Shown piece by piece: positions 1-64,000 of a DNA stretch of 64,000 nt. The translations under genes and the position numbers were made by a program. The notes under the pieces were generated by a model that worked only from the letters and a program-made list of their open reading frames with translations, did no database searches and was not told the DNA's origin. The number at the start of each line of letters is the position of its first letter. Position 1 is the stretch's first letter. This DNA comes from Candidatus Heimdallarchaeota archaeon LC_2 (lineage in GTDB: Archaea > Asgardarchaeota > Heimdallarchaeia > Heimdallarchaeales > Kariarchaeaceae). Where the stretch lies: contig MDVR01000004.1 in the NCBI GenBank assembly GCA_001940725.1, forward strand, positions 14,348 to 78,347, given 5' to 3'.

Positions 1-219
1 TGCAGAACTGTATCCTTCATCTTCAAAAATTCCTAAGGATCGTCCAATAAATATTGCTGGTAGAAGAGTTACTAGAGAATTTACTAAAATAAGAAATAAT
101 ATACCGGTTATTAGTTTCGGTTTTCTCCAGAAGAAGGATAGGAATAGATGAGTCCCGGATTTGTAATGTGTCTGAGTTTTGTGTTTTGTAATTGTTTCTT
201 TTAAGGTAATTGTTGCCAT
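1..219 (-). CDS. ABC transporter, N-terminal fragment (runs off the window)
   Basis: The reading frame opens with ATG at 219 and stays open to the window edge, giving 73 codons with no stop. After a polar N-terminus (MATITLKETITKHK) a hydrophobic segment runs from about residue 36 to 56 (LITGILFLILVNSLVTLLPA), followed by FIGRSLGIFEDEG. This resembles the first membrane helix of type I ABC exporters, but the ATPase domain lies outside the window, so the family call is inference. A Shine-Dalgarno-like GGTGAA overlaps the stop of the upstream Hsp20 gene, and the gap is only 10 bp. That makes it the third gene of a PadR-Hsp20-transporter operon. PadR proteins often control efflux transporters, which fits. 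Confidence 0.55.
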   Translation of the reverse strand, partial: MATITLKETITKHKTQTHYKSGTHLFLSFFWRKPKLITGILFLILVNSLVTLLPAIFIGRSLGIFEDEGYSSA

Positions 220-229
220 AATATTTCAC

Positions 230-610
230 CTAATTAATATCAGTCACTTCATGTCCAGGATTAACTAGTGGAAAAGTGACTGTCAATATTCCATCTGAAT
301 ATTCTGCTTTGGCTTCATCTGGAATTACTTCCTCAGAAAGCTCTATTACTTTGTGAGCTTCTTTGTGAGGAAATAATTTCACTTCATCCTTAAAAGTTGC
401 AGTTATTTCTAGTTTCATTGGTTTTGCTCTTATTTTAATTGTATCCTTAATTATACCGGGTAGAAGAGTCTGGACAAATAAGTTTCCATCTCTTGATTCC
501 ATATATAATTTCGGTCTACGCATACTTGACATAGCATGATGAAAGAATTCCTTTTTGAATTGTGAATGATTTTCATGTGGGTCTTCAATCTTGTACATTA
601 TTTTTTTCAT
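230..610 (-). CDS. Small heat shock protein, Hsp20/alpha-crystallin family
   Basis: This 126-residue protein carries an alpha-crystallin domain over roughly residues 38-120. The pattern is LFVQTLLPGI near the start of the sandwich and the family signature SDGILTVTFPL near the end. Such proteins are ATP-independent holdases that bind unfolding proteins in the cytoplasm. The usual C-terminal I-x-I/V anchor is not obvious; the protein ends GHEVTDIN. The start at 610 has the Shine-Dalgarno GGAGATG about 8 nt upstream. It lies 22 bp after a PadR regulator and 10 bp before an ABC transporter start, so the three are probably co-transcribed. A paralogous PadR-Hsp20 pair sits at 48630-49514. Confidence 0.9.
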   Translation of the reverse strand: MKKIMYKIEDPHENHSQFKKEFFHHAMSSMRRPKLYMESRDGNLFVQTLLPGIIKDTIKIRAKPMKLEITATFKDEVKLFPHKEAHKVIELSEEVIPDEAKAEYSDGILTVTFPLVNPGHEVTDIN

Positions 611-632
611 TTATTTTCATCTCCAATGAAAG

Positions 633-1112
633 TTAACTTAAAGGGATATCATGCCACTCTTCATCAATTTTATTGCTAATTTGACTCTCGAAATTATCTA
701 ATTCTGATTGAATCTCTTGAAAACTTTGTTTTAGTGTTGAAATTATATCTTTTGCGCCTGTAGGATCATCAGATATAGTTGATTCTGTTATCAACTTGAA
801 ATAACTAACTGTGTGACGAATTGAATTCAAGAGTGTTTCTATTGAAAGTGATAAGCCCATGGTTCCAAGTTTGGTTCTAATAAAAATTTTTTTACCGGAC
901 TCGTTTGATTCTATCAAATTTTCATCACTGAGTCTTTTGAGTATAGGATAAATAGTACCTCTACGTGGGTGATAACTACCCATAGCCTCATCTATTTTAT
1001 GAATAATTTCAGACGGTGTGATTGATTCTTTAGAATCAATTACTGAGAGAACTAAAAGTTCGACTGGTGTAATAGATTTGTCGTCACCAATTGCAATTTT
1101 TTGAATCCACAT
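633..1112 (-). CDS. PadR-family winged-helix transcriptional regulator
   Basis: The 159-residue protein has a PadR-type winged helix in residues 15-85, including TPVELLVLSVIDSKE and the recognition/wing segment RRGTIYPILKRLSDENLIE, which is diagnostic for PadR proteins. An acidic helical C-terminal tail (about residues 95-155) is the likely dimerisation arm. It is first in a tight operon with Hsp20 and an ABC transporter. PadR regulators usually repress their own operon and are released by a ligand or stress. A perfect 10-bp inverted repeat sits 23-52 bp upstream of the start and is the likely operator. Its closest relative in the window is the PadR at 48630, which also precedes an Hsp20 gene. 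Confidence 0.9.
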   Translation of the reverse strand: MWIQKIAIGDDKSITPVELLVLSVIDSKESITPSEIIHKIDEAMGSYHPRRGTIYPILKRLSDENLIESNESGKKIFIRTKLGTMGLSLSIETLLNSIRHTVSYFKLITESTISDDPTGAKDIISTLKQSFQEIQSELDNFESQISNKIDEEWHDIPLS

Positions 1113-1134
1113 AGTTTTCCTCTTTAAGTTTATT

Positions 1135-1164
1135 TGAAAAGTAAATGTTTGAACTTACTTTTCA
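1135..1164 (-). promoter_or_regulatory. Inverted repeat, candidate PadR operator
   Basis: TGAAAAGTAA and its exact complement TTACTTTTCA are separated by a 10-nt spacer, just upstream of the PadR start at 1112. Perfect 10-bp arms ahead of a regulator gene suggest an autoregulatory operator. A second dyad, TGTATG-TGCT-CATACA, lies at 1233-1248. The rest of 1113-1431 is AT-rich and shows no gene. Confidence 0.55.
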
Positions 1165-1431
1165 TGTTTTATAGAGACCGAAATTTGATATCTCAATAAG
1201 AACAATATTTTGTTTGAACACTTTGTTTTTTTTGTATGTGCTCATACATTTTAATTTTAATATGTATATAAAACAATTGAAGGTGCTAGAATAGTTCTGC
1301 ATTTCACAATGCTAAATGCTATCGAAACTATATTTCTGACCATTATAAAGAAATTTATCAAATTGTGAATACCATAAAAAACTAATAGACAATAGGAATA
1401 ATGATAAAGTAAATTTTATTGTAACAATATA

Positions 1432-1551
1432 ATGACAGGTGAACATCAAAACAAAGATGCAAAGAATCCAATTTGGTCATATATTGTAATTGCGTTTTTT
1501 GGATTACTTTTTGCTAAAATTTTATTGGACGTCCTATTAGTAGGATTTTAA
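1432..1551 (+). CDS. Small single-pass membrane protein (39 aa), unrecognised
   Basis: A 40-codon frame starts at ATG 1432 and ends with TAA. It encodes a charged N-terminus (MTGEHQNKDAKNPIW) followed by one hydrophobic helix (SYIVIAFFGLLFAKILLDVL) and the tail LVGF. That is the organisation of a real tail- or signal-anchored micro-membrane protein. No Shine-Dalgarno is visible, but leaderless starts are common in this window. It stands alone between the PadR promoter region and the beta-helix genes. It is short enough that chance cannot be excluded, and no family is recognised. Confidence 0.4.
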   Translation: MTGEHQNKDAKNPIWSYIVIAFFGLLFAKILLDVLLVGF

Positions 1552-1713
1552 ATGGCTGACGGAACTCTCCACGATTCTTGGTTAACCTAAAAAAATAAAA
1601 TTGATCAATCTATCTTTGTTTCAGAATATTAATCTTCAATATTCTTTTGTTGTATAGTACCATGAGTTATCGTAAAAACATTAAAATCTAATCCAATGTT
1701 AATTGTGGTAGGG

Positions 1714-1724
1714 ATTTATATAAA
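1714..1724 (+). promoter_or_regulatory. TATA box of the first beta-helix gene
   Basis: TTTATATAAAT is centred about 19-24 bp upstream of the ATG at 1738. This fits an archaeal TATA box driving a leaderless or nearly leaderless transcript, and it supports choosing the ATG at 1738 over the one at 1696, which would place the box inside the coding region. Confidence 0.5.
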
Positions 1725-1737
1725 TTTCAGAAAAGTT

Positions 1738-3510
1738 ATGCTTGTATTATTTATTATTATTTTAGTGATAAATTTAGCAACACTGTATACCCAAGGCAGT
1801 AAGAGTCGTTTAACAGAATTTTATCCTACATCTTCACACCTTGTAAATCCAATTCTTTCACAATTTGAGATCCATGCTCCAATTAATATAACCTCGGATA
1901 ATCATTTTATAGAGCTTGGTTTCCAAGGTAATGGGGATCAACAATCGCCATACATAATTGGAGGTCTTTCCATTACAGGGTCAGTAGATATTCAAAAATT
2001 AATTAATATTGAGAATGTCAATTCACATTTTATTATTCAAAATAATCAACTTTATGGAAATGGGTCTGAGAAAGTGGATCCATTTAACGCAAATTACAAT
2101 GTAATTCAAAAAATAGTTAATATTAGGAATGTTTTCTCATCTTTTATTATCAGAAATAATAATTTCTTAGGTAATGGGTCAGATGGGATCAAAATACAAA
2201 ATACAAACCCGGGCACGATTGAAAATAATCACATAAAATCAACATATCGTGCAATTATTGTTGGAAATTGTGAACTTTCAATTATTAATAATAATATCTC
2301 AGATACAATATATAGAGGAATCTATATGTCATCATCACCAGGTAGTGATATTTTTAATAATACAATTTATAATTCTGGTAACGATGGAATTAATGTTTAT
2401 TCTACTGACGTTACCATTAGAAATAATTTAATTGAATATGCGAATTCAGTCATTATATTTAATTCATTTCCAATTCCAGCAGGAATATCAGTAAATGGCC
2501 CATCTAATAGTATTAATAAATTAACAGTTTCCGATAATATTATTATAGGAGCACATCATGGAATTGCCTCACAAGGATACAATAGTTTGTTTTCAAATAA
2601 TGAAATTTTAAATTCAAAAGGAAATGGAATTTATATTGATCACCTTTATACAAGTGGCTCACTTGGAGAAAATACATTCTCATACAATTTGATAATGAAT
2701 ACTAGTTTACATGGTATTGCAATTGTATCCGGAAGTAATAATGTATTTTCAAATAATGAAATAATTAATTCTGGATTCTCTGGAATTTCTATTTCAGGTA
2801 TTGGGATAAATTATGGGAACAATAATGGGGCAAACAATAATATCTTTGAACATAACAATATATATAATTCTGAAGATTATGGAGTCAGAATTGGTCATTT
2901 TGCTGAAAACAATTCATTTATCAATAATAATTTCATGAATAATGGTAATAACAGTACCCAAGGATATGCTGAAAGCGAGATAAATACTATTGAATATAAT
3001 TATTGGAATGACTGGACAGGGCCAGATATTGATGGAAATGGAATAGTAGATCAACCCTATGAATTTGAAAATAATTCTGATAAATACCCACTGATTGAAC
3101 CCAATAGTGGAGAAGCTTTCAGACCAATTCAAACCCAAGAAATTGTTCAAGATCCGACAGAAAATGGACTAGTTAACCCGATCAAAAGAATCACCACTAT
3201 TACTGAAACTGAAACTATAATTCCAGTTCGTACGGTATTCAATCAAAGATCGTACGACATTCCTTCAATAACATTGTTTATTATTTTCTCTTTTATCGGA
3301 CTTATGACAATTCAAGGTAGAAATCCAGTTTTTAATAAAATTCGTGACGAACTGAGGAAAATAAGAAAGAGAACTAATCGCTCTATTAGTTCAAGCAGAC
3401 CTATACAAGGTCAAAACATGAACCTCAATATTTTTTGTAATACTTGTGGTACAACAAATCCACCTCTAAGCTCATTTTGTATGGAATGCGGAAAATCCCA
3501 AGATGTTTAA
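1738..3510 (+). CDS. Secreted NosD-like right-handed beta-helix protein with C-terminal membrane helix and zinc ribbon
   Basis: From ATG 1738 the protein is 590 residues (the ATG at 1696 would add 14). It starts with a signal-anchor (MLVLFIIILVINLATLY). A long array of parallel beta-helix rungs with the N-N-x-I and SxGI patterns typical of NosD/PbH1 repeats spans about residues 90-420. Then comes NYWNDWTGPDIDGNGIVD, a motif often seen at the end of archaeal NosD domains, with an Asp/Asn-rich possible calcium loop. A hydrophobic segment (SITLFIIFSFIGLMTIQG, about residue 510) is followed by basic residues and a four-Cys zinc ribbon (CNTCG...CMECG). If the helix spans the membrane, the beta-helix is outside and the ribbon inside. 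The next gene is a close paralogue in the same order. The ligand is unknown. Confidence 0.8.
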   Translation: MLVLFIIILVINLATLYTQGSKSRLTEFYPTSSHLVNPILSQFEIHAPINITSDNHFIELGFQGNGDQQSPYIIGGLSITGSVDIQKLINIENVNSHFIIQNNQLYGNGSEKVDPFNANYNVIQKIVNIRNVFSSFIIRNNNFLGNGSDGIKIQNTNPGTIENNHIKSTYRAIIVGNCELSIINNNISDTIYRGIYMSSSPGSDIFNNTIYNSGNDGINVYSTDVTIRNNLIEYANSVIIFNSFPIPAGISVNGPSNSINKLTVSDNIIIGAHHGIASQGYNSLFSNNEILNSKGNGIYIDHLYTSGSLGENTFSYNLIMNTSLHGIAIVSGSNNVFSNNEIINSGFSGISISGIGINYGNNNGANNNIFEHNNIYNSEDYGVRIGHFAENNSFINNNFMNNGNNSTQGYAESEINTIEYNYWNDWTGPDIDGNGIVDQPYEFENNSDKYPLIEPNSGEAFRPIQTQEIVQDPTENGLVNPIKRITTITETETIIPVRTVFNQRSYDIPSITLFIIFSFIGLMTIQGRNPVFNKIRDELRKIRKRTNRSISSSRPIQGQNMNLNIFCNTCGTTNPPLSSFCMECGKSQDV

Positions 3511-3683
3511 AATATTAAATTTGTCAGAAATATTATTTTCAAGAAATTTAACTTTTTGGTTGAATAACTTTAGATCAAATCTTTCCTAATGTCCTATGTT
3601 TTATAATTTACTAATTGTTAGTAATAACATTAATATCTAATTCAGTCTTACTATTGATAGGGATTCAGATTAAGTTCAGAAGA

Positions 3684-5384
3684 ATGAAACTGATATTGTG
3701 TTTGGGAATAATAATTTTAAATTACGGAATTTTGTCTATCATTGCTATTCACAGTGAAATTACAGAACCCAATAACACCTCTACAAGTCATGTAAATCCA
3801 ATTCTTTTACAATACGTTGATCACGAACCTATTCAGATTTCCTCACAAACTGATGTTACAATTTTAGGTATACCTGGAAGTGGTACTGATAATGACCCAT
3901 ACATAATTGAGGGATTATATATATCTGGTAATAAGACGACTTTTAGATTAATTGAAATCAGATCTTGGACGAGTTTAAAACCACACTTTATTATCCGTAA
4001 TAATTTCTTATATGGAAATGGATCAAATGCGATATATTTTGAACAAATCAAAAATGGTCAAATATACAATAATGTCATTGAATTTGCAGATACAGGAATT
4101 ACCATAGTTCAAGATGGATCTGATTCGCCAAATAATGAACTTTCAATTTTCAATAATACAATTTCTAATTCTTACAGTACTGGAATTCATGCTTCGCAAG
4201 TACATTATACAAAAATCTTAAACAACACTATCGTAAACTCTGGAGTTGGTATTACTTTAACTGGCAACAGTATTAATACGATAATTGGAAATAACACAAT
4301 TGACAACATGACATACATTGGAATTTCGGGACTTCAGTGGCATGGATATGGCGGAGGCACTGCTATGGGTTTTAATCTAACAATCTCTAACAATTTAATC
4401 AACAATGCGTCTGATGGGATAATTTGGCAACATGATCAGAGTTTAATCACACAGAATAATATCACTAATTCAAGAAATATAGGGATTAAACTTAGCCAAT
4501 TTGTTACAATTTGGTCTGAAGGAACGAATGTTTTGTTGAATTCTGGGGGGAATAATATAATATCAAGCAACTTGATTAGGGGTTCAGATTCTATTGGGAT
4601 ATCCATCGCGGCCTCAACATCAAACATCTTCAGAGAAAATGAAATTGTAAACTCCGGAAGTTCAGGAATTTTAATAAGCGGAATAACACATTCGAATTTG
4701 GAAAAACCATCGAATAATAATACTTTTGAACATAACAAAATATCATTTTCAGATGAATATGGTGTTCAAGTTAGTTCTCGTTCAAATAACAATTCATTTA
4801 TTAGTAATTACTTTAACCAAAACAACTTTGGGAATGATCAAGCATACGATGAAACAGGTACAACAAAATTTGAACTCAATTATTGGGATGATTGGATGGA
4901 AATCGATAAAAATGAAGATGGCATTATTGACAAACCGTATGAATTTCAAAATAATTCTGATTTATATCCAAGAGTAAATCCGGATATTTACCTAAATTTG
5001 ATAAAACCTGAAATACCAGTGCATATTCCCGTTATAACTGTTGAAAACGATGGAATTATCATTGTAAAAAAAACTGTTACAATTACAGAAACTACTATTC
5101 CCATCAAAACAGAAATAATTTCAAGGTCATATGATGTTCCTCCAATTACTTTGTTCATAGTTTTCTCTTTTATCGGAATTCTCACTATTCAAGGAAAAAA
5201 TCCAGTTCTGAACAGGATTCTGAAAAAAACAAGTGAGATAAGATATAAGGATTATACATCAAGTTCGGGTGGTGCTTCACACTTGGAAAACTTGAATCTC
5301 AATATCCATTGTACTGCATGTGGTACAACAAATCCACCTCTTAGCTTATATTGTATGGAATGTGGAATCTCACAAGATGATTAA
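3684..5384 (+). CDS. Secreted NosD-like beta-helix protein with zinc ribbon, tandem paralogue
   Basis: From ATG 3684 the protein is 566 residues. An upstream ATG at 3615 is in frame, but the conserved FR(R/K)..M junction and the match to the first copy favour 3684. Domain order is the same as in the upstream gene: signal-anchor (MKLILCLGIIILNYGILS), beta-helix rungs, NYWDDWMEIDKNEDGIID calcium-like loop, TTIPIKTEI linker, membrane segment (ITLFIVFSFIGILTIQG), basic stretch and a four-Cys ribbon (CTACG...CMECG). The TM-to-ribbon tail is more alike between the copies than the rungs are. This suggests that the anchor and cytoplasmic ribbon are under tighter constraint while the outer surface diversifies. 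Gene duplication is the simplest origin. Confidence 0.8.
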   Translation: MKLILCLGIIILNYGILSIIAIHSEITEPNNTSTSHVNPILLQYVDHEPIQISSQTDVTILGIPGSGTDNDPYIIEGLYISGNKTTFRLIEIRSWTSLKPHFIIRNNFLYGNGSNAIYFEQIKNGQIYNNVIEFADTGITIVQDGSDSPNNELSIFNNTISNSYSTGIHASQVHYTKILNNTIVNSGVGITLTGNSINTIIGNNTIDNMTYIGISGLQWHGYGGGTAMGFNLTISNNLINNASDGIIWQHDQSLITQNNITNSRNIGIKLSQFVTIWSEGTNVLLNSGGNNIISSNLIRGSDSIGISIAASTSNIFRENEIVNSGSSGILISGITHSNLEKPSNNNTFEHNKISFSDEYGVQVSSRSNNNSFISNYFNQNNFGNDQAYDETGTTKFELNYWDDWMEIDKNEDGIIDKPYEFQNNSDLYPRVNPDIYLNLIKPEIPVHIPVITVENDGIIIVKKTVTITETTIPIKTEIISRSYDVPPITLFIVFSFIGILTIQGKNPVLNRILKKTSEIRYKDYTSSSGGASHLENLNLNIHCTACGTTNPPLSLYCMECGISQDD

Positions 5385-5551
5385 GATGTTTTGCGGATAG
5401 CTCATGCTATACGCAATATAATTTGATTCAGAATCCAATTTCACCTATACACAGTCTTAAACTCACAAATAAATCAATATTATTGGCGTTTTACCCAAAT
5501 TCTATATCATTCATGAAAACAAACAAAATGCTACACATTATAATTCACTAG

Positions 5552-6700
5552 ATGCCAAATCCCACACCTCAAGAACAGATGAGAGTAAATCCAGATTTTA
5601 CATACCTTAATCATGCATCTATAGGTCCATTGCCCAAAAAAAGCTATGATATTATTCAAGGTGGATTTAAATTGCAAATGGAAGAGGGAGAAAGAAAAAT
5701 TGACTATCCTGCTATTGAAGACCTGTGGGGATTACTACGAAATAATGGAGCATCTTTGGTTGGAGGAGACAAAGCAGGGATTGCAATTACGGCAAACACA
5801 GCATCAGGATTGCATATTGTTGCAGAAGGATTGTCTAGTAAATACATCCAAGGTTCAAATATCATTATTCCAGATAATGAATTTGTGACTAATAGTTATA
5901 CATGGCAGCAAATAGCTAACAAATACAATATTGAATTAAGAATCCTACCTACTGTAAATGGTTTTGTTGGTATAGATATATGGGAAAAACAAATTGATGA
6001 AAATACAGTTCTTGTTTCATTAAGTCATGTTCAGAGTGGAAATGGATTTCTATACAATTTGAAAGAGATCACAGATATTGCTCATTCTAAAGGAAGTCTA
6101 ATTGTTGTGGATGGAATTCAAGGTTTAGGGGCAGTTCCGTTTAATGCAAAAAAATTAGATATTGATTTCATTGCTGCTGCCGCCTACAAATGGATGCTTG
6201 GACCGCTTGGAAAGGGTTTATTCTATACAAAACCAGAACATATTGATCTCCTTGATTCAATCCTAGTAGGTTGGTTCTCAACACCTAATTTTCGTGAATT
6301 ATATCACCAACCGTTTGTTCCGTGGGAAGACGCCAGAATATATCAACAATCTATGATAGATCCCACATTGAATGGCTTTAATGCTAGTCTAGAGACGCTA
6401 CTAAGGTGGGGAGTTAGCGAAACATATTTTCATATAATCCATCTTCAGGATTATCTTATTAATCTAATATCTGAAATCGATGGATTTACAATCTCTAGCT
6501 CTTTAGAAAAAAATGAGAGAAGTGGAATCGTAAAAATTAATCATAAAGAATCGGAATCAATTGTTAGGTATCTTGAAACTCTCCAAATTACAGTATCGTA
6601 TAGAGCTGGGGGGATCCGGATAAGTCCGCATCGATACAATACGAAAGAAGATATAGATAATTTAGTTGAAGGGATTAAATCATGGGTCAGAAAAAACTAA
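5552..6700 (+). CDS. Class V aminotransferase (PLP; cysteine desulfurase/epimerase-like)
   Basis: The 382-residue protein has the fold type I PLP signature of class V aminotransferases. YLNHASIGPLPK is at the N-terminus, ITANTASGLHIVAEGL forms the phosphate-binding turn, VVDGIQGLGAVPF carries the Asp (D187) that pairs with the pyridine nitrogen, and AAAYKWMLGPLGKGLFY carries the Schiff-base Lys (K213). It resembles the isopenicillin-N epimerase/selenocysteine lyase-like branch. The loop that would carry the cysteine-desulfurase catalytic Cys shows no obvious Cys, so sulfur mobilisation is not supported. Substrate is unknown. It stands alone, with a 167-bp gap upstream and convergent genes downstream. 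Confidence 0.85.
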   Translation: MPNPTPQEQMRVNPDFTYLNHASIGPLPKKSYDIIQGGFKLQMEEGERKIDYPAIEDLWGLLRNNGASLVGGDKAGIAITANTASGLHIVAEGLSSKYIQGSNIIIPDNEFVTNSYTWQQIANKYNIELRILPTVNGFVGIDIWEKQIDENTVLVSLSHVQSGNGFLYNLKEITDIAHSKGSLIVVDGIQGLGAVPFNAKKLDIDFIAAAAYKWMLGPLGKGLFYTKPEHIDLLDSILVGWFSTPNFRELYHQPFVPWEDARIYQQSMIDPTLNGFNASLETLLRWGVSETYFHIIHLQDYLINLISEIDGFTISSSLEKNERSGIVKINHKESESIVRYLETLQITVSYRAGGIRISPHRYNTKEDIDNLVEGIKSWVRKN

Positions 6701-6750
6701 GCTGTTGAAAATTATAAATTTTAAACTGGGTTACTTATATTTCGTTCAGT

Positions 6751-7128
6751 TCATACTGGAAAATCACGGACAACAGGATTTGGTAGTAAATATAAGCTTT
6801 CATCAAAGTGAACATTAAGTTCAATACTATCCCAAGATCCATAATCCATTATATCCTCTGTTTTTATGTTTTTTTCTTGAAATTCATGTGCAAATAAAAC
6901 TCCATTTACGCTTATTAGGATCCAAAGTAATATTGGAAGGATGACTGTATCGGAGCGAATAACTTTTGACATTTCGTACTTCTCAGATCCGAATGAGACA
7001 CCTTTTAATGTAAATCCTATTTGTGAATTTCTAATTTTTGTTAACATTATAACATCAAGAATTATACTTAGTAGAATAAAAGATACAACTGAATTTTGTA
7101 TTCCCACTTCTATGATACCCATTAACAT
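6751..7128 (-). CDS. Two-helix membrane protein of unknown function next to the oxidase operon
   Basis: The 125-residue protein has two hydrophobic stretches (about residues 12-30, VVSFILLSIILDVIMLTKI, and 62-82, VILPILLWILISVNGVLFAH) and a polar, acidic C-terminal tail of about 40 residues. No family is recognised. It reads in the same direction as the cytochrome oxidase genes, 115 bp after subunit IV. An AATATATTA box about 25-30 bp upstream suggests it also has its own promoter. An oxidase accessory role is possible from position only. The overlapping plus-strand frame at 6941-7144 looks like a shadow. Confidence 0.55.
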   Translation of the reverse strand: MLMGIIEVGIQNSVVSFILLSIILDVIMLTKIRNSQIGFTLKGVSFGSEKYEMSKVIRSDTVILPILLWILISVNGVLFAHEFQEKNIKTEDIMDYGSWDSIELNVHFDESLYLLPNPVVRDFPV

Positions 7129-7242
7129 AAAAAAAAGAAATTGATATTTGTAATATATTGAGGGATGAGATTGAATATTTTATTTATTATATTTTTTTAT
7201 TTTTAAAACAAATTGAGTAGAATTTTCAATTTACTTGAAGAT

Positions 7243-7554
7243 TTAAACTCTGTAATCTGCGTAAATTACAGATCCCAAAATTAAAGCACCAATTAAGGGT
7301 ACGATGAATGTAAATATCACAATTATCTTTGGATTTCTATCGTATTTTACATGCATGAATATTGCTGCAACTAATGAAGCTTTTACAACTGCAAAAAGAA
7401 TTAAAATTGCTGCCTTAGATGCAGATGTATCAAGAGAGCCGATGGCTACCTCAATTACTGTTAAAACTGCAAGAACAATAAATACTTGCAAGTATTGTTT
7501 TTCCATATTGATATCATGGCCGGAGTGTTCAGTTTGTTCTGTTTTTGTACTCAT
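7243..7554 (-). CDS. Cytochrome c oxidase subunit IV (prokaryotic type)
   Basis: This 103-residue protein has three hydrophobic helices with the conserved patterns AAILILFAVVKASLVAAIFMH and IVIFTFIVPLIGALILGSV found in bacterial/archaeal subunit IV (CyoD/CtaF-like). A His/Glu-rich cytoplasmic N-terminus precedes them. The chosen ATG at 7554 has GAGGTG six nt upstream; a GTG at 7563 overlaps that ribosome-binding site and is unlikely. It follows the fused subunit I/III gene by 10 bp, so it is translated from the same operon. In the complex it is a small, non-catalytic subunit aiding CuB assembly or stability. Confidence 0.9.
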   Translation of the reverse strand: MSTKTEQTEHSGHDINMEKQYLQVFIVLAVLTVIEVAIGSLDTSASKAAILILFAVVKASLVAAIFMHVKYDRNPKIIVIFTFIVPLIGALILGSVIYADYRV

Positions 7555-7564
7555 TGTATTCACC

Positions 7565-9955
7565 TCAAATTAAATAGACTACGGTGAACAAGATAATCCA
7601 CACTAAATCTACGAAATGCCAATAGAGTCCAATGAACTCTACATATTCGTGTCTTTCTTTTGAATATCCCCCTTTTCTAGCTCGGAAATAGACGAATGTC
7701 AAGAAAATCACACCCACCAATACATGTAACCCGTGGAAACCTGTTTGGAGGTAGAAAGCAGAACTGAACAAGGGATAATCAGCAAGTTCATCAGGATTGA
7801 TCATGACTTCACCTTCGTTGGCTAATGATATGTATTCAAACACCTGTATTGAAAGAAATAATACACCTAATCCAATAGTTCTCAATAGCCATTTTTGTAA
7901 TTCTTCTTGTTTTCCTTGCTTAATTGCATTCAAACCTCGGGCCATTGTATAACTTGAGATTATCAAAATGAATGTGTTAACTGCAGTTAGTGGCACATTT
8001 AAAACATCAGCGGGATTTGGCCAATTATCGCTACTAAATCGCATAGCTACACCTGAACCAATCAAGGCTCCAAAGAAAATTACTTCCGAAGCTAAGAAAA
8101 TCCATATTTCCCAATTTCTATCTTTTCGATATTCATCAACGTAGGTCAATTCTTTCAGATCTTTGTTAATTTCAGTATACAGAAGAGCAACTAATGATAC
8201 TACAAATCCAGCAAGGAAAATCATTCCCCAAATATTTCCAGGCAAGAATTTATGCAAGAAGCCTTCCTCTTGTGTTCCAAAATCTATTTCACCAAATGGA
8301 CCAGCTTCTGCAAATGCAGCGATGGCCAATAAAGGTAAAGCAAGTGAGAATGTTCCTAATGGAGCAGTTAAACTGAGTTTATGATCAATAGATACCTTTT
8401 CGCCAGTAGTTTCTGCGATATGGTCAGCATAAGGTTGTGGAAAATCATAACCACTACCCAATTCGAATGGATCATCCTTATTTTTAACTGGTTCACCATT
8501 AAAATATCCAGACATGATAGAATGCAAGAACAATAGGAAAGATATACCCATTAAGAAGCCGCCAACTGAAGCAGTTTGGTGCCAAATTTGGAAATCTCCA
8601 TCGTAAGTCCAATATCTTCTAGGCATGCCTTCCATTCCTAATATTGTGAATGCTGTAAATGCAATGAAATTACCTACAACCCAAAACCAGAATCCAATTT
8701 TAGCTGTTAATTCATTATACATTTTGCCAGTCATATCAGGGAAGTAATAATAAAAGGCTGCAAACATGGCGTTTAATGTTCCTGCTGCAACGATGAAATG
8801 GAAATGCCCAACTACCCAATATGTACCATGAAGATAGAGATCTAACACAATAATATTGAGGTAAACACCTGTAATTCCACCAAAGGTAAATAATGCAATA
8901 AAGGATAAACAATATAGCATAGGAGTAGAATACTTGATATTTCCGGCATATAATGTAGTTATCCAGTTCAATACTTTGATCCCTGATGGAATTGCAATTA
9001 CAAAAGTCATAGTTGTGAAAGCGACCCTAACAAATGGATCGAGACCAGTTACATACATGTGATGCGCCCAGACCATAAAACTAAGTACTGCTAAAGCGGC
9101 CATAGCGCCAACCATTCCAGAGTACCCGAAAACAGGTCTACGGGCAAATTTTGCTAGAATACCCGAAACTAAACCAAAAGCTGGAAGAACCATAATGTAC
9201 ACAGCTGGATGGCTGTAGAACCAAAATATATGTTGATACATTGTTGGATTACTAAAACCTGCATCAAAGAATGAGGTTCCGAAATTTCTATCTAGTAAAA
9301 TCATGACGAGTGCTGTTGTCAAAACAGGAGTTGCAAATATTATCAATAGAGATGTAAATAATGTTGCCCAGACAAAGAGATCGAGTTGCATCCATTTAAC
9401 GTATGGAGCTTTACCCTTCCAAATAGTTAGGGTAAAATTAAGTCCTCCAATGGTGGACGACGTACCTGCAAAAACGAGTCCTACAATCCACATATCAATA
9501 CCACCCGAAAGCGTACTTAGAGCAGTTGATAGTGGGGGATAAGCGGTCCAACCTCCTCGTGCCTGAGATAACCAAATAAAGACACTTCCAACGGGGAGCA
9601 TCCAGAAAGCCACATTATTCCATTTAGGCCAGTACATATCTGCATTATCTGCAGCGACCATCCGTGGAAGAAGATAATTAGCAAATCCAGCACCTAATGG
9701 AACTACTACTAGAAATATCATTGCCGTTCCATGAAGAGTAAATGCGGTGTTGTATTCATTACCGCCAGCAAAGAAGTCACCTTCAGGAGTCCATAATTCC
9801 CATCTGATCATCATCGCATATAATCCAGCAATTGCCATATTAATTAGAGTCGTGAGAAAGTATAATCTACCCAATTCGGTTGCATTTGTTGTTCCTAACA
9901 TCTGTTTAGGATTTTTCCAAAGTGAAGTACTATGATGTTGAGTTATTGTTGCCAT
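7565..9955 (-). CDS. Cytochrome c oxidase, fused subunits I and III (A2-type heme-copper oxygen reductase)
   Basis: From ATG 9955 (GGAGG ten nt upstream) the protein is 796 residues; an in-frame start at 10033 would overlap the subunit II gene and is rejected. Residues 1 to about 570 are subunit I. They show low-spin heme ligands H75 (FTLHGTAM) and H386, CuB ligands H249, H298, H299, the cross-linked Tyr Y253, the high-spin heme ligand H384 in VVGHFHF, and the K-channel Lys in PSGIKVLNW. The helix VI motif is FYSHPAVY, with no Glu. That YSHP form defines the A2 subfamily. About residues 590-796 are subunit III (LASEVIFFGALIGSG, final helices WHFVDLVWIILFTVVYL). I-III fusions are known in several lineages. 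It catalyses O2 reduction at the membrane, implying an aerobic or microaerobic host. Confidence 0.95.
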   Translation of the reverse strand: MATITQHHSTSLWKNPKQMLGTTNATELGRLYFLTTLINMAIAGLYAMMIRWELWTPEGDFFAGGNEYNTAFTLHGTAMIFLVVVPLGAGFANYLLPRMVAADNADMYWPKWNNVAFWMLPVGSVFIWLSQARGGWTAYPPLSTALSTLSGGIDMWIVGLVFAGTSSTIGGLNFTLTIWKGKAPYVKWMQLDLFVWATLFTSLLIIFATPVLTTALVMILLDRNFGTSFFDAGFSNPTMYQHIFWFYSHPAVYIMVLPAFGLVSGILAKFARRPVFGYSGMVGAMAALAVLSFMVWAHHMYVTGLDPFVRVAFTTMTFVIAIPSGIKVLNWITTLYAGNIKYSTPMLYCLSFIALFTFGGITGVYLNIIVLDLYLHGTYWVVGHFHFIVAAGTLNAMFAAFYYYFPDMTGKMYNELTAKIGFWFWVVGNFIAFTAFTILGMEGMPRRYWTYDGDFQIWHQTASVGGFLMGISFLLFLHSIMSGYFNGEPVKNKDDPFELGSGYDFPQPYADHIAETTGEKVSIDHKLSLTAPLGTFSLALPLLAIAAFAEAGPFGEIDFGTQEEGFLHKFLPGNIWGMIFLAGFVVSLVALLYTEINKDLKELTYVDEYRKDRNWEIWIFLASEVIFFGALIGSGVAMRFSSDNWPNPADVLNVPLTAVNTFILIISSYTMARGLNAIKQGKQEELQKWLLRTIGLGVLFLSIQVFEYISLANEGEVMINPDELADYPLFSSAFYLQTGFHGLHVLVGVIFLTFVYFRARKGGYSKERHEYVEFIGLYWHFVDLVWIILFTVVYLI

Positions 9956-9969
9956 TTTATTTCCTCCAA

Positions 9970-10650
9970 TTAAACTACCGTGATTGTACGATCCCTCATT
10001 TGTGAATGCCCAGCACCGCAATATTCTGCACATAAAATTTGGTATATTCCAGTTTCGCTAATATGTATGGTTATTGAATTTATAACTCCCGGTAGAGCAT
10101 CAATTTTGATGTTAAGATCTGGGACAAAAAATGAATGAATAAAACCGAAACCACCAACAGATGTTACCTCAAATTCATAATTAAACCCAGCAGCTAGGAT
10201 GAGGTTTTTAGTAGTAACTTCATGCCCTGTGGAGTTTATTCTGACAAACGACCAATCCCATTCAACCGCATTTACTCGAATAGTTTCATTTGCCTCAAGA
10301 TCAGTACTAGCACTATCTAAATCAAATAAAAATGGATAAGATACAATCATTAGTATAATCACTATGCCGATTGTAACTAGGGTCCATGTTACTTCCAATT
10401 TACGGGCTGCTTCATGTGATATTGGAGTACGGTCAACTTCGGTATTAGATTCACTAAATTTTTGCATGAAGTAAATCCATATTCCAATTACACCAACTGC
10501 GACTACAACAGAAATAACTGTTACAAAAAGGAATAAATTGTCATAATCCTCTTTCAAGTCATTTGCTGCAGAGCTAGGAGAAATAGAATAAATAAAGCTT
10601 AATAGTGCTAAAAATATTGATAAATTTCGTAGTTTTTGAGCTACTCTCAT
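9970..10650 (-). CDS. Cytochrome c oxidase subunit II with complete CuA site
   Basis: The 226-residue protein has a signal peptide (LSIFLALLSFIYSISPSSA), two membrane helices (about 40-62 and 90-110) and a C-terminal cupredoxin domain. The CuA ligands are all present: H172 (FIHSFFVPDL) and C207, E209, C211, H215, M218 in CAEYCGAGHSQM. WDWSF near residue 131 matches the conserved aromatic electron-entry patch. It receives electrons from a soluble donor on the outer face and passes them to the fused subunit I. No cytochrome c domain is fused, so the donor is probably a separate cytochrome or blue copper protein. It is the first gene of the operon, with a 14-bp gap before the fused subunit I/III gene. 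Confidence 0.95.
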   Translation of the reverse strand: MRVAQKLRNLSIFLALLSFIYSISPSSAANDLKEDYDNLFLFVTVISVVVAVGVIGIWIYFMQKFSESNTEVDRTPISHEAARKLEVTWTLVTIGIVIILMIVSYPFLFDLDSASTDLEANETIRVNAVEWDWSFVRINSTGHEVTTKNLILAAGFNYEFEVTSVGGFGFIHSFFVPDLNIKIDALPGVINSITIHISETGIYQILCAEYCGAGHSQMRDRTITVV

Positions 10651-10672
10651 TATTCGTTGTTCTTAAAATCCG

Positions 10673-10679
10673 TATATAA
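10673..10679 (-). promoter_or_regulatory. TATA box of the cytochrome oxidase operon
   Basis: TTATATA on the minus strand is centred 26 bp upstream of the subunit II ATG, with no Shine-Dalgarno before that first gene. The arrangement fits a leaderless transcript for subunit II, while the internal oxidase genes use strong ribosome-binding sites. Confidence 0.5.
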
Positions 10680-10680
10680 T

Positions 10681-11041
10681 TCTATTTAATGTATGTAGTA
10701 ATAGTTAAGTTGGTCTACAATAGTGAACAACATGATTTTGTTTTCTTCTCAATCATAATAATTTTCTTGTTAATTCCGATCAATTGTTTCGGATATCCGA
10801 AGATAATTGGTATATTGCATAAAATAATGCATAAATTTGCACGTAAAATTTAATTAACAACGAAACTATAGTTTATTGATAGAAATTGTATATAAAAATC
10901 ACAATTAACTATACATCTTAAAGTAAATTCAGTAAATGATTTATTGGTTTTTCTCTTATATTTCAACAATTGGTATAATTGAGGTTTTCCTTCAAATGTA
11001 ATCTCTTACTATAAAATAATAAAATTCTATTTTTTTTTGTT
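10681..11041. other. Intergenic region between oxidase operon and oxidoreductase
   Basis: About 360 bp, very AT-rich, with no convincing reading frame. It holds the upstream side of the oxidase promoter and a weak dyad around 10816-10832 (TTGCATAAAATAATGCATAA). No terminator hairpin was found for the oxidoreductase gene that ends here. Confidence 0.4.
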
Positions 11042-12430
11042 TTACATAGTTGGAGCTAAAGTTTCTACCTTAGTTAAATTTTTCATGTTTAATGCTAATG
11101 AGTGAATTCCTTCAGCCAGTATTGGGTGACCGTAAATCATTTCTTCGACATGCGACCAACCTAGCCCATTATCCATTGCAAGAATTAAAGTTTGGATTAA
11201 CGATCCTGTTCGTACACCCCACAAATGGACACCTAGAATTTCGTTGCTTCCTTTTAGTCCTATACCCTTTAGAACACCATCCCAATCATCGACAATCATT
11301 GATTTCCCTAACCATTTGTTCATGAATTTATAAACAACAACATCATCTCCATACTTTGCTCTGGCTTCATTTTCAGTTAATCCAACTGAAGCTAATTCGG
11401 GATCAATGAAAGTTAATTTTGGAATATTCCTACTTATCAAGGGTTTCCAATCCTCAGATTTTATTCTAGATTTGCTAAGGTTTGCTGCAACAATAATTGC
11501 ATGGTAACCTGCCCAATTCGTGAACATCGGATTTCCAATAGCATCACCGATTGCAAAAATATTTGCTGCAGATGATTGAAAATAATCGTCTACATCTATT
11601 GCGGATCGATTTAATTTCACAGTTGTATTAACTAAATTCAATTTGCTTGTCCGTGGAATACGCCCAGTTGCCACCAAAAGCATATCTCCAGTGTAAACAC
11701 CTTTATTCTCCCCATCATTCAAGTGGATTCTAAATAGATTTTTCCCTTCCACATCAATCTGAGAAACTTCATCTACAAACCTACCTTTGAAGATTTTTAT
11801 ACCATTTGAAATTAGATATTCTTCCATTAACTCAGTTATTTCTTTATCTTCACCTGGTAATATTTGATTCATTCCCTCAAAAACTGTGATCTTCGTACCG
11901 AGAGAATTTAACATCCACGCTATTTCCAACCCGATCCTTCCTCCACCAATAATTAATAATTCCTTGGGTGGTTTTTCAATGTTCAGCATTTCTAGACTAG
12001 TGACAAAATCAACCTCAGCTAATCCTTTGACAGGAGGTACTGCTGATTCACTCCCAGTTGCAATCACAATTATGTCTGAAGTATGTTTAACACCATTTAC
12101 TTCAATTGTGTGATCATCAACGAATGCAGCAAATCCATCAATTACATCTACTCCAATTTTGTCCCTTGTACTTCTTAGAGTTCCCTTATTTATCCTCTCC
12201 ACAATTTTTTGTTTATATTCTTTAGCTTTCTCAAATGATCCTGATTTTTTAATTTCCTCTAGTAGTGCTTTTGTTGGGATACAGCCTGTATTAATACAAG
12301 TTCCTCCAAAATGCGTTTCCACATCTTTTTCGACAATTGCTGTTTTCCAACCTTGTCTTTTCATTTTAACTGCAACTGAACGTCCTGAAGAACCGGAACC
12401 AATTGCAATAAGATCAAAATCGTATACCAT
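11042..12430 (-). CDS. Pyridine nucleotide-disulfide oxidoreductase (dihydrolipoamide dehydrogenase/mercuric reductase-like)
   Basis: The 462-residue flavoprotein has an N-terminal FAD dinucleotide fold (DLIAIGSGSSGRSVAVKMK), the redox-active disulfide in GGTCINTGCIPTK (the C-x4-C of group I enzymes), a second nucleotide-binding GGGRIGLEIAW for NAD(P)H, the FAD motif FAIGDAIGNP, and a C-terminal dimerisation domain ending in GHPILAEGI, where His and Glu form the proton relay. Lipoamide dehydrogenase, mercuric reductase and related thiol reductases share this layout. There is no N-terminal heavy-metal domain and no lipoyl-dependent complex genes nearby, so the substrate is not fixed. A 27-bp perfect dyad directly abuts the start codon, suggesting specific control. 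Confidence 0.85.
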   Translation of the reverse strand: MVYDFDLIAIGSGSSGRSVAVKMKRQGWKTAIVEKDVETHFGGTCINTGCIPTKALLEEIKKSGSFEKAKEYKQKIVERINKGTLRSTRDKIGVDVIDGFAAFVDDHTIEVNGVKHTSDIIVIATGSESAVPPVKGLAEVDFVTSLEMLNIEKPPKELLIIGGGRIGLEIAWMLNSLGTKITVFEGMNQILPGEDKEITELMEEYLISNGIKIFKGRFVDEVSQIDVEGKNLFRIHLNDGENKGVYTGDMLLVATGRIPRTSKLNLVNTTVKLNRSAIDVDDYFQSSAANIFAIGDAIGNPMFTNWAGYHAIIVAANLSKSRIKSEDWKPLISRNIPKLTFIDPELASVGLTENEARAKYGDDVVVYKFMNKWLGKSMIVDDWDGVLKGIGLKGSNEILGVHLWGVRTGSLIQTLILAMDNGLGWSHVEEMIYGHPILAEGIHSLALNMKNLTKVETLAPTM

Positions 12431-12457
12431 ATAACAAATAGAGCTATTATTTGTTAT
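12431..12457 (-). promoter_or_regulatory. 27-bp inverted repeat abutting the oxidoreductase start (candidate operator)
   Basis: ATAACAAATA (12431-12440) and its exact complement TATTTGTTAT (12448-12457) flank a 7-nt spacer and touch the ATG at 12430. The TATA-like TTTATAAC at about 12452-12459 overlaps the outer arm, so a bound protein would block transcription start. Confidence 0.55.
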
Positions 12458-12645
12458 AAATCACATCTTTGTTTTTCCGTACTTGCATCACCATTTTGCT
12501 TAAATTTCAATTATAAATCATTAATAGTTCAATTTTACATATCAATTAGGCTTTTTTTTCAATAATTCAATTCACTAATTGGGCAAATTCCTATTTATCA
12601 ATCGTATTTGCTTTATCCATTATCAGATTAATTATGTAAAAATAA

Positions 12646-13038
12646 TTAATTTGAAATCATATTCAGTTCTGTTTTACATACGGGGCATTCATTTTTTTCA
12701 ATAATCCAATTAGCTAAATGAGCAAAATGGAAACAATTTAGACAACTAGGGCAAACTGTGAACCCATCTTCAACATCTTGAAGACATATATTGCATCTAT
12801 GAACCTCGCCATTTGGAGCAATTATTGTTTTATGATGTGACCTTCCTTTCTTTAATCTCTTTCCACATTTAGGGCAGAATTTCACACTATCTGCATCTGG
12901 AATACCATATCCACATTGTGGACAATTTTGGGATTCAGTAAATTCACTTTTACCACATTTATTGCAAAATCTTGCGTTGCTAGGTACTTCACTCCCACAA
13001 CTCTTGCAATTTTTAGTTTCCGACGTATTTAACAACAA
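12646..13038 (-). CDS. Double zinc-ribbon protein with C-terminal RING-like domain
   Basis: The 130-residue protein has three Cys-rich modules. The first ribbon is CKSCG...CNKCG (about residues 11-29), the second CPQCG...CPKCG (about 39-59), and the third is CNICLQD...CPSCLNCFHFAHLANWI...CPVC (about 82-121). The last has the spacing of a RING-type finger. The FHFAH-LANWI stretch aligns by eye with FHFHC-ISRWL of RING-H2 proteins such as Rbx1, although one ligand position differs. RING domains usually recruit E2 enzymes in ubiquitin transfer, but no E1, E2 or ubiquitin gene is seen here, so an E3 role is inference. The only start is TTG at 13038 (or the adjacent TTG), overlapping the upstream stop by 10 bp, suggesting translational coupling. 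Confidence 0.65.
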   Translation of the reverse strand: MLLNTSETKNCKSCGSEVPSNARFCNKCGKSEFTESQNCPQCGYGIPDADSVKFCPKCGKRLKKGRSHHKTIIAPNGEVHRCNICLQDVEDGFTVCPSCLNCFHFAHLANWIIEKNECPVCKTELNMISN

Positions 13039-13253
13039 CCAGCATTACCTGAACAACCACCACATGCGGCTGCACTTGGTTTTGCTTGACTTAAATAAAA
13101 TTCCATACATGATGGATGTACTTTGACGTTACCCCCAGTAGTTAATGGAATTTCCATGCTTTTGTCAGAAGCTAGTTCCATTCCACATATGTAACATTCT
13201 AATTTTTCTGCAGTTACCTGAGAGGTTCCCGCATCTTGTACAGTTTCTGTCAT
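13029..13253 (-). CDS. Small Cys-rich zinc-binding protein (74 aa), unknown
   Basis: The protein has C-x2-C (ECYICGMEL) and a later H-P-S-C, which could form one zinc site, then the Cys-rich tail AACGGCSGNAGCC with five Cys. The N-terminal 18 residues look flexible. Its stop overlaps the start of the RING-like gene, so the two are likely co-expressed. The tail could bind metal or undergo thiol chemistry. No family is recognised. Confidence 0.7.
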   Translation of the reverse strand: MTETVQDAGTSQVTAEKLECYICGMELASDKSMEIPLTTGGNVKVHPSCMEFYLSQAKPSAAACGGCSGNAGCC

Positions 13254-13447
13254 ACTTGAATCATATCTGTCTTTATTTAATTAAAATGTGTTTGCTAATT
13301 ACAATTATCTTGATTAAAATAATTAGAACTACAAACGAATTTCAATTATTATTTTTATAAAAACATCCAATTTAAATTGGGTTTGAAGCCATTTTAGATT
13401 GACCACGTTGAAGCATTAAAGTAATATTAACTTTCGAGGTATGATAT

Positions 13448-13888
13448 ATGACTTCACCTGATATAACTTTCAGATTTGCAACTAAGGAAGATAATGAAAT
13501 AATTTATGACTTTGCAATGAGGGCTATTTCGGAGAGCATATTACCTATGTTTGCCGAGGATGCTGGTGATGGATTATATGAAAGAATAAGTACCGGAGAT
13601 CCTCGAAATGTTGCAATAGCAGAAGTTAAAGATGAGGGTATCGTTGGTTATATAGAAATTGATCCAACTCGTTCAACAAGAAAAGAGGTTGTTTATTTAA
13701 GAGGAATTTTCGTTCTAGAAGATTTTCGAAGATTGAAAATTGGAAACACTTTGCTAAAAAAGATGCAGGATGAAAAATGCAAAGAAGGAGAAAAATTGTA
13801 TGTTGACGCCTATAGTAAATATGCATTAAAATTCTGGAGAAGCTTAGGTTTTGATATAGAGCGATACGTGGTCAAATATAAAGATTAA
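13448..13888 (+). CDS. GNAT-family N-acetyltransferase
   Basis: This 146-residue protein fits the GNAT fold. An N-terminal strand-helix (FRFATKEDNEIIYDF) is followed by central strands GIVGYIEID and VVYLRGIFV, and then the acetyl-CoA loop DFRRLKIGNTLLKKM, corresponding to motif A (R/Q-x-x-G-x-G/A) with Asn in place of the last small residue. The C-terminal part, LYVDAYSKYALKFWRSLGF, is the usual motif B (x-FYxxxGF). It would transfer an acetyl group from acetyl-CoA to an unknown amine. It is diverged from the Cys-rich pair, and the shared 194-bp spacer must hold both promoters. Confidence 0.85.
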   Translation: MTSPDITFRFATKEDNEIIYDFAMRAISESILPMFAEDAGDGLYERISTGDPRNVAIAEVKDEGIVGYIEIDPTRSTRKEVVYLRGIFVLEDFRRLKIGNTLLKKMQDEKCKEGEKLYVDAYSKYALKFWRSLGFDIERYVVKYKD

Positions 13889-13951
13889 TCGCATAGGCAA
13901 TTAGAAAAGACAGAGCTTTTAAAATTAAATTCGAATGCAATACTGAGCTAA

Positions 13952-14506
13952 TTGGAAAGATTAGAAGTTAATGAATTTGAAAATAAACTTGAAATTCTCA
14001 AATCTTTGGTAAAAATACGAGAAATACCCAATGAAGATCTTGAACAACAATACATTACATACGATTCTATAATAAGAAGACTTAGAAGTTTGAAAGATTT
14101 AATAAATAATCAAAGAGTATTAGCGATTGGAGATGCTGATTTAACTGCAACCAGTATAGCTATATTTGGCTCCCCCAAAGAAATTATCATTGCAGATATC
14201 GATAGAAGAATGGCAGACCTACTATTTGAGGCAAATATAAAATTCAATTTGTCGGTTCAGTTCGTCTATCATGACATGCGAATTAGGATAATGGAAATTC
14301 TTATGAATCAATTTACGCTAATAATAATGGATCTCCCTAGATGAAGAGCCGGTATTGAAGTTTTCTTATCGAGATCTATGATCATTTTTTGTATACATTT
14401 TCTAATATCAAAGAAAATGATTACTTCACGTTCTGCAACCCTATATCCGATGTCACCATCACTTTCCCATTTTTGTTTTTACACAATAACGGTTCCATTG
14501 AAATAG
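13952..14506 (+). pseudogene. Broken branched-chain polyamine synthase (BpsA/DUF43-like)
   Basis: The frame from TTG 13952 gives 130 residues that match the start of the BpsA family: QQYITYDSIIRRLRSL, the SAM/dcAdoMet-binding-like RVLAIGDADLTATSIAIFG, and IIIADIDRRM. Family members then read D-P-P-Y-T followed by G-I-x-L-F-L-S-R. Here DLPR is followed by a TGA (14342-14344), and the same frame continues as RAGIEVFLSRSM before similarity fades and a TAG occurs at 14504. The expected catalytic DPPY is degraded as well, so simple readthrough would not restore it. An intact enzyme would add aminopropyl groups to spermidine. A possible 3' remnant is at 14879-15322. Confidence 0.65.
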
Positions 14507-14766
14507 GTTCTGTTCAAAAATGAACGGTGCTTCCTTCTGCTTCTCATCCTGCTGGGATCAAAAAAGACAGTATTTCCGTGATCTTTAACTATTGGCAGAC
14601 CATTTTCAGTCCGTGAACTGAGTACCAACATTCCTGAATTAACAGGGTAGAACAACCTTTTGGTTTTCGGTACGATTCTAACTTTTCCGGTCTTCCTCTG
14701 TTTAGAAGAAGCAACAGGTAGACACTTACCTAGTCCTCTTACCCCTTTATTTCTAAAGGTAATAAG
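14479..14766 (-). other. GC-richer orphan reading frame inside the broken polyamine gene (possible insertion remnant)
   Basis: Between the two halves of the broken gene the base composition becomes visibly richer in G and C. On the minus strand a 95-codon frame is open from stop to stop but lacks ATG or GTG at its beginning. It encodes a basic protein with KQRKTGKVRIVPKTKRLFY and RMRSRRKHRSFLNRTYF. No terminal repeats or target duplications were found by eye, and no transposase family is recognised. It may be a fragment of a mobile element or of a transferred gene; chance is also possible. Confidence 0.3.
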
Positions 14767-14878
14767 TTAAAATTGTGCAATCTTTGGATTGCAGCTTCTG
14801 CAATTATGTGATTTGACTATTTAAAGTACTGAAGATAAATATCCATGATTAGCTTATTGGAAATACGAAAGAGTTCAC

Positions 14879-15322
14879 GTGTTATTGTTTATCCATCAAA
14901 AAAGTATACTTTTTCTAACCATGCAATGTATTCAAGTTGGATATGAAAGTAATATATTCATCTCTATTCCTTCAAAGGGCATTATAAGAGATTTTTTTGA
15001 CGAATATTGTAGAATTCATAAAATAATAATTCTTGAAAATTACGAAAAAATAAATGAGTACATTAAGGGTTCAGAAGATTCTGATTTCATCCGAATTCAA
15101 TTTCCTAAAAACAAAATAATAAGTGTCAAAAACCATTGGATTGACCCTTTTTATCATTATGAAGAAAAATTAATAATACAGGAATATCGCTGCCTATGTG
15201 GTGAAATGATTAAAGTCGGAGCCAACCAAAATTTCAAAACAATTGATGATTTAAGATTAGAAGGCCACTACTGTGGTCACAAAGACATATTTGCCTTTCA
15301 TAGTAATGTTAAGCTAGTTTAG
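14879..15322 (+). CDS. Hypothetical protein with Cys/His cluster, possibly the 3' remnant of the broken gene
   Basis: The frame begins with GTG 14879 (ATG only at residue 15) and encodes up to 147 residues. The first part (LLFIHQKSILFLTMQ...IIRDFFDEYC) loosely recalls the C-terminal part of BpsA-type enzymes (H-K-S...MQ...FN-Y), but the match is weak. The C-terminal region holds CLCGEMIKVG and LEGHYCGHKDIF, a potential zinc site. It may be an independent small zinc protein whose upstream neighbour decayed, or the tail of that neighbour. No ribosome-binding site is evident. Confidence 0.45.
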   Translation: MLLFIHQKSILFLTMQCIQVGYESNIFISIPSKGIIRDFFDEYCRIHKIIILENYEKINEYIKGSEDSDFIRIQFPKNKIISVKNHWIDPFYHYEEKLIIQEYRCLCGEMIKVGANQNFKTIDDLRLEGHYCGHKDIFAFHSNVKLV

Positions 15323-15446
15323 ATTTATCAAAACTGAAATAAATTTTAATCTTGATTGTAATCATTCCGGTATGAAAAATAATACAGGGGGATATTTAGA
15401 AAGATATATCATTTACACACTTTACTGACATTTAGGTTAGATAATA

Positions 15447-17561
15447 ATGAGTTTGAGTGGAATTGATGTACGTGTATTGGTCCATGAATTATCAAAAGAA
15501 ATTGTAGGAAGTTGGATAACTAATATTTACCAACTCCCAAATAAAATCTTAATATTCAAACTGAGGAAATCCGAAGTTGGCACACACTTCCTATTAATTG
15601 AACCAGGTAAACGAGTACATCTCACTCAGTTTAATCGAACAATGCCGAGTACTCCGTCTAATTATTGCAAATCATTACGATCCCATCTTCGAGAAAGAAG
15701 AATTAATTCAATTGTACAGAGAGAAATGGATAGGATTGTTGTACTCAACATTGGGCCTGAAGAGGGTATGGAATTGGTTGTCGAATTATTTGGCAGAGGA
15801 AATGTAATCCTAGTATCACCTTCAAGAAAAATCCTGTCTGCAATTGTTTATAGAAGAATGAAAGACAGGGATATTCATCCAGGAAGAGATTATATCCATA
15901 TGCCTTCTCAAAGTAGAGATCTTATCAGAAATGGTTACGAAAATCTTTCTGATGTGATAAATTCACATCCAAAAATAGTTAATGTACTTAACGTATGGTT
16001 AGGTTTGGGACCAATTTATTCTCGTTATGTCTTAAAACAATCAAAAATAACCACTAAAAAGACTGATCAAATAACTGAAGAAGATATAATCGAAATACAG
16101 AATCAATCAAAGTTACTCTTTGAGAGATTAATTGAGGAAATCTATGACCCTGTAGTTTATTTAGATGAATCTGAGGATGAATTGAAAATTGAAGATTTGG
16201 AAGATGAAGATGTTCCGGAAATTAATGATTTATCATATGAAGAACAATGGGATGATTTACCATTTTCACCAGAGAATGTGGTTAAGATTTTGCCTTGGAA
16301 ACAATTAGAAAATGATGAAGGTTTATCCACCTATACTTCGAAATCAATGGGAACCTTGCTTGATGTGTATTATTCATCTCAAGAAAGTCAAGAAACATTT
16401 GATGAAGAAGCTGTTGAACTTGAATCTACGGCAGATAAGTATATCAAACTTCTTAACCAGCAAGAAGCTCATCAAGTGCAGTTCTTTAAAGATGCAGACA
16501 AGAATAGAGTATATGGAGACTTAATGTATCATAATTTCCAATATGGTTCTGAATTAATTAAAACCGTATATGATGCTCGCAAAAACAATATGGAATGGGA
16601 CGTAATTCGGGAGAAGCTTGAACTCGGTAAGGAAAAAAATATAGCCTCAGCTTTATTATTTGAAGATTTATTTCCCAAGGAAGCAGTTATCGTGCTTAAG
16701 TTGTCTAATGATGAAACATCAGAATCAGTTAAAGTTGATTTTAGAAAACCCTACACCGATATTGCCAATGAATTTTATCAGTCATCAAAAAAATCCAAGA
16801 AAAAAGCTCAAGGTGCAGAAACCGCAATTCAAATGACTAAGGAAAAAATTAAGAAAGCAAAACTTCTCAAAGAAGAAACGGTAAAAACTAGTGGATCAAA
16901 GGCTATTCTTCTTAAAAGAAGAAAACGGTGGTATGAAAAATTCCACTGGACAGAAACCGAGGAAGATTATCTTGTTATTGCAGGTATTGATGCTGCATCA
17001 AACGAAAGAATTGTAAAGCGCTATGTAGAACCAGATGATATTTTTATTCATGCTGATGTCCAAGGTGCACCTTCAACAGTTATTAAATCAAACAATAAGA
17101 ATATCCCCAATAATTCAATTGAATATGCTGCTAAACTTGCAGTAACTTATTCATCTGCTTGGAAGGCAAAAAGGATTATTGCCGATGCTTTTTATGTATA
17201 TCCTGATCAAATTTCACTCACACCTCCGAGTGGAGAATTCTTACCAAAAGGATCAGTAATGATTTATGGTCAAAAGAATTTTGTCAAAGATGTATCCTTA
17301 GAAATTTATATTGGATTAATTATTGAACGTAGTTGGGCAAGATTAATTGCAAGTTTCTCTCTAATTAAAGTAAAAAATTTAGTGAAATGGGTTAGAGTGG
17401 TACCAGGAGATTTACAAAGGGGTTCTGCATCTAAACAGATTTTTAGTCGATTCTTAAAAGATTTAGATCCAATGGATGTTCAGAAAGTAAAAGCACTTGA
17501 TTTAAGCGAAGTTACTTCATTATTACCTGGTAATTGTAAAATTATTGAATGGCAGGACTAA
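15447..17561 (+). CDS. rqcH: RqcH/NEMF/Rqc2 homologue (NFACT protein), ribosome-associated quality control
   Basis: The 704-residue protein matches NFACT proteins end to end. The NFACT-N domain starts with MSLSGIDVRVLVHEL and includes LLIEPGKRVHLT and MDRIVVL, where the D-R pair corresponds to the motif needed for tRNA binding in Rqc2/RqcH. An acidic, coiled-coil middle spans about residues 240-490. The NFACT-R domain near residues 500-620 includes RWYEKFHWTETEEDYLVIAG and DDIFIHADVQGAPSTVIK. In bacteria and eukaryotes the protein binds obstructed large ribosomal subunits carrying peptidyl-tRNA and can recruit tRNA-Ala to add tails; archaeal members are thought to act similarly. It overlaps the convergent zinc-ribbon gene by 4 bp at its 3' end. 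Confidence 0.92.
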   Translation: MSLSGIDVRVLVHELSKEIVGSWITNIYQLPNKILIFKLRKSEVGTHFLLIEPGKRVHLTQFNRTMPSTPSNYCKSLRSHLRERRINSIVQREMDRIVVLNIGPEEGMELVVELFGRGNVILVSPSRKILSAIVYRRMKDRDIHPGRDYIHMPSQSRDLIRNGYENLSDVINSHPKIVNVLNVWLGLGPIYSRYVLKQSKITTKKTDQITEEDIIEIQNQSKLLFERLIEEIYDPVVYLDESEDELKIEDLEDEDVPEINDLSYEEQWDDLPFSPENVVKILPWKQLENDEGLSTYTSKSMGTLLDVYYSSQESQETFDEEAVELESTADKYIKLLNQQEAHQVQFFKDADKNRVYGDLMYHNFQYGSELIKTVYDARKNNMEWDVIREKLELGKEKNIASALLFEDLFPKEAVIVLKLSNDETSESVKVDFRKPYTDIANEFYQSSKKSKKKAQGAETAIQMTKEKIKKAKLLKEETVKTSGSKAILLKRRKRWYEKFHWTETEEDYLVIAGIDAASNERIVKRYVEPDDIFIHADVQGAPSTVIKSNNKNIPNNSIEYAAKLAVTYSSAWKAKRIIADAFYVYPDQISLTPPSGEFLPKGSVMIYGQKNFVKDVSLEIYIGLIIERSWARLIASFSLIKVKNLVKWVRVVPGDLQRGSASKQIFSRFLKDLDPMDVQKVKALDLSEVTSLLPGNCKIIEWQD

Positions 17562-17803
17562 TCACTAGGATTACCGATTGCTTCTCTGTATTGTTCTCTG
17601 AGTTCTTCTCTAATTTCCTTTGTAATTCCAATAAGATCATGTGGATCTTCAACAACTTCAATTCTTGATTTTTCAGTATGGACGACCGTATCTCTAATAA
17701 CGAATGTATCCATATCTGTTTTTTCTTCTTTATAGTCACAGTCTAAGCATTTTGTTGTTCCTTCTTTGGGAATCAAGACGCCATCGCAGTTAGGACAAAA
17801 CAT
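17558..17803 (-). CDS. RPB9/TFS-type N-terminal zinc ribbon protein (81 aa)
   Basis: The protein begins MFCPNCDGVLIPKEG and continues TKCLDCDY, the C-x2-C...C-x2-C ribbon found at the N-terminus of RNA polymerase subunit M/RPB9 and transcription factor S. The rest is acidic and helical (RIEVVEDPHDLIG, ITKEIREELREQYREAIG) and lacks the second ribbon with the D-E catalytic pair of TFS, so it cannot act as a cleavage factor by that mechanism. An AAAGGAG Shine-Dalgarno lies about 8 nt before the ATG. It could be a truncated polymerase-associated factor. The 4-bp convergent overlap with rqcH may couple the two antisense. Confidence 0.7.
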   Translation of the reverse strand: MFCPNCDGVLIPKEGTTKCLDCDYKEEKTDMDTFVIRDTVVHTEKSRIEVVEDPHDLIGITKEIREELREQYREAIGNPSD

Positions 17804-18128
17804 GTTTATTCTCCTTTAACATTAACATTTGTGTGTTAGTTTCCTATATATATTATATTTCGTGACTTAACCCCATATAAATATTACTGTAAAGATTAAA
17901 ATTTAGTATTATATGTTTTCAGTCAGTTTACATTTAATCGTGAAAATTTACATTATAAATGGTTTATGGTACAAATAATCAATACTATATTTTGAGAAAT
18001 CTATTATTTAAAGGAAAGAGCGGGCTATAAGCAATTTATAAATATAACATAATTAAAAATTATCCTTTGCCCAATTATTCGTTATTAGACACTAAAATCC
18101 TTATTTAACTCTCTATTCGTCTATTTAT
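17804..18128. other. Intergenic region upstream of the zinc ribbon gene
   Basis: This stretch of 325 bp is very AT-rich. The TATA-like run around 17845-17860 (TATATATTATATTT on the plus strand) is the probable promoter of the zinc ribbon gene. No reading frame or repeat was identified in the remainder. Confidence 0.4.
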
Positions 18129-19112
18129 TCAATTAATTTTGTGGATTGAAATTCCCTCATATTGACTTTTATTAATTGAATTTCGATATTTTACTTGACC
18201 TTTAATCTTTAAATTTCTGCCCAATACTATGTCATCACCAATAACCTCACCTTCAATAATTGCGTTAGACAGTTTAACTTCATTACCATCAATGTTTCCA
18301 TTTACAGTTACCATGTGAGAATCTGGGGAAACTATATTATCCATGAAAGATGATAATAGTCCGCCAACATTTGGGACGATTTCTTTAGCGAATTTAGTGG
18401 TTGCTTGTATGAGATCTGAGAGATTTTTAATATCTTCAAATTCATTCACAAAATCCACATCAATTTCTGTAAACGAGCTGGCAATATTAATTTTCTTTGC
18501 TTTGATATCCCCACCGACTTTTATTTCACCTTTTGATACAACAAATTCTTCAGCGATCACATCACCAGTAATGGAAATATTTCCGGATAACTTAATCTTA
18601 GAAGATGAGCGTATGTTTTTACAATTCAGTTTACCATTAAACACCCAATGATTATCAGTTACAATATCTCCTTCGACATGAAGTTCACCACTTGAAGATA
18701 ATTTTGATGCTGCTATTAACATCCCACTTACATTTGTACTTCCAGTAGATGACATTGGACCTAAAAATTTAGCATCTCCAGCAACAGTTAAACTACCTGA
18801 AATACTTGATGATTTAAATACAGTTAAACCGCCTTCAATATCCATGGATCCGGTAACGGATAATTTTTGACATTCAGTATTTCCCTGTATAACAAGCCTA
18901 CCTCTAGAAATAATTTGTTTATAAATCCCCCCTTCCATTGTTTTAACACCTGATACTAGAATATTTTTAACTTTTTCAGGTTCTTCATTGTGATCATCAA
19001 TTAATATACCTAATTTCCTAAATTTGGAATGAAAATAGTCGTATTCTTCTTGACTTATCTCTCCTTTCTGCAGTTTTTCTTTAAGTTTGGAATTGAGAGA
19101 ATCATCAACCAT
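18129..19112 (-). CDS. Bactofilin-like polymer-forming protein with N-terminal SHOCT-like helix pair
   Basis: The 327-residue protein opens with LKEKLQKGEISQEEYDYF, a SHOCT-like short helical module often seen at protein termini and thought to mediate oligomerisation. From about residue 50 it contains repeated short beta-strands in the pattern SGSLTVAGDAKFLGP, VSGMLIAAS, ISITGDVIAEEFVVSKGEI, and at the C-terminus VNGNIDGNEVKLSNAII and IVLGRNLKIKGQV. This is the rung pattern of the bactofilin beta-helix. An insert near residues 220-265 (helical, NLSDLIQATTKFAKEIVP) separates two helical segments. Bactofilins self-assemble into filaments without nucleotide. A cytoskeletal or scaffold role is inferred. 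Confidence 0.7.
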   Translation of the reverse strand: MVDDSLNSKLKEKLQKGEISQEEYDYFHSKFRKLGILIDDHNEEPEKVKNILVSGVKTMEGGIYKQIISRGRLVIQGNTECQKLSVTGSMDIEGGLTVFKSSSISGSLTVAGDAKFLGPMSSTGSTNVSGMLIAASKLSSSGELHVEGDIVTDNHWVFNGKLNCKNIRSSSKIKLSGNISITGDVIAEEFVVSKGEIKVGGDIKAKKINIASSFTEIDVDFVNEFEDIKNLSDLIQATTKFAKEIVPNVGGLLSSFMDNIVSPDSHMVTVNGNIDGNEVKLSNAIIEGEVIGDDIVLGRNLKIKGQVKYRNSINKSQYEGISIHKIN

Positions 19113-19287
19113 TATTATTGTCCTCTATAATTATATTATACTTAATAGTTATTAACTCAAGTCAAAATGAAGAGGTTATGCTTAAGATTAAAAGAGAAAT
19201 GTTTAACTTCAAAGTTTAAAGGAAATTTTAATCCAATATTACATCAACCTCGTTGTCTATTTAACCAAAATACGAATTACTTGCTTA

Positions 19288-19755
19288 ATGCTTAAATTAC
19301 TTGATATTGAAGTAATATTGTTGTTAACCGACCCTCAAAGAAGACTATTAGCTATACTTAGTGACAAAACTAGGTCTAAGATGCTGAGTATCTTGAATGA
19401 ATATCCATCTCATCCAGATGTTCTGGTAGAAGCCATCGGTGTTAGTCGAACAGCTATTGAAAAGCATTTAAAACAACTTTTAAATTTTGGAATTCTTGAA
19501 AGAAGAACTCAAACTGTTCCCAGATTAAGATATATTTATTCTCTCACAATTGCAGGACAAAACTTAGTGGAGGCAATATCTGTATCTTCAGATCAATTCA
19601 TAGAATTTACTTCTGAAACTTGGAATGATCAGCTAACAAAGATAGAACAGGCTTTTGTTTTTGGAGTAATACAAAAAGACGAGCTTGATTCAATCAAAAA
19701 TGATTTAGAAGAAAAAATGGCAAACTTAAAAGAAAGTGAAGAAAGTAATAAATGA
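19288..19755 (+). CDS. Winged-helix transcriptional regulator (ArsR/MarR-like)
   Basis: The 155-residue protein has a winged helix in residues 15-85: RRLLAILSDKTRSKMLSIL, then VLVEAIGVSRTAIEKHLKQL (recognition helix) and a wing FGILERRTQTVPRLRYIYSLT. The C-terminal half is helical and acidic and may dimerise. ArsR-like proteins usually act as dimeric repressors; no metal-binding Cys motif is present. The start is uncertain: ATG 19288 is listed, but in-frame TTG codons at 19318 and 19321 come right after an inverted repeat that would otherwise lie within the coding sequence. Confidence 0.75.
   Translation: MLKLLDIEVILLLTDPQRRLLAILSDKTRSKMLSILNEYPSHPDVLVEAIGVSRTAIEKHLKQLLNFGILERRTQTVPRLRYIYSLTIAGQNLVEAISVSSDQFIEFTSETWNDQLTKIEQAFVFGVIQKDELDSIKNDLEEKMANLKESEESNK
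19296..19316. promoter_or_regulatory. Inverted repeat at the 5' end of the winged-helix gene
   Basis: ATTACTT and its exact complement AAGTAAT flank a 7-nt spacer, and another ATTACTTG copy lies about 19 bp upstream at 19276. If translation starts at the downstream TTG codons, this is a natural autoregulatory operator; if it starts at 19288, the repeat lies in codons 3-10. Confidence 0.35.
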
Positions 19756-19896
19756 ATTAGAATCCAAACATGACCTAATTGTTACACCGATTAATAACCA
19801 TAATAATTCTCATTTGAGTAATAATCATTAAGAAACAAGGTTTTGCAAAACCAAAAACGAAGATAGTATTTACTAAATATTATATTTAAGGAAATT

Positions 19897-20043
19897 TTAA
19901 CCTGTCTGACAGAAACGCCATTTACAGGGATCAAGTGGTGGTAAAAAATCACGGTAACCCATCTTTGCTGATCTCAATTTTCGAGCCATAGTATGAAGGA
20001 GGGGATGACAGAAACATGATTTTAAATAATAGATCGAGAACAT
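19897..20043 (-). other. GC-richer intergenic stretch with orphan 48-codon frame
   Basis: The 418-bp gap 19756-20173 has no clear gene. Its second half is visibly richer in G and C than the neighbours. On the minus strand a frame from ATG 20043 encodes 48 residues with unusual composition (KSCFCHPLLHTMARKL, PLDPCKWRFCQTG), and the frame is open for about 20 codons further upstream. No Shine-Dalgarno precedes it. A perfect 14-bp palindrome GGTTTTGCAAAACC lies at 19839-19852. This could be a remnant of a transferred gene or a structured RNA; neither is shown. Confidence 0.25.
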
Positions 20044-20173
20044 TATTGGCGTATAAACAACTAATGGCGGTACCTGATAATGTTTGTGGAACGTGAAAAT
20101 CCATTAATTAAATTAGAAATAAATAACGGTTAGATCATTACTAACAAAAGCTAGTATTTTAAGCATCGTATAT

Positions 20174-21265
20174 ATGGAATCGAATCAAGATGACAAATTT
20201 AAATTAGAGAGTCGTAAGGCACAACATGTTAAATTAGTCATTGATGAGGATGTCTCAGTTTCAAAAACCACAAATGGTTTCTCCTTATTCGATATAGTCC
20301 CTAGATCCATACCTGATATCAACTATACTGACATATCATTAGAGACTGAATTTCTCGGTAGGACATTTCAAGCACCAGTCCTTATCGCAGGCATGACAGG
20401 GGGTTATCCAGAGGCAAAATCAATAAATCTAAGTTTAGCTAAAATTTGTTCTAAACTTGATATTCCAATGGGTGTGGGAAGTCAACGGGCCATGGTGGTA
20501 AATCCAGATATGACACCAACATTTAATGTAAAAGAAGAATATCCAGATTTGTTCCTTCTCGGTAATCTTGGATTAGTTCAATTTTGTTTGGATTTTGAGT
20601 TAAATGATTACCAGACTGCTCAAGAAAAAATAAATGCTGATGCCATGGCTATACATATTAATTCATTTCAAGAATTATGTCAACCCGAGGGAGATCTAAA
20701 TTTTAAAGGAGCTTGGTCAGAATTAGAAAATATATGCAAGAATTCAAAAGTACCAGTTATTGGCAAAGAAGTAGGTTCAGGCATCGCATGGGAAGAAGTT
20801 GGGAGAATGAAACAAATAGGATGTTCAGCTGTTGATATTGGAGGTTCAGGGGGTACTTCATGGGCAAAAATCGAGCTGATGAGAAATGATACACCCGAAG
20901 TACCCTTTGAATTGGATGATCCTACTTTAAGATGGGGTATTCCAACCGCTTTTGCTACATGGGAAGCTACAGAAAAAACTAAAGTTCCAATAATATCAAC
21001 TGGAGGCATGTATCATGGATTAATGGCAGCAAAAGCAATTGCGATGGGTTCCACAATGGTAGGAATTGCACGACCAGTGTTGATGAAATTAATTAAAGAG
21101 GGAGAAGATGCTGCAGAAAAGTGGTTAAGGCATTATATTGAAACTATTAAACGAGTTATGTTCTTAATGGGTGTTGATTCGATTAAAACTCTGAAAACAC
21201 AAAAATCTAGATTAATACCCACAGGTTGGGCACGAGAATGGTTATTACAAAGAAAAATAATTTAG
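20174..21265 (+). CDS. fni: Isopentenyl-diphosphate delta-isomerase, type 2 (FMN-dependent)
   Basis: The 363-residue protein has the ordered motifs of type 2 IPP isomerase. SRKAQHVKL is at the N-terminus; then APVLIAGMTGGYPEA, PMGVGSQRAMV, the substrate-binding INSFQELCQPEGDLNF, VPVIGKEVGSGIAWE, VDIGGSGGTSWAKIE and PIISTGGMYHGLMAAKAIAMG, which binds the FMN phosphate. It interconverts IPP and DMAPP using reduced FMN in the mevalonate pathway that supplies archaeal isoprenoid lipids. Length and motif order are normal. The 3' end overlaps the convergent AN1-finger gene by 4 bp. No other mevalonate genes are adjacent. Confidence 0.95.
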   Translation: MESNQDDKFKLESRKAQHVKLVIDEDVSVSKTTNGFSLFDIVPRSIPDINYTDISLETEFLGRTFQAPVLIAGMTGGYPEAKSINLSLAKICSKLDIPMGVGSQRAMVVNPDMTPTFNVKEEYPDLFLLGNLGLVQFCLDFELNDYQTAQEKINADAMAIHINSFQELCQPEGDLNFKGAWSELENICKNSKVPVIGKEVGSGIAWEEVGRMKQIGCSAVDIGGSGGTSWAKIELMRNDTPEVPFELDDPTLRWGIPTAFATWEATEKTKVPIISTGGMYHGLMAAKAIAMGSTMVGIARPVLMKLIKEGEDAAEKWLRHYIETIKRVMFLMGVDSIKTLKTQKSRLIPTGWAREWLLQRKII

Positions 21266-22068
21266 ATTAGAAGCTCATTTACCGTAAAGTAAATCATAAT
21301 CATGAAAACAATTAGGAATATATAGTTCTCCCGACTCCAATCCCAAATTTTCTTTCCATCAAATAAATTAAATGGGAGGACATTAATCACTGCAAATATC
21401 AAAAATACGTTTGATGCTAAAGAGAATCCATATGTAACTTGACTATCAATAGTGTTTGCGAGTATTTTACCAAATGAATAAACTATTAAAATTGAAATGG
21501 TGCTGACTATTCCAATGATTCCTTCAGATCGTTGTGAATCACTTTCATGATTTATAAAATAACCAAACAGAAAGAATCGAAAAGGCGTTAATGAGGTAAT
21601 AATTGTTATTGCAATTCCTATAGGCCATAATACGAGAGTTGTAACAATGTCATAACGTCTTGCAAAAACATTCCTCCACTGAAATATCATAAATAGACCA
21701 ACTATACCATACGTGAGTGCACCAATGGTTACTAATAAATCACGGTTTAAAATAAAATGTCGTAAAACACTAGCAATACCAATTATTATACCGGCAATTA
21801 AAACATCCTTGTTTATATTTCCAGAAGTCCAGGTCCCAGGTTGACCTCCGTAAGACTGACCTCTATATAAATCACCGACAGTAATCGTATTCATAGGTAA
21901 TCTTGATTTTTCGATCTTCAATTTCCTATACGCATCAGTATTGAAATGCCCTATATTTGAACAATTATGTGATTCCGGCAATCGATGCTTTGCACAATGC
22001 CTATTTGCACATAAAGAACAGGTATAAGGCATTGATACATTATCATTACAAAAATTACATTCTGTCAA
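21262..22068 (-). CDS. AN1-type zinc finger fused to a site-2-protease-like membrane domain lacking HExxH
   Basis: The 268-residue protein begins with an AN1-like finger: CNFCNDNV, YTCSLCANRHCAKHRLPE and SHNC supply the Cys/His ligands (residues 4-36). After a Ser/Gly linker it has about six membrane helices. Near the end, AVINVLPFNLFDGKKIWDW fits the NxxPxxxxDG motif of M50/site-2 proteases. The zinc-binding HExxH motif expected upstream is absent; the equivalent region reads LFGYFINHESDSQ. It therefore looks like a catalytically dead S2P relative, perhaps a chaperone or substrate-holding protein. The gene downstream of the same promoter order (22072) is 3 bp away, indicating an operon. Confidence 0.7.
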   Translation of the reverse strand: MTECNFCNDNVSMPYTCSLCANRHCAKHRLPESHNCSNIGHFNTDAYRKLKIEKSRLPMNTITVGDLYRGQSYGGQPGTWTSGNINKDVLIAGIIIGIASVLRHFILNRDLLVTIGALTYGIVGLFMIFQWRNVFARRYDIVTTLVLWPIGIAITIITSLTPFRFFLFGYFINHESDSQRSEGIIGIVSTISILIVYSFGKILANTIDSQVTYGFSLASNVFLIFAVINVLPFNLFDGKKIWDWSRENYIFLIVFMIMIYFTVNELLI

Positions 22069-22071
22069 AAA

Positions 22072-22644
22072 TCAATCCTCCGTGTTTTTTATTGATTTCC
22101 AAATCCCTTTTGCCTTATCAAGAATATCCTTCACTTGTGTTTCGTCTCCAATGAACCTTTGTAAAGCATTGGATATTACAACTGATCCTTTCAGAGCTAA
22201 TGCAACTTTCATTATTTGATCTTGACTCAATTTTGTTCCCAATACAATAGGTCTACCTTTTACTGGGATTAAATAAATAGCTAAATTTTCATGATCTGGA
22301 TTGAAAATATTTTTTATTTTAATGATATCAGTGGTTTTTACATCCTCAAATCTAATCATATTATTAGTAGATAGCCAACCTTGATATAATCCAGGGGTTT
22401 CTCGATATTTAATACCCTGAGTTGAAATATCAATAAAATCTTTCTTAGCATTTAACTCACCGTAAAACCTGCCAGAAATATAGATTGTTATGAGAAATGA
22501 GGTAAATAGGGTGATCATTACAATGGCACTGTTAGATGATAAAAATGAGTTTATGGAAAATGATAGAAATAATAAAGATAAAATCATAAATATAAGAGGA
22601 TAAATACTCTTAGTTTGATATTCTTCAGCACTCCATTTAGGCAA
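22072..22644 (-). CDS. Membrane protein with two N-terminal helices and a soluble domain, unknown
   Basis: The 190-residue protein has two hydrophobic segments (IYPLIFMILSLLFLSFSI and AIVMITLFTSFLITIYISG, about residues 14-62), then a cytoplasmic domain with alternating strands (DFIDISTQGIKYRE, AIYLIPVKGRPIVLG). The layout suggests a small PH-like or YcxB-like beta domain anchored by a hairpin, but this is only shape recognition. A C-terminal helix follows. It lies 3 bp upstream of the AN1/S2P-like gene, so the two probably act together at the membrane. Confidence 0.6.
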   Translation of the reverse strand: MPKWSAEEYQTKSIYPLIFMILSLLFLSFSINSFLSSNSAIVMITLFTSFLITIYISGRFYGELNAKKDFIDISTQGIKYRETPGLYQGWLSTNNMIRFEDVKTTDIIKIKNIFNPDHENLAIYLIPVKGRPIVLGTKLSQDQIMKVALALKGSVVISNALQRFIGDETQVKDILDKAKGIWKSIKNTED

Positions 22645-22862
22645 TATGAATGTTATTTATTGCATTCTATTAATTATTTACTACATTTAATTAGAAATTA
22701 GTAATTGGATATTTCTTTAAAAATGGATTTGATTACAATAAATAAAGTTTGGAAATATTAATCAAATTATCGAATAAATTTCATTTAAGTTAGATTGTTT
22801 GCCTTAGAATTAAATATTGAGGGTTTATAACATTATCAATAGTACCCTAGGTTGACTCAGCA

Positions 22863-23594
22863 ATGGTGGAGAAAAATTACGAAAAAATCAAATTGGAAAT
22901 TGACTCTGTAGAACAATCTGTGAACAGTAAAATTACCAGAATGAAGGATATACTCAACAATATGAGTAATGAAATAAATAGTCAGATGAAAATATCTGCT
23001 GAAGTATCGAGTCAATCAAATAGTCTTGAAAAAACAGTTTCAGAATTGAGAAATACAAAAGAAAATTTGAATGATCAAATGAGTGTACTATCTAATGATG
23101 TTGATGGATTGAAAAATGAATTTTCGAAATATGAATCAGATGTAAACGAATTAAAATTGAAAAATTCAGATTTAAATACTGAACTCGGATCATTAAATCT
23201 GGAACAAGAAAAATTAATCAACAATATCAAAAACCATACTGATACAATATCAAACGAGAAAGTGAAATTTCAACACGCAGAAAACTCTTACACAGAAAGA
23301 GTTGCCAGTATAGAAAAAGAAATTGAGGAAACCAGTATGATGGCGAGTAATAAAGGTACTGAGTACAAGGTGCTAGAAAAATTGGTAAAAGACAATTATG
23401 TATCCATTTCTTTTTACGATGTTTGTAAAGTAATGACCCAATCTGGAGTGGAAAATCTTGATAGACTGGTACTCGCATCTGGAGTGGATAAGAATGCAGT
23501 AATCGAAACGCTAAATGATCTCCACGCCAGAGGAATAGTAACTTTCGAAGATAATTCAGGGAAATTTACAATATTAAAAGAATTTTCTGTGTAG
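22863..23594 (+). CDS. Coiled-coil protein with C-terminal winged helix (paralogue 1)
   Basis: The 243-residue protein is a continuous coiled coil over about residues 1-165 (heptad-rich, with many Asn, Ser, Glu and Lys), followed by a winged-helix-like domain: VSISFYDVCKVMTQSGV, LASGVDKNAVIETLNDLHA and RGIVTFEDNSGKFTIL. Long coiled coils ahead of a winged helix suggest a dimeric rod that links DNA or another macromolecule to something else. No Walker motif is present, so it is not an SMC ATPase. It is 10 bp or less from a paralogue of the same build, forming an operon. Confidence 0.7.
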   Translation: MVEKNYEKIKLEIDSVEQSVNSKITRMKDILNNMSNEINSQMKISAEVSSQSNSLEKTVSELRNTKENLNDQMSVLSNDVDGLKNEFSKYESDVNELKLKNSDLNTELGSLNLEQEKLINNIKNHTDTISNEKVKFQHAENSYTERVASIEKEIEETSMMASNKGTEYKVLEKLVKDNYVSISFYDVCKVMTQSGVENLDRLVLASGVDKNAVIETLNDLHARGIVTFEDNSGKFTILKEFSV

Positions 23595-23603
23595 GTGATG
23601 AGA

Positions 23604-24344
23604 ATGAGTATTGATGATAATATAGACAAAATATCTAAAGAAATGGAAATGCTTGCTGATGAAGTTAAAACACATCAAGAAATGTTAGGGAAAATGATTG
23701 AATCAATGATTTCTGCAGTTTATAGTTCAAATACCGAAATAGAAGAATTAAAAACCAAATCCTCAGCTCTAGAAAATGAGCAAAAACTCCTAAATACGGA
23801 AATTGAAACATCAAAAAGAAAAAATTCAGAATTAAATAGTGAAAAAGAAAGATTAACCTCTCAAATCAAACTGACTAAAGAAGAAATTAATCGTTTGACT
23901 AATGAAAACACAAAATATGGTGATGAAATCAATTTAATAACAGGTAAGAATAAATCAAACACGGATCAATTCAATTCACTTGAGATTGAATTAACTCAAA
24001 AAATCATATCCCGTGAAGAAATTGAGGCTTCTATCGAAGTTAGAGTACAAAGCAATATTGACCAATTAAATGCTGAAAAAGAAAAGTTAAAGTCTGTAAT
24101 TGACGAATATTTCATTTGGGATTATTTGAAATCTAAAATTGAAGCACCGGAAATTGAAATAATTGCCATTATTGCTCGTAAGAGAAATATTTCATCTGAT
24201 GAAATTAAAGAAGCAGCTACAACTATTTCACCGGTATTTGTGAATCGATCAATCTCAAAACTAGATGCAGATGGAAAAATTGTGCAAAATGATGAAGGTA
24301 AATGGGATATAGCATCATCTCTATTGTCGACCTTAGATATTTAA
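23604..24344 (+). CDS. Coiled-coil protein with C-terminal winged helix (paralogue 2)
   Basis: From ATG 23604 (GGTGATG just upstream) the protein is 246 residues; GTG 23595 and ATG 23598 are alternatives that would overlap the ribosome-binding site. It repeats the build of the upstream gene: coiled coil to about residue 165 (KNSELNSEKERL also echoes the first copy) and a terminal winged helix (IEIIAIIARKRNISSDEIKEA, ISKLDADGKIVQNDEGKW). The two may form a hetero-oligomer. No partner is suggested by the convergent subtilase gene downstream. The function is unknown. Confidence 0.7.
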   Translation: MSIDDNIDKISKEMEMLADEVKTHQEMLGKMIESMISAVYSSNTEIEELKTKSSALENEQKLLNTEIETSKRKNSELNSEKERLTSQIKLTKEEINRLTNENTKYGDEINLITGKNKSNTDQFNSLEIELTQKIISREEIEASIEVRVQSNIDQLNAEKEKLKSVIDEYFIWDYLKSKIEAPEIEIIAIIARKRNISSDEIKEAATTISPVFVNRSISKLDADGKIVQNDEGKWDIASSLLSTLDI

Positions 24345-24356
24345 ATAAAACTTGAA

Positions 24357-27300
24357 TTAATGATAATTTTTATTTTTCAATTTACGTAATAATATGATAA
24401 AGATAACAGGAAATAGCATAAATAATATTGGAAAATTCAATGATCTTTCGCTTGTTTCGACAACTGGATTTAAAGTTAAAGGATTACTATTTTGGATTGT
24501 AATCAATACAAAATGATTATGAATAAATTGCCCATCTGTTAAAATTAAATGTAGTACGGCTTCGCCATTTGAATATAAACTTGAATCGAATTCAAAGTTA
24601 TTTTCTGCTAAACCAGATACCAATAATACTTCCAGAGAATTAATAGTTAAGACAACATCTGCATACACATTAACAGTAGATTCCCAAATAACGTTTACTT
24701 TAGATGAAATTTGACCCTGTTCTGGAGACAAAATAGAAGAGGTGAAATTAACATGATTTCCAAAATTAAAAATCTCAGTAATTGTAAAACTAATGCCAAA
24801 ATTGGTGTTGAATGTGAGATATGTTCCGAATTCACCATTCGGGAAGATTTTTGAATCAAAGGTTAAATTATTAGATTCTTCTGTTATGGTTGGTCCATCT
24901 CTTGATTCCCATTCTATATTATAGGAAATTGTATCAGCCTCTAGATCTCCAGCTACGTAATCAACGTAGATGACGTATGTTCCAGTTTCGCTAATTGCTA
25001 GATTGGCTTCTTCTTTTGAATTTCCAGCTGAGGTTCCTTGTTGAGCCAACAGATCATCGGTTAAATTAAATGTTACACCTTGTTTTAAAACAAAAAAGTC
25101 AAGGTCAAAATTACCTGACCAATTCATTTTGAGGTTTACTTTCTCTCCCTGTTGAAATTCAATGAATTCTAACATTTCAATCATACCTAAATTTGTTGCA
25201 GGACCTGGTTTTAAGAATGTTGACGAGATAAAATTACTAATAGAACCGTTTTGTCCTTGAAATATTATTGCCTCCGTTGATGTGATCTTTAACTCTGGAA
25301 ACTGATCAATAAGAAAACTACTTGTATCAATCGACAATTCATTTTCGATAACATCAGAAATATCCTGAGAGTACAATGGAATTGGTACTGGCAAAGAATC
25401 CAAAGTTAAATATCTGCTTAGTAAGGAGAATTGTACAGGTATTGGATCAAATGGCATGTGGACAACATGTATTAACAATGTATAAACAGTTGTTTCTGTT
25501 TGAATAAAGAGATTTTGCGATTTATTTTCTGAAGAAGAAGATTCATAAAATCCACCACCTATATATTCAACATCTGATTTTGCCACTAATTCACCGAAAT
25601 CATTGAATAAATACATATCAGGAAGGAAGCCAGACACAGTCCAAGATCCTGAAATAGCAAGGAAAGTCGCATTTTCAGGAACGACAAACCGATAATATCT
25701 GAATTCTCCAGATGCAGGTCTGAAACCCCAGTCAAAGCTTCCAAAATAGGTATCCAAATCATAGGGAATTGTTTCAAGTAAATCATTTCCAACAATTTCT
25801 GCATTATTACTAAATTCGACTGTTTCTTCAGCAGCGATCAAAATTGGATATCTATGAGTAAATTTTGACCCGTTTGATATGAACAATGAAGTAAATTGAA
25901 ATTCATTTTCAATTGATGTGGAAGTTAATGATAATTCATTTTGAAGTGAATTTATAAGGATTTTTTCATTATTTGTATTTTTGAAATTTTGAACATAGGC
26001 CTTGTATTCTAAACCTTGCCACCTTGGGACTTCATTTATTATACCCGGATCTTCAAGTTCAATAATTGGTGATCCCAAGAAATCGTTTAATGGGTTTCCT
26101 GAGTACAACTGTTGATTCCAAGTTGTAAAGGATATTAAATCGTATATTATTTTATCTGATACTGAATCTCGCAATAAGAGATTGGGAGTATCCAATCCAA
26201 AAGCTCGTAAATTATTCCAAGTGTTTTCTGTTAATGAAAGAGAGATTTGCAAATAATCTGAATCTCGCCAGTCAAATGGGAGATCCCAAAGATTTTCTAG
26301 ATTTATTACAGATTTTGAGGTGGGTGCGGATGTGAAATTAAATGAATCAGAATTTATCAATGAGAGAGTTTCTATTGATGTACTGTAGTTTGAGGTTGAA
26401 GCTAATGTTCCATTACCAAATATGAATTCAATTTCAAAGCCTTGTTCAAGTAACTCTGGAGTTAATACAAAGAAACTATCATAATATGATCCAGCTAATA
26501 ATGGATGTGAGAGGGGTTGATTATCAATATCGACAAATAAATTACCAAAGGCTGATTGTAATCGACTCCCAATTAATTGCGGAGATTTACTGGACCTCAG
26601 TAATACTGTATCTCCATCTAGGACACTAGAAACTGCAGAAAACGCGTCGATTAATCCAGCACCTTGAGCTGCAGGATGAAAACCAAGATCCTTGGCAGTT
26701 CCTTTCAATACAACCTTAAGATTGCTTAATGTAGGATTAATATTATTTGACCTCATAGCTTCAATAACTAGTGCAACTATACCGGAGGCTCTAGGTGTGG
26801 CTTCACTGGTCCCTCCGAATGTACCCCCAGCCCGGCTTCCATTTCCTAATCCAGTAATAACTTGATAATGAGTGTACCCTGTATTTCCAGGAGTTACAAG
26901 ATCAGGTTTTATTGCACCATATGCTGTCGGACCCCTGCTTGAAAACCAAGCAACATCATCTCTCCCATTATTATTAAGAAAGTGGAATGTTGATGATGCA
27001 CCAATAGTCAACGCCATTGATGCAGAACCGGGTTTAGAAACCGTTCCATAGCCAGGACCCGCATTCCCAGATGCAACTACAAATATAATCCCTGGATAAC
27101 CTTGATATAATAGATTAGGTGCAGAGAAAAGATCCAACAAAAGCGAATATAAATCTTGACCCTTAATGTTATCGTCCTCAGCAATTATTCCACTTCCCCA
27201 TGAGTTTGAAGACACATCTACAAGATGATCTACAGAATCATCTGTTTTTTCCCATATTAAATTTCCAAACGAATCAACGATAATCTCCATTCCTGCAGTC

Positions 27301-28703
27301 CAATACCAACCAAGGATAAAATCTTGTTGTGTAAAACCTTTAGCTGCAATTAGGGATGCATTTGGTGCAGAACCAAATAAATTATAAGATGTCGCATTCT
27401 CAATATCTGTTGTTGTTTTATCATCAAATAGGGTAATATTTGATTTTCCTCTCCCTGCAGCAGCTGATGCTACTAAGGTACCATGACCTACTGGATCATA
27501 CATCATTGCGAATCCTCTTCCTTGAGGATCAATTCCCTTAACAGTAATTCCCTCATTTGTTATATTAGTAAGAACTACCCCAAATAAATCAAAAGTATTT
27601 GATAATATACCCATCGATATATCATTTATCCCATCAGTTCCCAAGTCCTTAGCAATAATCGGATTCGTATTACCATATGGTGTTTCATCTGCAATAGACC
27701 AATCTGCTAAACGACCATATGTCCTACCATTTTCAAGTATTATGCCAGATCTAGCCAATGAAACCGCTGCGCTTGTAGTTAAATCAACGTATAATGTATC
27801 ATAGAATCCCGGTGTTACTGAATCAGTTAGAACAAAAATAAAGTATTGATCAATAATAGTTTCTTGAAATCCTGGTTGATATGCAATTCCAAATCTGTAC
27901 GAATTCGATATTGAAGGTTGAGTGATTCCAGTAATATCTAAATCACTTAAACTCAATCCTATAATATCGCTCATTGTAAATGTGAACTGTTCACCTAACC
28001 AAATTGTTACATTTAAATCGGATATAGGTAAAATTGTTCTTCCAAAGGCATTCAATTCAGAATTTACTGAAATATTAGAATAGCCTAAACCTGCACCAGA
28101 CGTATCTATGCTAGCTGAAATCCCACTAGCCATTAATTTAGGTGAACTAAGAAGATCCGAAACTCCAAAATCGATACCTGAATCTATTATACCAATGGTA
28201 ACATCAGTGCCTGTAACACCCGTTTCCTCCCAAACCTTTCTTGTATTCAGAATATCCTCAGAAACAAAGCTATTTGTAATAGGGCCGGGATGGTTATTTT
28301 GATTTTTTAAGAAATCAAGTTTATAATCTGGTAGAATTTGTTTTACATTTGGATCAAGATATATTTTTCGTAGATTAAGTGAATCTTGAGCATGTGTAAA
28401 ATATAGATGCGTTCCTTGAATTATTATTGGAGGAAGAATATCATCAAGATAATCTAAAGGATTGTTTGATAGGACAATTATTCGATCTTGATTTACAATT
28501 TCTGGAAAAATTCCTGTGTTCATATAATCTTCAATTATTGGATCCAAATATTCTGTTTTATCCACTATCTGATCAAATGGTGAATCAATAATTTCATTGT
28601 TATTTGATTGATTTATTATTTCAGAAATTTTTATTGAACCAAACAATAATGAACTACTCATTAGTATGAGTATGGTTAACCATTGAATGGTTGTGAATTT
28701 CAC
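24357..28703 (-). CDS. Large secreted subtilisin-like serine protease (S8), membrane-anchored
   Basis: The 1448-residue protein has a signal peptide (IQWLTILILMSSSLLFGSI), a propeptide-like region, and a subtilase domain. The catalytic Asp is D174 in VTIGIIDSGIDFG, the His lies in VGHGTLVASAAAGRG (about residue 415), the oxyanion Asn in VVASGNAGPGYG, and the Ser in GGTFGGTSEATPRASG (about 655). A large insert between Asp and His is typical of archaeal halolysin/pyrolysin relatives. The C-terminal 700 residues contain beta-sandwich (PPC-like, Ig-like) modules, and a last hydrophobic helix with basic stop (LNFPILFMLFPVIFIILL-RKLKNK) anchors it outside the cell. It likely degrades extracellular protein. 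It is transcribed away from the RNase D gene. Confidence 0.9.
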   Translation of the reverse strand: MKFTTIQWLTILILMSSSLLFGSIKISEIINQSNNNEIIDSPFDQIVDKTEYLDPIIEDYMNTGIFPEIVNQDRIIVLSNNPLDYLDDILPPIIIQGTHLYFTHAQDSLNLRKIYLDPNVKQILPDYKLDFLKNQNNHPGPITNSFVSEDILNTRKVWEETGVTGTDVTIGIIDSGIDFGVSDLLSSPKLMASGISASIDTSGAGLGYSNISVNSELNAFGRTILPISDLNVTIWLGEQFTFTMSDIIGLSLSDLDITGITQPSISNSYRFGIAYQPGFQETIIDQYFIFVLTDSVTPGFYDTLYVDLTTSAAVSLARSGIILENGRTYGRLADWSIADETPYGNTNPIIAKDLGTDGINDISMGILSNTFDLFGVVLTNITNEGITVKGIDPQGRGFAMMYDPVGHGTLVASAAAGRGKSNITLFDDKTTTDIENATSYNLFGSAPNASLIAAKGFTQQDFILGWYWTAGMEIIVDSFGNLIWEKTDDSVDHLVDVSSNSWGSGIIAEDDNIKGQDLYSLLLDLFSAPNLLYQGYPGIIFVVASGNAGPGYGTVSKPGSASMALTIGASSTFHFLNNNGRDDVAWFSSRGPTAYGAIKPDLVTPGNTGYTHYQVITGLGNGSRAGGTFGGTSEATPRASGIVALVIEAMRSNNINPTLSNLKVVLKGTAKDLGFHPAAQGAGLIDAFSAVSSVLDGDTVLLRSSKSPQLIGSRLQSAFGNLFVDIDNQPLSHPLLAGSYYDSFFVLTPELLEQGFEIEFIFGNGTLASTSNYSTSIETLSLINSDSFNFTSAPTSKSVINLENLWDLPFDWRDSDYLQISLSLTENTWNNLRAFGLDTPNLLLRDSVSDKIIYDLISFTTWNQQLYSGNPLNDFLGSPIIELEDPGIINEVPRWQGLEYKAYVQNFKNTNNEKILINSLQNELSLTSTSIENEFQFTSLFISNGSKFTHRYPILIAAEETVEFSNNAEIVGNDLLETIPYDLDTYFGSFDWGFRPASGEFRYYRFVVPENATFLAISGSWTVSGFLPDMYLFNDFGELVAKSDVEYIGGGFYESSSSENKSQNLFIQTETTVYTLLIHVVHMPFDPIPVQFSLLSRYLTLDSLPVPIPLYSQDISDVIENELSIDTSSFLIDQFPELKITSTEAIIFQGQNGSISNFISSTFLKPGPATNLGMIEMLEFIEFQQGEKVNLKMNWSGNFDLDFFVLKQGVTFNLTDDLLAQQGTSAGNSKEEANLAISETGTYVIYVDYVAGDLEADTISYNIEWESRDGPTITEESNNLTFDSKIFPNGEFGTYLTFNTNFGISFTITEIFNFGNHVNFTSSILSPEQGQISSKVNVIWESTVNVYADVVLTINSLEVLLVSGLAENNFEFDSSLYSNGEAVLHLILTDGQFIHNHFVLITIQNSNPLTLNPVVETSERSLNFPILFMLFPVIFIILLRKLKNKNYH

Positions 28704-28897
28704 ATTTTGGACTCGTTTTAGTGATTATTTAAAATTGGGATGGTGCGAATGGTCTTTTTCAAAATAAACCTTCAAAACAAGCTAATGACTAAAGGTGAGT
28801 AAGCATTATAGTATTTATCCTAGTATCGATTTGTTTAATAATAGCTATATGTTTCCAAAGATATCAGATAGCATTGTGAGTGCTTTGTGAAAAGTCG

Positions 28898-30181
28898 ATG
28901 GAAGACGAGGTGATTTTCATTTCCGAAAAATCTCAAGTAAAATTTATTACATCAGTTCAGGAGTTGACAGATAATATATCACGAATGCTTGAGAATGGAA
29001 TCACAGAAATTGGAATAGATTTAGAATCCAACTCATTATACAGATATAAACATGAAATTTGTTTGTTACAAATATCGATTGGTAATGAAATATGGTTAAT
29101 TGATACTTTAATAACAAAATGTCCTCCTGCAATAAAAAAATTGCTTGAAGATCCGTCCATCACCAAAATTTTTCAGGATATGCAATATGATTTAGCTTTG
29201 TTACATTATAATCACGGATGTTATCCAAAAAATGTCTTTGACATTTCATTAGGTGATAGACTTGTTAGAAAAAGCAACAATAATAGAAAATTAGCTAAGA
29301 TAGCGAATGATTATTTACACTTTGAAATTGATGCAAGTACTAAATCACAAAAAAGTAATTGGGGTAATCGTCCATTATCTGAAGAACAAATACAATATGC
29401 AAGTGATGATGTAAGGTACTTAATTGATATTTATAAGGCGATTTCACCGGAACTTGAAAACGATTATCGTTATGATTGCATGATTGAATATATGAAAAAT
29501 TATAATGTGAAAGATTACCGACGCAAATATAACATCAATTCAATGTGGAAAATCAAATATATTGAAGAATTAAATCAAGATCAATTGTTCAGATTACAAA
29601 ATTTATTGATTACTAGGAATAATTTAGCAAAAAGATCTAATCGACCAATATTTTGGTTCTGTAATGATCGTGTATTAAGAGATTTAGCTAAATCAGATTT
29701 AGATAGTGAAGATCAAATAAGGAAATTTTTTGTAAAGGAAAAATCCCTTAATAGATTTGTTCAGAGAGGCATTAAAGATATAGTGAAAGCATATCTCAAT
29801 AAAAGACCTGTAGACGTTCATTTAGATGAACCAGAATTTGGTGTTAGTCTACGAACATGGGTCCCAATTGAAGATAATCATAATATCAATTATCACCCTA
29901 ATCCGACTATTATTCTCGTAATCAAAGAATGGCAAAATCAAATTATTAACATCTTAGGAATACTGCCCGAATTTCTACGTGAGAGAGGTGAAATTGCATA
30001 TTATGCATCGATTCCTATTGATGAATGGAAGCAAAATATCAAATTCCCCGGTATCCCCAAATACATGCATTTAATGCTGATTGAAGATTTAATTCAATTC
30101 CTTGAGACTCAGCAATCTAAAATTACGCTTGAAGTCTTCTTCAATACCTACAAACAAAGTAATTCAAATTCAACTTTGTAA
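28898..30181 (+). CDS. RNase D-like 3'-5' exonuclease with HRDC domain
   Basis: From ATG 28898 the protein is 427 residues; a GTG at 28880 would add six. The DEDDy exonuclease domain (about residues 10-190) shows EIGIDLESN (the D-x-E of Exo I), IFQDMQYDLALLHY (Exo II, with Gln in place of His) and YASDDVRYLIDIY (Exo III, Tyr-x3-Asp). An HRDC domain follows (about 200-290; LQNLLITRNNLAKRSNRPIF). In bacteria and the eukaryotic nucleus such enzymes trim tRNA and other stable RNA 3' ends. They are rare in archaea. The last 120 residues are not recognised. Confidence 0.88.
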   Translation: MEDEVIFISEKSQVKFITSVQELTDNISRMLENGITEIGIDLESNSLYRYKHEICLLQISIGNEIWLIDTLITKCPPAIKKLLEDPSITKIFQDMQYDLALLHYNHGCYPKNVFDISLGDRLVRKSNNNRKLAKIANDYLHFEIDASTKSQKSNWGNRPLSEEQIQYASDDVRYLIDIYKAISPELENDYRYDCMIEYMKNYNVKDYRRKYNINSMWKIKYIEELNQDQLFRLQNLLITRNNLAKRSNRPIFWFCNDRVLRDLAKSDLDSEDQIRKFFVKEKSLNRFVQRGIKDIVKAYLNKRPVDVHLDEPEFGVSLRTWVPIEDNHNINYHPNPTIILVIKEWQNQIINILGILPEFLRERGEIAYYASIPIDEWKQNIKFPGIPKYMHLMLIEDLIQFLETQQSKITLEVFFNTYKQSNSNSTL

Positions 30182-30298
30182 ATCGAGATAAATATAGCCC
30201 ATCAAAAATAAGATAGATTGAAACAAATTAAACTGACGAAATCTTGTACTAGCCTTTTTTTATTCGAGTATATTTCTTGAAATAAGGTATCAAAATCG

Positions 30299-31063
30299 AT
30301 GACTGATAGACATTTTTTCAAAATCGCAATATTAACACATGATGAATCATTATATGAAAATCTCAAAGATGGAATTTTTGGTATTGATTTTGAAAAAAGT
30401 TACACTCAAACAAGAGGTGCAGCATTTGCATTTTCACACTTTACTTTGGGGGATCAAAGAGTAACTGCTCAGTTTTGGTGTCTAGACGCAACTCCTCAAT
30501 TTACCATGGTAAGACACCTGTACCTCAAAGGATCTTCAGGAATAATAATATTGATTAATCCACGTAAGAAAAGAGCAACCGAATTAACTGATCGTTTGCT
30601 CCGAGAATTCATATCAGTAAATCGGTATCCAGCACCTATTATTGTTTTATCTATGAAAGATGGGAAAGCCATTTCAAAAAAATCCCTTGCATATGCTACC
30701 GAACTTGAAAGATGGTCAGGTTTTGAGGTTCCTCATTTAGACATGGATGAGAAATCTGAATCCGCTGAATTTGAACTAGGTAAATTTATGGAAAAAGTTA
30801 AGAATTGGAGAGCAAAAAATGTTGTATTTCAAACCTTAAAACTATATTTTGATATAGATTCTATAAGTAATCAAACTAGATCTGTTGAAAGAATTACTTC
30901 ACAACTTAGAAAGATTTACACAAATACCTATTACCAATTAATAGATGATTCTCAATTAATGGCCTTAGTAAAACAATCAGCTGAAGAAGAGGGATTTACT
31001 GTAATAGAAAATTCAAATGAAATTAATTATTCAAGAAACTTGAAAAGTGATCCATTTAGTTAA
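30299..31063 (+). CDS. Ras-like small GTPase fold lacking P-loop (pseudo-GTPase candidate)
   Basis: The first about 165 residues follow the strand-helix order of Rab/Ras proteins. FKIAILTHDESLYENL takes the place of the P-loop strand; then IFGIDFEKSYTQ (switch I region), a beta hairpin (RVTAQFWCLDATPQF) where Ras has W-D-T-A-G-Q-E, LYLKGSSGIIILINPR (the YRGADGIILVYD strand), and APIIVLSMKDGK where Ras has NKxD. The G1 GxxxxGK, the DxxG glycine and the NKxD Asn are all replaced, so GTP binding is unlikely. The rest is helical. Its 3' end is 13 bp from the convergent hybrid histidine kinase. Function is unknown; Asgard genomes carry many small GTPases, and a decayed regulatory member is plausible. 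Confidence 0.55.
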   Translation: MTDRHFFKIAILTHDESLYENLKDGIFGIDFEKSYTQTRGAAFAFSHFTLGDQRVTAQFWCLDATPQFTMVRHLYLKGSSGIIILINPRKKRATELTDRLLREFISVNRYPAPIIVLSMKDGKAISKKSLAYATELERWSGFEVPHLDMDEKSESAEFELGKFMEKVKNWRAKNVVFQTLKLYFDIDSISNQTRSVERITSQLRKIYTNTYYQLIDDSQLMALVKQSAEEEGFTVIENSNEINYSRNLKSDPFS

Positions 31064-31075
31064 AATAAGATTCTG

Positions 31076-32995
31076 TTATCTCAAAACACTATTTATTGTC
31101 TCAGATAATTCATTTATAGAATAAGGCTTTTCTAATATTGCACTAATACCTAGATCTAATATTTCTGAAAATTTTTCTCTTGTATATCCTGAAGAGATGA
31201 TAACCTTTACATCAGAATCAATTAATTTCATTTGAAGAAAAGTGTCTTTACCATCCATTTCTGGCATGACCATATCTAAGAAAACTAAATCGATTTCATT
31301 ATGCCTTTCTTCAAAAATCGCTACACCTTCTAAGCCATTTGTAGCAGAAATTGATGTGTATCCTAGAATTGTTAACATTCGACCTAATAGTATTCGAACA
31401 TCTTCTTCATCTTCAACAATTAATACTAAGCCTAAATTCAATTTTTCTTGAGCTTTCATGGTCAATATTTTTTCATCGGTAACCAAATTCCCAATAGGAA
31501 AATAAACATCAAATGTAGTTCCTTCGTTAATCTCTGATTTTACATCTATGACACCGCCGTGATTTGTCACAACATTATAGACAATAGTCAAACCTAAGCC
31601 GTTACCTTTGACGGTCCCATCAATCTTTGTTGTAAAAAACGGCTCGAAAATTTTGTCCATTAACTCCTCTGGAATTCCCTTACCTGTATCATTTATGGTT
31701 AATTTTACAAATTCCCCCGGTTTTATATTTGGCGATTTCATAATATAACTATCTAAATCAGCTAAACTCGCCATTGTAGTTGATATACTTATTTTTCCTT
31801 GGCCCTCAATTGAATCTATTGCATTAAATAGCAAATTCATTACTACCTGACTTATTTGAGTAGGATCACCATCTAATTCCATTAGATCAGAGTCCAAGTC
31901 TAAATTGATTTTTAATTTTGCTTGAATTGATGGATTTATTAGTGCATAGGTATCTGAAATAATAGAATTTAGATCAACACTAATAAGCTGGTCTACATGC
32001 TTTTTAGTGAATGTTTGTAAACGATCTATTAGTTTAGCAGCTCTTTTCGAGGCATTAATTATTTTCTCTAAGTAAACCTTGTTTTCATCCAATGACTCTT
32101 GAGTTAAGATAAGACTTGCATAACCCATAACCCCAGAAAGTGTATTATTAAGATCGTGGGCGATTCCTCCTGCAAGATTGCCTATGGAATCCATTTTTTG
32201 AGATTCAATTAATTTAGCTGCGACCTGCTTATTGTAAGTAATATCATGAACTATACCCATGATCCCCATGGGTTTGTAATTTTTACTAAAAATGGGTCCC
32301 TTTGTCACGCTAGTTGTTCTCAACTTTTTATCAACAAATAAGGTTACTTCAGAAACCTCCACTCTTCCTGTATCAATAATACGTTTATCTTCGATTAGAA
32401 ATTTTTCAGCAATCTCAGAATCAAACAAATCATTATCTGTTTTTCCTTGAGCACTTCGTACTGTCAGACCATGAAAATCAGCAAAAGCACGATTAACATT
32501 GGTATAAATCCCATTTAAATCCTTTACAAATATGGGATCTGGAGCATGTTCAAATATCATGTTAAGAATCGCATTCGATTCTTCAAGTTCTTTATTCAAC
32601 TTTTCACTTTGTGTTACATCTCTTGAATTACCAAGTATTCCGATTATTTTACCCTCAGCTCCGAATAATGGGCTTTTAATGGTCATAATATTTTTAGTTT
32701 CATTAAGATGTTCTGTATTAAAATATAAAACAGTCGTTTCTTGTCTCTGAAGTACTTCTTTATCACTTTTTAGAAATAATTCACTTAATTCTTTTGAAAA
32801 TATATCTGAATCTACCTTTCCGATAATTTCATCTTCAGATTTATTGTAAAATTTTAAGTAACTTGTGTTTACCATTAAATATTTAGAATTAAGATCTTTA
32901 ACCCATATTACATCTGGTGAATTATGAATAGCTAATATGAAAAGCTCATTTTTATCGCCTAAATTTATTGACGATTCTTTTGATGAAGGAGACAT
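31076..32995 (-). CDS. PAS-PAS hybrid histidine kinase with C-terminal receiver
   Basis: The 639-residue protein contains two PAS domains ([17 protein letters not shown] and [17 protein letters not shown]), a HisKA domain with phospho-acceptor His in [14 protein letters not shown], and an HATPase domain with N box NAIDSI, G1 [18 protein letters not shown] and G2 [13 protein letters not shown]. The receiver domain reads [15 protein letters not shown] and has its phospho-acceptor Asp in [12 protein letters not shown]. There are no membrane helices, so it senses a cytoplasmic signal through the PAS domains. The kinase-plus-receiver build implies a phosphorelay whose output partner is not adjacent; the response regulator at 44462 is one candidate in the window. 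Confidence 0.92.
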
Positions 32996-33109
32996 CTCTC
33001 AATTAATAATTAAAATTAAATATACTAATATGAATCGATCTATTGTTAAATTAATGTGGGATTAAAAATTAATTCAAAATTACACATTTGAAAATTTGTT
33101 TTCTTAAGA

Positions 33110-33865
33110 CTAAATACTTTTTGAAATTAATTTTATTTGGGTTTCCCTCTCGAGGGCTGATGATTCCTTTCGGTTGATAGGATGAATTTTATCAATCAGA
33201 GATTTCGCTTCAATTACTGCACTAAAGTGATTTTTCTTAATTTGATCAACTATTCCCTCAATGAATTTTTCGATGTCATTTAATGGTGTGATCCAATTAA
33301 TCAATCCCATTCTGTATGCCTCGTGTGAATCAAACGTATCAGCTAACATAATAATTTGTTTGGCAAATTGATACCCGACCCTTCTAATTAATCTATAAGT
33401 TCCCCCAAGATCAGGTATTATTCCAAATTTAGTCTCTATTAATGCGAATTTCGTTTCTGGAGATGCAACAATAAAATCACAAGCTAATGCAACTTCTAAA
33501 CCCGAACCAAAACAATATCCAGTAATTTGGGCAATCACAACCTTACCAACATCCTCTATTGCATCCAATGTACTCTGGAGATTTTGTATCGATTTACTCA
33601 ATTCTTTTTCATCTTTGGATTCTGAATTTATGTTTTTGATTAAATTTAAATCAATTCCTGAGGAAAAATAAGATGTACTTTCGTCTTTGAAACCAGTTAA
33701 GATTATTATCTCCAAATCTTGTTTTTCTTTAAGATATTTAAACATTTTACGGATTTCTTCTAGTAAATCTAGGTTAAGTGCATTTCTCTTTTCTGGGCGG
33801 TTGATCCTAACAATTCCATAATTTGCCTTTTGCTCAAAAATTAAATATTCTAATTCCATAACCAT
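33110..33865 (-). CDS. Enoyl-CoA hydratase/isomerase family protein (crotonase)
   Basis: From ATG 33865 the protein is 251 residues (a second ATG at 33859 is equally good). It starts IVRINRPEKRNALN, a standard crotonase opening, has the oxyanion-hole region YFSSGIDLNLI and the loop GYCFGSGLEVALACDF, and then ETKFGIIPDLGGTYRLIRRVG. The catalytic position has Asp/Gly as in isomerase and dehydratase members rather than the paired Glu of classical hydratases, so dienoyl/enoyl isomerase or an unknown CoA reaction is possible. No acyl-CoA dehydrogenase or thiolase is nearby, so a beta-oxidation role cannot be assigned. Confidence 0.85.
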   Translation of the reverse strand: MVMELEYLIFEQKANYGIVRINRPEKRNALNLDLLEEIRKMFKYLKEKQDLEIIILTGFKDESTSYFSSGIDLNLIKNINSESKDEKELSKSIQNLQSTLDAIEDVGKVVIAQITGYCFGSGLEVALACDFIVASPETKFALIETKFGIIPDLGGTYRLIRRVGYQFAKQIIMLADTFDSHEAYRMGLINWITPLNDIEKFIEGIVDQIKKNHFSAVIEAKSLIDKIHPINRKESSALERETQIKLISKSI

Positions 33866-33994
33866 CAATTTTGTAAATGTTGGTAAATCTTTTTGATGAG
33901 AAATCAGTAAATTACATAATTTAATAGGTCGATTTACAATGTCTAAGCTTGTCTGATTGTCGTAATTTAGATGAATTTATAATAGCGTATTTGC

Positions 33995-34732
33995 TTATTG
34001 AGAGGTGAATTTCTTTCTTAGGATTGGAATTGTTAAAATTCCAATGATAAACCAAAGACTGACTGGTAATTCTCCCAGGAGATCCTCATCATTATCATCG
34101 TCAGATTCAACATCTTCTGGTATTATTTCCATTCGATCCATATATACAGGTCCATAAGCTCCAGCTCCTTCAACATAAAATTGAGTGTCTATAACAATAT
34201 CATGATAGGTTGTACTTTCATCAAACAATTCAGTCATAGGGAAGTTTGAAGCTAAAGGAAAATCATAGATTAAGCTATTTCCTTGAATTTCAACGACATT
34301 GGGGATATAACTAGAATTTTCTGTAGTAACTGTTCTAAAGTTAGTTGATGCAAATGACATGTTCCCCTGTCTATTCCAACCTACACCAACGCCAACCATC
34401 TCAATTGGTGAATAAAGATCTTCGCCCGGAAGCGGGAAGTAATTCAAATCAACAATATATGAATGATCTGCGTCTAATATTGGTGTGGCAAAGAATTCAA
34501 CAACAACATGAAGTGAATTATTTGAACGATCAAAATTATAATTCACACCGATAATGTCTACCTCAGGATGCTCGTTTACTGACGTCTGTGATTTCAAGTC
34601 AATTGGGTCTTGTAAGTCTTCAAAATAAAAGACATCACCTTGAGCATCAGTATAAGTAAGTGAGGTATCCTCAGCAAAAATTGGAATTATGAATAGAAGG
34701 GTTAGAAACGAGGCTAACAAAATTTTCCTCAT
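33995..34732 (-). CDS. Secreted membrane-anchored protein, unknown
   Basis: The 245-residue protein has a signal peptide (MRKILLASFLTLLFIIPIFA, cleaved near residue 20), a beta-rich outer domain of about 190 residues, an acidic linker (DVESDDDNDEDLLG) and a C-terminal helix LPVSLWFIIGILTIPIL followed by RKKF. This is the layout of an archaeal cell-surface protein held by its C-terminus, possibly a substrate of a sorting enzyme. The outer domain has no recognised family. Confidence 0.65.
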   Translation of the reverse strand: MRKILLASFLTLLFIIPIFAEDTSLTYTDAQGDVFYFEDLQDPIDLKSQTSVNEHPEVDIIGVNYNFDRSNNSLHVVVEFFATPILDADHSYIVDLNYFPLPGEDLYSPIEMVGVGVGWNRQGNMSFASTNFRTVTTENSSYIPNVVEIQGNSLIYDFPLASNFPMTELFDESTTYHDIVIDTQFYVEGAGAYGPVYMDRMEIIPEDVESDDDNDEDLLGELPVSLWFIIGILTIPILRKKFTSQ

Positions 34733-34934
34733 ATAAATTGGAGTTTTTAATGATGTTTTTAGCTTTACGGTAACTCTTGGCCTATTTGTAGTGTAAAAAA
34801 TATTGTAAATGATTGTAATAACTCAATATTTCTTTTTTGCAGTAGAATGATTAATGACACATCAAACCCTTGATCTCTTTCAAAATAACAAATTCATATG
34901 GGGGTACTTAATATCAGCTTACCAATTTTATTTT

Positions 34935-36836
34935 ATGGCTGATTTCAGCATCCCAATATTTGACTTCTCAGGTCATCTAGGTAAAATAAACGCTATCTGC
35001 CTTGCTGATAATGGTAATGTAATCTACTCCGTAGAAGACCAGAGTATTCGGATCTGGAATATAATAAAAAAGAAAATGATTCATGTATTATTATCAATAA
35101 ATATGAAAACTGATTTTCTTGAAATTTCAAATGATAATTTACTTCTTGCAGCAGGCGATAAAGATGGTTCCATTGAATTTTGGGATTTGAATACATTTCA
35201 TAGAATTAGTCATATTCAAGCATTTTCTGTATCTTTGATCGAAATGTCATTTGCGGAAAACGAAAATACTTTGATTACAATTGGTGAATCTGAAACCTAT
35301 TTATTGAAAAAATTTAAACTTGATAAACATTTAAATTTAAAATTAGCAGATGAGTTTGATCTTGAGGAGGAAGTTCGTCATACAATAATTACTGAAAAAG
35401 ACAAATCTATTATTTCATTGACAGCAAAGGAGCTCCTATTTTTCAAATTTAAGAACTTAAAAATTACGCAAGAGTTTGATCACGAAGGTCTTTATATAAT
35501 CAATTCATCACTCAATAGGGATTCAATATTAGGTATAGAAAAAAATGGAAATTTAAAAATTTGGGAGATTAAGAAACTCAAACTTAACTATGAGCTTGAT
35601 ATTCCGATGAAAGAATTTCAAAATGAAATAACCCATACCGTCTTAGATTCAGTTAATGGAAGGTTATTTTACGGGAATCAAAACAAATTATGGATTTGGG
35701 ATATTGAAAAAAATACAATAATAAAAGAGCTGAAAGCACCCAAAAGCAAAGGAAAAGTGGATTTAATCAACTGTATTATTGTAGATCCAAAGGAGGATAA
35801 ATTAATTATTGGTGGGAGTGAAAAGCTAAGGATTATCGATGTTAACACTGGGAAAAATGTTCAAACAACTAGGAGAAAGCCCGTTTCTCCACCATATTAT
35901 GATAATTTTACCCATTGCCACTTATCAGACGACCAAAAATCAATGGTATCAGTCCGAAAACTCGTTGATAAGTCCCGGACAAAAGAGGGAGTAGAAGTCT
36001 GGGATATGAAAACAAGAAAAAGAACTCACGAATTATTCCCAGAAATGGACGAAGATGCAAATATATCTGCATTAACAATATCTCCAGATGGACGATTTTT
36101 TGTCACTGGTGATGATTCTAAGGTTTCAAATGGTTTAATTTGGAATCTAAAAACTGGAAAGATTCGTAAAAGATTGAAAGAACTGGATTATGGAGTGAAT
36201 TCAATAGTTGTATCTTATGATAATTCAATAATTATCACTTCAGACAATATGTTTGATATCGAGATGTACGATTCAAAAACTGGAAAGTATCTCAAAAAAA
36301 TATCTTCTTCAACAAAAAATGTATCGTCTTTAACCCTCACGAAAGATAATCGCACTTTGGTCTGCGCTTATCGTGATGTTTTGGATAGAGATTTTGATAT
36401 CATCATATTGGATGTTGAAACAGGTGAAGAAATTAAGCTTCTTTCTGCTGATATTGAGTGGGAAGAAAAAATTATCCATGTTGAATTTTCTTCAGATGAT
36501 AAGGAATTAAATGCTAGATCCAGTTCTGGTGAATGGATCAAATGGGAGACAAAGTCATGGAAGATAACTAACAGGATAGATGGTTCTACTCAAAGATTAA
36601 GTGAGCGATTGAATAAAAGAATATACGTATATCCATTTGCTGAAAATTTAATATTAAATATTTCTGATGAAGCAGAATTAACTCCGGCAATAAGAGATTT
36701 CTTAAAATCATGGTTGGATAAGCCAAAATGGATATCTGAATCAAAAGATGTTTTTTCTTTAATATCCGAAATTTCAAATGAAAAGATAATTGAATTAAAA
36801 GGGGAAATTGAAAATTTATTAGTTGCTAAGGAATGA
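34935..36836 (+). CDS. WD40 repeat protein
   Basis: From ATG 34935 the protein is 633 residues. An in-frame ATG at 34854 would add 27 residues of unlikely composition, while a TATA-like TACTTAATATC sits about 25 bp upstream of 34935. It contains around a dozen WD40-like blades ending in W-D or W-N pairs, such as SIRIWNIIKKK, SIEFWDLNTFH, KLWIWDIEKN, GVEVWDMKTRK and GLIWNLKTGK, so one or two beta-propellers are expected. The last 60 residues form a separate C-terminal region. WD40 proteins are platforms for protein complexes. No catalytic domain is attached, and the partner is unknown. Confidence 0.85.
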   Translation: MADFSIPIFDFSGHLGKINAICLADNGNVIYSVEDQSIRIWNIIKKKMIHVLLSINMKTDFLEISNDNLLLAAGDKDGSIEFWDLNTFHRISHIQAFSVSLIEMSFAENENTLITIGESETYLLKKFKLDKHLNLKLADEFDLEEEVRHTIITEKDKSIISLTAKELLFFKFKNLKITQEFDHEGLYIINSSLNRDSILGIEKNGNLKIWEIKKLKLNYELDIPMKEFQNEITHTVLDSVNGRLFYGNQNKLWIWDIEKNTIIKELKAPKSKGKVDLINCIIVDPKEDKLIIGGSEKLRIIDVNTGKNVQTTRRKPVSPPYYDNFTHCHLSDDQKSMVSVRKLVDKSRTKEGVEVWDMKTRKRTHELFPEMDEDANISALTISPDGRFFVTGDDSKVSNGLIWNLKTGKIRKRLKELDYGVNSIVVSYDNSIIITSDNMFDIEMYDSKTGKYLKKISSSTKNVSSLTLTKDNRTLVCAYRDVLDRDFDIIILDVETGEEIKLLSADIEWEEKIIHVEFSSDDKELNARSSSGEWIKWETKSWKITNRIDGSTQRLSERLNKRIYVYPFAENLILNISDEAELTPAIRDFLKSWLDKPKWISESKDVFSLISEISNEKIIELKGEIENLLVAKE

Positions 36837-36861
36837 TGCCGCGTTTTAAGCCAAAAAACTA

Positions 36862-38253
36862 TTACTCCACTTGTACGTTTTCATGTTTTTTATGGACTAT
36901 ATGGTGTAAATGATGAGAACCAAGAAATGTATGATTTGCTTGATGGTGGATTCGATATTCACTGTGGCCCTCTTCCATTATAGCAAATTTTATTGATAAA
37001 AGAGTCACGAGTAGCATTATTATAGCAGAAATGAAAAATATATTTTTGCCAATGCTTTCGAAAAGAAGACCCCCTGAAATCAGCCCTAAAATGCTTGCAA
37101 CACTACCAAAACTAGATGCTACACCTTGGATTCGCCCTTGATCATTTCCTTTTCCATGTGACGCAATTAAGGCCAATAACGACGGATAGCTTATACCATT
37201 ACCTACTGAGACTAATAAGACACAGGCAACGATTGCAATATTATTCCCAATAGCCGCCGCAGCAAAGCCAGCACCCAAAATTATTGAACCTAATATTATC
37301 AAAAATCCTTCAGAATACCTTTTACTGGCATAACTTAAGATAGGACCTTGTGTAATCGCCATAGTAAGACCAAAACCCGAATAGAAAAGCCCGAGTTGAG
37401 TTAAAGACCATCCTAAATCCGGCCCCAGTGCATAGACAGGAAAGCTCACATAAAAGAAATTAAATGCAAGAAAAATCAGAAAATTCAAGAGTAACAAGAT
37501 TGAGACATGCGGAATTTTTAGTACATCTCGGAAACTTTTAGATTTAGGTTTTGATTCTTCACTATTGACTTTGGATGGTGTTGATATATCTTCATCGAGG
37601 AAGAAAAATATCATAAAGAAGCCAATTAATCCAATACCTAAAGCAATAATAATTGGGAGTTTTAAACCGAACGAAGTATTGCTCAAGAGACCGGACATGG
37701 TCGGACCGACAACAAATCCTAAATTTGCGGCAACAGCCATATAACCATAATTTTTTGCAAGATCCTCTTCTGAAGAAATATCTGCCAAATACGCATTGGC
37801 CACGGATACTGCACCTCCTGTCATTCCATCGAAAATTCGTGATAAAAATAAGATGACCAAGGGAACTGTAATCATAACAGCTCCAATTATATTATTATTT
37901 ATTGAAGTCAATTCTGTTACCGAAATGGAAACTGCAATAAGTAGTCCCACCCATGAAATCATTGTTCCAACATGGCTCAATAACAAAATGGGTCTTCTGC
38001 CTTTTTTGTCAGACCAGCTCCCTAAAATTGGACTAGCAATTAATTGAAATAATGAGAAACTTGCTCCTAATAAACCATAAATTAGAGCATTACCTCCAAA
38101 ATCCAGTACTAAAACTATCAGAAATGGAAGTACAAGGGAAAAACTAAGAGTTGTGATGAAATTGATTACCAATATTGGTGAAAGTTGACGCCATTTGGTC
38201 ACACTCGAGGGATTTAACAAGGTGTAATAAAAGTGCTTATTAAGGAAAAACAA
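36862..38253 (-). CDS. MFS transporter (drug/metabolite efflux type) with His-rich tail
   Basis: The 463-residue protein has about 12 hydrophobic segments with the MFS loop 2-3 motif GSWSDKKGRRPILLL and the DRxxG-like RIFDGMTGG in the middle of the N-terminal half. The layout resembles TetA-like efflux pumps. The cytoplasmic C-terminal tail is strikingly rich in His (HHQANHTFLGSHHLHHIVHKKH) and could bind a metal. The start is unclear: the frame opens at TTG 38253, but GTG 38202 would give the more usual short MFS N-terminus. No neighbouring regulator indicates the substrate. Confidence 0.85.
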   Translation of the reverse strand: MFFLNKHFYYTLLNPSSVTKWRQLSPILVINFITTLSFSLVLPFLIVLVLDFGGNALIYGLLGASFSLFQLIASPILGSWSDKKGRRPILLLSHVGTMISWVGLLIAVSISVTELTSINNNIIGAVMITVPLVILFLSRIFDGMTGGAVSVANAYLADISSEEDLAKNYGYMAVAANLGFVVGPTMSGLLSNTSFGLKLPIIIALGIGLIGFFMIFFFLDEDISTPSKVNSEESKPKSKSFRDVLKIPHVSILLLLNFLIFLAFNFFYVSFPVYALGPDLGWSLTQLGLFYSGFGLTMAITQGPILSYASKRYSEGFLIILGSIILGAGFAAAAIGNNIAIVACVLLVSVGNGISYPSLLALIASHGKGNDQGRIQGVASSFGSVASILGLISGGLLFESIGKNIFFISAIIMLLVTLLSIKFAIMEEGHSEYRIHHQANHTFLGSHHLHHIVHKKHENVQVE

Positions 38254-38345
38254 TGAGATCGATCATTTATTTGATGCGAGCTTGATTACATATTCTGTTT
38301 ATACAAAATTATCTATTAGAACTGGAAATTAAATAATTGAAGGCC

Positions 38346-38915
38346 TTAGCTTGCTTCCATTGATTGAGCAATGTCTCTTGCTTTCATCAAATATGATCTC
38401 AACTCAGTTTGTTTTTTCTCTTCTGCAGCTGTAATTTCTCTACTGACTTCAAAATTATTAATCCAATGAGTAATCTGTTCTTGAATTCCCATAATTGAAG
38501 GTAATGATTGCCCCTCTTCTACCCCAGATTGCGGTGCAGAACCATGCGATTGTCTAACATACCATTTATTATCTACTTTTTCCAATATCAATGTAACTCT
38601 GAATCTAAAGCTAAATCCATCGCCATTAACATTAATTGTTGTGTATAAATAATAACAACACCAGGCGAGCTTATTTCGAACTTCCAAATTAATGAATTCA
38701 GGATAAAGTTCTTTATAAGTTACTCCTAAAGATATTTGTGTCTGGATATTTTCTTTGACATCCTCAAATGATCTGAAAATCTCGTTTTCGGCAGTTCCAA
38801 TTAAGAAACATTGAATATCTTTTGAAAAATGAGACCTCATGTTTTCAATGTCCAATGTAGAAAGATCATTTAGATATGATGTTACATAAGATTTAATTTC
38901 TTCTTCGTCGCCCAT
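38346..38915 (-). CDS. SnoaL/NTF2-like fold protein
   Basis: From ATG 38915 (GGAG five nt upstream) the protein is 189 residues. Residues 1-125 follow the NTF2-like cone: EIKSYVTSYLNDLSTLDIENM, FSKDIQCFLIGT, then strands AWCCYYLYTTINVNG, FRFRVTLILEKVDNKWYVRQ. This is the SnoaL_3 arrangement. The C-terminal helix is long and charged. Such folds bind small molecules or act as steroid-isomerase-like enzymes. No catalytic residues are identified, so the function is unknown. Confidence 0.7.
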   Translation of the reverse strand: MGDEEEIKSYVTSYLNDLSTLDIENMRSHFSKDIQCFLIGTAENEIFRSFEDVKENIQTQISLGVTYKELYPEFINLEVRNKLAWCCYYLYTTINVNGDGFSFRFRVTLILEKVDNKWYVRQSHGSAPQSGVEEGQSLPSIMGIQEQITHWINNFEVSREITAAEEKKQTELRSYLMKARDIAQSMEAS

Positions 38916-39151
38916 CAATACTCCTTTTTATTTTGTATTTTTAAATATACAAGACATTTACTCGAATTTAAGTTATTATTGTTAAAGCTAACAGACGCAA
39001 CAAAAATTACTACTAAATACATGTTATCAAAGGATTGAATCAATCATTGGCCAATGTTTCGAAGGAAATAAAAGATATTATTCGAACACAAACAGTTAAT
39101 TTTTATGTATATTTCTACTACAGAAATTAGGTTGTATATTACAGCCATATT

Positions 39152-39269
39152 CGGGTTTTAGCTCAGATCGGTAGAGCACTCGGCTGTAGATAAATTCACG
39201 GACTGAGGAAACTATGATGTTCCGTTAGCATAAACCGAGATGTCCGGGGTTCAAATCCCCGAAACCCGA
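39152..39269 (+). tRNA. tRNA-Tyr (GUA) with a 44-nt intron
   Basis: All arms fold by eye. Acceptor CGGGTTT (39152-39158) pairs with AAACCCG (39262-39268), giving C1-G72 as in archaeal and eukaryotic tRNA-Tyr, with discriminator A at 39269. The D stem is GCTC/GAGC with GG in the loop. The anticodon stem CTCGG (39179-39183) pairs with CCGAG (39235-39239), the loop reads CT-GTA-G then the intron, and the T stem is CGGGG/CCCCG with TTCAAAT. The anticodon GTA is at 39186-39188. The intron is placed at 39190-39233, after position 37, the usual archaeal site; its ends may be off by a base or two. Within it ACGGA and TCCGT can pair. Confidence 0.93.
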
Positions 39270-39278
39270 TTTTTTTTT
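39270..39278 (+). terminator. Poly-T terminator after tRNA-Tyr
   Basis: Nine T residues follow directly on the discriminator base of tRNA-Tyr. Oligo-T tracts terminate archaeal RNA polymerase without a hairpin. Confidence 0.65.
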
Positions 39279-39500
39279 CTAATTTTTTCCTATTTACAAA
39301 ATTTAATTTGAATCAATCGAACACTCATATTCAATTTTCCCGAAATGAAATACACTGTAACTAATCAATATGGTGAAGTTTTTGGAGTGCAGAGTGGTTA
39401 AAATTATTTAAGGAAAATTAAATGGAATTATATGATATTTTTCAAATAATGAAGTATTGTGAAGTATTACTAATTAATATCAGAAAATTAGGTCTGATAT

Positions 39501-40196
39501 ATGACCTATAAAGAAGACCCAAGCTTTGGAGAACTAGATATTAGAACAAGAAAAGGTGAGATTTTTATTAAAGAAGAAATTGAAAATGATGTTTTTACCT
39601 TTCATCTTAAGCTGGATAATAAAATGAAATATTACCCGGGCCAATATATTCTTGTTGAATTTAATATTGAAAACATAGGACAAGTTCGGGCATATACAAT
39701 GGTTTGCTCATCATTAAATCAAGAAATTATCGAATTGAATATTCAAAAAACGGAAGATCCAGTGACAAGTCACATAATAACTTCATACAAAGTGGGTGAT
39801 TTTATTGAATTCAGAGGTCCGTTTGGCAAATTTGCACTCATTGACACAAAGAATATTGATACGCTAGTTTTTATTGCAGTAAATATCGGTATAAATCCAT
39901 TTATTAGTATGTTGAGATACATAGAAGCTGCTGGACTAGATTTAAGTGTTAAAATGATTTATATGTGGAGATATGGGGATATATTATTTGAGAAGGAATT
40001 GAAGAGACTTGGTAATTCTATAAGATTCAACTTCGAGATGGTTGAAGACATAAATAAAATGGAAAATTTTGATGTATTGAGGAATGCCGATAGAATTTAT
40101 ATATGTGGTGAGAAAGCTGTGACCAATCCATTTATAGAAATACTTGAAAAAAATGACATCAATAAAAATAAAATCAAATTGGAACAATGGTTCTGA
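39501..40196 (+). CDS. Ferredoxin-NADP reductase-like flavoprotein
   Basis: The 231-residue protein has the FNR two-domain layout. The FAD domain includes YYPGQYILVEF and RAYTMVCSS (the RxYS/T motif holding flavin phosphate), and ends with EFRGPFGKFAL. The NAD(P) domain has FIAVNIGINPFISMLRYIE, where the usual GGxGxxP is weakened to NIGINP, and RIYICGEKAVTNPF near the end. No [2Fe-2S] domain is fused. It would pass electrons between a pyridine nucleotide and a ferredoxin-like partner. It is preceded by the tRNA gene and followed by a region of decayed frames. Confidence 0.82.
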   Translation: MTYKEDPSFGELDIRTRKGEIFIKEEIENDVFTFHLKLDNKMKYYPGQYILVEFNIENIGQVRAYTMVCSSLNQEIIELNIQKTEDPVTSHIITSYKVGDFIEFRGPFGKFALIDTKNIDTLVFIAVNIGINPFISMLRYIEAAGLDLSVKMIYMWRYGDILFEKELKRLGNSIRFNFEMVEDINKMENFDVLRNADRIYICGEKAVTNPFIEILEKNDINKNKIKLEQWF

Positions 40197-40337
40197 TCAA
40201 TTTGTAGAAAGATAAAATCTCATTAGGAAGTCAAGGTCCCGTGACCCAATTTTGTTCTTTTATCTTAGCACTTTACTTTTATGATGAACAAAATGTTTTG
40301 CAAACCATTAAAAAGGTAAAGTTCCTAGATAATGGTT

Positions 40338-40562
40338 ATGCGATTGGATGAACCGGACTGGGGTATAGAAGGCTTGGAACATATTCCATCCACAAGAAGG
40401 TCAAGATTTTAGGCACACTTTGAAAAAATTCAATACATTTACTGCAATGCTTGTGGAATTGATATCGAGATGCAAGGAAAATACTGTATTCTTTGTACTG
40501 GGTCAACATATGGTAACAAAGTCCGAACCATTTATGTTGAAAAACGTACCTACCAGAAATAA
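40338..40562 (+). pseudogene. Small zinc-ribbon frame interrupted by an in-frame TAG
   Basis: From ATG 40338 one frame reads MRLDEPDWGIEGLEHIPS and on to codon 24, meets TAG at 40410-40412 and continues without change of frame for 49 codons to TAA 40560. The downstream part has a well-formed ribbon (YCNACGIDIEMQG, YCILCTG). Either the gene is recently broken, or the amber codon is read through. TAG is also used as a normal stop in this window (for example after the Hsp20 gene at 230), which favours a pseudogene. Confidence 0.4.
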
Positions 40563-40679
40563 TTATTAATAATTTGAAATTTAAAATTAATTTTTGCTAA
40601 AACAAGTAATTTTGCAACCCATAAAATAGTTTAGCGATAAAAACCATAGCAATAGAATTAACAAAAAATCTCACAAAAA

Positions 40680-40879
40680 CTAAGAAAGCAATCTGACAAT
40701 ATAGAAAAATCCAACAAAAATTACACATCCAATCATGATTAATCCAATAAAATTTCCAACAAATCCGACAGTGGCAAGTGCTGCAATCGTGAGAATAATT
40801 GTCAAAGGGAAGACTACGATACCTACTTTTTCAATGGATAATCAATTGTTTTCTCATATCGATTTCTTCGATATGCCAT
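40680..40879 (-). pseudogene. Two-helix membrane protein split by a -1 frameshift at an A-run
   Basis: ATG 40879 opens MAYRRNRYEKTIDYPLKK and then meets TAG at 40826-40824. In the -1 frame the sequence continues directly as VGIVVFPLTIILTIAALATV, GFVGNFIGLIMIGCVIFVGF and FYIVRLLS to TAG 40680. The junction is TTG-AAA-AAG, a run of five A then G. The joined product is 66 residues with a basic N-terminus and two membrane helices, a sensible protein. A sequencing or natural one-base loss in the run, or programmed -1 slippage on AAAAAG, would each explain it. Confidence 0.45.
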
Positions 40880-40990
40880 GTTTATCATAACAATCTGCTT
40901 TGTAATAAATACTTGCTAATATTTTTATATATCTTGAGAGTTCAACAGGATTGATCTAAGACCTGTTAAGCAAATCAATAAATCGAAATT

Positions 40991-41836
40991 TTAAACTGAT
41001 TGTCTGACAGAATATTTTCGATTAATAGAGATAAGGAAGAATAATATAATTAACAATAGGGTAATAAACACATATGGAAAGGATTCGAAATCATTTGATT
41101 GAACAACATCATCATATTCAGAATTTATTATTTCATATTGAATGATGGAAACATCTCCTTGGTCAACGGAGGTGGATTTTTTGTAGGACTTATAATAATT
41201 TAGTACACCAGTATCTTTGTCATAAATCACTATTTTTTCTACAATAACATCTACTGTTCTTGTTATAGTTCCGTCGTCATTTGCGATACCATTTTCAGAA
41301 TTTTGTCTCCAATGTACTTTAAAATCTTTTGAATTATCATCATTCTCAATATTGCTGAATTCGCCTTGGCCAGTACCGTATTCAGCGAGGGAATCAGAAA
41401 ATATTTGATGTTCCTGTTCCCATTTATCCCAGTTTGTATGATGCAAAAAGATATCTAACTGGGAGTCAAGGCAATAATTCATAGTGTTTGTGTTAATTTC
41501 TACTGGAATCGCCTTACAAATTGTATCTGGTGGTCCATCATTCTGGGTTGTATCTAATATTTTAATGGAAATTTCATCTCCATTTTGTATTGAGATATAT
41601 CCAAGACTCTCAGTATAATGATTAAACCAATAAACAAATTGATCTTCCCCCTCTGTAGATTCAATTACATTCAATTTAAAACGGAATTCATCACCAGTGT
41701 TAACTCCAACATCCAAATTTGCTATGACTGAATTGGGGTTATTTATTAATAAAAATATTATGAATAAAAGAAATTGTCTATTTAGGTTAAATCGACTAAT
41801 GGGATGCATTTGATTTCTCATAACTAAATTAAGCAT
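40991..41836 (-). CDS. Secreted membrane-anchored protein, unknown
   Basis: From ATG 41836 the protein is 281 residues; a TTG at 41848 and later ATGs at 41821 and 41809 are also in frame. A TTTAAATAAT box about 27-36 bp upstream favours 41836. The signal sequence is FLLFIIFLLINNPNSVIA; the mature part begins DVGVNTGDEFRFKLNVIE, and GVxxGDxFxF starts are common in large families of secreted Asgard proteins. It ends with a membrane helix (FPYVFITLLLIILFFLI) and basic residues. Two Cys (CKAIP, YCLDS) could form a disulfide. The role is unknown. Confidence 0.65.
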   Translation of the reverse strand: MLNLVMRNQMHPISRFNLNRQFLLFIIFLLINNPNSVIANLDVGVNTGDEFRFKLNVIESTEGEDQFVYWFNHYTESLGYISIQNGDEISIKILDTTQNDGPPDTICKAIPVEINTNTMNYCLDSQLDIFLHHTNWDKWEQEHQIFSDSLAEYGTGQGEFSNIENDDNSKDFKVHWRQNSENGIANDDGTITRTVDVIVEKIVIYDKDTGVLNYYKSYKKSTSVDQGDVSIIQYEIINSEYDDVVQSNDFESFPYVFITLLLIILFFLISINRKYSVRQSV

Positions 41837-42001
41837 CTCTAATAACAACTAACAGCATGAAATTATTTAAATCGATTGATCAATTTTCAAATCAAAGTTA
41901 TTGATACAAACACTATAGTTAGGTACATTTTCAGAATCACCTACGGCGGACTTTTTAATTAAAGTTCATTTTCCAAGAATCTGTAAAAGAGAGCATCTTT
42001 A

Positions 42002-43216
42002 ATGACTGAAACATATTTACGAAGACCTTTGTTACTGAAAACGAAAGTAAGCTCAATCAAATTTGTCTTAGTTACAGTAATACCATTTAATTTACTCCTT
42101 TTATTTTCACTTTATCATTTTGAAAGGCCAAATGACCTTATCCTTATGATATCAGGAGCTGCAATGTTACTAGGAGTAATTCAAATATTAGTGGCATTAT
42201 TTTTCAAATATATTATTAGGGGAATAAATAATATAGTAGGGATTAATTTTGTTGAGGGAAAATTGGAAAAAGTTGAAGATTTTGATATAAGAAATATCTG
42301 GATAGTTGATGAATCATTTGAGAAATTTAGATGGAATATGGTAAAAATTCTCACCCGTAGGAATTTGGATATTTTTGCGATTTTCCTCTCAATAGTAATT
42401 GGGCTCACAGTTTCCATAGTAGGAATTATTCCAGGTGAAGTAGTTACTTGGGGTAATGATCCATATTGGGTGAAGCCTTTTGATCCATATGCAATACCAG
42501 TTATTCTTGCAACTTTTTTAATTACGACTTGGTTCTTGATAGGATGGATTTCTGGAACATTTGTCTTAATTCTGTTTGCAATCCGACTTTCTCGAATTGG
42601 TAAAGGAAAAAATCTTACAATATTAGAAGAAAATGAAACTGGATCTGATGAAATAATCACTTCTTCAATGAATGAAGGAAGAATATTGGCCAAGTCTTTG
42701 CATTATTTTAAAATATATGTAAAACCAATAATTGATTTCACAACACCAATTTCTGTATTAGGACTAATTATAATTGCAATTTTAGGAGTTATCGTACTTA
42801 CCATCTTCTATATATTTTTCGATGGGATTGTTCTATTATTATTTGAAGTCCTAATCATTGGGGGAATGATAATATTGAGTCTAATAACCATTGGACTATA
42901 TTTTATCTATCCTCAATTGAGTTTTTATCGCGTATTAACTAGGCAGAAGAAGGGAAAGCTTCAAAACTTAACTTTTTCTATCGAAAAAAAATCGGTTCTA
43001 TGGCAGGAGATGGATAAAGTACCCAATTTGAGTAATCAGGAGGTTAAAAATCAACTAAATTCAGATTTACAATTACTCTTTCTCCTTTCTGATGAAATCA
43101 AAAGCACTTCCCCTTGGATTGCTAACTATTCTCAATTAGTTAGTATCATTGGAACTGGGAGCATTACATTACTTATATCACTTTTCAGAATATTCATTTT
43201 TCCTTTATTAATATAG
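42002..43216 (+). CDS. Polytopic membrane protein, unknown
   Basis: The 404-residue protein has about seven hydrophobic segments: FVLVTVIPFNLLLLFSLY, LILMISGAAMLLGVIQILVA, FAIFLSIVIGLTVSIVGIIP, VILATFLITTWFLIGWISG, two closely spaced ones at about residues 250-305, and a final ISLFRIFIFPLLI. Soluble loops of 60 to 80 residues lie between them. No channel, transporter or enzyme motif is recognised. It is a single gene, with convergent methyltransferase downstream. Confidence 0.65.
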   Translation: MTETYLRRPLLLKTKVSSIKFVLVTVIPFNLLLLFSLYHFERPNDLILMISGAAMLLGVIQILVALFFKYIIRGINNIVGINFVEGKLEKVEDFDIRNIWIVDESFEKFRWNMVKILTRRNLDIFAIFLSIVIGLTVSIVGIIPGEVVTWGNDPYWVKPFDPYAIPVILATFLITTWFLIGWISGTFVLILFAIRLSRIGKGKNLTILEENETGSDEIITSSMNEGRILAKSLHYFKIYVKPIIDFTTPISVLGLIIIAILGVIVLTIFYIFFDGIVLLLFEVLIIGGMIILSLITIGLYFIYPQLSFYRVLTRQKKGKLQNLTFSIEKKSVLWQEMDKVPNLSNQEVKNQLNSDLQLLFLLSDEIKSTSPWIANYSQLVSIIGTGSITLLISLFRIFIFPLLI

Positions 43217-43270
43217 TACAATAATAAGAAATTGCTTAGTATAATAAATAACTTAATGGCTATAAATTAT

Positions 43271-44026
43271 TTAGACTTTCCTCACAATTGTAAGTTCATC
43301 ATATCCCTTTTCAAGAAATTTTCCATCTGATGTGACACAACTATCGATTACTTCATCAATTTTTAATTTTGTTTCAACATCTAATTTTTCATATTCCTCC
43401 AACCCAACATATTGATCTATTGCACCCTCTCTACCATTCAAATACCAATTAATTGGATATATTTCTTCCCCTATAAATTTGAATTTCTTCTCAATCAAAG
43501 TTGCATATTTCATTGCAGCATAGGATCGTTCAGCCCCGATATACGTTGTTAAATGAATGTCTTCACCAGTCAATATGTAGGATATCATTGAATCAGGATT
43601 GGTGAAATGAAATCTCGTGTTAAATAATAGATTGATTAAAATTCCCCCAGGTTTTAGGATTTTCCAAACGTCGTGAAGTAATTCTAATTTATCAGTTAAA
43701 GCATTCTCAGTATTTCTGATACAACATAATGAGAGAGAAAACAAGACCACATCAAAAGTATCCTCATGAAAATTCATTTCATCTAAGGTACCCACTTTGA
43801 ATTTGATATTGGAAATATTTCGGGATTCCATATCATCTCTAGCAAAATTAATCTCTTCAATTTCTGGATCAATAGCAATAATGGATTCAGCATATCGAGC
43901 AACTTGAAAACTTATCCTCCCATCTCCGCATCCAATATCGAGAACATATTTACCTTCGAAATCTACATATTTTCGCATATTTTGAATGGCCAAATTACCC
44001 TCATCAACTTTGATGTAATTCTTCAT
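43271..44026 (-). CDS. Class I SAM-dependent methyltransferase
   Basis: The 251-residue protein has motif I as YVLDIGCGDGRISFQVA, the acidic residue ending strand 2 as IIAIDPEIEEINFA, motif II VGTLDEM, and motif IV FDVVLFSLSLCCI, followed by LKPGGILINLLF. This is a Rossmann-fold methyltransferase of the Methyltransf_11/25 type. The C-terminal insertion (SMISYILTGEDIHLTTYIGAE) probably forms the substrate lid. The substrate is not predictable. Confidence 0.85.
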   Translation of the reverse strand: MKNYIKVDEGNLAIQNMRKYVDFEGKYVLDIGCGDGRISFQVARYAESIIAIDPEIEEINFARDDMESRNISNIKFKVGTLDEMNFHEDTFDVVLFSLSLCCIRNTENALTDKLELLHDVWKILKPGGILINLLFNTRFHFTNPDSMISYILTGEDIHLTTYIGAERSYAAMKYATLIEKKFKFIGEEIYPINWYLNGREGAIDQYVGLEEYEKLDVETKLKIDEVIDSCVTSDGKFLEKGYDELTIVRKV

Positions 44027-44264
44027 AATTTAAACTCAATAACTGGAAATTTAAGATTCTCGATTGCTCTAATCTTTTGACTTTCTTAGATTAAAATTAT
44101 CTAACAGACTATCAAAATTATTTCTCGTTTACATTTTTGTTTTTTCCAAAATAAAATAATCGTATAAACCAATGAAAACAACAATCATTGCAATTACTTG
44201 ATATAATGCAACTTATTCATAAAGAATTCATTTGTTGTATAGACATATCCTGTTATTATCATGA

Positions 44265-44459
44265 TTATCTTGTCGGAGTGTTGAGGGCCTCATCAACGAG
44301 TTCTTGAGCGATCAAAGCTGCTGATGTGAAAGCTTTTATACAAACTGGTAATCGGACTGGATCGTCAGGATATGGTTTATCCCCTTCCAAATAAGGGCTA
44401 AGAAGTTCATGACGATAAACTGATTGGTTACTTAATCCTTCTTCCTAATAATTGGCATA
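44265..44459 (-). pseudogene. Small conserved-looking frame with a -1 shift near its start
   Basis: ATG 44459 begins MPIIRKK and then hits a stop; in the -1 frame, entered at AAG-AAG-G around 44439, the sequence continues GLSNQSVYRHELLSPYLEGD, KPYPDDPVRLPVCIKAFTSA and ALIAQELVDEALNTPTR to TAA 44265. The downstream 55 codons have coding-like composition. The product is unknown. The rest of the 44027-44461 gap is AT-rich and carries no other clear gene. Confidence 0.35.
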
Positions 44460-44461
44460 AA

Positions 44462-45349
44462 TTAAACTAATTTAACAATTTCAGCAAGTATCATTGATTT
44501 TAATTTTATTAATGTCTCATCAGTAAAAAATTCAGCATCTACAACCTGAGATTTTATTATATCTACTAGATAGGACATTTTATCTGCATGTGGTAATAAA
44601 GAAATGAATGATTTTTGTACAAACAAACATAATTGGAAAAATCCAAGTCTTAATCGTACATCAAATGCATTTTTATCAGGAATACGAAATGATAGTAACA
44701 TGATCTCAAAGAATTTGGATGCCCCAGCGGGAAGGATGAAAGCACCTTCGTAATACTCCATATCGTCACCTAAGAGCATTGAGAAAGAAATTCCTAAGTT
44801 CATTATATATTCTTCAGTAGATCTTTCTAAGTATTCAGGAAAAACATCAAAATCTTGGTATACTGGCTCAACACCCATTTCTGAAATTTTAAAGAGTACC
44901 ATTGGGTAGTTTTCAATTGCAAATATACTTTTTTTGAGCTGATTATTCTTCGTTCGCAGTTCAATATGTTTCAATGCAGATTTTAAAGTAACCATTAAGT
45001 CTGAACTGAAAGTTTCACCCTTGCAAACATATGATGTTGCACCATAGTCTAAACATGCCAAGGCCGTTCTAATTTCCGTTTGGGAAGAACTCACAATTAT
45101 AATTAAATCCTCATTTAACTCCCTAATTCTTGGAATTAATTCTAAAGAACTTCCATCTGGTAAATTTAAATCCAATATTAATAAATCACAAGAAAGTCTG
45201 TTTTTCTCAACCTCCGCCTTAAAATCAGTCAAATTTTCAAATACCGTGATCTCACTTTCCTCGCTCTGAGTTTCGATAATATTAATGATATTTACAACTG
45301 TAAATGGAGAATCCTCAACAATAAAGTATTTTTGCTTAGAATTAGACAA
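44462..45349 (-). CDS. Response regulator with a novel C-terminal alpha/beta domain
   Basis: The 295-residue protein has an N-terminal receiver: YFIVEDSPFTVVNII (acidic pair), the phospho-acceptor Asp in LLILDLNLPDGSSLE, then IIIVSSSQTEIRTA (Ser switch) and YVCKGET (the conserved Lys). Residues 150-295 form a second domain: MVLFKISEMGVEPVYQD, SFSMLLGDDMEYYEGAFILP and FEIMLLSFRIPD. This has the rhythm of longin or roadblock-type sensory folds common in Asgard archaea, but that match is only by eye. It may be an output partner of one of the two histidine kinases in the window. Confidence 0.75.
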   Translation of the reverse strand: MSNSKQKYFIVEDSPFTVVNIINIIETQSEESEITVFENLTDFKAEVEKNRLSCDLLILDLNLPDGSSLELIPRIRELNEDLIIIVSSSQTEIRTALACLDYGATSYVCKGETFSSDLMVTLKSALKHIELRTKNNQLKKSIFAIENYPMVLFKISEMGVEPVYQDFDVFPEYLERSTEEYIMNLGISFSMLLGDDMEYYEGAFILPAGASKFFEIMLLSFRIPDKNAFDVRLRLGFFQLCLFVQKSFISLLPHADKMSYLVDIIKSQVVDAEFFTDETLIKLKSMILAEIVKLV

Positions 45350-45644
45350 GATACATTTGAGAAATTGTAATAGGCTTGATAATAGTTTTTTTTCAACTTT
45401 GAATAATTGACAAAAATTATGGTGTCCTAATAATGGAAAGATAATTTTAGTGGTATTTTGTAGTTATTTATTTCCAAGGCTAATTATTGGGGAAATAGCC
45501 TAGATGTTTTTGAAAATCGAATTCTTTGTGGTTCAACAACTCAAAAATCATTCTGTTTCGAATTTATTATTTATTTATTATCGGGTCGTCCAATCTTAAG
45601 AAAATTTATGTCCAACAAAATAAAAATTACTTAATTGTTTCTAA

Positions 45645-46049
45645 TTATTCTCCTTCATTAAACTTCAAAGAACCACTATTTAGACAATATCTTAGTCCAG
45701 TTTTATCTTGTGGACCATCATCAAATAAATGCCCCAAATGACCTCCACATTTATTACACATTATCTCTGTTCGAATCATCCCTTGAGATTTATCTGTTTC
45801 AGTTAATATATTTTTATCCGATATGGGTTGAAAAAAACTGGGCCAACCACTACCAGAATTGTACTTACTTTCAGAATCAAAAAGAGGAGTTCCACATCCT
45901 GCACAATAATAAATTCCTTCTTTTTTGTTAGAGTTGTATTTACCTGTAAATGCTCGTTCTGTCTCTTTCAACCTAAGAAGGCGATATTCTTCTGGACTCA
46001 ATTTTTTTTCCCAATCTTCTTCAGTCATATTTCCTACATCATTATCCAT
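45645..46049 (-). CDS. msrB: Peptide methionine (R)-S-oxide reductase MsrB
   Basis: The 134-residue protein has the four zinc Cys ([10 protein letters not shown] and [16 protein letters not shown]), the substrate motif [12 protein letters not shown] and the catalytic Cys in [13 protein letters not shown]. It reduces the R isomer of methionine sulfoxide in proteins, protecting against oxygen, which fits with the aerobic oxidase in the window. Resolving Cys may be provided by thioredoxin. It is a complete, stand-alone enzyme with no MsrA fusion. Confidence 0.96.
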
Positions 46050-46211
46050 AAAATGTGTTTCTTCAAAATCAATTAAAAACTAATTGTTCGAAGAATTTAA
46101 CAGGTTATTCTTGTAGTTTTAATCACTATTAATCAATATAATTTTGATATTATTTTTCATGATTCCCAAGTCAGTAAATTTAAATCTCAAATTTTTACAA
46201 TTCTAATTACT

Positions 46212-46463
46212 ATGCAAATAAAATCCAAACCGATTATGATATTAACATTGATAGCATTTACTCTAATGTTTAATGCTATTTCAAACACTTCAGCCCACAC
46301 TGCTCCTCCTTGTAACGATACTAATGATGATGGATCATCTAGTGGTCACGAATATGCAAAACATCACATTTCTGCTTTAGCTAAGTCAGGGGGATTGGGA
46401 AATGATGGTCATAAACCAGGGGCCCATAATGGCTTTTCTGTGTGTAATCCATCAGATAAATAA
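46212..46463 (+). CDS. Small secreted Cys/His protein (83 aa)
   Basis: A signal peptide (IMILTLIAFTLMFNAISNTSA) precedes a mature part of about 55 residues with PPCNDTNDDGSSSGHEYA, KHHISALAKSGGLGNDGH and KPGAHNGFSVC. The GHxYAxxHI...GHxPGxHxGFSxC pattern recurs in small secreted proteins of many prokaryotes, from memory. The two Cys probably form a disulfide and the His-rich face could bind metal. A shorter, possibly related secreted protein is at 58256. Confidence 0.65.
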   Translation: MQIKSKPIMILTLIAFTLMFNAISNTSAHTAPPCNDTNDDGSSSGHEYAKHHISALAKSGGLGNDGHKPGAHNGFSVCNPSDK

Positions 46464-46513
46464 GGGTGTCATACACCATTACTTGATATTTAACGGCATA
46501 ACAGAAAATAAAA

Positions 46514-47182
46514 TTAATAAGTTGTAGTTAGAATTAAACTTCTCATAAGAGCTTCAGCAGTATTATTTATTGCCAAAGTAATGGATTGTCCGATCTCATC
46601 ACTTGAAACTAGATTTCGAATTTCATGTAAATAAGTTTCCAACTCCTCCTCCATAAAAACCTCATTCTCACAATTAGTTGCATACATTAAACTGAGAATT
46701 GCTAAAACGCGATGGTCTGATTCTTCATTGTTAATAACAATTCTTTGAATATTATTAATGATCAAATCTTTCACATTTGGATTAGTTAAGAAAAATCGAT
46801 CACTCTTAAACATTCCAAAGGTTTTTTGAATTTCTTTTCTGAGAATACCATTTGTTACTAGATTCTCTAAGATCATTTCTTTGATATTACGAAATTCTAA
46901 TCTCAATATCCTTAACCATGAGTATATGGACAAGCTTTCAGATTCAATGCGTACTCTTTGAAAAATAGTGTCTAGGAGATTATCACTAGTAAGCGTTTCA
47001 TCAATAATAATTAATTTATCTTTATAAATTGTTAATCTTCCTTGTAAAACAAGGTCCAGAATAAGCCCACCAATAAGACCGTGAGATAATAGATTATTCC
47101 GTTTGCTTAACTTACCGGTGTTAGGATTTAATACCATGAGAATTAATTCTTCAGATAGATTTCCAAAATACAAAGAAAACAA
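46514..47182 (-). CDS. GPP34 (GOLPH3/Vps74) family protein
   Basis: The 222-residue protein follows the GOLPH3/Vps74 fold across its length: LSEELILMVLNPNTGKLSK, LLSHGLIGGLILDLVLQGRL, LDTIFQRVRIESESLSIYSW, then FRNIKEMILENLVTNGIL and HRVLAILSLMYATNCENEVF. In eukaryotes GOLPH3 binds PI4P at the Golgi with Trp81, Arg90 and basic partners. Here the aligned positions are Arg and Ile (KLSKRNN...GLIGG), so that PI4P pocket is not conserved. In bacteria and archaea the family has unknown lipid roles. It is a single-gene unit. GPP34 proteins also occur in actinobacteria, so this is not a proof of eukaryotic kinship. Confidence 0.8.
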   Translation of the reverse strand: MFSLYFGNLSEELILMVLNPNTGKLSKRNNLLSHGLIGGLILDLVLQGRLTIYKDKLIIIDETLTSDNLLDTIFQRVRIESESLSIYSWLRILRLEFRNIKEMILENLVTNGILRKEIQKTFGMFKSDRFFLTNPNVKDLIINNIQRIVINNEESDHRVLAILSLMYATNCENEVFMEEELETYLHEIRNLVSSDEIGQSITLAINNTAEALMRSLILTTTY

Positions 47183-47501
47183 CCTCCATCTATGAGTAGT
47201 GCTAATTTACTAATACACTTTGGTAAATATATTTGTTTTGCTCAACGGTAAATTTACTTGCTTTCCTTAATGAAAGGAATTTACTTTCCCAACTTCTAGA
47301 ATTTCAACTCTGTAATTTTATTCAAGAGATTAATAGGAATTCTCGTATTGCAGTTACATCCTTTCCATTTACTGTCATTCTCCCCAAAAAATCCAAGAAA
47401 ATTCGAGAGGTATTGAGTATTAATTTGACAACCAATTGGATTATTAACAAAATATATTAAATTCAGATTAGTCGTCAAATCTAATTTCTAGATGTTTACC
47501 A

Positions 47502-47708
47502 TTGAAAATAGACTTTGACACAAAAACCCTAGAAAAAATTATAATTGAACTAAGTTTAATACTTAAAAATTAGGAAAATTTCTGGGAAAACGAAATAGTA
47601 CAAAAATTAACTACTACTTGGTCTCACATCGTTAAGTATTCAATAGATATAGGTAAATGGAAAATAGAACTTCAAAAACGGTCTAAAGAGTTAAAAATTC
47701 CAATTTGA
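47502..47708 (+). pseudogene. Interrupted small frame in the GPP34-cyclophilin gap
   Basis: The gap 47183-47737 has no intact gene. One frame from TTG 47502 encodes LKIDFDTKTLEKIIIELSLI, meets TAG at 47571-47573, and continues in the same frame as ENFWENEIVQKLTTTWSHIV, KYSIDIGKWKIELQKRS to TGA 47706. Composition is coding-like after the TAG, but the start is weak, so chance cannot be excluded in such AT-rich DNA. Confidence 0.2.
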
Positions 47709-47737
47709 ATTGGTTTTTGGACCAATTCAGAAGAAAA

Positions 47738-48232
47738 TTACAATTCTCCACAATCTGTAATTACAACTTTTTTGCTTGTAGAACCAGATTGAGAACCGAC
47801 CTCTTCAATGGTTTTGACTACATCCATCCCTTCAACAACATTTCCGAAGACAACATGTTTACCATCCAACCAAGATGTTTGAATTGTGCATAAGAAAAAT
47901 TGAGATCCGTTTGTGTTAGGACCTGCATTAGCCATTGATAATACGCCTGGACCCGTATGTTTGAGAGTAAAATTTTCATCTGGGAATTTATTACCATAAA
48001 TGGATTTACCACCAGTGCCATTATGATTGGTGAAATCACCACCTTGACACATAAATTGAGTAATAACTCTGTGAAAACTACTTCCTTTATATCCGAACCC
48101 TTTTTCTCCCGTACAGAGAGCTCGAAAATTCTCAGCAGTTTTTGGAACTACATCTTTTCTGAGTTCCATTACAATTCGACCTGCTGATTCATCACCAATG
48201 GTCATATCAAAGAATACTTTGGGGTTTGTCAT
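47738..48232 (-). CDS. Cyclophilin-type peptidyl-prolyl isomerase, eukaryotic CypA-like
   Basis: From ATG 48232 the protein is 164 residues (an upstream in-frame start at 48262 is unlikely). It contains [60 protein letters not shown] and [18 protein letters not shown], then [16 protein letters not shown] and ending [11 protein letters not shown]. The catalytic Arg (FHRVI) and the Trp of the cyclosporin site (TSWLDGKH) are present. The match with human CypA from memory runs without gaps over nearly the whole length, far closer than typical prokaryotic PpiA/PpiB proteins. It catalyses proline isomerisation in the cytoplasm; no signal peptide is visible. It shares its 5' region with the divergent PadR-Hsp20 pair. 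Confidence 0.97.
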
Positions 48233-48430
48233 TTGTAAATTTCCATCAAAATAAGTTAACAAAAACTTTGTTTTCCTAAACTATTAATTGTTAGAATATT
48301 ATAAACATTATTGATACAAAAGAATTCATTAATTTCACATTGCTACATCAAAAATTCATTCGACGAGTTTTTGGATCTTTTTGAGAATTTTTTTTAATCC
48401 ATTATCGTCTAATTTTATTTAGATATTTAA

Positions 48431-48444
48431 TTTAGAGATCTAAA
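48431..48444. promoter_or_regulatory. 14-bp palindromic operator copy 1 (distal)
   Basis: TTTAGAGATCTAAA, arms TTTAGA/TCTAAA around GA. It is the farthest of three copies upstream of the PadR gene at 48630 and lies 73 bp before copy 2. It could serve the divergent cyclophilin gene, whose start is about 200 bp away, as well as the PadR operon. Confidence 0.6.
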
Positions 48445-48503
48445 TCGAATAGTTGCTCTTTCAGATGAGATATTAAGAAGAAAAATCCATAATGCTCAAA
48501 AAA

Positions 48504-48517
48504 TTTAGAGCTCTAAA
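48504..48517. promoter_or_regulatory. 14-bp palindromic operator copy 2 (perfect)
   Basis: TTTAGAGCTCTAAA is a perfect palindrome and differs from copies 1 and 3 by one base (C for A). The three copies are spaced 73 and 77 bp apart, roughly seven helical turns, so bound dimers could lie on nearby faces. Confidence 0.65.
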
Positions 48518-48580
48518 ACAAGGATAAGTATCTAGTAATTAGTCTTTAAATATAAGGAATACAATAAAGAGTTAATTAAA

Positions 48581-48594
48581 TTTAGAGATCTAAA
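48581..48594. promoter_or_regulatory. 14-bp palindromic operator copy 3 (proximal)
   Basis: TTTAGAGATCTAAA lies 36 bp upstream of the PadR ATG at 48630, where it would overlap a leaderless or short-leader promoter. Binding of the PadR dimer here would block transcription of the PadR-Hsp20 pair. Confidence 0.65.
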
Positions 48595-48629
48595 ATAAAC
48601 TTTATAGTATCTTTAAATGAGGAATATTT

Positions 48630-49112
48630 ATGTGGTTAAATGCCTTCTCAAAAGACAAAAAAGTTCTTTCACCAATCGAACTTTTAGTGCTTGCAACTGT
48701 TCCTAAAGAAAGTTTGTCTCCGAAACAAATTTCTGAAAGGCTGTTAGATTCTACATCAGAATGGCAACCAGCTTCGGGAACAATATACCCAATTTTGCAT
48801 AGATTAACTGATCGTGGTTTTCTTGATAGATCAAAAGGCAACCGAATAAACTTCAGAAGATCCCAGATGGGTAATACTTTTCTTACATCGATATTGAAAC
48901 CCCTTAGGGCTCAAATCGAGGAATCAAATCGATTTTATTTAGCCATTTTAACTTCAATCCTCAAAGTGCAACCTACACCAATTGGTTTGCATGAATTTAT
49001 GGATAAAATTGAGGATACTACTAAGAAATATCTTCAGAATATCCAAGAAATCAAGAGTGAAGCATTAAAAGTATCAGATAATAGTTTTATTGTTCCTATT
49101 GATTTCGAATAG
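48630..49112 (+). CDS. PadR-family winged-helix regulator (second copy)
   Basis: The 160-residue protein has the PadR winged helix: LSPIELLVLATVPKESLSP and the diagnostic ASGTIYPILHRLTDRGFLD. The opening MWLNAF and domain spacing match the PadR at 633-1112, which opens MWIQKI, so the two are paralogues. The C-terminal half is helical. It precedes an Hsp20 gene by 15 bp, again as in the first locus. Three copies of a 14-bp palindrome upstream are the likely autoregulatory sites and differ from the dyad at the first locus, so the two regulators probably have separate targets. The effector is unknown. Confidence 0.9.
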   Translation: MWLNAFSKDKKVLSPIELLVLATVPKESLSPKQISERLLDSTSEWQPASGTIYPILHRLTDRGFLDRSKGNRINFRRSQMGNTFLTSILKPLRAQIEESNRFYLAILTSILKVQPTPIGLHEFMDKIEDTTKKYLQNIQEIKSEALKVSDNSFIVPIDFE

Positions 49113-49127
49113 TAAAAAACACAAGGA

Positions 49128-49514
49128 ATGAAAAAAATGCGTTTCAGTAGAAAATATAGACAATGGAAAAGAGCACCTGTTATGGGTGGACATTGGCGAT
49201 TACGTCAATTAAGACAATTTGATTTTGGGTTTCAGCATGAAGAAGATAATAAACTTCGAGTAGTTGTTCCATTACCAGGAATTGATAGAGATACTTTGAA
49301 GGTGAAGGCCAAAGAAAATATGGTCTCAATATCAGCAACTGTATCTGAGAATTTCATTAAATATGCTGCCCGACCAGAGGATAGTTGGGATATAATTTTG
49401 GATTTTGAAGTACTTCCAGAAACAGCTAAAGCTAAATATTTGGATGGGATACTTACGGTGGATCTGGATTTAAAACACCCAGCAAGGGATGTCGATAAGA
49501 TTACATACGAATAA
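49128..49514 (+). CDS. Small heat shock protein, Hsp20 family (second copy)
   Basis: The 128-residue protein has an alpha-crystallin domain at about residues 35-120: VVVPLPGIDRDTLKVKAKEN and the signature LDGILTVDLDLKHPA. The N-terminus is rich in Arg and Trp (FSRKYRQWKRAPVMGGHW), unlike the first copy, and could direct client or membrane binding. AAGGA precedes the ATG by a few nt. It is the second gene of the PadR-Hsp20 operon; no ABC transporter follows, unlike the first locus. Confidence 0.9.
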   Translation: MKKMRFSRKYRQWKRAPVMGGHWRLRQLRQFDFGFQHEEDNKLRVVVPLPGIDRDTLKVKAKENMVSISATVSENFIKYAARPEDSWDIILDFEVLPETAKAKYLDGILTVDLDLKHPARDVDKITYE

Positions 49515-49712
49515 ATCTAAAATAATTAATTTTTACAAATCAATAGGACAAAAAACATTAGATCTACTTCTAATTTTTGATATTTCAAATCACCATTATC
49601 ACCCAATGGAGCTTACAGTGGTTTAATGACAATAAGAAACTTTCTTGTTTTAAGAAAATCATTTGAAACTTCAATTTTTTATTTTCGAATTACAAGATGT
49701 GTGGAATAATAA

Positions 49713-50696
49713 TCAATATTTTGTATGTTTAAGATCTATAATTTCGAATTTTTTCATAATGGTACTCTTGCTACATTGAGTAGCAGGAACTTTTAGTTTC
49801 CCTGAATTGATAACAATAGCAGAAAAATTCCCTGATTCATTTGCAGACTTGTAAATAATTTTCACAATTGTTTGATCCTCTGTTTGCGAAACAATTTCAG
49901 ACCTTTTTGGAACGTCTAGCCAATCCCACCCTCTAATTTTGAATATTTCTTTATCAAGAATTTGGGAGTATCGATCCAACCCAATTGTTCCTCGATAATT
50001 AATCAATATGTTGACGTGATTTTCTCTTTGAAATAAAATATCCTGAATGTTATCTTTATCGACATAGGCCCAAACTCTACCAGAAGGCATATCCATAAAT
50101 GTAGGCCCAACTCTATGACCACCCATATGACTTGACTCCCAAAATCTAATTGATTGAGGCAAATTTCCTTCCAAATTGAAATCTTTTCTTTTTACTTTTT
50201 GAAATATTTTACCTCCAAATGAGCCACAACATTGATCTCTCTCATGATGCGTACAGATGAAAACGTCTCTCTTATTATTTTCCCCGACCTCATATTTCTT
50301 TACGAGATCAAAATTACCTTTTATCAAAGCTTCTATACTAGTCAATAAATCAATTTCTGTTACAATTAATTCTTTCTTTGTAAACGTAGTGAATTCCCCT
50401 AGCGTTCTTGTAAAGAAGAATACTCGAATGTTTTGGATATTGTTTTTGGATTCTTCACTATTAGGCTTTACACAAAAGTATTTGAATTTTTTTCCCTCAT
50501 CTTTTATTCGCGTGAGATATTCTTTGAGTCCAGAGGGAAATTGACTTGATAGTTCAATAAATTTGTCCCATTCCCCTCTAAGTTCAAATATCAGATAAAA
50601 ATCAATATTGTCAGTAAGTTTAATCCATGAAGGATCTAATCCAATTGATTTAGCATCGAGAGAGCAATACATTGGAAGACTAAGTTTAACAGCCAC
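49713..50696 (-). CDS. Sucrase/ferredoxin-like family protein
   Basis: The 327-residue protein matches the Suc/Fer-like family. The thioredoxin-like ferredoxin core has FICTHHERDQCCGSFGGKIF, where the Cys residues would hold an iron-sulfur cluster, and WESSHMGGHRVGPTFMDMPS, the conserved GGHR...P-S-G region. The family includes fungal Apd1 and plant proteins; Apd1 carries a [2Fe-2S] cluster with His ligands, and here H and H are present in GGHR and THH. A redox or iron-related role is likely. It is single and convergent to no close gene. Confidence 0.82.
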   Translation of the reverse strand: MAVKLSLPMYCSLDAKSIGLDPSWIKLTDNIDFYLIFELRGEWDKFIELSSQFPSGLKEYLTRIKDEGKKFKYFCVKPNSEESKNNIQNIRVFFFTRTLGEFTTFTKKELIVTEIDLLTSIEALIKGNFDLVKKYEVGENNKRDVFICTHHERDQCCGSFGGKIFQKVKRKDFNLEGNLPQSIRFWESSHMGGHRVGPTFMDMPSGRVWAYVDKDNIQDILFQRENHVNILINYRGTIGLDRYSQILDKEIFKIRGWDWLDVPKRSEIVSQTEDQTIVKIIYKSANESGNFSAIVINSGKLKVPATQCSKSTIMKKFEIIDLKHTKY

Positions 50697-50842
50697 TTAT
50701 TACTCTAATGATTCTCATCTTAAAAATCTCGAGATACAAGAATTATGAAATTTCATTAATAAAAATTCAAATAACTTAAAATTAATGATGAGTTGGAATT
50801 ACCCTATTACTATCTTTTAATTATTATTAATAATTTGTGAAC

Positions 50843-51397
50843 ATGCGTAAAATGGTTGAATTTAGGAATAATCAAAAGAATTGTAAAGAATTATATGATT
50901 TATCCCTTACAATCGAAAAAGGATTACGAGCGACTTTAGAAGGAATATCTCAGAAAAATTTGAATCATTCCTTTGCTGCTCATAAGATGACAATAGGTCA
51001 GATAGCGATTCATTGTACTGGATGGGCTCAATATTTCATGGCAGAAGAAGACAATAAACCCTTTGATTTAGTGAAATGGACTGCAAAACCAGTCGAATAC
51101 CCATTATCAAAGATAACGGTTGAAGATACAATACATGATGGGTTTGCTGCAATGAGAGAGATTTTAACAAATCAAAACGATGATTTGATTGAGATTACAT
51201 CAGAAGGTAAAAAGGGAAAGGGATACATAATTTATCGATTATTAATTCACTCAATGGTACACTCAAACCAAATGGCATATTTACGACAATTATTAGATCC
51301 GAATTGGGAATTTGGAGGTCACTTTGGCGATATGGCAAGTCATCTTATTAGAACGGAATACTCCACTGAGAGAGATTTGAATGTTCCTGGCTTTTGA
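50843..51397 (+). CDS. DinB-like four-helix metalloprotein
   Basis: From ATG 50843 (TATA-like TTTAATTATT about 25 bp upstream; GTG 50837 and ATG 50852 are alternatives) the protein is 184 residues. It has the three metal-ligand His of the DinB/YfiT fold: one in MTIGQIAIHCTGWAQYFMAE and two in LLIHSMVHSNQMAYLRQLL (H-x3-H). DinB-like proteins include thiol-S-transferases using bacillithiol or mycothiol and maleylpyruvate isomerases. The thiol partner in this archaeon is unknown. Confidence 0.82.
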   Translation: MRKMVEFRNNQKNCKELYDLSLTIEKGLRATLEGISQKNLNHSFAAHKMTIGQIAIHCTGWAQYFMAEEDNKPFDLVKWTAKPVEYPLSKITVEDTIHDGFAAMREILTNQNDDLIEITSEGKKGKGYIIYRLLIHSMVHSNQMAYLRQLLDPNWEFGGHFGDMASHLIRTEYSTERDLNVPGF

Positions 51398-51580
51398 TTG
51401 ATCATGTTTGGCTGTATATGATTTACTTTTTTATTTATGAATGCTGATATTTCAAATCTTAATTAACTATATTTTTTAAACAATTATTTTATTCAATAAA
51501 CTAATCAGTTAATATAAATTTGAACGATTGATATTTAACTTACTTCTAAATATCATAAATTGAGAGATTGGCGTCCTAAA

Positions 51581-54500
51581 ATGGAGTGTCATAATTGTAA
51601 TACAGAATTGCCAGATGATGCAATGTTTTGTTTAAAATGCGGATATAAGCAAAGCAAAATATGTCTTAATTGTAAGAGTGAACTTCCCGCACATGCAGCT
51701 TTCTGTTTAAAATGTGGAACAAAAATTGATGAAGCGCCTAAACAAGAAATCTCAAAAAATTCAGCTGAATCAGACACATCATTGGAGCATTATATTCCTA
51801 AAGAATTATTAGATAGAATAAAAACTGCCCAGAAAACTGGTAAAACTCAAAATGAAAGAAGAATAGTTACCATGTTATTTTGTGATCTAGAGGGATCCAC
51901 AGCCGCCGCTGAAGGGTTAGATCCAGAAGATTGGGCAGAAATTATGAATGGTGCATTTGAATACTTAATCCAACCAGTTTATAGGTATGAAGGTGTTTTA
52001 GCACGTTTAATGGGTGATGCTATATTAGCCTTCTTTGGAGCTCCATTAGCTCATGAAGATGATCCGGAACGTGCAATCCTTACTGCAATTCAAATCGCAA
52101 ATGGTATCAAACCCTATTTAGAAGAAGTAAAAGAAAAGTGGGATATTGAAATAAATTTTAGAGTTGGAATTAATACAGGACTAGTTGTTGTAGGGGAGAT
52201 GGGTTCAGATAATAGGGTTGAATATACTGCAATGGGTGATGCAATAAATTTAGCCTCTAGGATGGAAAGCACTGCGTCTCCTGGGACCATTCAAATTACC
52301 GGGAATACATTCAAGCTGGTTGATCATTTGTTTGAATTTGAGAACTTAGGATCAATGGATGTCAAAGGTAAATCACAACCTATACAGACATACAAAGTTA
52401 TTCGACCAAAAAGTCGACGCCAGCAAATTAAAGGAATTAAAGGCTTCTCATCCCCACTAGTATCAAGGGAAAACGAATTTAGGGAAATTCATGAAAAAAT
52501 TGACAGATTGATTGAGGGTCACGGGAACATAATTTCCATAACAGCAGAGGTGGGAATTGGAAAAACTCGATTGATGAGTGAAGTATTTAATCATTTACAA
52601 GAAGCTCACAAAATCTCTAATCTCAATACAGAAAATACAATTATTGGTAGTGAAAGTTCCATCTTTTGGTTTTCAGGAAGATCTTTGTCTTATCAAACCA
52701 ATGTGGCATTTGCACCATTTATTGATATTTTGACCAATGTTTTTGATTTAGCAGATTTAATGGATGACGCTGTAAAATATGCTCGAATTAAATCAACTAT
52801 ATTTAGATATGCTGGATCACCGGATATCGCACCTTTTATTGCCAGTTTATTTAATATAGAACCCCTTGGGGAAGACCTCGATCGAGTCAAATATTTAGAT
52901 CCCCCATTATTGAGAGTAAAAATATTCAGCGCTATTTTAGAATTTTTTCAACTTCTTTCAAAACATAAACCTATAGCTATAATTTTAGACGATCTACATT
53001 GGGCTGATGCATCGACAATTGAGCTTTTGAAATCAATGTTGAAACTCTGTCAATCTGAAATGATTTGCATAATTATGTTATTCAGGCCTAATAAGGAGGC
53101 TATATCATGGGAAATTCATGAACATGGACAAAGAGAATACAAGCACATCTATACCAATATTGAATTAGAATCTTTAAATTACCAAGACGCAGAGGTATTA
53201 ATCAATAATCTTCTAGAAATCGAAGGATTAGGGGAAGCTGTTATAAATTTAATATTTGAAAAATCGGATGGTAATCCTTTATTCCTTGAGGAAGTAGTTG
53301 GTTCTCTAATTGACAAAGAATTAATAAAATTTGAAAATTCGGGTTGGCTGGTAAGTACAGATTTCTCAAACTTATCGATCCCTGATACATTATCAGGCGT
53401 GTTAACTGCAAAATTAGATGGGTTAGACGATGACTCAAAACATATTTCTCAAATTTCATCAGTTATAGGAAGAGATTTTCGATTAGATATTTTAGAGGAT
53501 ATATATGAAGGAACTATTTCAGTACTTGACACATTATTCAAACTCCAACAACGTGAGATGGTGATTGAAAAATCTAAAAAACCATTGCATATATTTTCCT
53601 TTAAACATGCATTAACTCATGAAATTGCTTATAATTCATTGTTAATCAAAACACGAAGAGAATTACATCATAAAATTGCAATGTGTTTTGAAAAGATTGA
53701 ACCAAACAATGTGTTAGAAATCTCAAGACACTATTATGAAGCAAATGATTCCCAAAAAGCTCTTCCATATTTGGTTAAAGCTGCTTCCCAATCCGCAAAA
53801 GCATTCTCAAATCAAGAGGCAATTTCCTTATTCAATACAGCAAAAGAGATCCGAGATGAGAACGCTTCTATCCAATTAACAAATGAGTTATATGGAGGAT
53901 TAGGTCAAACGTTAATGCTAATTGGAGAAATTGACAAAGCTGTAGAAACGTATGACGAAATGTTAGATCTCGCAAAGAAAGCCAAGGATTATGATTGTCA
54001 AGTTGGAGCACTGAATCAATTAGGATATCTTACTGCGTTGTTTAAAGGTGATATTCATAATTCCTTGACCTATCTTGATGAATCTGAAGAACTTGCTAAA
54101 TCATTCTCAATCGATTTTGGACTGGCAGAGAATTTTATGATAAGATGCAATATAGACACAGCCACTGCTAAATTTGATGATGCAACTGAACATCTATCTG
54201 AAGCAGCTCTTATTGGAGAGAGATTAGAAGAAACTAATACTCAATTATACGGAATGACTCATATGGCAAATACCTATGTTTACATGGCTAATTTTGAAGA
54301 AGCGAGCAATCAAGCAGTAAAGACAATAGCACTTGCAAGAAAAATTGGTGATAAAATCTATCTATCTGAACTATTAACCTTCTCATTACCATTTGTTTTA
54401 CTACTCAAAGGGGATCTGATAGAAGCTGGAAATGTAGCTGCTGAAGGACTGTCACTTGCTGATGAAATTGGAACACCAGCAAACCAAATGCATGGTAATA

Positions 54501-55252
54501 TGACATTAGCAGAGATTTCTATACTTACTGGGAATTATGAAAAAGCGATTCGTCACACTAAACTAGCAAATGAGCATGCAAAGATAATTGGGGTTCCAGC
54601 ATATATGACCTATGTAAGATCCTGCCAATTACATATTGAATTGGAATTAGGAAATTTCAATAATGAAGTAGAAGAAGATTTCAATCAAATTTTAAGCTTA
54701 TTAGATCATCCTTGGGGTGCCTTTCTTGGAGGAAAGACTTGGACAATCTATGGCATGTTTTTGAATAATAAGGGCAAATATGAAGAGGCAATCAAATCTT
54801 TCGATAAAGTTAATACGGTTCCTAATACCTTAATGCATCTGTATGAACCCTATGCATTACTTGGGAAAATATGGGCATTAATTTCATTAGATAGGAGGAA
54901 AGAAGCCTTGGAGGTTACGATTATGGTTGAGAAAATAATAAAGGAAAAAGGCTTCAAGATCTTAAAACCCCAATTACTATATTTGAAAAGTATCCAAGCA
55001 TCAGGCGAACTAAAAACTAAGTTGATAGAAGAAGCTGAATCACTAGCAGAAAAAATTGGACTTAAGTCAATACTTTGGAAAATTCAAAGGGAATATTCAA
55101 ATATCCTAATAGAAGAAGGGGATTCAGAGAAGGCAGCATTAAAAGAAAAAAATGCGAATATAACTCTTGACTTCATTAAAATCAATATGAATGATCCTAA
55201 AGTCATAGATTCCTTTAACAAATATACTGTATTGATGACAAATCCAAATTAA
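51581..55252 (+). CDS. Zinc ribbon-class III nucleotide cyclase-STAND ATPase-TPR protein
   Basis: From ATG 51581 the protein is 1223 residues. Two ribbons (CHNCNTELPDDAMFCLKCG, CLNCKSELPAHAAFCLKCG) cover residues 3-45. A class III cyclase domain follows (about 92-270): metal-binding D102 in LFCDLEGST and D146 in LMGDAILAFFGAP, and N223/R227 in MGDAINLASRM, all needed for catalysis. The purine-selecting Lys position has Arg142, so ATP or GTP use is open. A STAND ATPase comes next, with P-loop AEVGIGKT (322-329) and Walker B IAIILDDLHWAD, then TPR-like helices over about residues 700-1150. It would make cAMP or cGMP in response to a protein or ligand bound by the TPRs. It is 150 bp upstream of a kinase with a cyclic-nucleotide domain. 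Confidence 0.92.
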   Translation: MECHNCNTELPDDAMFCLKCGYKQSKICLNCKSELPAHAAFCLKCGTKIDEAPKQEISKNSAESDTSLEHYIPKELLDRIKTAQKTGKTQNERRIVTMLFCDLEGSTAAAEGLDPEDWAEIMNGAFEYLIQPVYRYEGVLARLMGDAILAFFGAPLAHEDDPERAILTAIQIANGIKPYLEEVKEKWDIEINFRVGINTGLVVVGEMGSDNRVEYTAMGDAINLASRMESTASPGTIQITGNTFKLVDHLFEFENLGSMDVKGKSQPIQTYKVIRPKSRRQQIKGIKGFSSPLVSRENEFREIHEKIDRLIEGHGNIISITAEVGIGKTRLMSEVFNHLQEAHKISNLNTENTIIGSESSIFWFSGRSLSYQTNVAFAPFIDILTNVFDLADLMDDAVKYARIKSTIFRYAGSPDIAPFIASLFNIEPLGEDLDRVKYLDPPLLRVKIFSAILEFFQLLSKHKPIAIILDDLHWADASTIELLKSMLKLCQSEMICIIMLFRPNKEAISWEIHEHGQREYKHIYTNIELESLNYQDAEVLINNLLEIEGLGEAVINLIFEKSDGNPLFLEEVVGSLIDKELIKFENSGWLVSTDFSNLSIPDTLSGVLTAKLDGLDDDSKHISQISSVIGRDFRLDILEDIYEGTISVLDTLFKLQQREMVIEKSKKPLHIFSFKHALTHEIAYNSLLIKTRRELHHKIAMCFEKIEPNNVLEISRHYYEANDSQKALPYLVKAASQSAKAFSNQEAISLFNTAKEIRDENASIQLTNELYGGLGQTLMLIGEIDKAVETYDEMLDLAKKAKDYDCQVGALNQLGYLTALFKGDIHNSLTYLDESEELAKSFSIDFGLAENFMIRCNIDTATAKFDDATEHLSEAALIGERLEETNTQLYGMTHMANTYVYMANFEEASNQAVKTIALARKIGDKIYLSELLTFSLPFVLLLKGDLIEAGNVAAEGLSLADEIGTPANQMHGNMTLAEISILTGNYEKAIRHTKLANEHAKIIGVPAYMTYVRSCQLHIELELGNFNNEVEEDFNQILSLLDHPWGAFLGGKTWTIYGMFLNNKGKYEEAIKSFDKVNTVPNTLMHLYEPYALLGKIWALISLDRRKEALEVTIMVEKIIKEKGFKILKPQLLYLKSIQASGELKTKLIEEAESLAEKIGLKSILWKIQREYSNILIEEGDSEKAALKEKNANITLDFIKINMNDPKVIDSFNKYTVLMTNPN

Positions 55253-55402
55253 AAAATTTACAATTTAATTCCGAAAATTAATATATATTTGATAATAAGA
55301 TTGAAACAAAATCGATTGAAGTCAAATTTTATTTAACTTTAATGTCAAATTTAAATAAAAAATAGATATTTATTTAGAACGGAGTTACTATTGAGAAAAT
55401 AA

Positions 55403-57253
55403 TTGAGCTCTGAAAATATTCTCTCTTTTTTGCGTGATGTATCGTTATTTAAAGGATTGGCTGAAGAAGATTTAGTCAAATTGTGTAATATGGTTCATGA
55501 AGAACATTATAAAAAGGGAACGACTATTTTCAATGAAGGAGATGGTTCAGACACAGCTTATATAATCAAATCCGGTCAGTTGGAAATATTAAAAAGTTCC
55601 AAAGGATCTCCAATTTTGCTAGCAATAAGGGAAAAAGGCGATTTCATAGGTGAGGTTTCATTATTTCAAGAATCTCAACGTACAGCGACTGTTAAAGCAA
55701 GAACTGATGTAAGTGTTATTTGTGTTAAAAAAGAAGTAATGAATAATCTAATTAGTATTAGTCCATCAGCAGCGAAATCGATGTTTTACACGATTCTTGC
55801 AAGGTGGCATTCAACTGAAGCATTATTGAAACAAACAGACAAAATGGCTCAACTTGGAACACTAAGCGCAGGATTAGCTCATGAGTTAAATAATCCAATA
55901 TCCGCAATTGCAAATGCAAGTTCAAGCTTAGGGAAAATTATGGACCAATTCTTAGATTTACAATTTCAAATTGATAAACTTGATTTGGTCGTAAATAATT
56001 TAGATCTTTTTGTTGAACTAAAAGAGAGAGCTAAATTGAAAGCACATCAACCTCCCGAATTTACTTCTATTGAACGTAGTGATATAGAATATGAAATTGA
56101 AGAATTTTTGGAAGAAAAAAATATTGATAATTCTTGGCTTTTAGCTTCGTCATTAGCTAGTTTAGATTTTTCCATTGAGGAACTTGTAATTTTAACAGAT
56201 AAATTCTCAGTTGAAAATATTACAGTAATTTTCAATTGGGTTGATAAAGTATTCACTATATTTAGTCTTCAAGTGGATGTTGCCACTGCTGCTGAGCGCA
56301 GTTCTGCGATTGTTAATGCTTTAAAGGAATATTCATATTTGGATCAAGCTCCTCTCCAGTCAATTGATATTCACAAAGGTTTGAATAATACATTATTAAT
56401 TTTACAAAGCAAGTTAAAATCGGGTATAACTGTCATAAAATCATATAACGAAAACTTACCATTAATAAAAGCATATGGTGGTGATTTGAATCAGGTTTGG
56501 ACCAATTTGATTGATAATGCAATCGATGCTGTAGAGAATAAGAGAGGCTTAAATGAGGCTGAAATCACTATAAAAACTTCTCTTCATTTGGATTGGTTAT
56601 TAATAGAAATTGAGGATAATGGATCGGGAATACCTGCTGAAATAAAAGAGAAAATTTTCAATCCATTTTTTACGACAAAAGCCCCAGGAAAAGGTACAGG
56701 ATTAGGATTGGATATTTCATATCAAATAATTGTAGAAAAACATAAAGGTCACATAAAAGCCTACAGTAAAGAAGGTAGTACAAGTTTTAAGGTCTTTTTA
56801 CCTTTAAATATTGAAAATGTGCATGGAAGATCACCTATTGAGGATTTTATTATTCCTGATGATGAAGATTTACTTATTATACTTCAAGAAACAAAAAACA
56901 TCGCAGTTGTGAAGAGTTCTTCTCAGGTTGAAAACCCTGCAAATAATGTTCCAGCTTATTTAAAATCTCAAGGTTATCTTATAATTGGGATAAGTTCAGA
57001 TCACGATACATTTCTTGAAGAAAAAACTTACTCAACTTTAGAAGATATACCTATTCCAATAGATCTTGTTTTGATTTTTGAGCCATCATCTAAAGTAAAT
57101 GATATTGTAAAAGATGCCATAAAGAAACAAACATCGTCAATTTGGATGCAAGAAGGTATTATCAATGAAGATGCTGCAGAATTGGCCTTGGATAATGGTC
57201 TAAAAGTAGTTATGGATCACTGTATGAGGGCAACCCACAGAAGATTGATTTAA
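55403..57253 (+). CDS. Cyclic-nucleotide-binding histidine kinase with C-terminal CoA-binding domain
   Basis: The start is TTG 55403; there is no nearer ATG. Residues 1-125 are a cNMP-binding domain whose phosphate-binding cassette [19 protein letters not shown] keeps the Glu (E84) that contacts ribose and the Arg (R93) that holds the cyclic phosphate. This supports real cNMP binding. A histidine kinase follows: H160 in [15 protein letters not shown], a long helical insert, N box [12 protein letters not shown]1 [11 protein letters not shown] and G2 [15 protein letters not shown]. The end (about 495-616) matches the CoA-binding (YccU-like) family: [56 protein letters not shown] and [10 protein letters not shown]. 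Such a domain with a cNMP-HK chain is unusual. No receiver is attached. It is in an operon with the MBL gene. Confidence 0.9.
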
Positions 57254-57271
57254 TTCGAGGTTATTAGGAAA

Positions 57272-58201
57272 GTGGATATCAAAATTAATATTTATGGTGT
57301 TCGAGGTTCTGCACCAATATCTCATGAAAATTATATGAAATTCGGGGGAAATACAGCATCACTTACAATTCGGACCTTGGAAAATTCTTTAATTTTCCTT
57401 GATGCGGGAACAGGATTAAAGCTTGCAGAGACTCAACTTGATGAGATTGCCGATAAAGTATTTCTTTTAATCAGTCACACTCATGCAGACCATATTGCCG
57501 GTTTTGGAATGTCAAAGTTGTCTAAATTAAATTTACAGAAAGGATATGAAAAGAAGAAATTGCAAATAATCGGTCCGAATGAAATTCGTAGATCATTATC
57601 AAAATATTATGATGGGGATATAATTTGGCCAGTAAAATTTGATCAATCAAATGAACAAATGAAAACTATGAATGGTATTGATTATGAAAATATCATTGAA
57701 TTTAGTGAAGATAATCAAGAAATACAGATTGACTCAAAAACCAAAATAACTCTCATGCAGGGTAATCATCCAGTCAAGCACGGAGTTGTTTTATTCAAAA
57801 TCGAAATGCAGGATTTAGGAAATATTGTAAAAATTGTATATGCCACTGATAATGAGTTTGACCACATATTCAATGGGGTTGTAAATCTAGAGAAAGATAA
57901 ATTCAAATCAAAATACATAAAATTTGTTCAAACAGCTGATATTTTAATTGCTGAGGCTCAATATCAAAAAGGGAATTATGATTCTATGAGAGGTTTTGGT
58001 CATTCTTATCCAGAACAAGTTATTGAGCTTGCAAACAAAGCGAACGTAAAACGATTAATTATAACCCATCATAATTTAATGCAAGATGACGAATTGGAAA
58101 TAATCTACCAAAATGCTATTGATTTTGCTAAAAAATTGAATTCGAATTTAATTGTTGAATTTGCAAAAGAAGGTACGCAGATTATCTTCGAGGAAAATTA
58201 A
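57272..58201 (+). CDS. Metallo-beta-lactamase-fold hydrolase, candidate cyclic-nucleotide phosphodiesterase
   Basis: The 309-residue protein starts with GTG 57272, 18 bp after the kinase stop. It has the MBL layout: GVRGSAPISH and FGGNTASLTIR at the N-terminus, LDAGTGLKL, the metal motif HTHADHIAGF (H69, H71, D73, H74), the fourth-metal His in MQGNHPVKHGV, YATDNEFD and the final His in IITHHNL. The GVRGS...GGNTS start is typical of the phosphodiesterase-like branch (PhnP, RNase Z-like, Lactamase_B_2). Adjacency to a cyclase and a cNMP-sensing kinase makes a cNMP hydrolase an attractive hypothesis, but other phosphodiesters or a CoA thioester are equally possible. Confidence 0.85.
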   Translation: MDIKINIYGVRGSAPISHENYMKFGGNTASLTIRTLENSLIFLDAGTGLKLAETQLDEIADKVFLLISHTHADHIAGFGMSKLSKLNLQKGYEKKKLQIIGPNEIRRSLSKYYDGDIIWPVKFDQSNEQMKTMNGIDYENIIEFSEDNQEIQIDSKTKITLMQGNHPVKHGVVLFKIEMQDLGNIVKIVYATDNEFDHIFNGVVNLEKDKFKSKYIKFVQTADILIAEAQYQKGNYDSMRGFGHSYPEQVIELANKANVKRLIITHHNLMQDDELEIIYQNAIDFAKKLNSNLIVEFAKEGTQIIFEEN

Positions 58202-58255
58202 TTGGAATAGAATAAAAGTGATATTACTTTAATTTAGGTATTAGTTTTTAGGTTA

Positions 58256-58468
58256 TTAACAATTAGGGCTATGAGCGATGCCACGAATAAAGTGACCGTA
58301 TCCAGGATTAGATTTTATTTTTTCATAAGCATGATCAGGAATTTTTTCAGAAGGGCACTTTTCATTAGGATCATCTTCATGAAATGCCTGTGTTGTATTC
58401 ACCATTGATGTCATCATCAAGGTCATTAATAACATAAAGGTTATCACTTTTATTTTATTGGATTTCAT
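58256..58468 (-). CDS. Small secreted protein (70 aa)
   Basis: A signal peptide (VITFMLLMTLMMTSMVNTTQA) is followed by a mature domain with CPSEKIPDHAYEKIKSNPG and GYGHFIRGIAHSPNC. Two Cys and several His, with a spacing related to the small secreted protein at 46212, suggest a disulfide-closed metal-binding fold. It converges on the MBL gene with 54 bp between stops. No function is known. Confidence 0.6.
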   Translation of the reverse strand: MKSNKIKVITFMLLMTLMMTSMVNTTQAFHEDDPNEKCPSEKIPDHAYEKIKSNPGYGHFIRGIAHSPNC

Positions 58469-58882
58469 TGTAACATATAATATTTGACAGCGTAATATTT
58501 AAACCTAAACGCGGAAATTAATTCTAGAACAATTATACCGTATATTCACAAACCATCAAATGACTATTAAATACATTCTTGCCGATTTAAGATATACTAA
58601 GATGAACAAAAATAAATTATTGCACTCAAAATTATTATACAATATTAATCATATTCGCTCAAAATCTCATTATATGGTAAAACCAAGTCAATTTGACCAT
58701 TATTATCCATGAAAAACCTGATCTTGTACATTATTTTGATTAACTGAGTTCTGATCTAGCAGATTTTAGTTCAGCGCTCTAGTCTTCTAGTGAATTATTC
58801 TCCGATTAGGTTTATATATTTTTGACATCTAAATTTATATGTGAAATCCACGTATTCATCATTAAGTAACCGCAGGTTACAG
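58469..58882. other. Intergenic region before the giant repeat gene
   Basis: About 410 bp of AT-rich DNA. It includes a 36-codon plus-strand frame (58602-58712) that is not convincing, and a TATA-like TTTATATATT at 58811-58820. That box would suit a leaderless GTG start at 58841, in frame with the downstream gene. Confidence 0.35.
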
Positions 58883-61800
58883 ATGAAAAAGTGGATAAAT
58901 CCCCAAACAAGGTCTGTAAGTAGGAATAATGTGATTTCACAACATATCACATTAATTAGGTTTTCTAAAAACAAATTCCGACTATTGTTATTAGGGGTGC
59001 TATTTTTTATTTTGATTTCACCAGCTTTCATTATTGGGAATTCAGGACTAAGTCAGACGCATAATAACAATGAGTCTACTTCGATACAAAATATTCAAGT
59101 TAACGATTTATCAATTGCAAGTAGGGCTGGTAATGATATATCCACTAATAATATTATTATTGAAAAAAGTTCTATATTGAGAGAGGAAGATCTTACCGGT
59201 CAAAAATTAATCAAACCTCCATTTTTACCAGTTGGCGATAATAATGAATTAGATTCAGAAAGTTCTCTAATAAATTACGGTGTTTCAGGTGGAACAATTA
59301 TACCTGCTGTATCTGAAACTGTTACAACACCAAATGGGTGTATAAATCCGACAGCTGATTTCTTAATTGTGGATCATGGCCAGGTTAAAAGTCATATTTT
59401 TACAAATAATTTTACCTATCAAACAATTTCGGAAGAAGATTTTGGGGCGATAACTGCAGAAGAGATAATGGAATATAGAATGTTGTTAATGGAACCTAAT
59501 TGGGTTAATTATACTGCACTTCGGAGTGGAATAGGAAGTGTCAAACAAGCATTGAATCAATCTTCCTGTTTAGTTGTGGCACTTAGAATTGGAAACGAAA
59601 ATCTAGGAGCGAAAGTTGATATTGATTTATTGGGTACAGATTATGATGATACGAATTGGCATGATGGGGAAAATTTCGTTGCCGCAGACCATCCATTTAT
59701 AACAGCAAGTCCATGGAGTGGTTTCGGCTTAATAGCAGCAGATTTTAACGCATGGAGTTATACAGATGTTGGTACATTTGCAAATACACCTAAATCTCAA
59801 CCGGGATATACAGAAATTCTTCAAAATAAAGATGTAGGAACTGATTATCCTACGATGTTTGAATATGATTATGGATTAGGGCATGTAATTGTTGATAGTT
59901 TATCATCATTAAATGGAGGATGGGGTCTAGGAAAAACGTTTGTTGCCAATAACTATATTCAATATATGAATTATACTTCTTATCAAAATCAAGTACCTAT
60001 CGTTGTAGAAAGTCCAGGTAATCTTACTTATAATGAGTTTACAATTGGGAATATACTTCAATGGGATGTTCATGATTCAAACCCCAAAAATTACTCAATT
60101 TATATCGATGGAACTATAGAGAAAGACAATTTGACTTGGATATCTGACAACCCAATTAGTTACATAAATGACTCACTTGGATTAGGTATTTACAATATTA
60201 CTTTAATTGTTGAGGATCTAAGTGGGCATCAAACTATTGATACATTATTTTTAACTGTTAGAGACGGTACAAAACCAATCTTTCAATCTAACCCTACAGA
60301 CTTAACCATTGCAACTGCCTCTTGGGATAATGAGTTAGAGTGGAATGTAACAGATGATGAAAATCCGGATGTCTACTTATTATACGAAGATAATGTTCTT
60401 GTTGATTTTGGACCATGGAGCAATAATCAACTAATTGTCTATAATATTGACCATCTCTCTACTGGGCCCCACAATGTCACCGTATTCGTATTAGATTTAG
60501 CCGAAAATGTAGCAATCAATACTGTTCTTATCACGGTTGAAGACGATTCGACTCCACCATCTTTTACATCAACTCCAGGGAACCTTATATATGAAGAGGG
60601 AGAAATTGGGAATACATTAAAATGGAGAGCGACAGACAACTTTCCATATTTTTATCAGCTTTTCATAAATGAGGTTGAATTCAACGTTGGTCTTTGGTTT
60701 GATGGTGTAGACTTATCCTTGGATGTCGACGGTCTCAATTTGGGAACTTATAATTTTACGGTAAGATTTTTTGATACATCTGGCTCAAGTGTTATTGACA
60801 CGTTATTTGTACTTGTTGAAGATTCTGTTAACCCTATCATTCAATCGGAACCAGGAGATTTAACATATGAACTTGAATCTAGTGGGAATATGTTAGGATG
60901 GACTGTAACCGATAATCACCCTGACACATATATCTTACAGATTAATGGATCTAATTACGATTTTGGCAGTTGGGAATCAGATGTATTTTTTGAAATAAAT
61001 ATTGATAATCTAAGTGTTGGGGATTATAATTTAACAATTATATTATTTGATAGCTCATCTAACTTGAGAACAAACACATTATTTGTTACTGTCGAGGATA
61101 CAACTAATCCAGTAAGTAATCAACCATCAAATCAAACATTGGAAATTGGATCTACATCTAATACAATCGATTGGACAATTTCTGATTTCGATCCGATGAA
61201 CTACATTGTATATCTAAATGGCTCGGAGTATTCATCAGGATTATGGTCTTCAGGTTTGGATGTTACCATCAATGTGGATGGTCTTGGTTTAGGAGTTCAT
61301 TCTTTTGTAATCCAAGCTTATGATGCCTCAGGAAATTTCATAACAGACACGGTACTTGTAACCGCTGTAGATTCATTTGATCCTTCAATCAACAAACCAA
61401 CAGATATAATATATGAATATGGTAGCACATTAAATCAAATTATATGGATAGGAACTGATGACGACGCAGATATATATAGCCTGACTCGAAATGGTAGCCT
61501 TCTGTCAGTTGCAGCTTGGAGTTCAGGAAATGCAATTTTAGTTGGAATTGATGGGTTATTACCTGGTGTATATAATTATACAATTACATTATTTGATGCT
61601 GCCAATAATCAGGCTTTTGATGTAGTAATAGTAACTGTTCAAGATACAGTAGCTCCTGATATAACTCAACCAAATGATATTCAGTATGAATTTGGTTCAA
61701 CAGAGAACAAAATATCATGGAATGGTTCTGATTTAAGCCCATTATCGTATAATATATTTGTGAATAGTAGTTTGACTCAATCTGGTGGATGGAGTACCAA

Positions 61801-64000
61801 TATCCCAATTGAAATCAATATTGATAATCTAGATCCAGGAATCTATAATTACACAATTGTGCTTTACGACACAGCCTCGAATTCTAAATCTCATATAGTA
61901 ATACTTTCAGTAATCGATACAACTCCACCAGTTTTTACTACAATACCTGAAGATGTCTCATATTCTAACGGAACAATCGGCAATACTTTAATTTGGATTG
62001 CTACAGATCTTGATCCTGACACCTACATTCTATATAGGGAAAGTGTCTCAATAGAATCAGGATCTTGGGTTTCTTCAGGAATTATCTTGATAAATATAGA
62101 TGGGTTGGCAAATGGAGTATATAATTATACAATTCTTATGTCAGATTCTTATGGTAATTCAATTTCAAATGAGGTAACCGTCACCGTAACATCTGAAGCA
62201 GTATTTACATCTGTGCCTAGAGATGTTTCTTATATAAACGATACTTCAGGAAATATACTCAGTTGGATTATGGAAGATTCAAGTCCTGATTCATATAAAA
62301 TATACAGAAATGAAACTGAAATTATATCTGATACTTGGACAAGTGGTATTCCTGTCATCATTAATATTGATAATTTAGATATAGGATATCATAATTTCAC
62401 TATATGGGTGAATGATACTGATGGTAATATTTTAATTGATCAAGTAAAAGTATTTGTCACAGACAATCCTTTAGTTAGTACCCCTCCGAATGATATTTCC
62501 TATGATGAAGGGGGATCTGGATTTAGCATTACCTGGAATGCCACAGACACACTACCTGATAACTATACTCTTTATATAGATGAAATTTTTAATTCAACGG
62601 GTATTTGGACGAATGTTGACAACATCATCATAAATGTTGATGGATTGGCCAAGGGAGTATACAATTATACAATTGTGTTCATAGATGAATCTGGTAATCA
62701 TATTCCAAATACTGTTATAATAACAGTGAGTGATATAACCAAACCAACAATAAGTACACCTCCAAATGTAATCTATGATGAAGGGGATCCAAATAATGAA
62801 ATTATTTGGGTAGGAAATGATTTACATCCTCATATGTACAATGTTACAAAAGACGGATTACCATTTGCTTCTGGCATTTGGTCAGATGGTGGATCTATTA
62901 CAATTAACGTTGATGATTTGGGAATAGGAACTTATGTATTTATTATTTATTTAAATGATACTTCAAACAATGTAATTAGTGATATTGCTTTAGTTATAGT
63001 TGCAGATTCCTTATCTCCCACGATATCTACTCCTGATGATTTATCATATGAAGAAGAGTCTAGTTCAAATATTATTTCTTGGATTGGTATTGATAATTAT
63101 CCAGATAAATACGTAGTTGAAATAGATGGAGTTTTTTATTCTAATGGAATATGGATATCAACAGAATCAATAAATGTTGATATTGATGGTTTGACACCGG
63201 GAGTTTACATATTTACAATCACCTTAAATGATACCTCGAATAATATTATTGTCGATATTGTTTTTGTTACTGTTACAGATACAGTAAATCCAGGAATATC
63301 GGAGCCCATCGATGATAGTTATGTTGAGGGTTCATCATCCAATGTAATATCGTGGACTGGAAATGATAAGAATCCTGATATGTATGTTGTGGAGAAGGAT
63401 GGTGTTTACTATCAACACGGAAATTGGAATGATGGTGTTGCAATAATTGTTAATATAGACGGATTAACAATTGGAGAATATATATTTACAATTACAATCA
63501 ATGATACATCAAACAATTTTCTTGTTGATTCTGTTACGATCACTGTCGTAGATACAACTAATCCACAGATTAATAATCCCGATGACACATCATATTCAGA
63601 AGGATCCCCTAATAATAATATCACATGGGTTGGAATTGATACAAATCCTCATAAATACGTGGTGACAGCAAATGGAACAATAATTGATTCAGGCTTGTGG
63701 ATAAATGATTCAATTATTGGTGTAGATATTGATGATTTAATCAAAGGAACACATATAATAATAATTACATTAAATGACACATCAAATAATGAGATAACAA
63801 ATCAGGTTGTTTTGATAGTATTTGATGATTCAAATCCTATAATTTCTGACCCGAGTGACGCATCATATTCTATAGGATTAACAGGTAATAAAATTTTATG
63901 GACTGGGACAGATACTAATCCTCACAAGTATATTATTGAGAAGGATGGTGTTTATAATACAAGTGGTACTTGGAATTCTGGCATTCCAATAGAAATTGAT
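58883..64000 (+). CDS. Giant secreted protein of Ig-like tandem repeats, C-terminus outside the window
   Basis: The frame from ATG 58883 runs open for exactly 1706 codons to the window edge; GTG 58841 is an in-frame alternative supported by a TATA-like box. A signal-anchor (FRLLLLGVLFFILISPAFII) follows a long basic N-terminus. Residues about 120-370 form a globular region that ends in LGHVIVDSLSSLNGGWGLG and YIQYMNY, recalling secreted GATase-like domains (inference). Then about fifteen repeats of about 91 residues follow, each with an opening N-P-x-I...P-x-D-x-S-Y-E, a central I-x-W-x-x-x-D-x-x-P and an ending G-x-Y-N-Y-T-I...D-T-V-x-V-T-V. These look like bacterial Ig/cadherin-like adhesion modules. 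It is probably a cell-surface stalk or adhesin. Confidence 0.9.
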   Translation, partial: MKKWINPQTRSVSRNNVISQHITLIRFSKNKFRLLLLGVLFFILISPAFIIGNSGLSQTHNNNESTSIQNIQVNDLSIASRAGNDISTNNIIIEKSSILREEDLTGQKLIKPPFLPVGDNNELDSESSLINYGVSGGTIIPAVSETVTTPNGCINPTADFLIVDHGQVKSHIFTNNFTYQTISEEDFGAITAEEIMEYRMLLMEPNWVNYTALRSGIGSVKQALNQSSCLVVALRIGNENLGAKVDIDLLGTDYDDTNWHDGENFVAADHPFITASPWSGFGLIAADFNAWSYTDVGTFANTPKSQPGYTEILQNKDVGTDYPTMFEYDYGLGHVIVDSLSSLNGGWGLGKTFVANNYIQYMNYTSYQNQVPIVVESPGNLTYNEFTIGNILQWDVHDSNPKNYSIYIDGTIEKDNLTWISDNPISYINDSLGLGIYNITLIVEDLSGHQTIDTLFLTVRDGTKPIFQSNPTDLTIATASWDNELEWNVTDDENPDVYLLYEDNVLVDFGPWSNNQLIVYNIDHLSTGPHNVTVFVLDLAENVAINTVLITVEDDSTPPSFTSTPGNLIYEEGEIGNTLKWRATDNFPYFYQLFINEVEFNVGLWFDGVDLSLDVDGLNLGTYNFTVRFFDTSGSSVIDTLFVLVEDSVNPIIQSEPGDLTYELESSGNMLGWTVTDNHPDTYILQINGSNYDFGSWESDVFFEINIDNLSVGDYNLTIILFDSSSNLRTNTLFVTVEDTTNPVSNQPSNQTLEIGSTSNTIDWTISDFDPMNYIVYLNGSEYSSGLWSSGLDVTINVDGLGLGVHSFVIQAYDASGNFITDTVLVTAVDSFDPSINKPTDIIYEYGSTLNQIIWIGTDDDADIYSLTRNGSLLSVAAWSSGNAILVGIDGLLPGVYNYTITLFDAANNQAFDVVIVTVQDTVAPDITQPNDIQYEFGSTENKISWNGSDLSPLSYNIFVNSSLTQSGGWSTNIPIEINIDNLDPGIYNYTIVLYDTASNSKSHIVILSVIDTTPPVFTTIPEDVSYSNGTIGNTLIWIATDLDPDTYILYRESVSIESGSWVSSGIILINIDGLANGVYNYTILMSDSYGNSISNEVTVTVTSEAVFTSVPRDVSYINDTSGNILSWIMEDSSPDSYKIYRNETEIISDTWTSGIPVIINIDNLDIGYHNFTIWVNDTDGNILIDQVKVFVTDNPLVSTPPNDISYDEGGSGFSITWNATDTLPDNYTLYIDEIFNSTGIWTNVDNIIINVDGLAKGVYNYTIVFIDESGNHIPNTVIITVSDITKPTISTPPNVIYDEGDPNNEIIWVGNDLHPHMYNVTKDGLPFASGIWSDGGSITINVDDLGIGTYVFIIYLNDTSNNVISDIALVIVADSLSPTISTPDDLSYEEESSSNIISWIGIDNYPDKYVVEIDGVFYSNGIWISTESINVDIDGLTPGVYIFTITLNDTSNNIIVDIVFVTVTDTVNPGISEPIDDSYVEGSSSNVISWTGNDKNPDMYVVEKDGVYYQHGNWNDGVAIIVNIDGLTIGEYIFTITINDTSNNFLVDSVTITVVDTTNPQINNPDDTSYSEGSPNNNITWVGIDTNPHKYVVTANGTIIDSGLWINDSIIGVDIDDLIKGTHIIIITLNDTSNNEITNQVVLIVFDDSNPIISDPSDASYSIGLTGNKILWTGTDTNPHKYIIEKDGVYNTSGTWNSGIPIEID

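Follow-up and report, generated by a model that had tools for sequence, protein, structure and literature searches.

Among archaeal phyla, the Asgard archaea are generally regarded as the nearest to eukaryotes. Class III cyclases rely on two metal-binding Asp residues and on a transition-state Asn and Arg, and the purine pair of the adenine type consists of Lys with Thr or Asp. According to an excerpt of PMC8646023, which bears on archaeal cyclic nucleotides, class III enzymes are very few of the predicted archaeal adenylate cyclases. Excerpts of two other papers bear on archaeal or Asgard kinases (PMC5847659; PMC10343646): the first had noted a receiver-thioredoxin-reductase-like fusion (REC-TrxR) in two Heimdallarchaeota, and in the second a term count gave zero occurrences of cNMP, cyclic, CoA and adenylate. 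The known proteins that most resemble those considered here are bacterial zinc ribbon-cyclase-AAA-TPR proteins, kinases of cNMP-HK-CoA_binding_2 architecture (several named as Chloroflexi), bacterial pairs of REC-TrxR and a histidine kinase (HK), and the atypical class II phosphodiesterases Rv1339, C. glutamicum CpdA and YhfI. We found no report of the block described below in the open-licence papers searched.

Three consecutive genes and their predicted sites

The window is the whole stretch of DNA that was analysed, 64,000 nucleotides from Candidatus Heimdallarchaeota archaeon LC_2. An earlier note had placed a cyclase, a cNMP-gated kinase and an MBL-fold hydrolase (MBL) in a row here as a synthesise-sense-degrade circuit, and we confirmed the genes, motifs, order and spacing from open reading frames, Pfam and residue alignments. 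All three genes lie on the plus strand, with 18 bp between HK and MBL:

51581..55252, plus strand: zinc ribbon - class III cyclase - AAA_16/STAND ATPase - TPR protein, 1223 aa (Pfam, catalytic residues)
51863..52396, plus strand: class III cyclase catalytic domain, residues 95-272 (D102, R142, D146, T216, N223, R227; PF00211)
55253..55402, no strand: AT-rich cyclase-HK gap, 150 bp, 17% GC; position of the REC-TrxR gene in contig L004
55403..57253, plus strand: HK, cNMP-binding - HisKA - HATPase_c - CoA_binding_2, 616 aa, TTG start (Pfam)
55649..55684, plus strand: predicted cNMP phosphate-binding cassette of HK, Gly83-Thr94 (Glu84, Arg93, Thr94; alignment, PKG Ibeta spacing)
56894..57238, plus strand: CoA_binding_2 C-terminal domain of HK, residues 498-612 (PF13380; solved CoA-binding proteins matched)
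57272..58201, plus strand: MBL-fold hydrolase, YhfI/RNase Z/PDE1-like, 309 aa, GTG start (PF12706, model, fold matches)
57476..57493, plus strand: HTHADH metal-binding motif of MBL, residues 69-74 (alignment)

The cyclase reading frame spans 51560-55252, and the ATG at 51581 gives the 1223-aa protein. Its Guanylate_cyc match (PF00211, 89.1 bits; cut-off 21.9) places it in class III, and Pfam also finds a double zinc ribbon, AAA_16 (70.2 bits; cut-off 32.6) and TPRs. The catalytic residues claimed for it are all present in the alignment (Asp102, Asp146, Asn223 and Arg227). The purine pair, by contrast, is not the Lys plus Thr/Asp of adenylate cyclases but Arg142 with Thr216, conserved as Arg in 120/122 and as Thr in 119/122 aligned rows (the window counted twice). 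Arg142 aligns with Lys in three of four solved cyclases and with Glu in the other (2w01); since it is neither, the choice of nucleotide cannot be read from sequence. The bacterial zinc ribbon-cyclase-AAA-TPR proteins share the full architecture, the near-invariant catalytic residues and the Arg/Thr purine pair.

In HK, the cNMP_binding (PF00027, 75.8 bits; cut-off 27.5), HATPase_c (86.0; 26.4) and CoA_binding_2 (94.3; 22.8) domains score well above their Pfam cut-offs, while HisKA falls below its own (24.0; 26.9). The phospho-acceptor His160 is at its expected position, and it and the N-box Asn372 are kept in 132/132 aligned HK rows, some of them duplicated. Glu84 and Arg93, which the earlier note had read as the cNMP pocket, are likewise where expected; the cassette spacing matches that of Gly182/Glu183/Arg192/Thr193 in PKG Ibeta (excerpt of PMC3080414), and the predicted structure of the domain is close to CRP/GlxR and PKG domains. 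Both pocket residues are found in 13/13 rows with letters of the archaeal set (duplicates included), and the MBL-linked archaeal kinases keep the pair, that of genome G002 among them; Arg is lost in P0098 and P0102, archaeal HKs with no MBL on a same-size contig.

Listed relatives with the same Pfam architecture (precomputed) include some named Chloroflexi or Kariarchaeaceae. In rows P0084-P0154 (several named as Chloroflexi, a few archaeal), which have this identical domain architecture, Glu is present in 71/71 and Arg in 69/71, but the residue after Arg is Met/Phe in 43/71 and Thr/Ser in only 21/71, compared to Thr/Ser in 13/13 of the archaeal set; only P0085 matches the size of a contig with a listed MBL or cyclase. 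Because the MBL-linked archaeal kinases have Thr/Ser at the position of PKG Thr193, the messenger may be cGMP-like.

The claim of an intact HxHxDH site in MBL also held, as 30 aligned relatives all keep His69/His71/Asp73/His74. MBL matches Lactamase_B_2 (PF12706) with 34.7 bits (cut-off 27) and carries the [T/S]HXHXDH motif as SHTHADH; since ELAC1, RNase Z and other MBLs carry it too, the motif is weak evidence for a cNMP phosphodiesterase. The NF041851 equivalog score was 28.4 bits, short of the cut-off of 400. In fold searches with the predicted structure (pLDDT 95.2), YhfI ranked first by Foldseek and RNase Z first by VIA-align. MBL has PF12706 and the motif in common with the atypical class II phosphodiesterases, but it is only about 20% identical to YhfI over the structural alignment, and it and its relatives, marked by GVRGS and GGNT motifs, form a separate group. 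We consider it a plausible candidate phosphodiesterase. MBL-annotated genes in the Streptomyces and Tsukamurella regions, tried as close relatives, were rejected, since they score only 8.1 and -1.9 bits against the A1 profile.

Conservation of the block and its REC-TrxR neighbour

Linkage was read from identical listed nucleotide sizes of contigs, and from the DNA itself for L001 and L004. By this measure, HK and MBL homologues share a contig in 10 cases, the window included, and in L001 and L004 the two genes are direct neighbours. The cyclase is on four of these ten contigs by listed size (window, 19648, 32589, 111813) and also in the DNA of L004, and HK distances among these five cyclase-HK-MBL contigs are 0.33-0.53. 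Across the 10 contigs, HK and MBL distances are correlated (r 0.89; 0/5000 permutations as high). In contrast to the archaeal cyclases with their linkage to cNMP-HK and MBL, bacterial zinc ribbon-cyclase-AAA-TPR proteins gave no same-size contig match among the distant listed rows, and the bacterial or distant homologue subsets as a whole gave none.

The search for co-occurrence covered 227 genomes of the phylum of L004, taken as Asgard. HK, MBL and full-length REC-TrxR were each found in 2/227 genomes, always the same two. PF00027 was found in 7/227 genomes, and in both HK genomes the only PF00027 found is that of HK; class III cyclases were found in 3/227. In both genomes carrying the block, egtB/egtD-like genes lie beside it. 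Judged from sequence, the block and its predicted binding pocket are well supported as real, conserved features.

Some archaeal-type MBLs have no listed same-size HK contig (eight rows above 5 kb: 25867, 15357, 12814, 6930, 14414, 5872, 61486 and 5332), and contig 25867 holds cyclase and MBL homologues with no listed HK. We rejected a single origin for all MBL-linked HKs: nine of the ten labelled rows group in the tree, with the unlabelled P0078 as companion (support 98), but the L001 HK, flagged as a long branch, was placed elsewhere. A contig of G166 with a cyclase and a cNMP protein was also set aside as an instance of the block; its products are instead a protein of TPR type and one cNMP protein of 145 aa.

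In L004, the gene overlapping HK by 4 bp encodes REC-TrxR, and in G002 REC-TrxR is adjacent to HK provided that L109 and L001 meet end to end. REC-TrxR adjoins a cNMP-domain HK in the same order in 6/6 opened bacterial plasmid regions. These bacterial pairs resemble the archaeal one in that REC-TrxR precedes HK, with ends overlapping or near-touching, and in the N-terminal cNMP-type domain. They differ in the pocket: HKs directly after REC-TrxR have Glu in 2/6 and Arg in 0/6, compared to both in 13/13 of the archaeal set, and all nine plasmid HKs give Glu in 2/9 and Arg in 0/9 (by automatic alignment; one of them, the second Deinococcus HK, has Arg one column off). Thus, HK/REC-TrxR pairing can work without cNMP. 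The bacterial plasmid matches to the window HK also stop at about residue 470 and so do not reach the CoA-binding end. With a single Cys and no CxxC, the REC-TrxR of L004 is unlikely to carry out ordinary thioredoxin reduction.

The earlier note had stated that the locus lacks the kinase output. In agreement, a tblastn search with REC-TrxR showed none next to HK or elsewhere in the window, and no match in the gap at 55253-55402. Its hits were one at 31109-31408 that covers the receiver only (E 3e-5) and, around 12 kb, two weak oxidoreductase ones (E 0.05-0.09). The local circuit is therefore incomplete, and the REC-TrxR of this organism may lie elsewhere in the genome or may have been lost.

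A possible cNMP-gated redox module and its alternatives

Our leading reading, which we regard as evenly balanced between right and wrong, is that the three genes belong to a redox two-component module, gated by cNMP, that some Heimdallarchaeia possess. From the architectures, residues and linkage, and from the HK-REC-TrxR neighbourhood seen elsewhere, we infer every activity in it, as well as the ligand, what MBL acts on and which way the regulation runs. The class III cyclase, controlled by its TPR/ATPase portion, would make a cyclic mononucleotide, which would bind the N-terminal domain of HK and set autophosphorylation of His160. HK would then phosphorylate the REC-TrxR flavoenzyme (the next gene in L004, with none in the window), which would couple the messenger to NADPH/thiol redox state, while the CoA-binding end of HK might sense CoA or its redox state and MBL would clear the cyclic nucleotide or some related phosphodiester. 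Since G001 has four class III cyclases, the linked one is not necessarily the source of the messenger.

The alternative that survives best, although we consider it somewhat unlikely, is that the core is a thiol-redox system of HK, REC-TrxR and MBL, with or without ergothioneine genes, in which the cyclase is a frequent neighbour and not the signal source, and the substrate of MBL is a different phosphodiester or a thiol-linked compound. G002, a genome of unstated completeness, fits this picture, as it keeps egtB/egtD-like genes, REC-TrxR, HK and MBL with no PF00211 match, and has an egtD-like gene, not a cyclase, upstream of REC-TrxR. Similarly, neither a class III cyclase domain nor an MBL of this kind is seen in the nine bacterial plasmid regions examined, and MBL relatives occur in two small Woesearchaeota genomes (completeness not stated) with no PF00211 or PF00027 match. 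We also looked for bacterial associations of MBL in 76 loci (L005-L080; 80 of the 119 candidates were covered), many of which lie on short contigs, and rejected both: three have a cNMP domain within 5 kb, and none has a cyclase within 3 kb (one at 3.3 kb). Nor did co-occurrence in the phylum of G228 help, where PF00211 is in 2/5 MBL genomes (G331, G469) and 67/361 overall, too few for an MBL-cyclase link. Against a cyclase-independent core, however, the MBL-linked archaeal kinases, that of G002 included, retain an intact cNMP pocket, and five diverged contigs carry the cyclase even though class III cyclases were found in only 3/227 genomes.

We think it improbable that the circuit of the window lineage is broken, such that REC-TrxR was lost and HK is an orphan whose cNMP response lacks an enzymatic output or phosphorylates an unrelated receiver, for example that at 44462. 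The 150-bp gap where L004 has REC-TrxR and the tblastn search, which found no REC-TrxR, would fit such a loss, and Pfam does identify a receiver protein at 44462-45349, but the catalytic residues and pocket of HK are intact, and the window is part of a genome in which REC-TrxR may lie elsewhere. Moreover, we found nothing linking the 44462 protein to HK, and REC-TrxR fits better than the partner suggested in the earlier note. That MBL is instead an RNase Z-type tRNA/RNA-processing nuclease with no part in signalling is very improbable, given a best NCBIfam RNase Z score of 71.7 bits, far under the cut-off of 252, the first rank of YhfI in Foldseek, and the tight HK-MBL linkage with correlated distances.

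Returning to the cNMP-gated module, the synthesise-sense-degrade proposal is partly supported: it gains from the linkage in five diverged contigs and from the conserved pocket, and loses the receiver at 44462 as partner. Its strongest form, a complete Asgard cNMP circuit with a dedicated cyclase, HK as sole PF00027-type receptor, REC-TrxR as output and a dedicated MBL hydrolase, is in our estimate rather unlikely. If true, such a circuit would tie the level of a second messenger to thiol and ergothioneine redox control. It would also show that a cNMP pocket has been retained in a kinase whose examined REC-TrxR-linked bacterial counterparts lack it, and, with a cyclase, receptor, output and candidate hydrolase linked, would offer a site at which to test the function of cyclic mononucleotides in Asgard archaea.

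Three adjacent genes and their linkage in relatives

An earlier note proposed that three consecutive genes of the window form one circuit that synthesises, senses and degrades a cyclic nucleotide (cNMP), and we found the genes, their order and their positions to be as it claimed:

51581-55252, plus strand: cyclase, 1223 aa, a zinc ribbon-class III cyclase-AAA_16/STAND ATPase-TPR protein
55403-57253, plus strand: histidine kinase (HK), 616 aa, with an N-terminal cNMP domain and a CoA-binding end
57272-58201, plus strand: MBL, 309 aa, a YhfI/RNase Z-like MBL-fold hydrolase

Gaps of 150 bp (cyclase-HK) and 18 bp (HK-MBL) separate the genes. Strong Pfam assignments were obtained for the cyclase (double zinc ribbon, Guanylate_cyc, AAA_16, TPRs), the HK (cNMP_binding, HATPase_c, CoA_binding_2) and the MBL (Lactamase_B_2). 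The HisKA score of the HK was 24.0, under the cut-off of 26.9; His160 and Asn372 were kept in 132/132 aligned homologue rows (some duplicated). Alignment of the MBL showed H69/H71/D73/H74 to be unvarying across 30 relatives, as were H166, D193 and H266, which we take from the known fold to be further metal-site candidates.

In both archaeal loci read as DNA, the HK is followed by the MBL, with a gap of 16 bp in L001 and 4 bp in L004, and L004 also carries the cyclase. We also paired homologues from protein lists when the listed size of their longest contig was equal, using the best 120 rows each for HK and cyclase. By this measure, HK and MBL paired on 10 contigs, the window's and nine others, five of which bear archaeal names (LC_3, Kariarchaeaceae, Hodarchaeales); among the nine, 22293 appears to represent L004's own proteins, and the pairing on 2182 involves two fragments. 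With its best 120 rows, the cyclase paired with four of the ten (78347, the window's; 19648; 32589; 111813). As a control, the same comparison was made for bacterial MBLs and for the more distant HKs and cyclases; none of them paired within the best 120 HK and cyclase rows. Counting against linkage, 8 archaeal-type MBL rows on contigs >5 kb had no matching HK among the best 120. Contig 25867 (P0006, P0194) has cyclase and MBL homologues and no HK among the best 120, possibly through HK loss or a broken gene.

Distance matrices of HK and MBL correlated across the 10 contigs (r 0.89; 0/5000 permutations as high), as expected from co-inheritance, although shared species history alone would yield the same. 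In the tree, the MBL-linked HKs (nine rows, plus P0078) form a group with support of 98; the HK of L001, a long branch, falls outside it. The neighbourhood is conserved in relatives, though with the eight MBL rows lacking a listed HK, and the proposed circuit thus survives the first objection foreseen for it, a neighbourhood that relatives do not share.

Elsewhere in the window we noted a COX1-COX3 fusion (heme-copper oxidase; 7565-10033), fitting for an oxygen-meeting organism, a hybrid PAS-HisKA-HATPase-receiver kinase (31076-32995), a GPP34 (Golgi phosphoprotein 3) family protein (46514-47182; 125.7 bits) and a very long repeat-like ORF that extends past the window end (58841-64000), probably a surface protein.

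The cNMP pocket and the cyclase site

Alignment bore out the numbering of pocket residues Glu84 and Arg93 of the HK. The archaeal set comprises P0073-P0083, the window, L004 and L001, and both residues were retained in 13/13 of its rows having letters (P0077 is a fragment); these rows are partly non-independent (P0073 is the window; L004 and P0081/P0082 look like one protein). Rows P0084-P0154 have Glu in 71/71 and Arg in 69/71, the exceptions being P0098 (contig 16263) and P0102 (contig 16157), archaeal-named HKs of the same architecture with no MBL contig pairing. Rows P0155-P0192, mostly without the CoA end, have Glu in 37/38 and Arg in 12/38.

The residue following the pocket Arg is Thr in 11/13 and Ser in 2/13 archaeal rows, and Met/Phe in 43/71 and Thr/Ser in 21/71 of P0084-P0154. 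In PKG Ibeta, Thr193 holds the equivalent position; it touches the guanine 2-amino group, its change to Ala or Val raises the cGMP required for activation 27-29 fold, and the isolated domain prefers cGMP by only about two-fold (PMC3080414). The model of the HK cNMP domain (pLDDT 88.5) matches GlxR/CRP and PKG domains, and it is plausible that this domain is competent for cGMP.

The catalytic residues claimed for the cyclase were all found by alignment (D102, D146, N223, R227). Arg142 stands where three of four aligned solved cyclases have Lys and the fourth, 2w01, Glu. This position is Arg in 120/122 aligned rows and Thr216 is Thr in 119/122 (window counted twice), so the pair is a trait of the sampled members of this zinc ribbon-cyclase-AAA-TPR subfamily. 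Nucleotide choice cannot be read from the cyclase sequence, which has no canonical guanylate-cyclase signature to match the Thr-based hint of cGMP in the HK.

A receiver-reductase fusion beside the kinase

The gene order in L004 is cyclase, REC-TrxR (a receiver-thioredoxin-reductase-like fusion), HK, MBL, an FGE-sulfatase-domain gene (by context, presumably EgtB) and a histidine-specific methyltransferase gene (EgtD). REC-TrxR, whose gene overlaps that of the HK by 4 bp, has 558 aa comprising a receiver, a middle region and an FAD/NAD pyridine nucleotide-disulphide oxidoreductase; having one Cys in all, and hence no CxxC, the protein is unlikely to be a conventional thioredoxin reductase. The fusion has already been noted in two Heimdallarchaeota (PMC5847659).

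In genome G002, contig L109 includes the last part of a protein with 71% identity to the EgtB-like protein of L004, together with an EgtD-like gene (41%) and a REC-TrxR that reaches the contig end and matches L004 residues 7-510. Contig L001 starts with 48 residues matching 511-558, followed by HK and MBL. Since one resumes where the other ends, the two most likely adjoin, giving the order egtB-egtD-REC-TrxR-HK-MBL. No cyclase lies in the seen part of this block, and no PF00211 match was found genome-wide. Ergothioneine-type (egtB-like/egtD-like) genes adjoin the HK/REC-TrxR/MBL block in both genomes (L004 8826-11231; L109 1-1319), on opposite sides in L004 and L109.

We surveyed 227 genomes of L004's phylum, taken as Asgardarchaeota (the window's own genome not among them; completeness of each not stated). 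HK (E <= 1e-60; at most five candidates scored per genome), MBL (E <= 1e-15) and full-length REC-TrxR (at most six candidates scored per genome) were each found in the same 2/227, G001 and G002; 23 others match the REC-TrxR query only from its residue 149 or a later one, the receiver being absent. Domains of the cNMP type occur in 7/227, the sole one found in G001 and in G002 being that of the HK. Class III cyclase domains occur in 3/227 (G001, four copies; G166, one; G093, one, weak). They are far commoner in the phylum of G228, the genome of Woesearchaeota locus L002, being over cut-off in 62/361 genomes (67/361 at E <= 0.001).

On bacterial plasmids, an HK lies immediately downstream of full-length REC-TrxR in 6/6 regions examined, drawn from ten listed records (98-99% coverage, 48-54% identity); four of the six pairs overlap by 4 bp. 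Each of these HKs has a cNMP-type domain, with the pocket Glu in 2/6 and Arg in 0/6 (automatic alignment). Neither a class III cyclase domain nor a relative of the window's MBL was found in nine bacterial plasmid regions. The pair adjoins glgX and an AGE epimerase on two cyanobacterial plasmids (L083, L084) and precedes a UBP-type zinc finger gene on two actinobacterial ones (L087, L088). Another cNMP-TrxR pairing occurs in Deinococcus aquaticus (L089 3524-5248), a cNMP domain fused straight to a thioredoxin-disulfide reductase. Bacterial MBL relatives (L053 1039-2409; L077 2629-3963; P0062) are apparently receiver-fused, which suggests a two-component output role there.

The block behind the circuit of the earlier note is conserved, but its likely output had been overlooked: REC-TrxR, present in relatives and absent from the window. 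We consider the circuit better called a cNMP-gated redox two-component module, in which degradation is the weaker inference and the link from synthesis to sensing the stronger.
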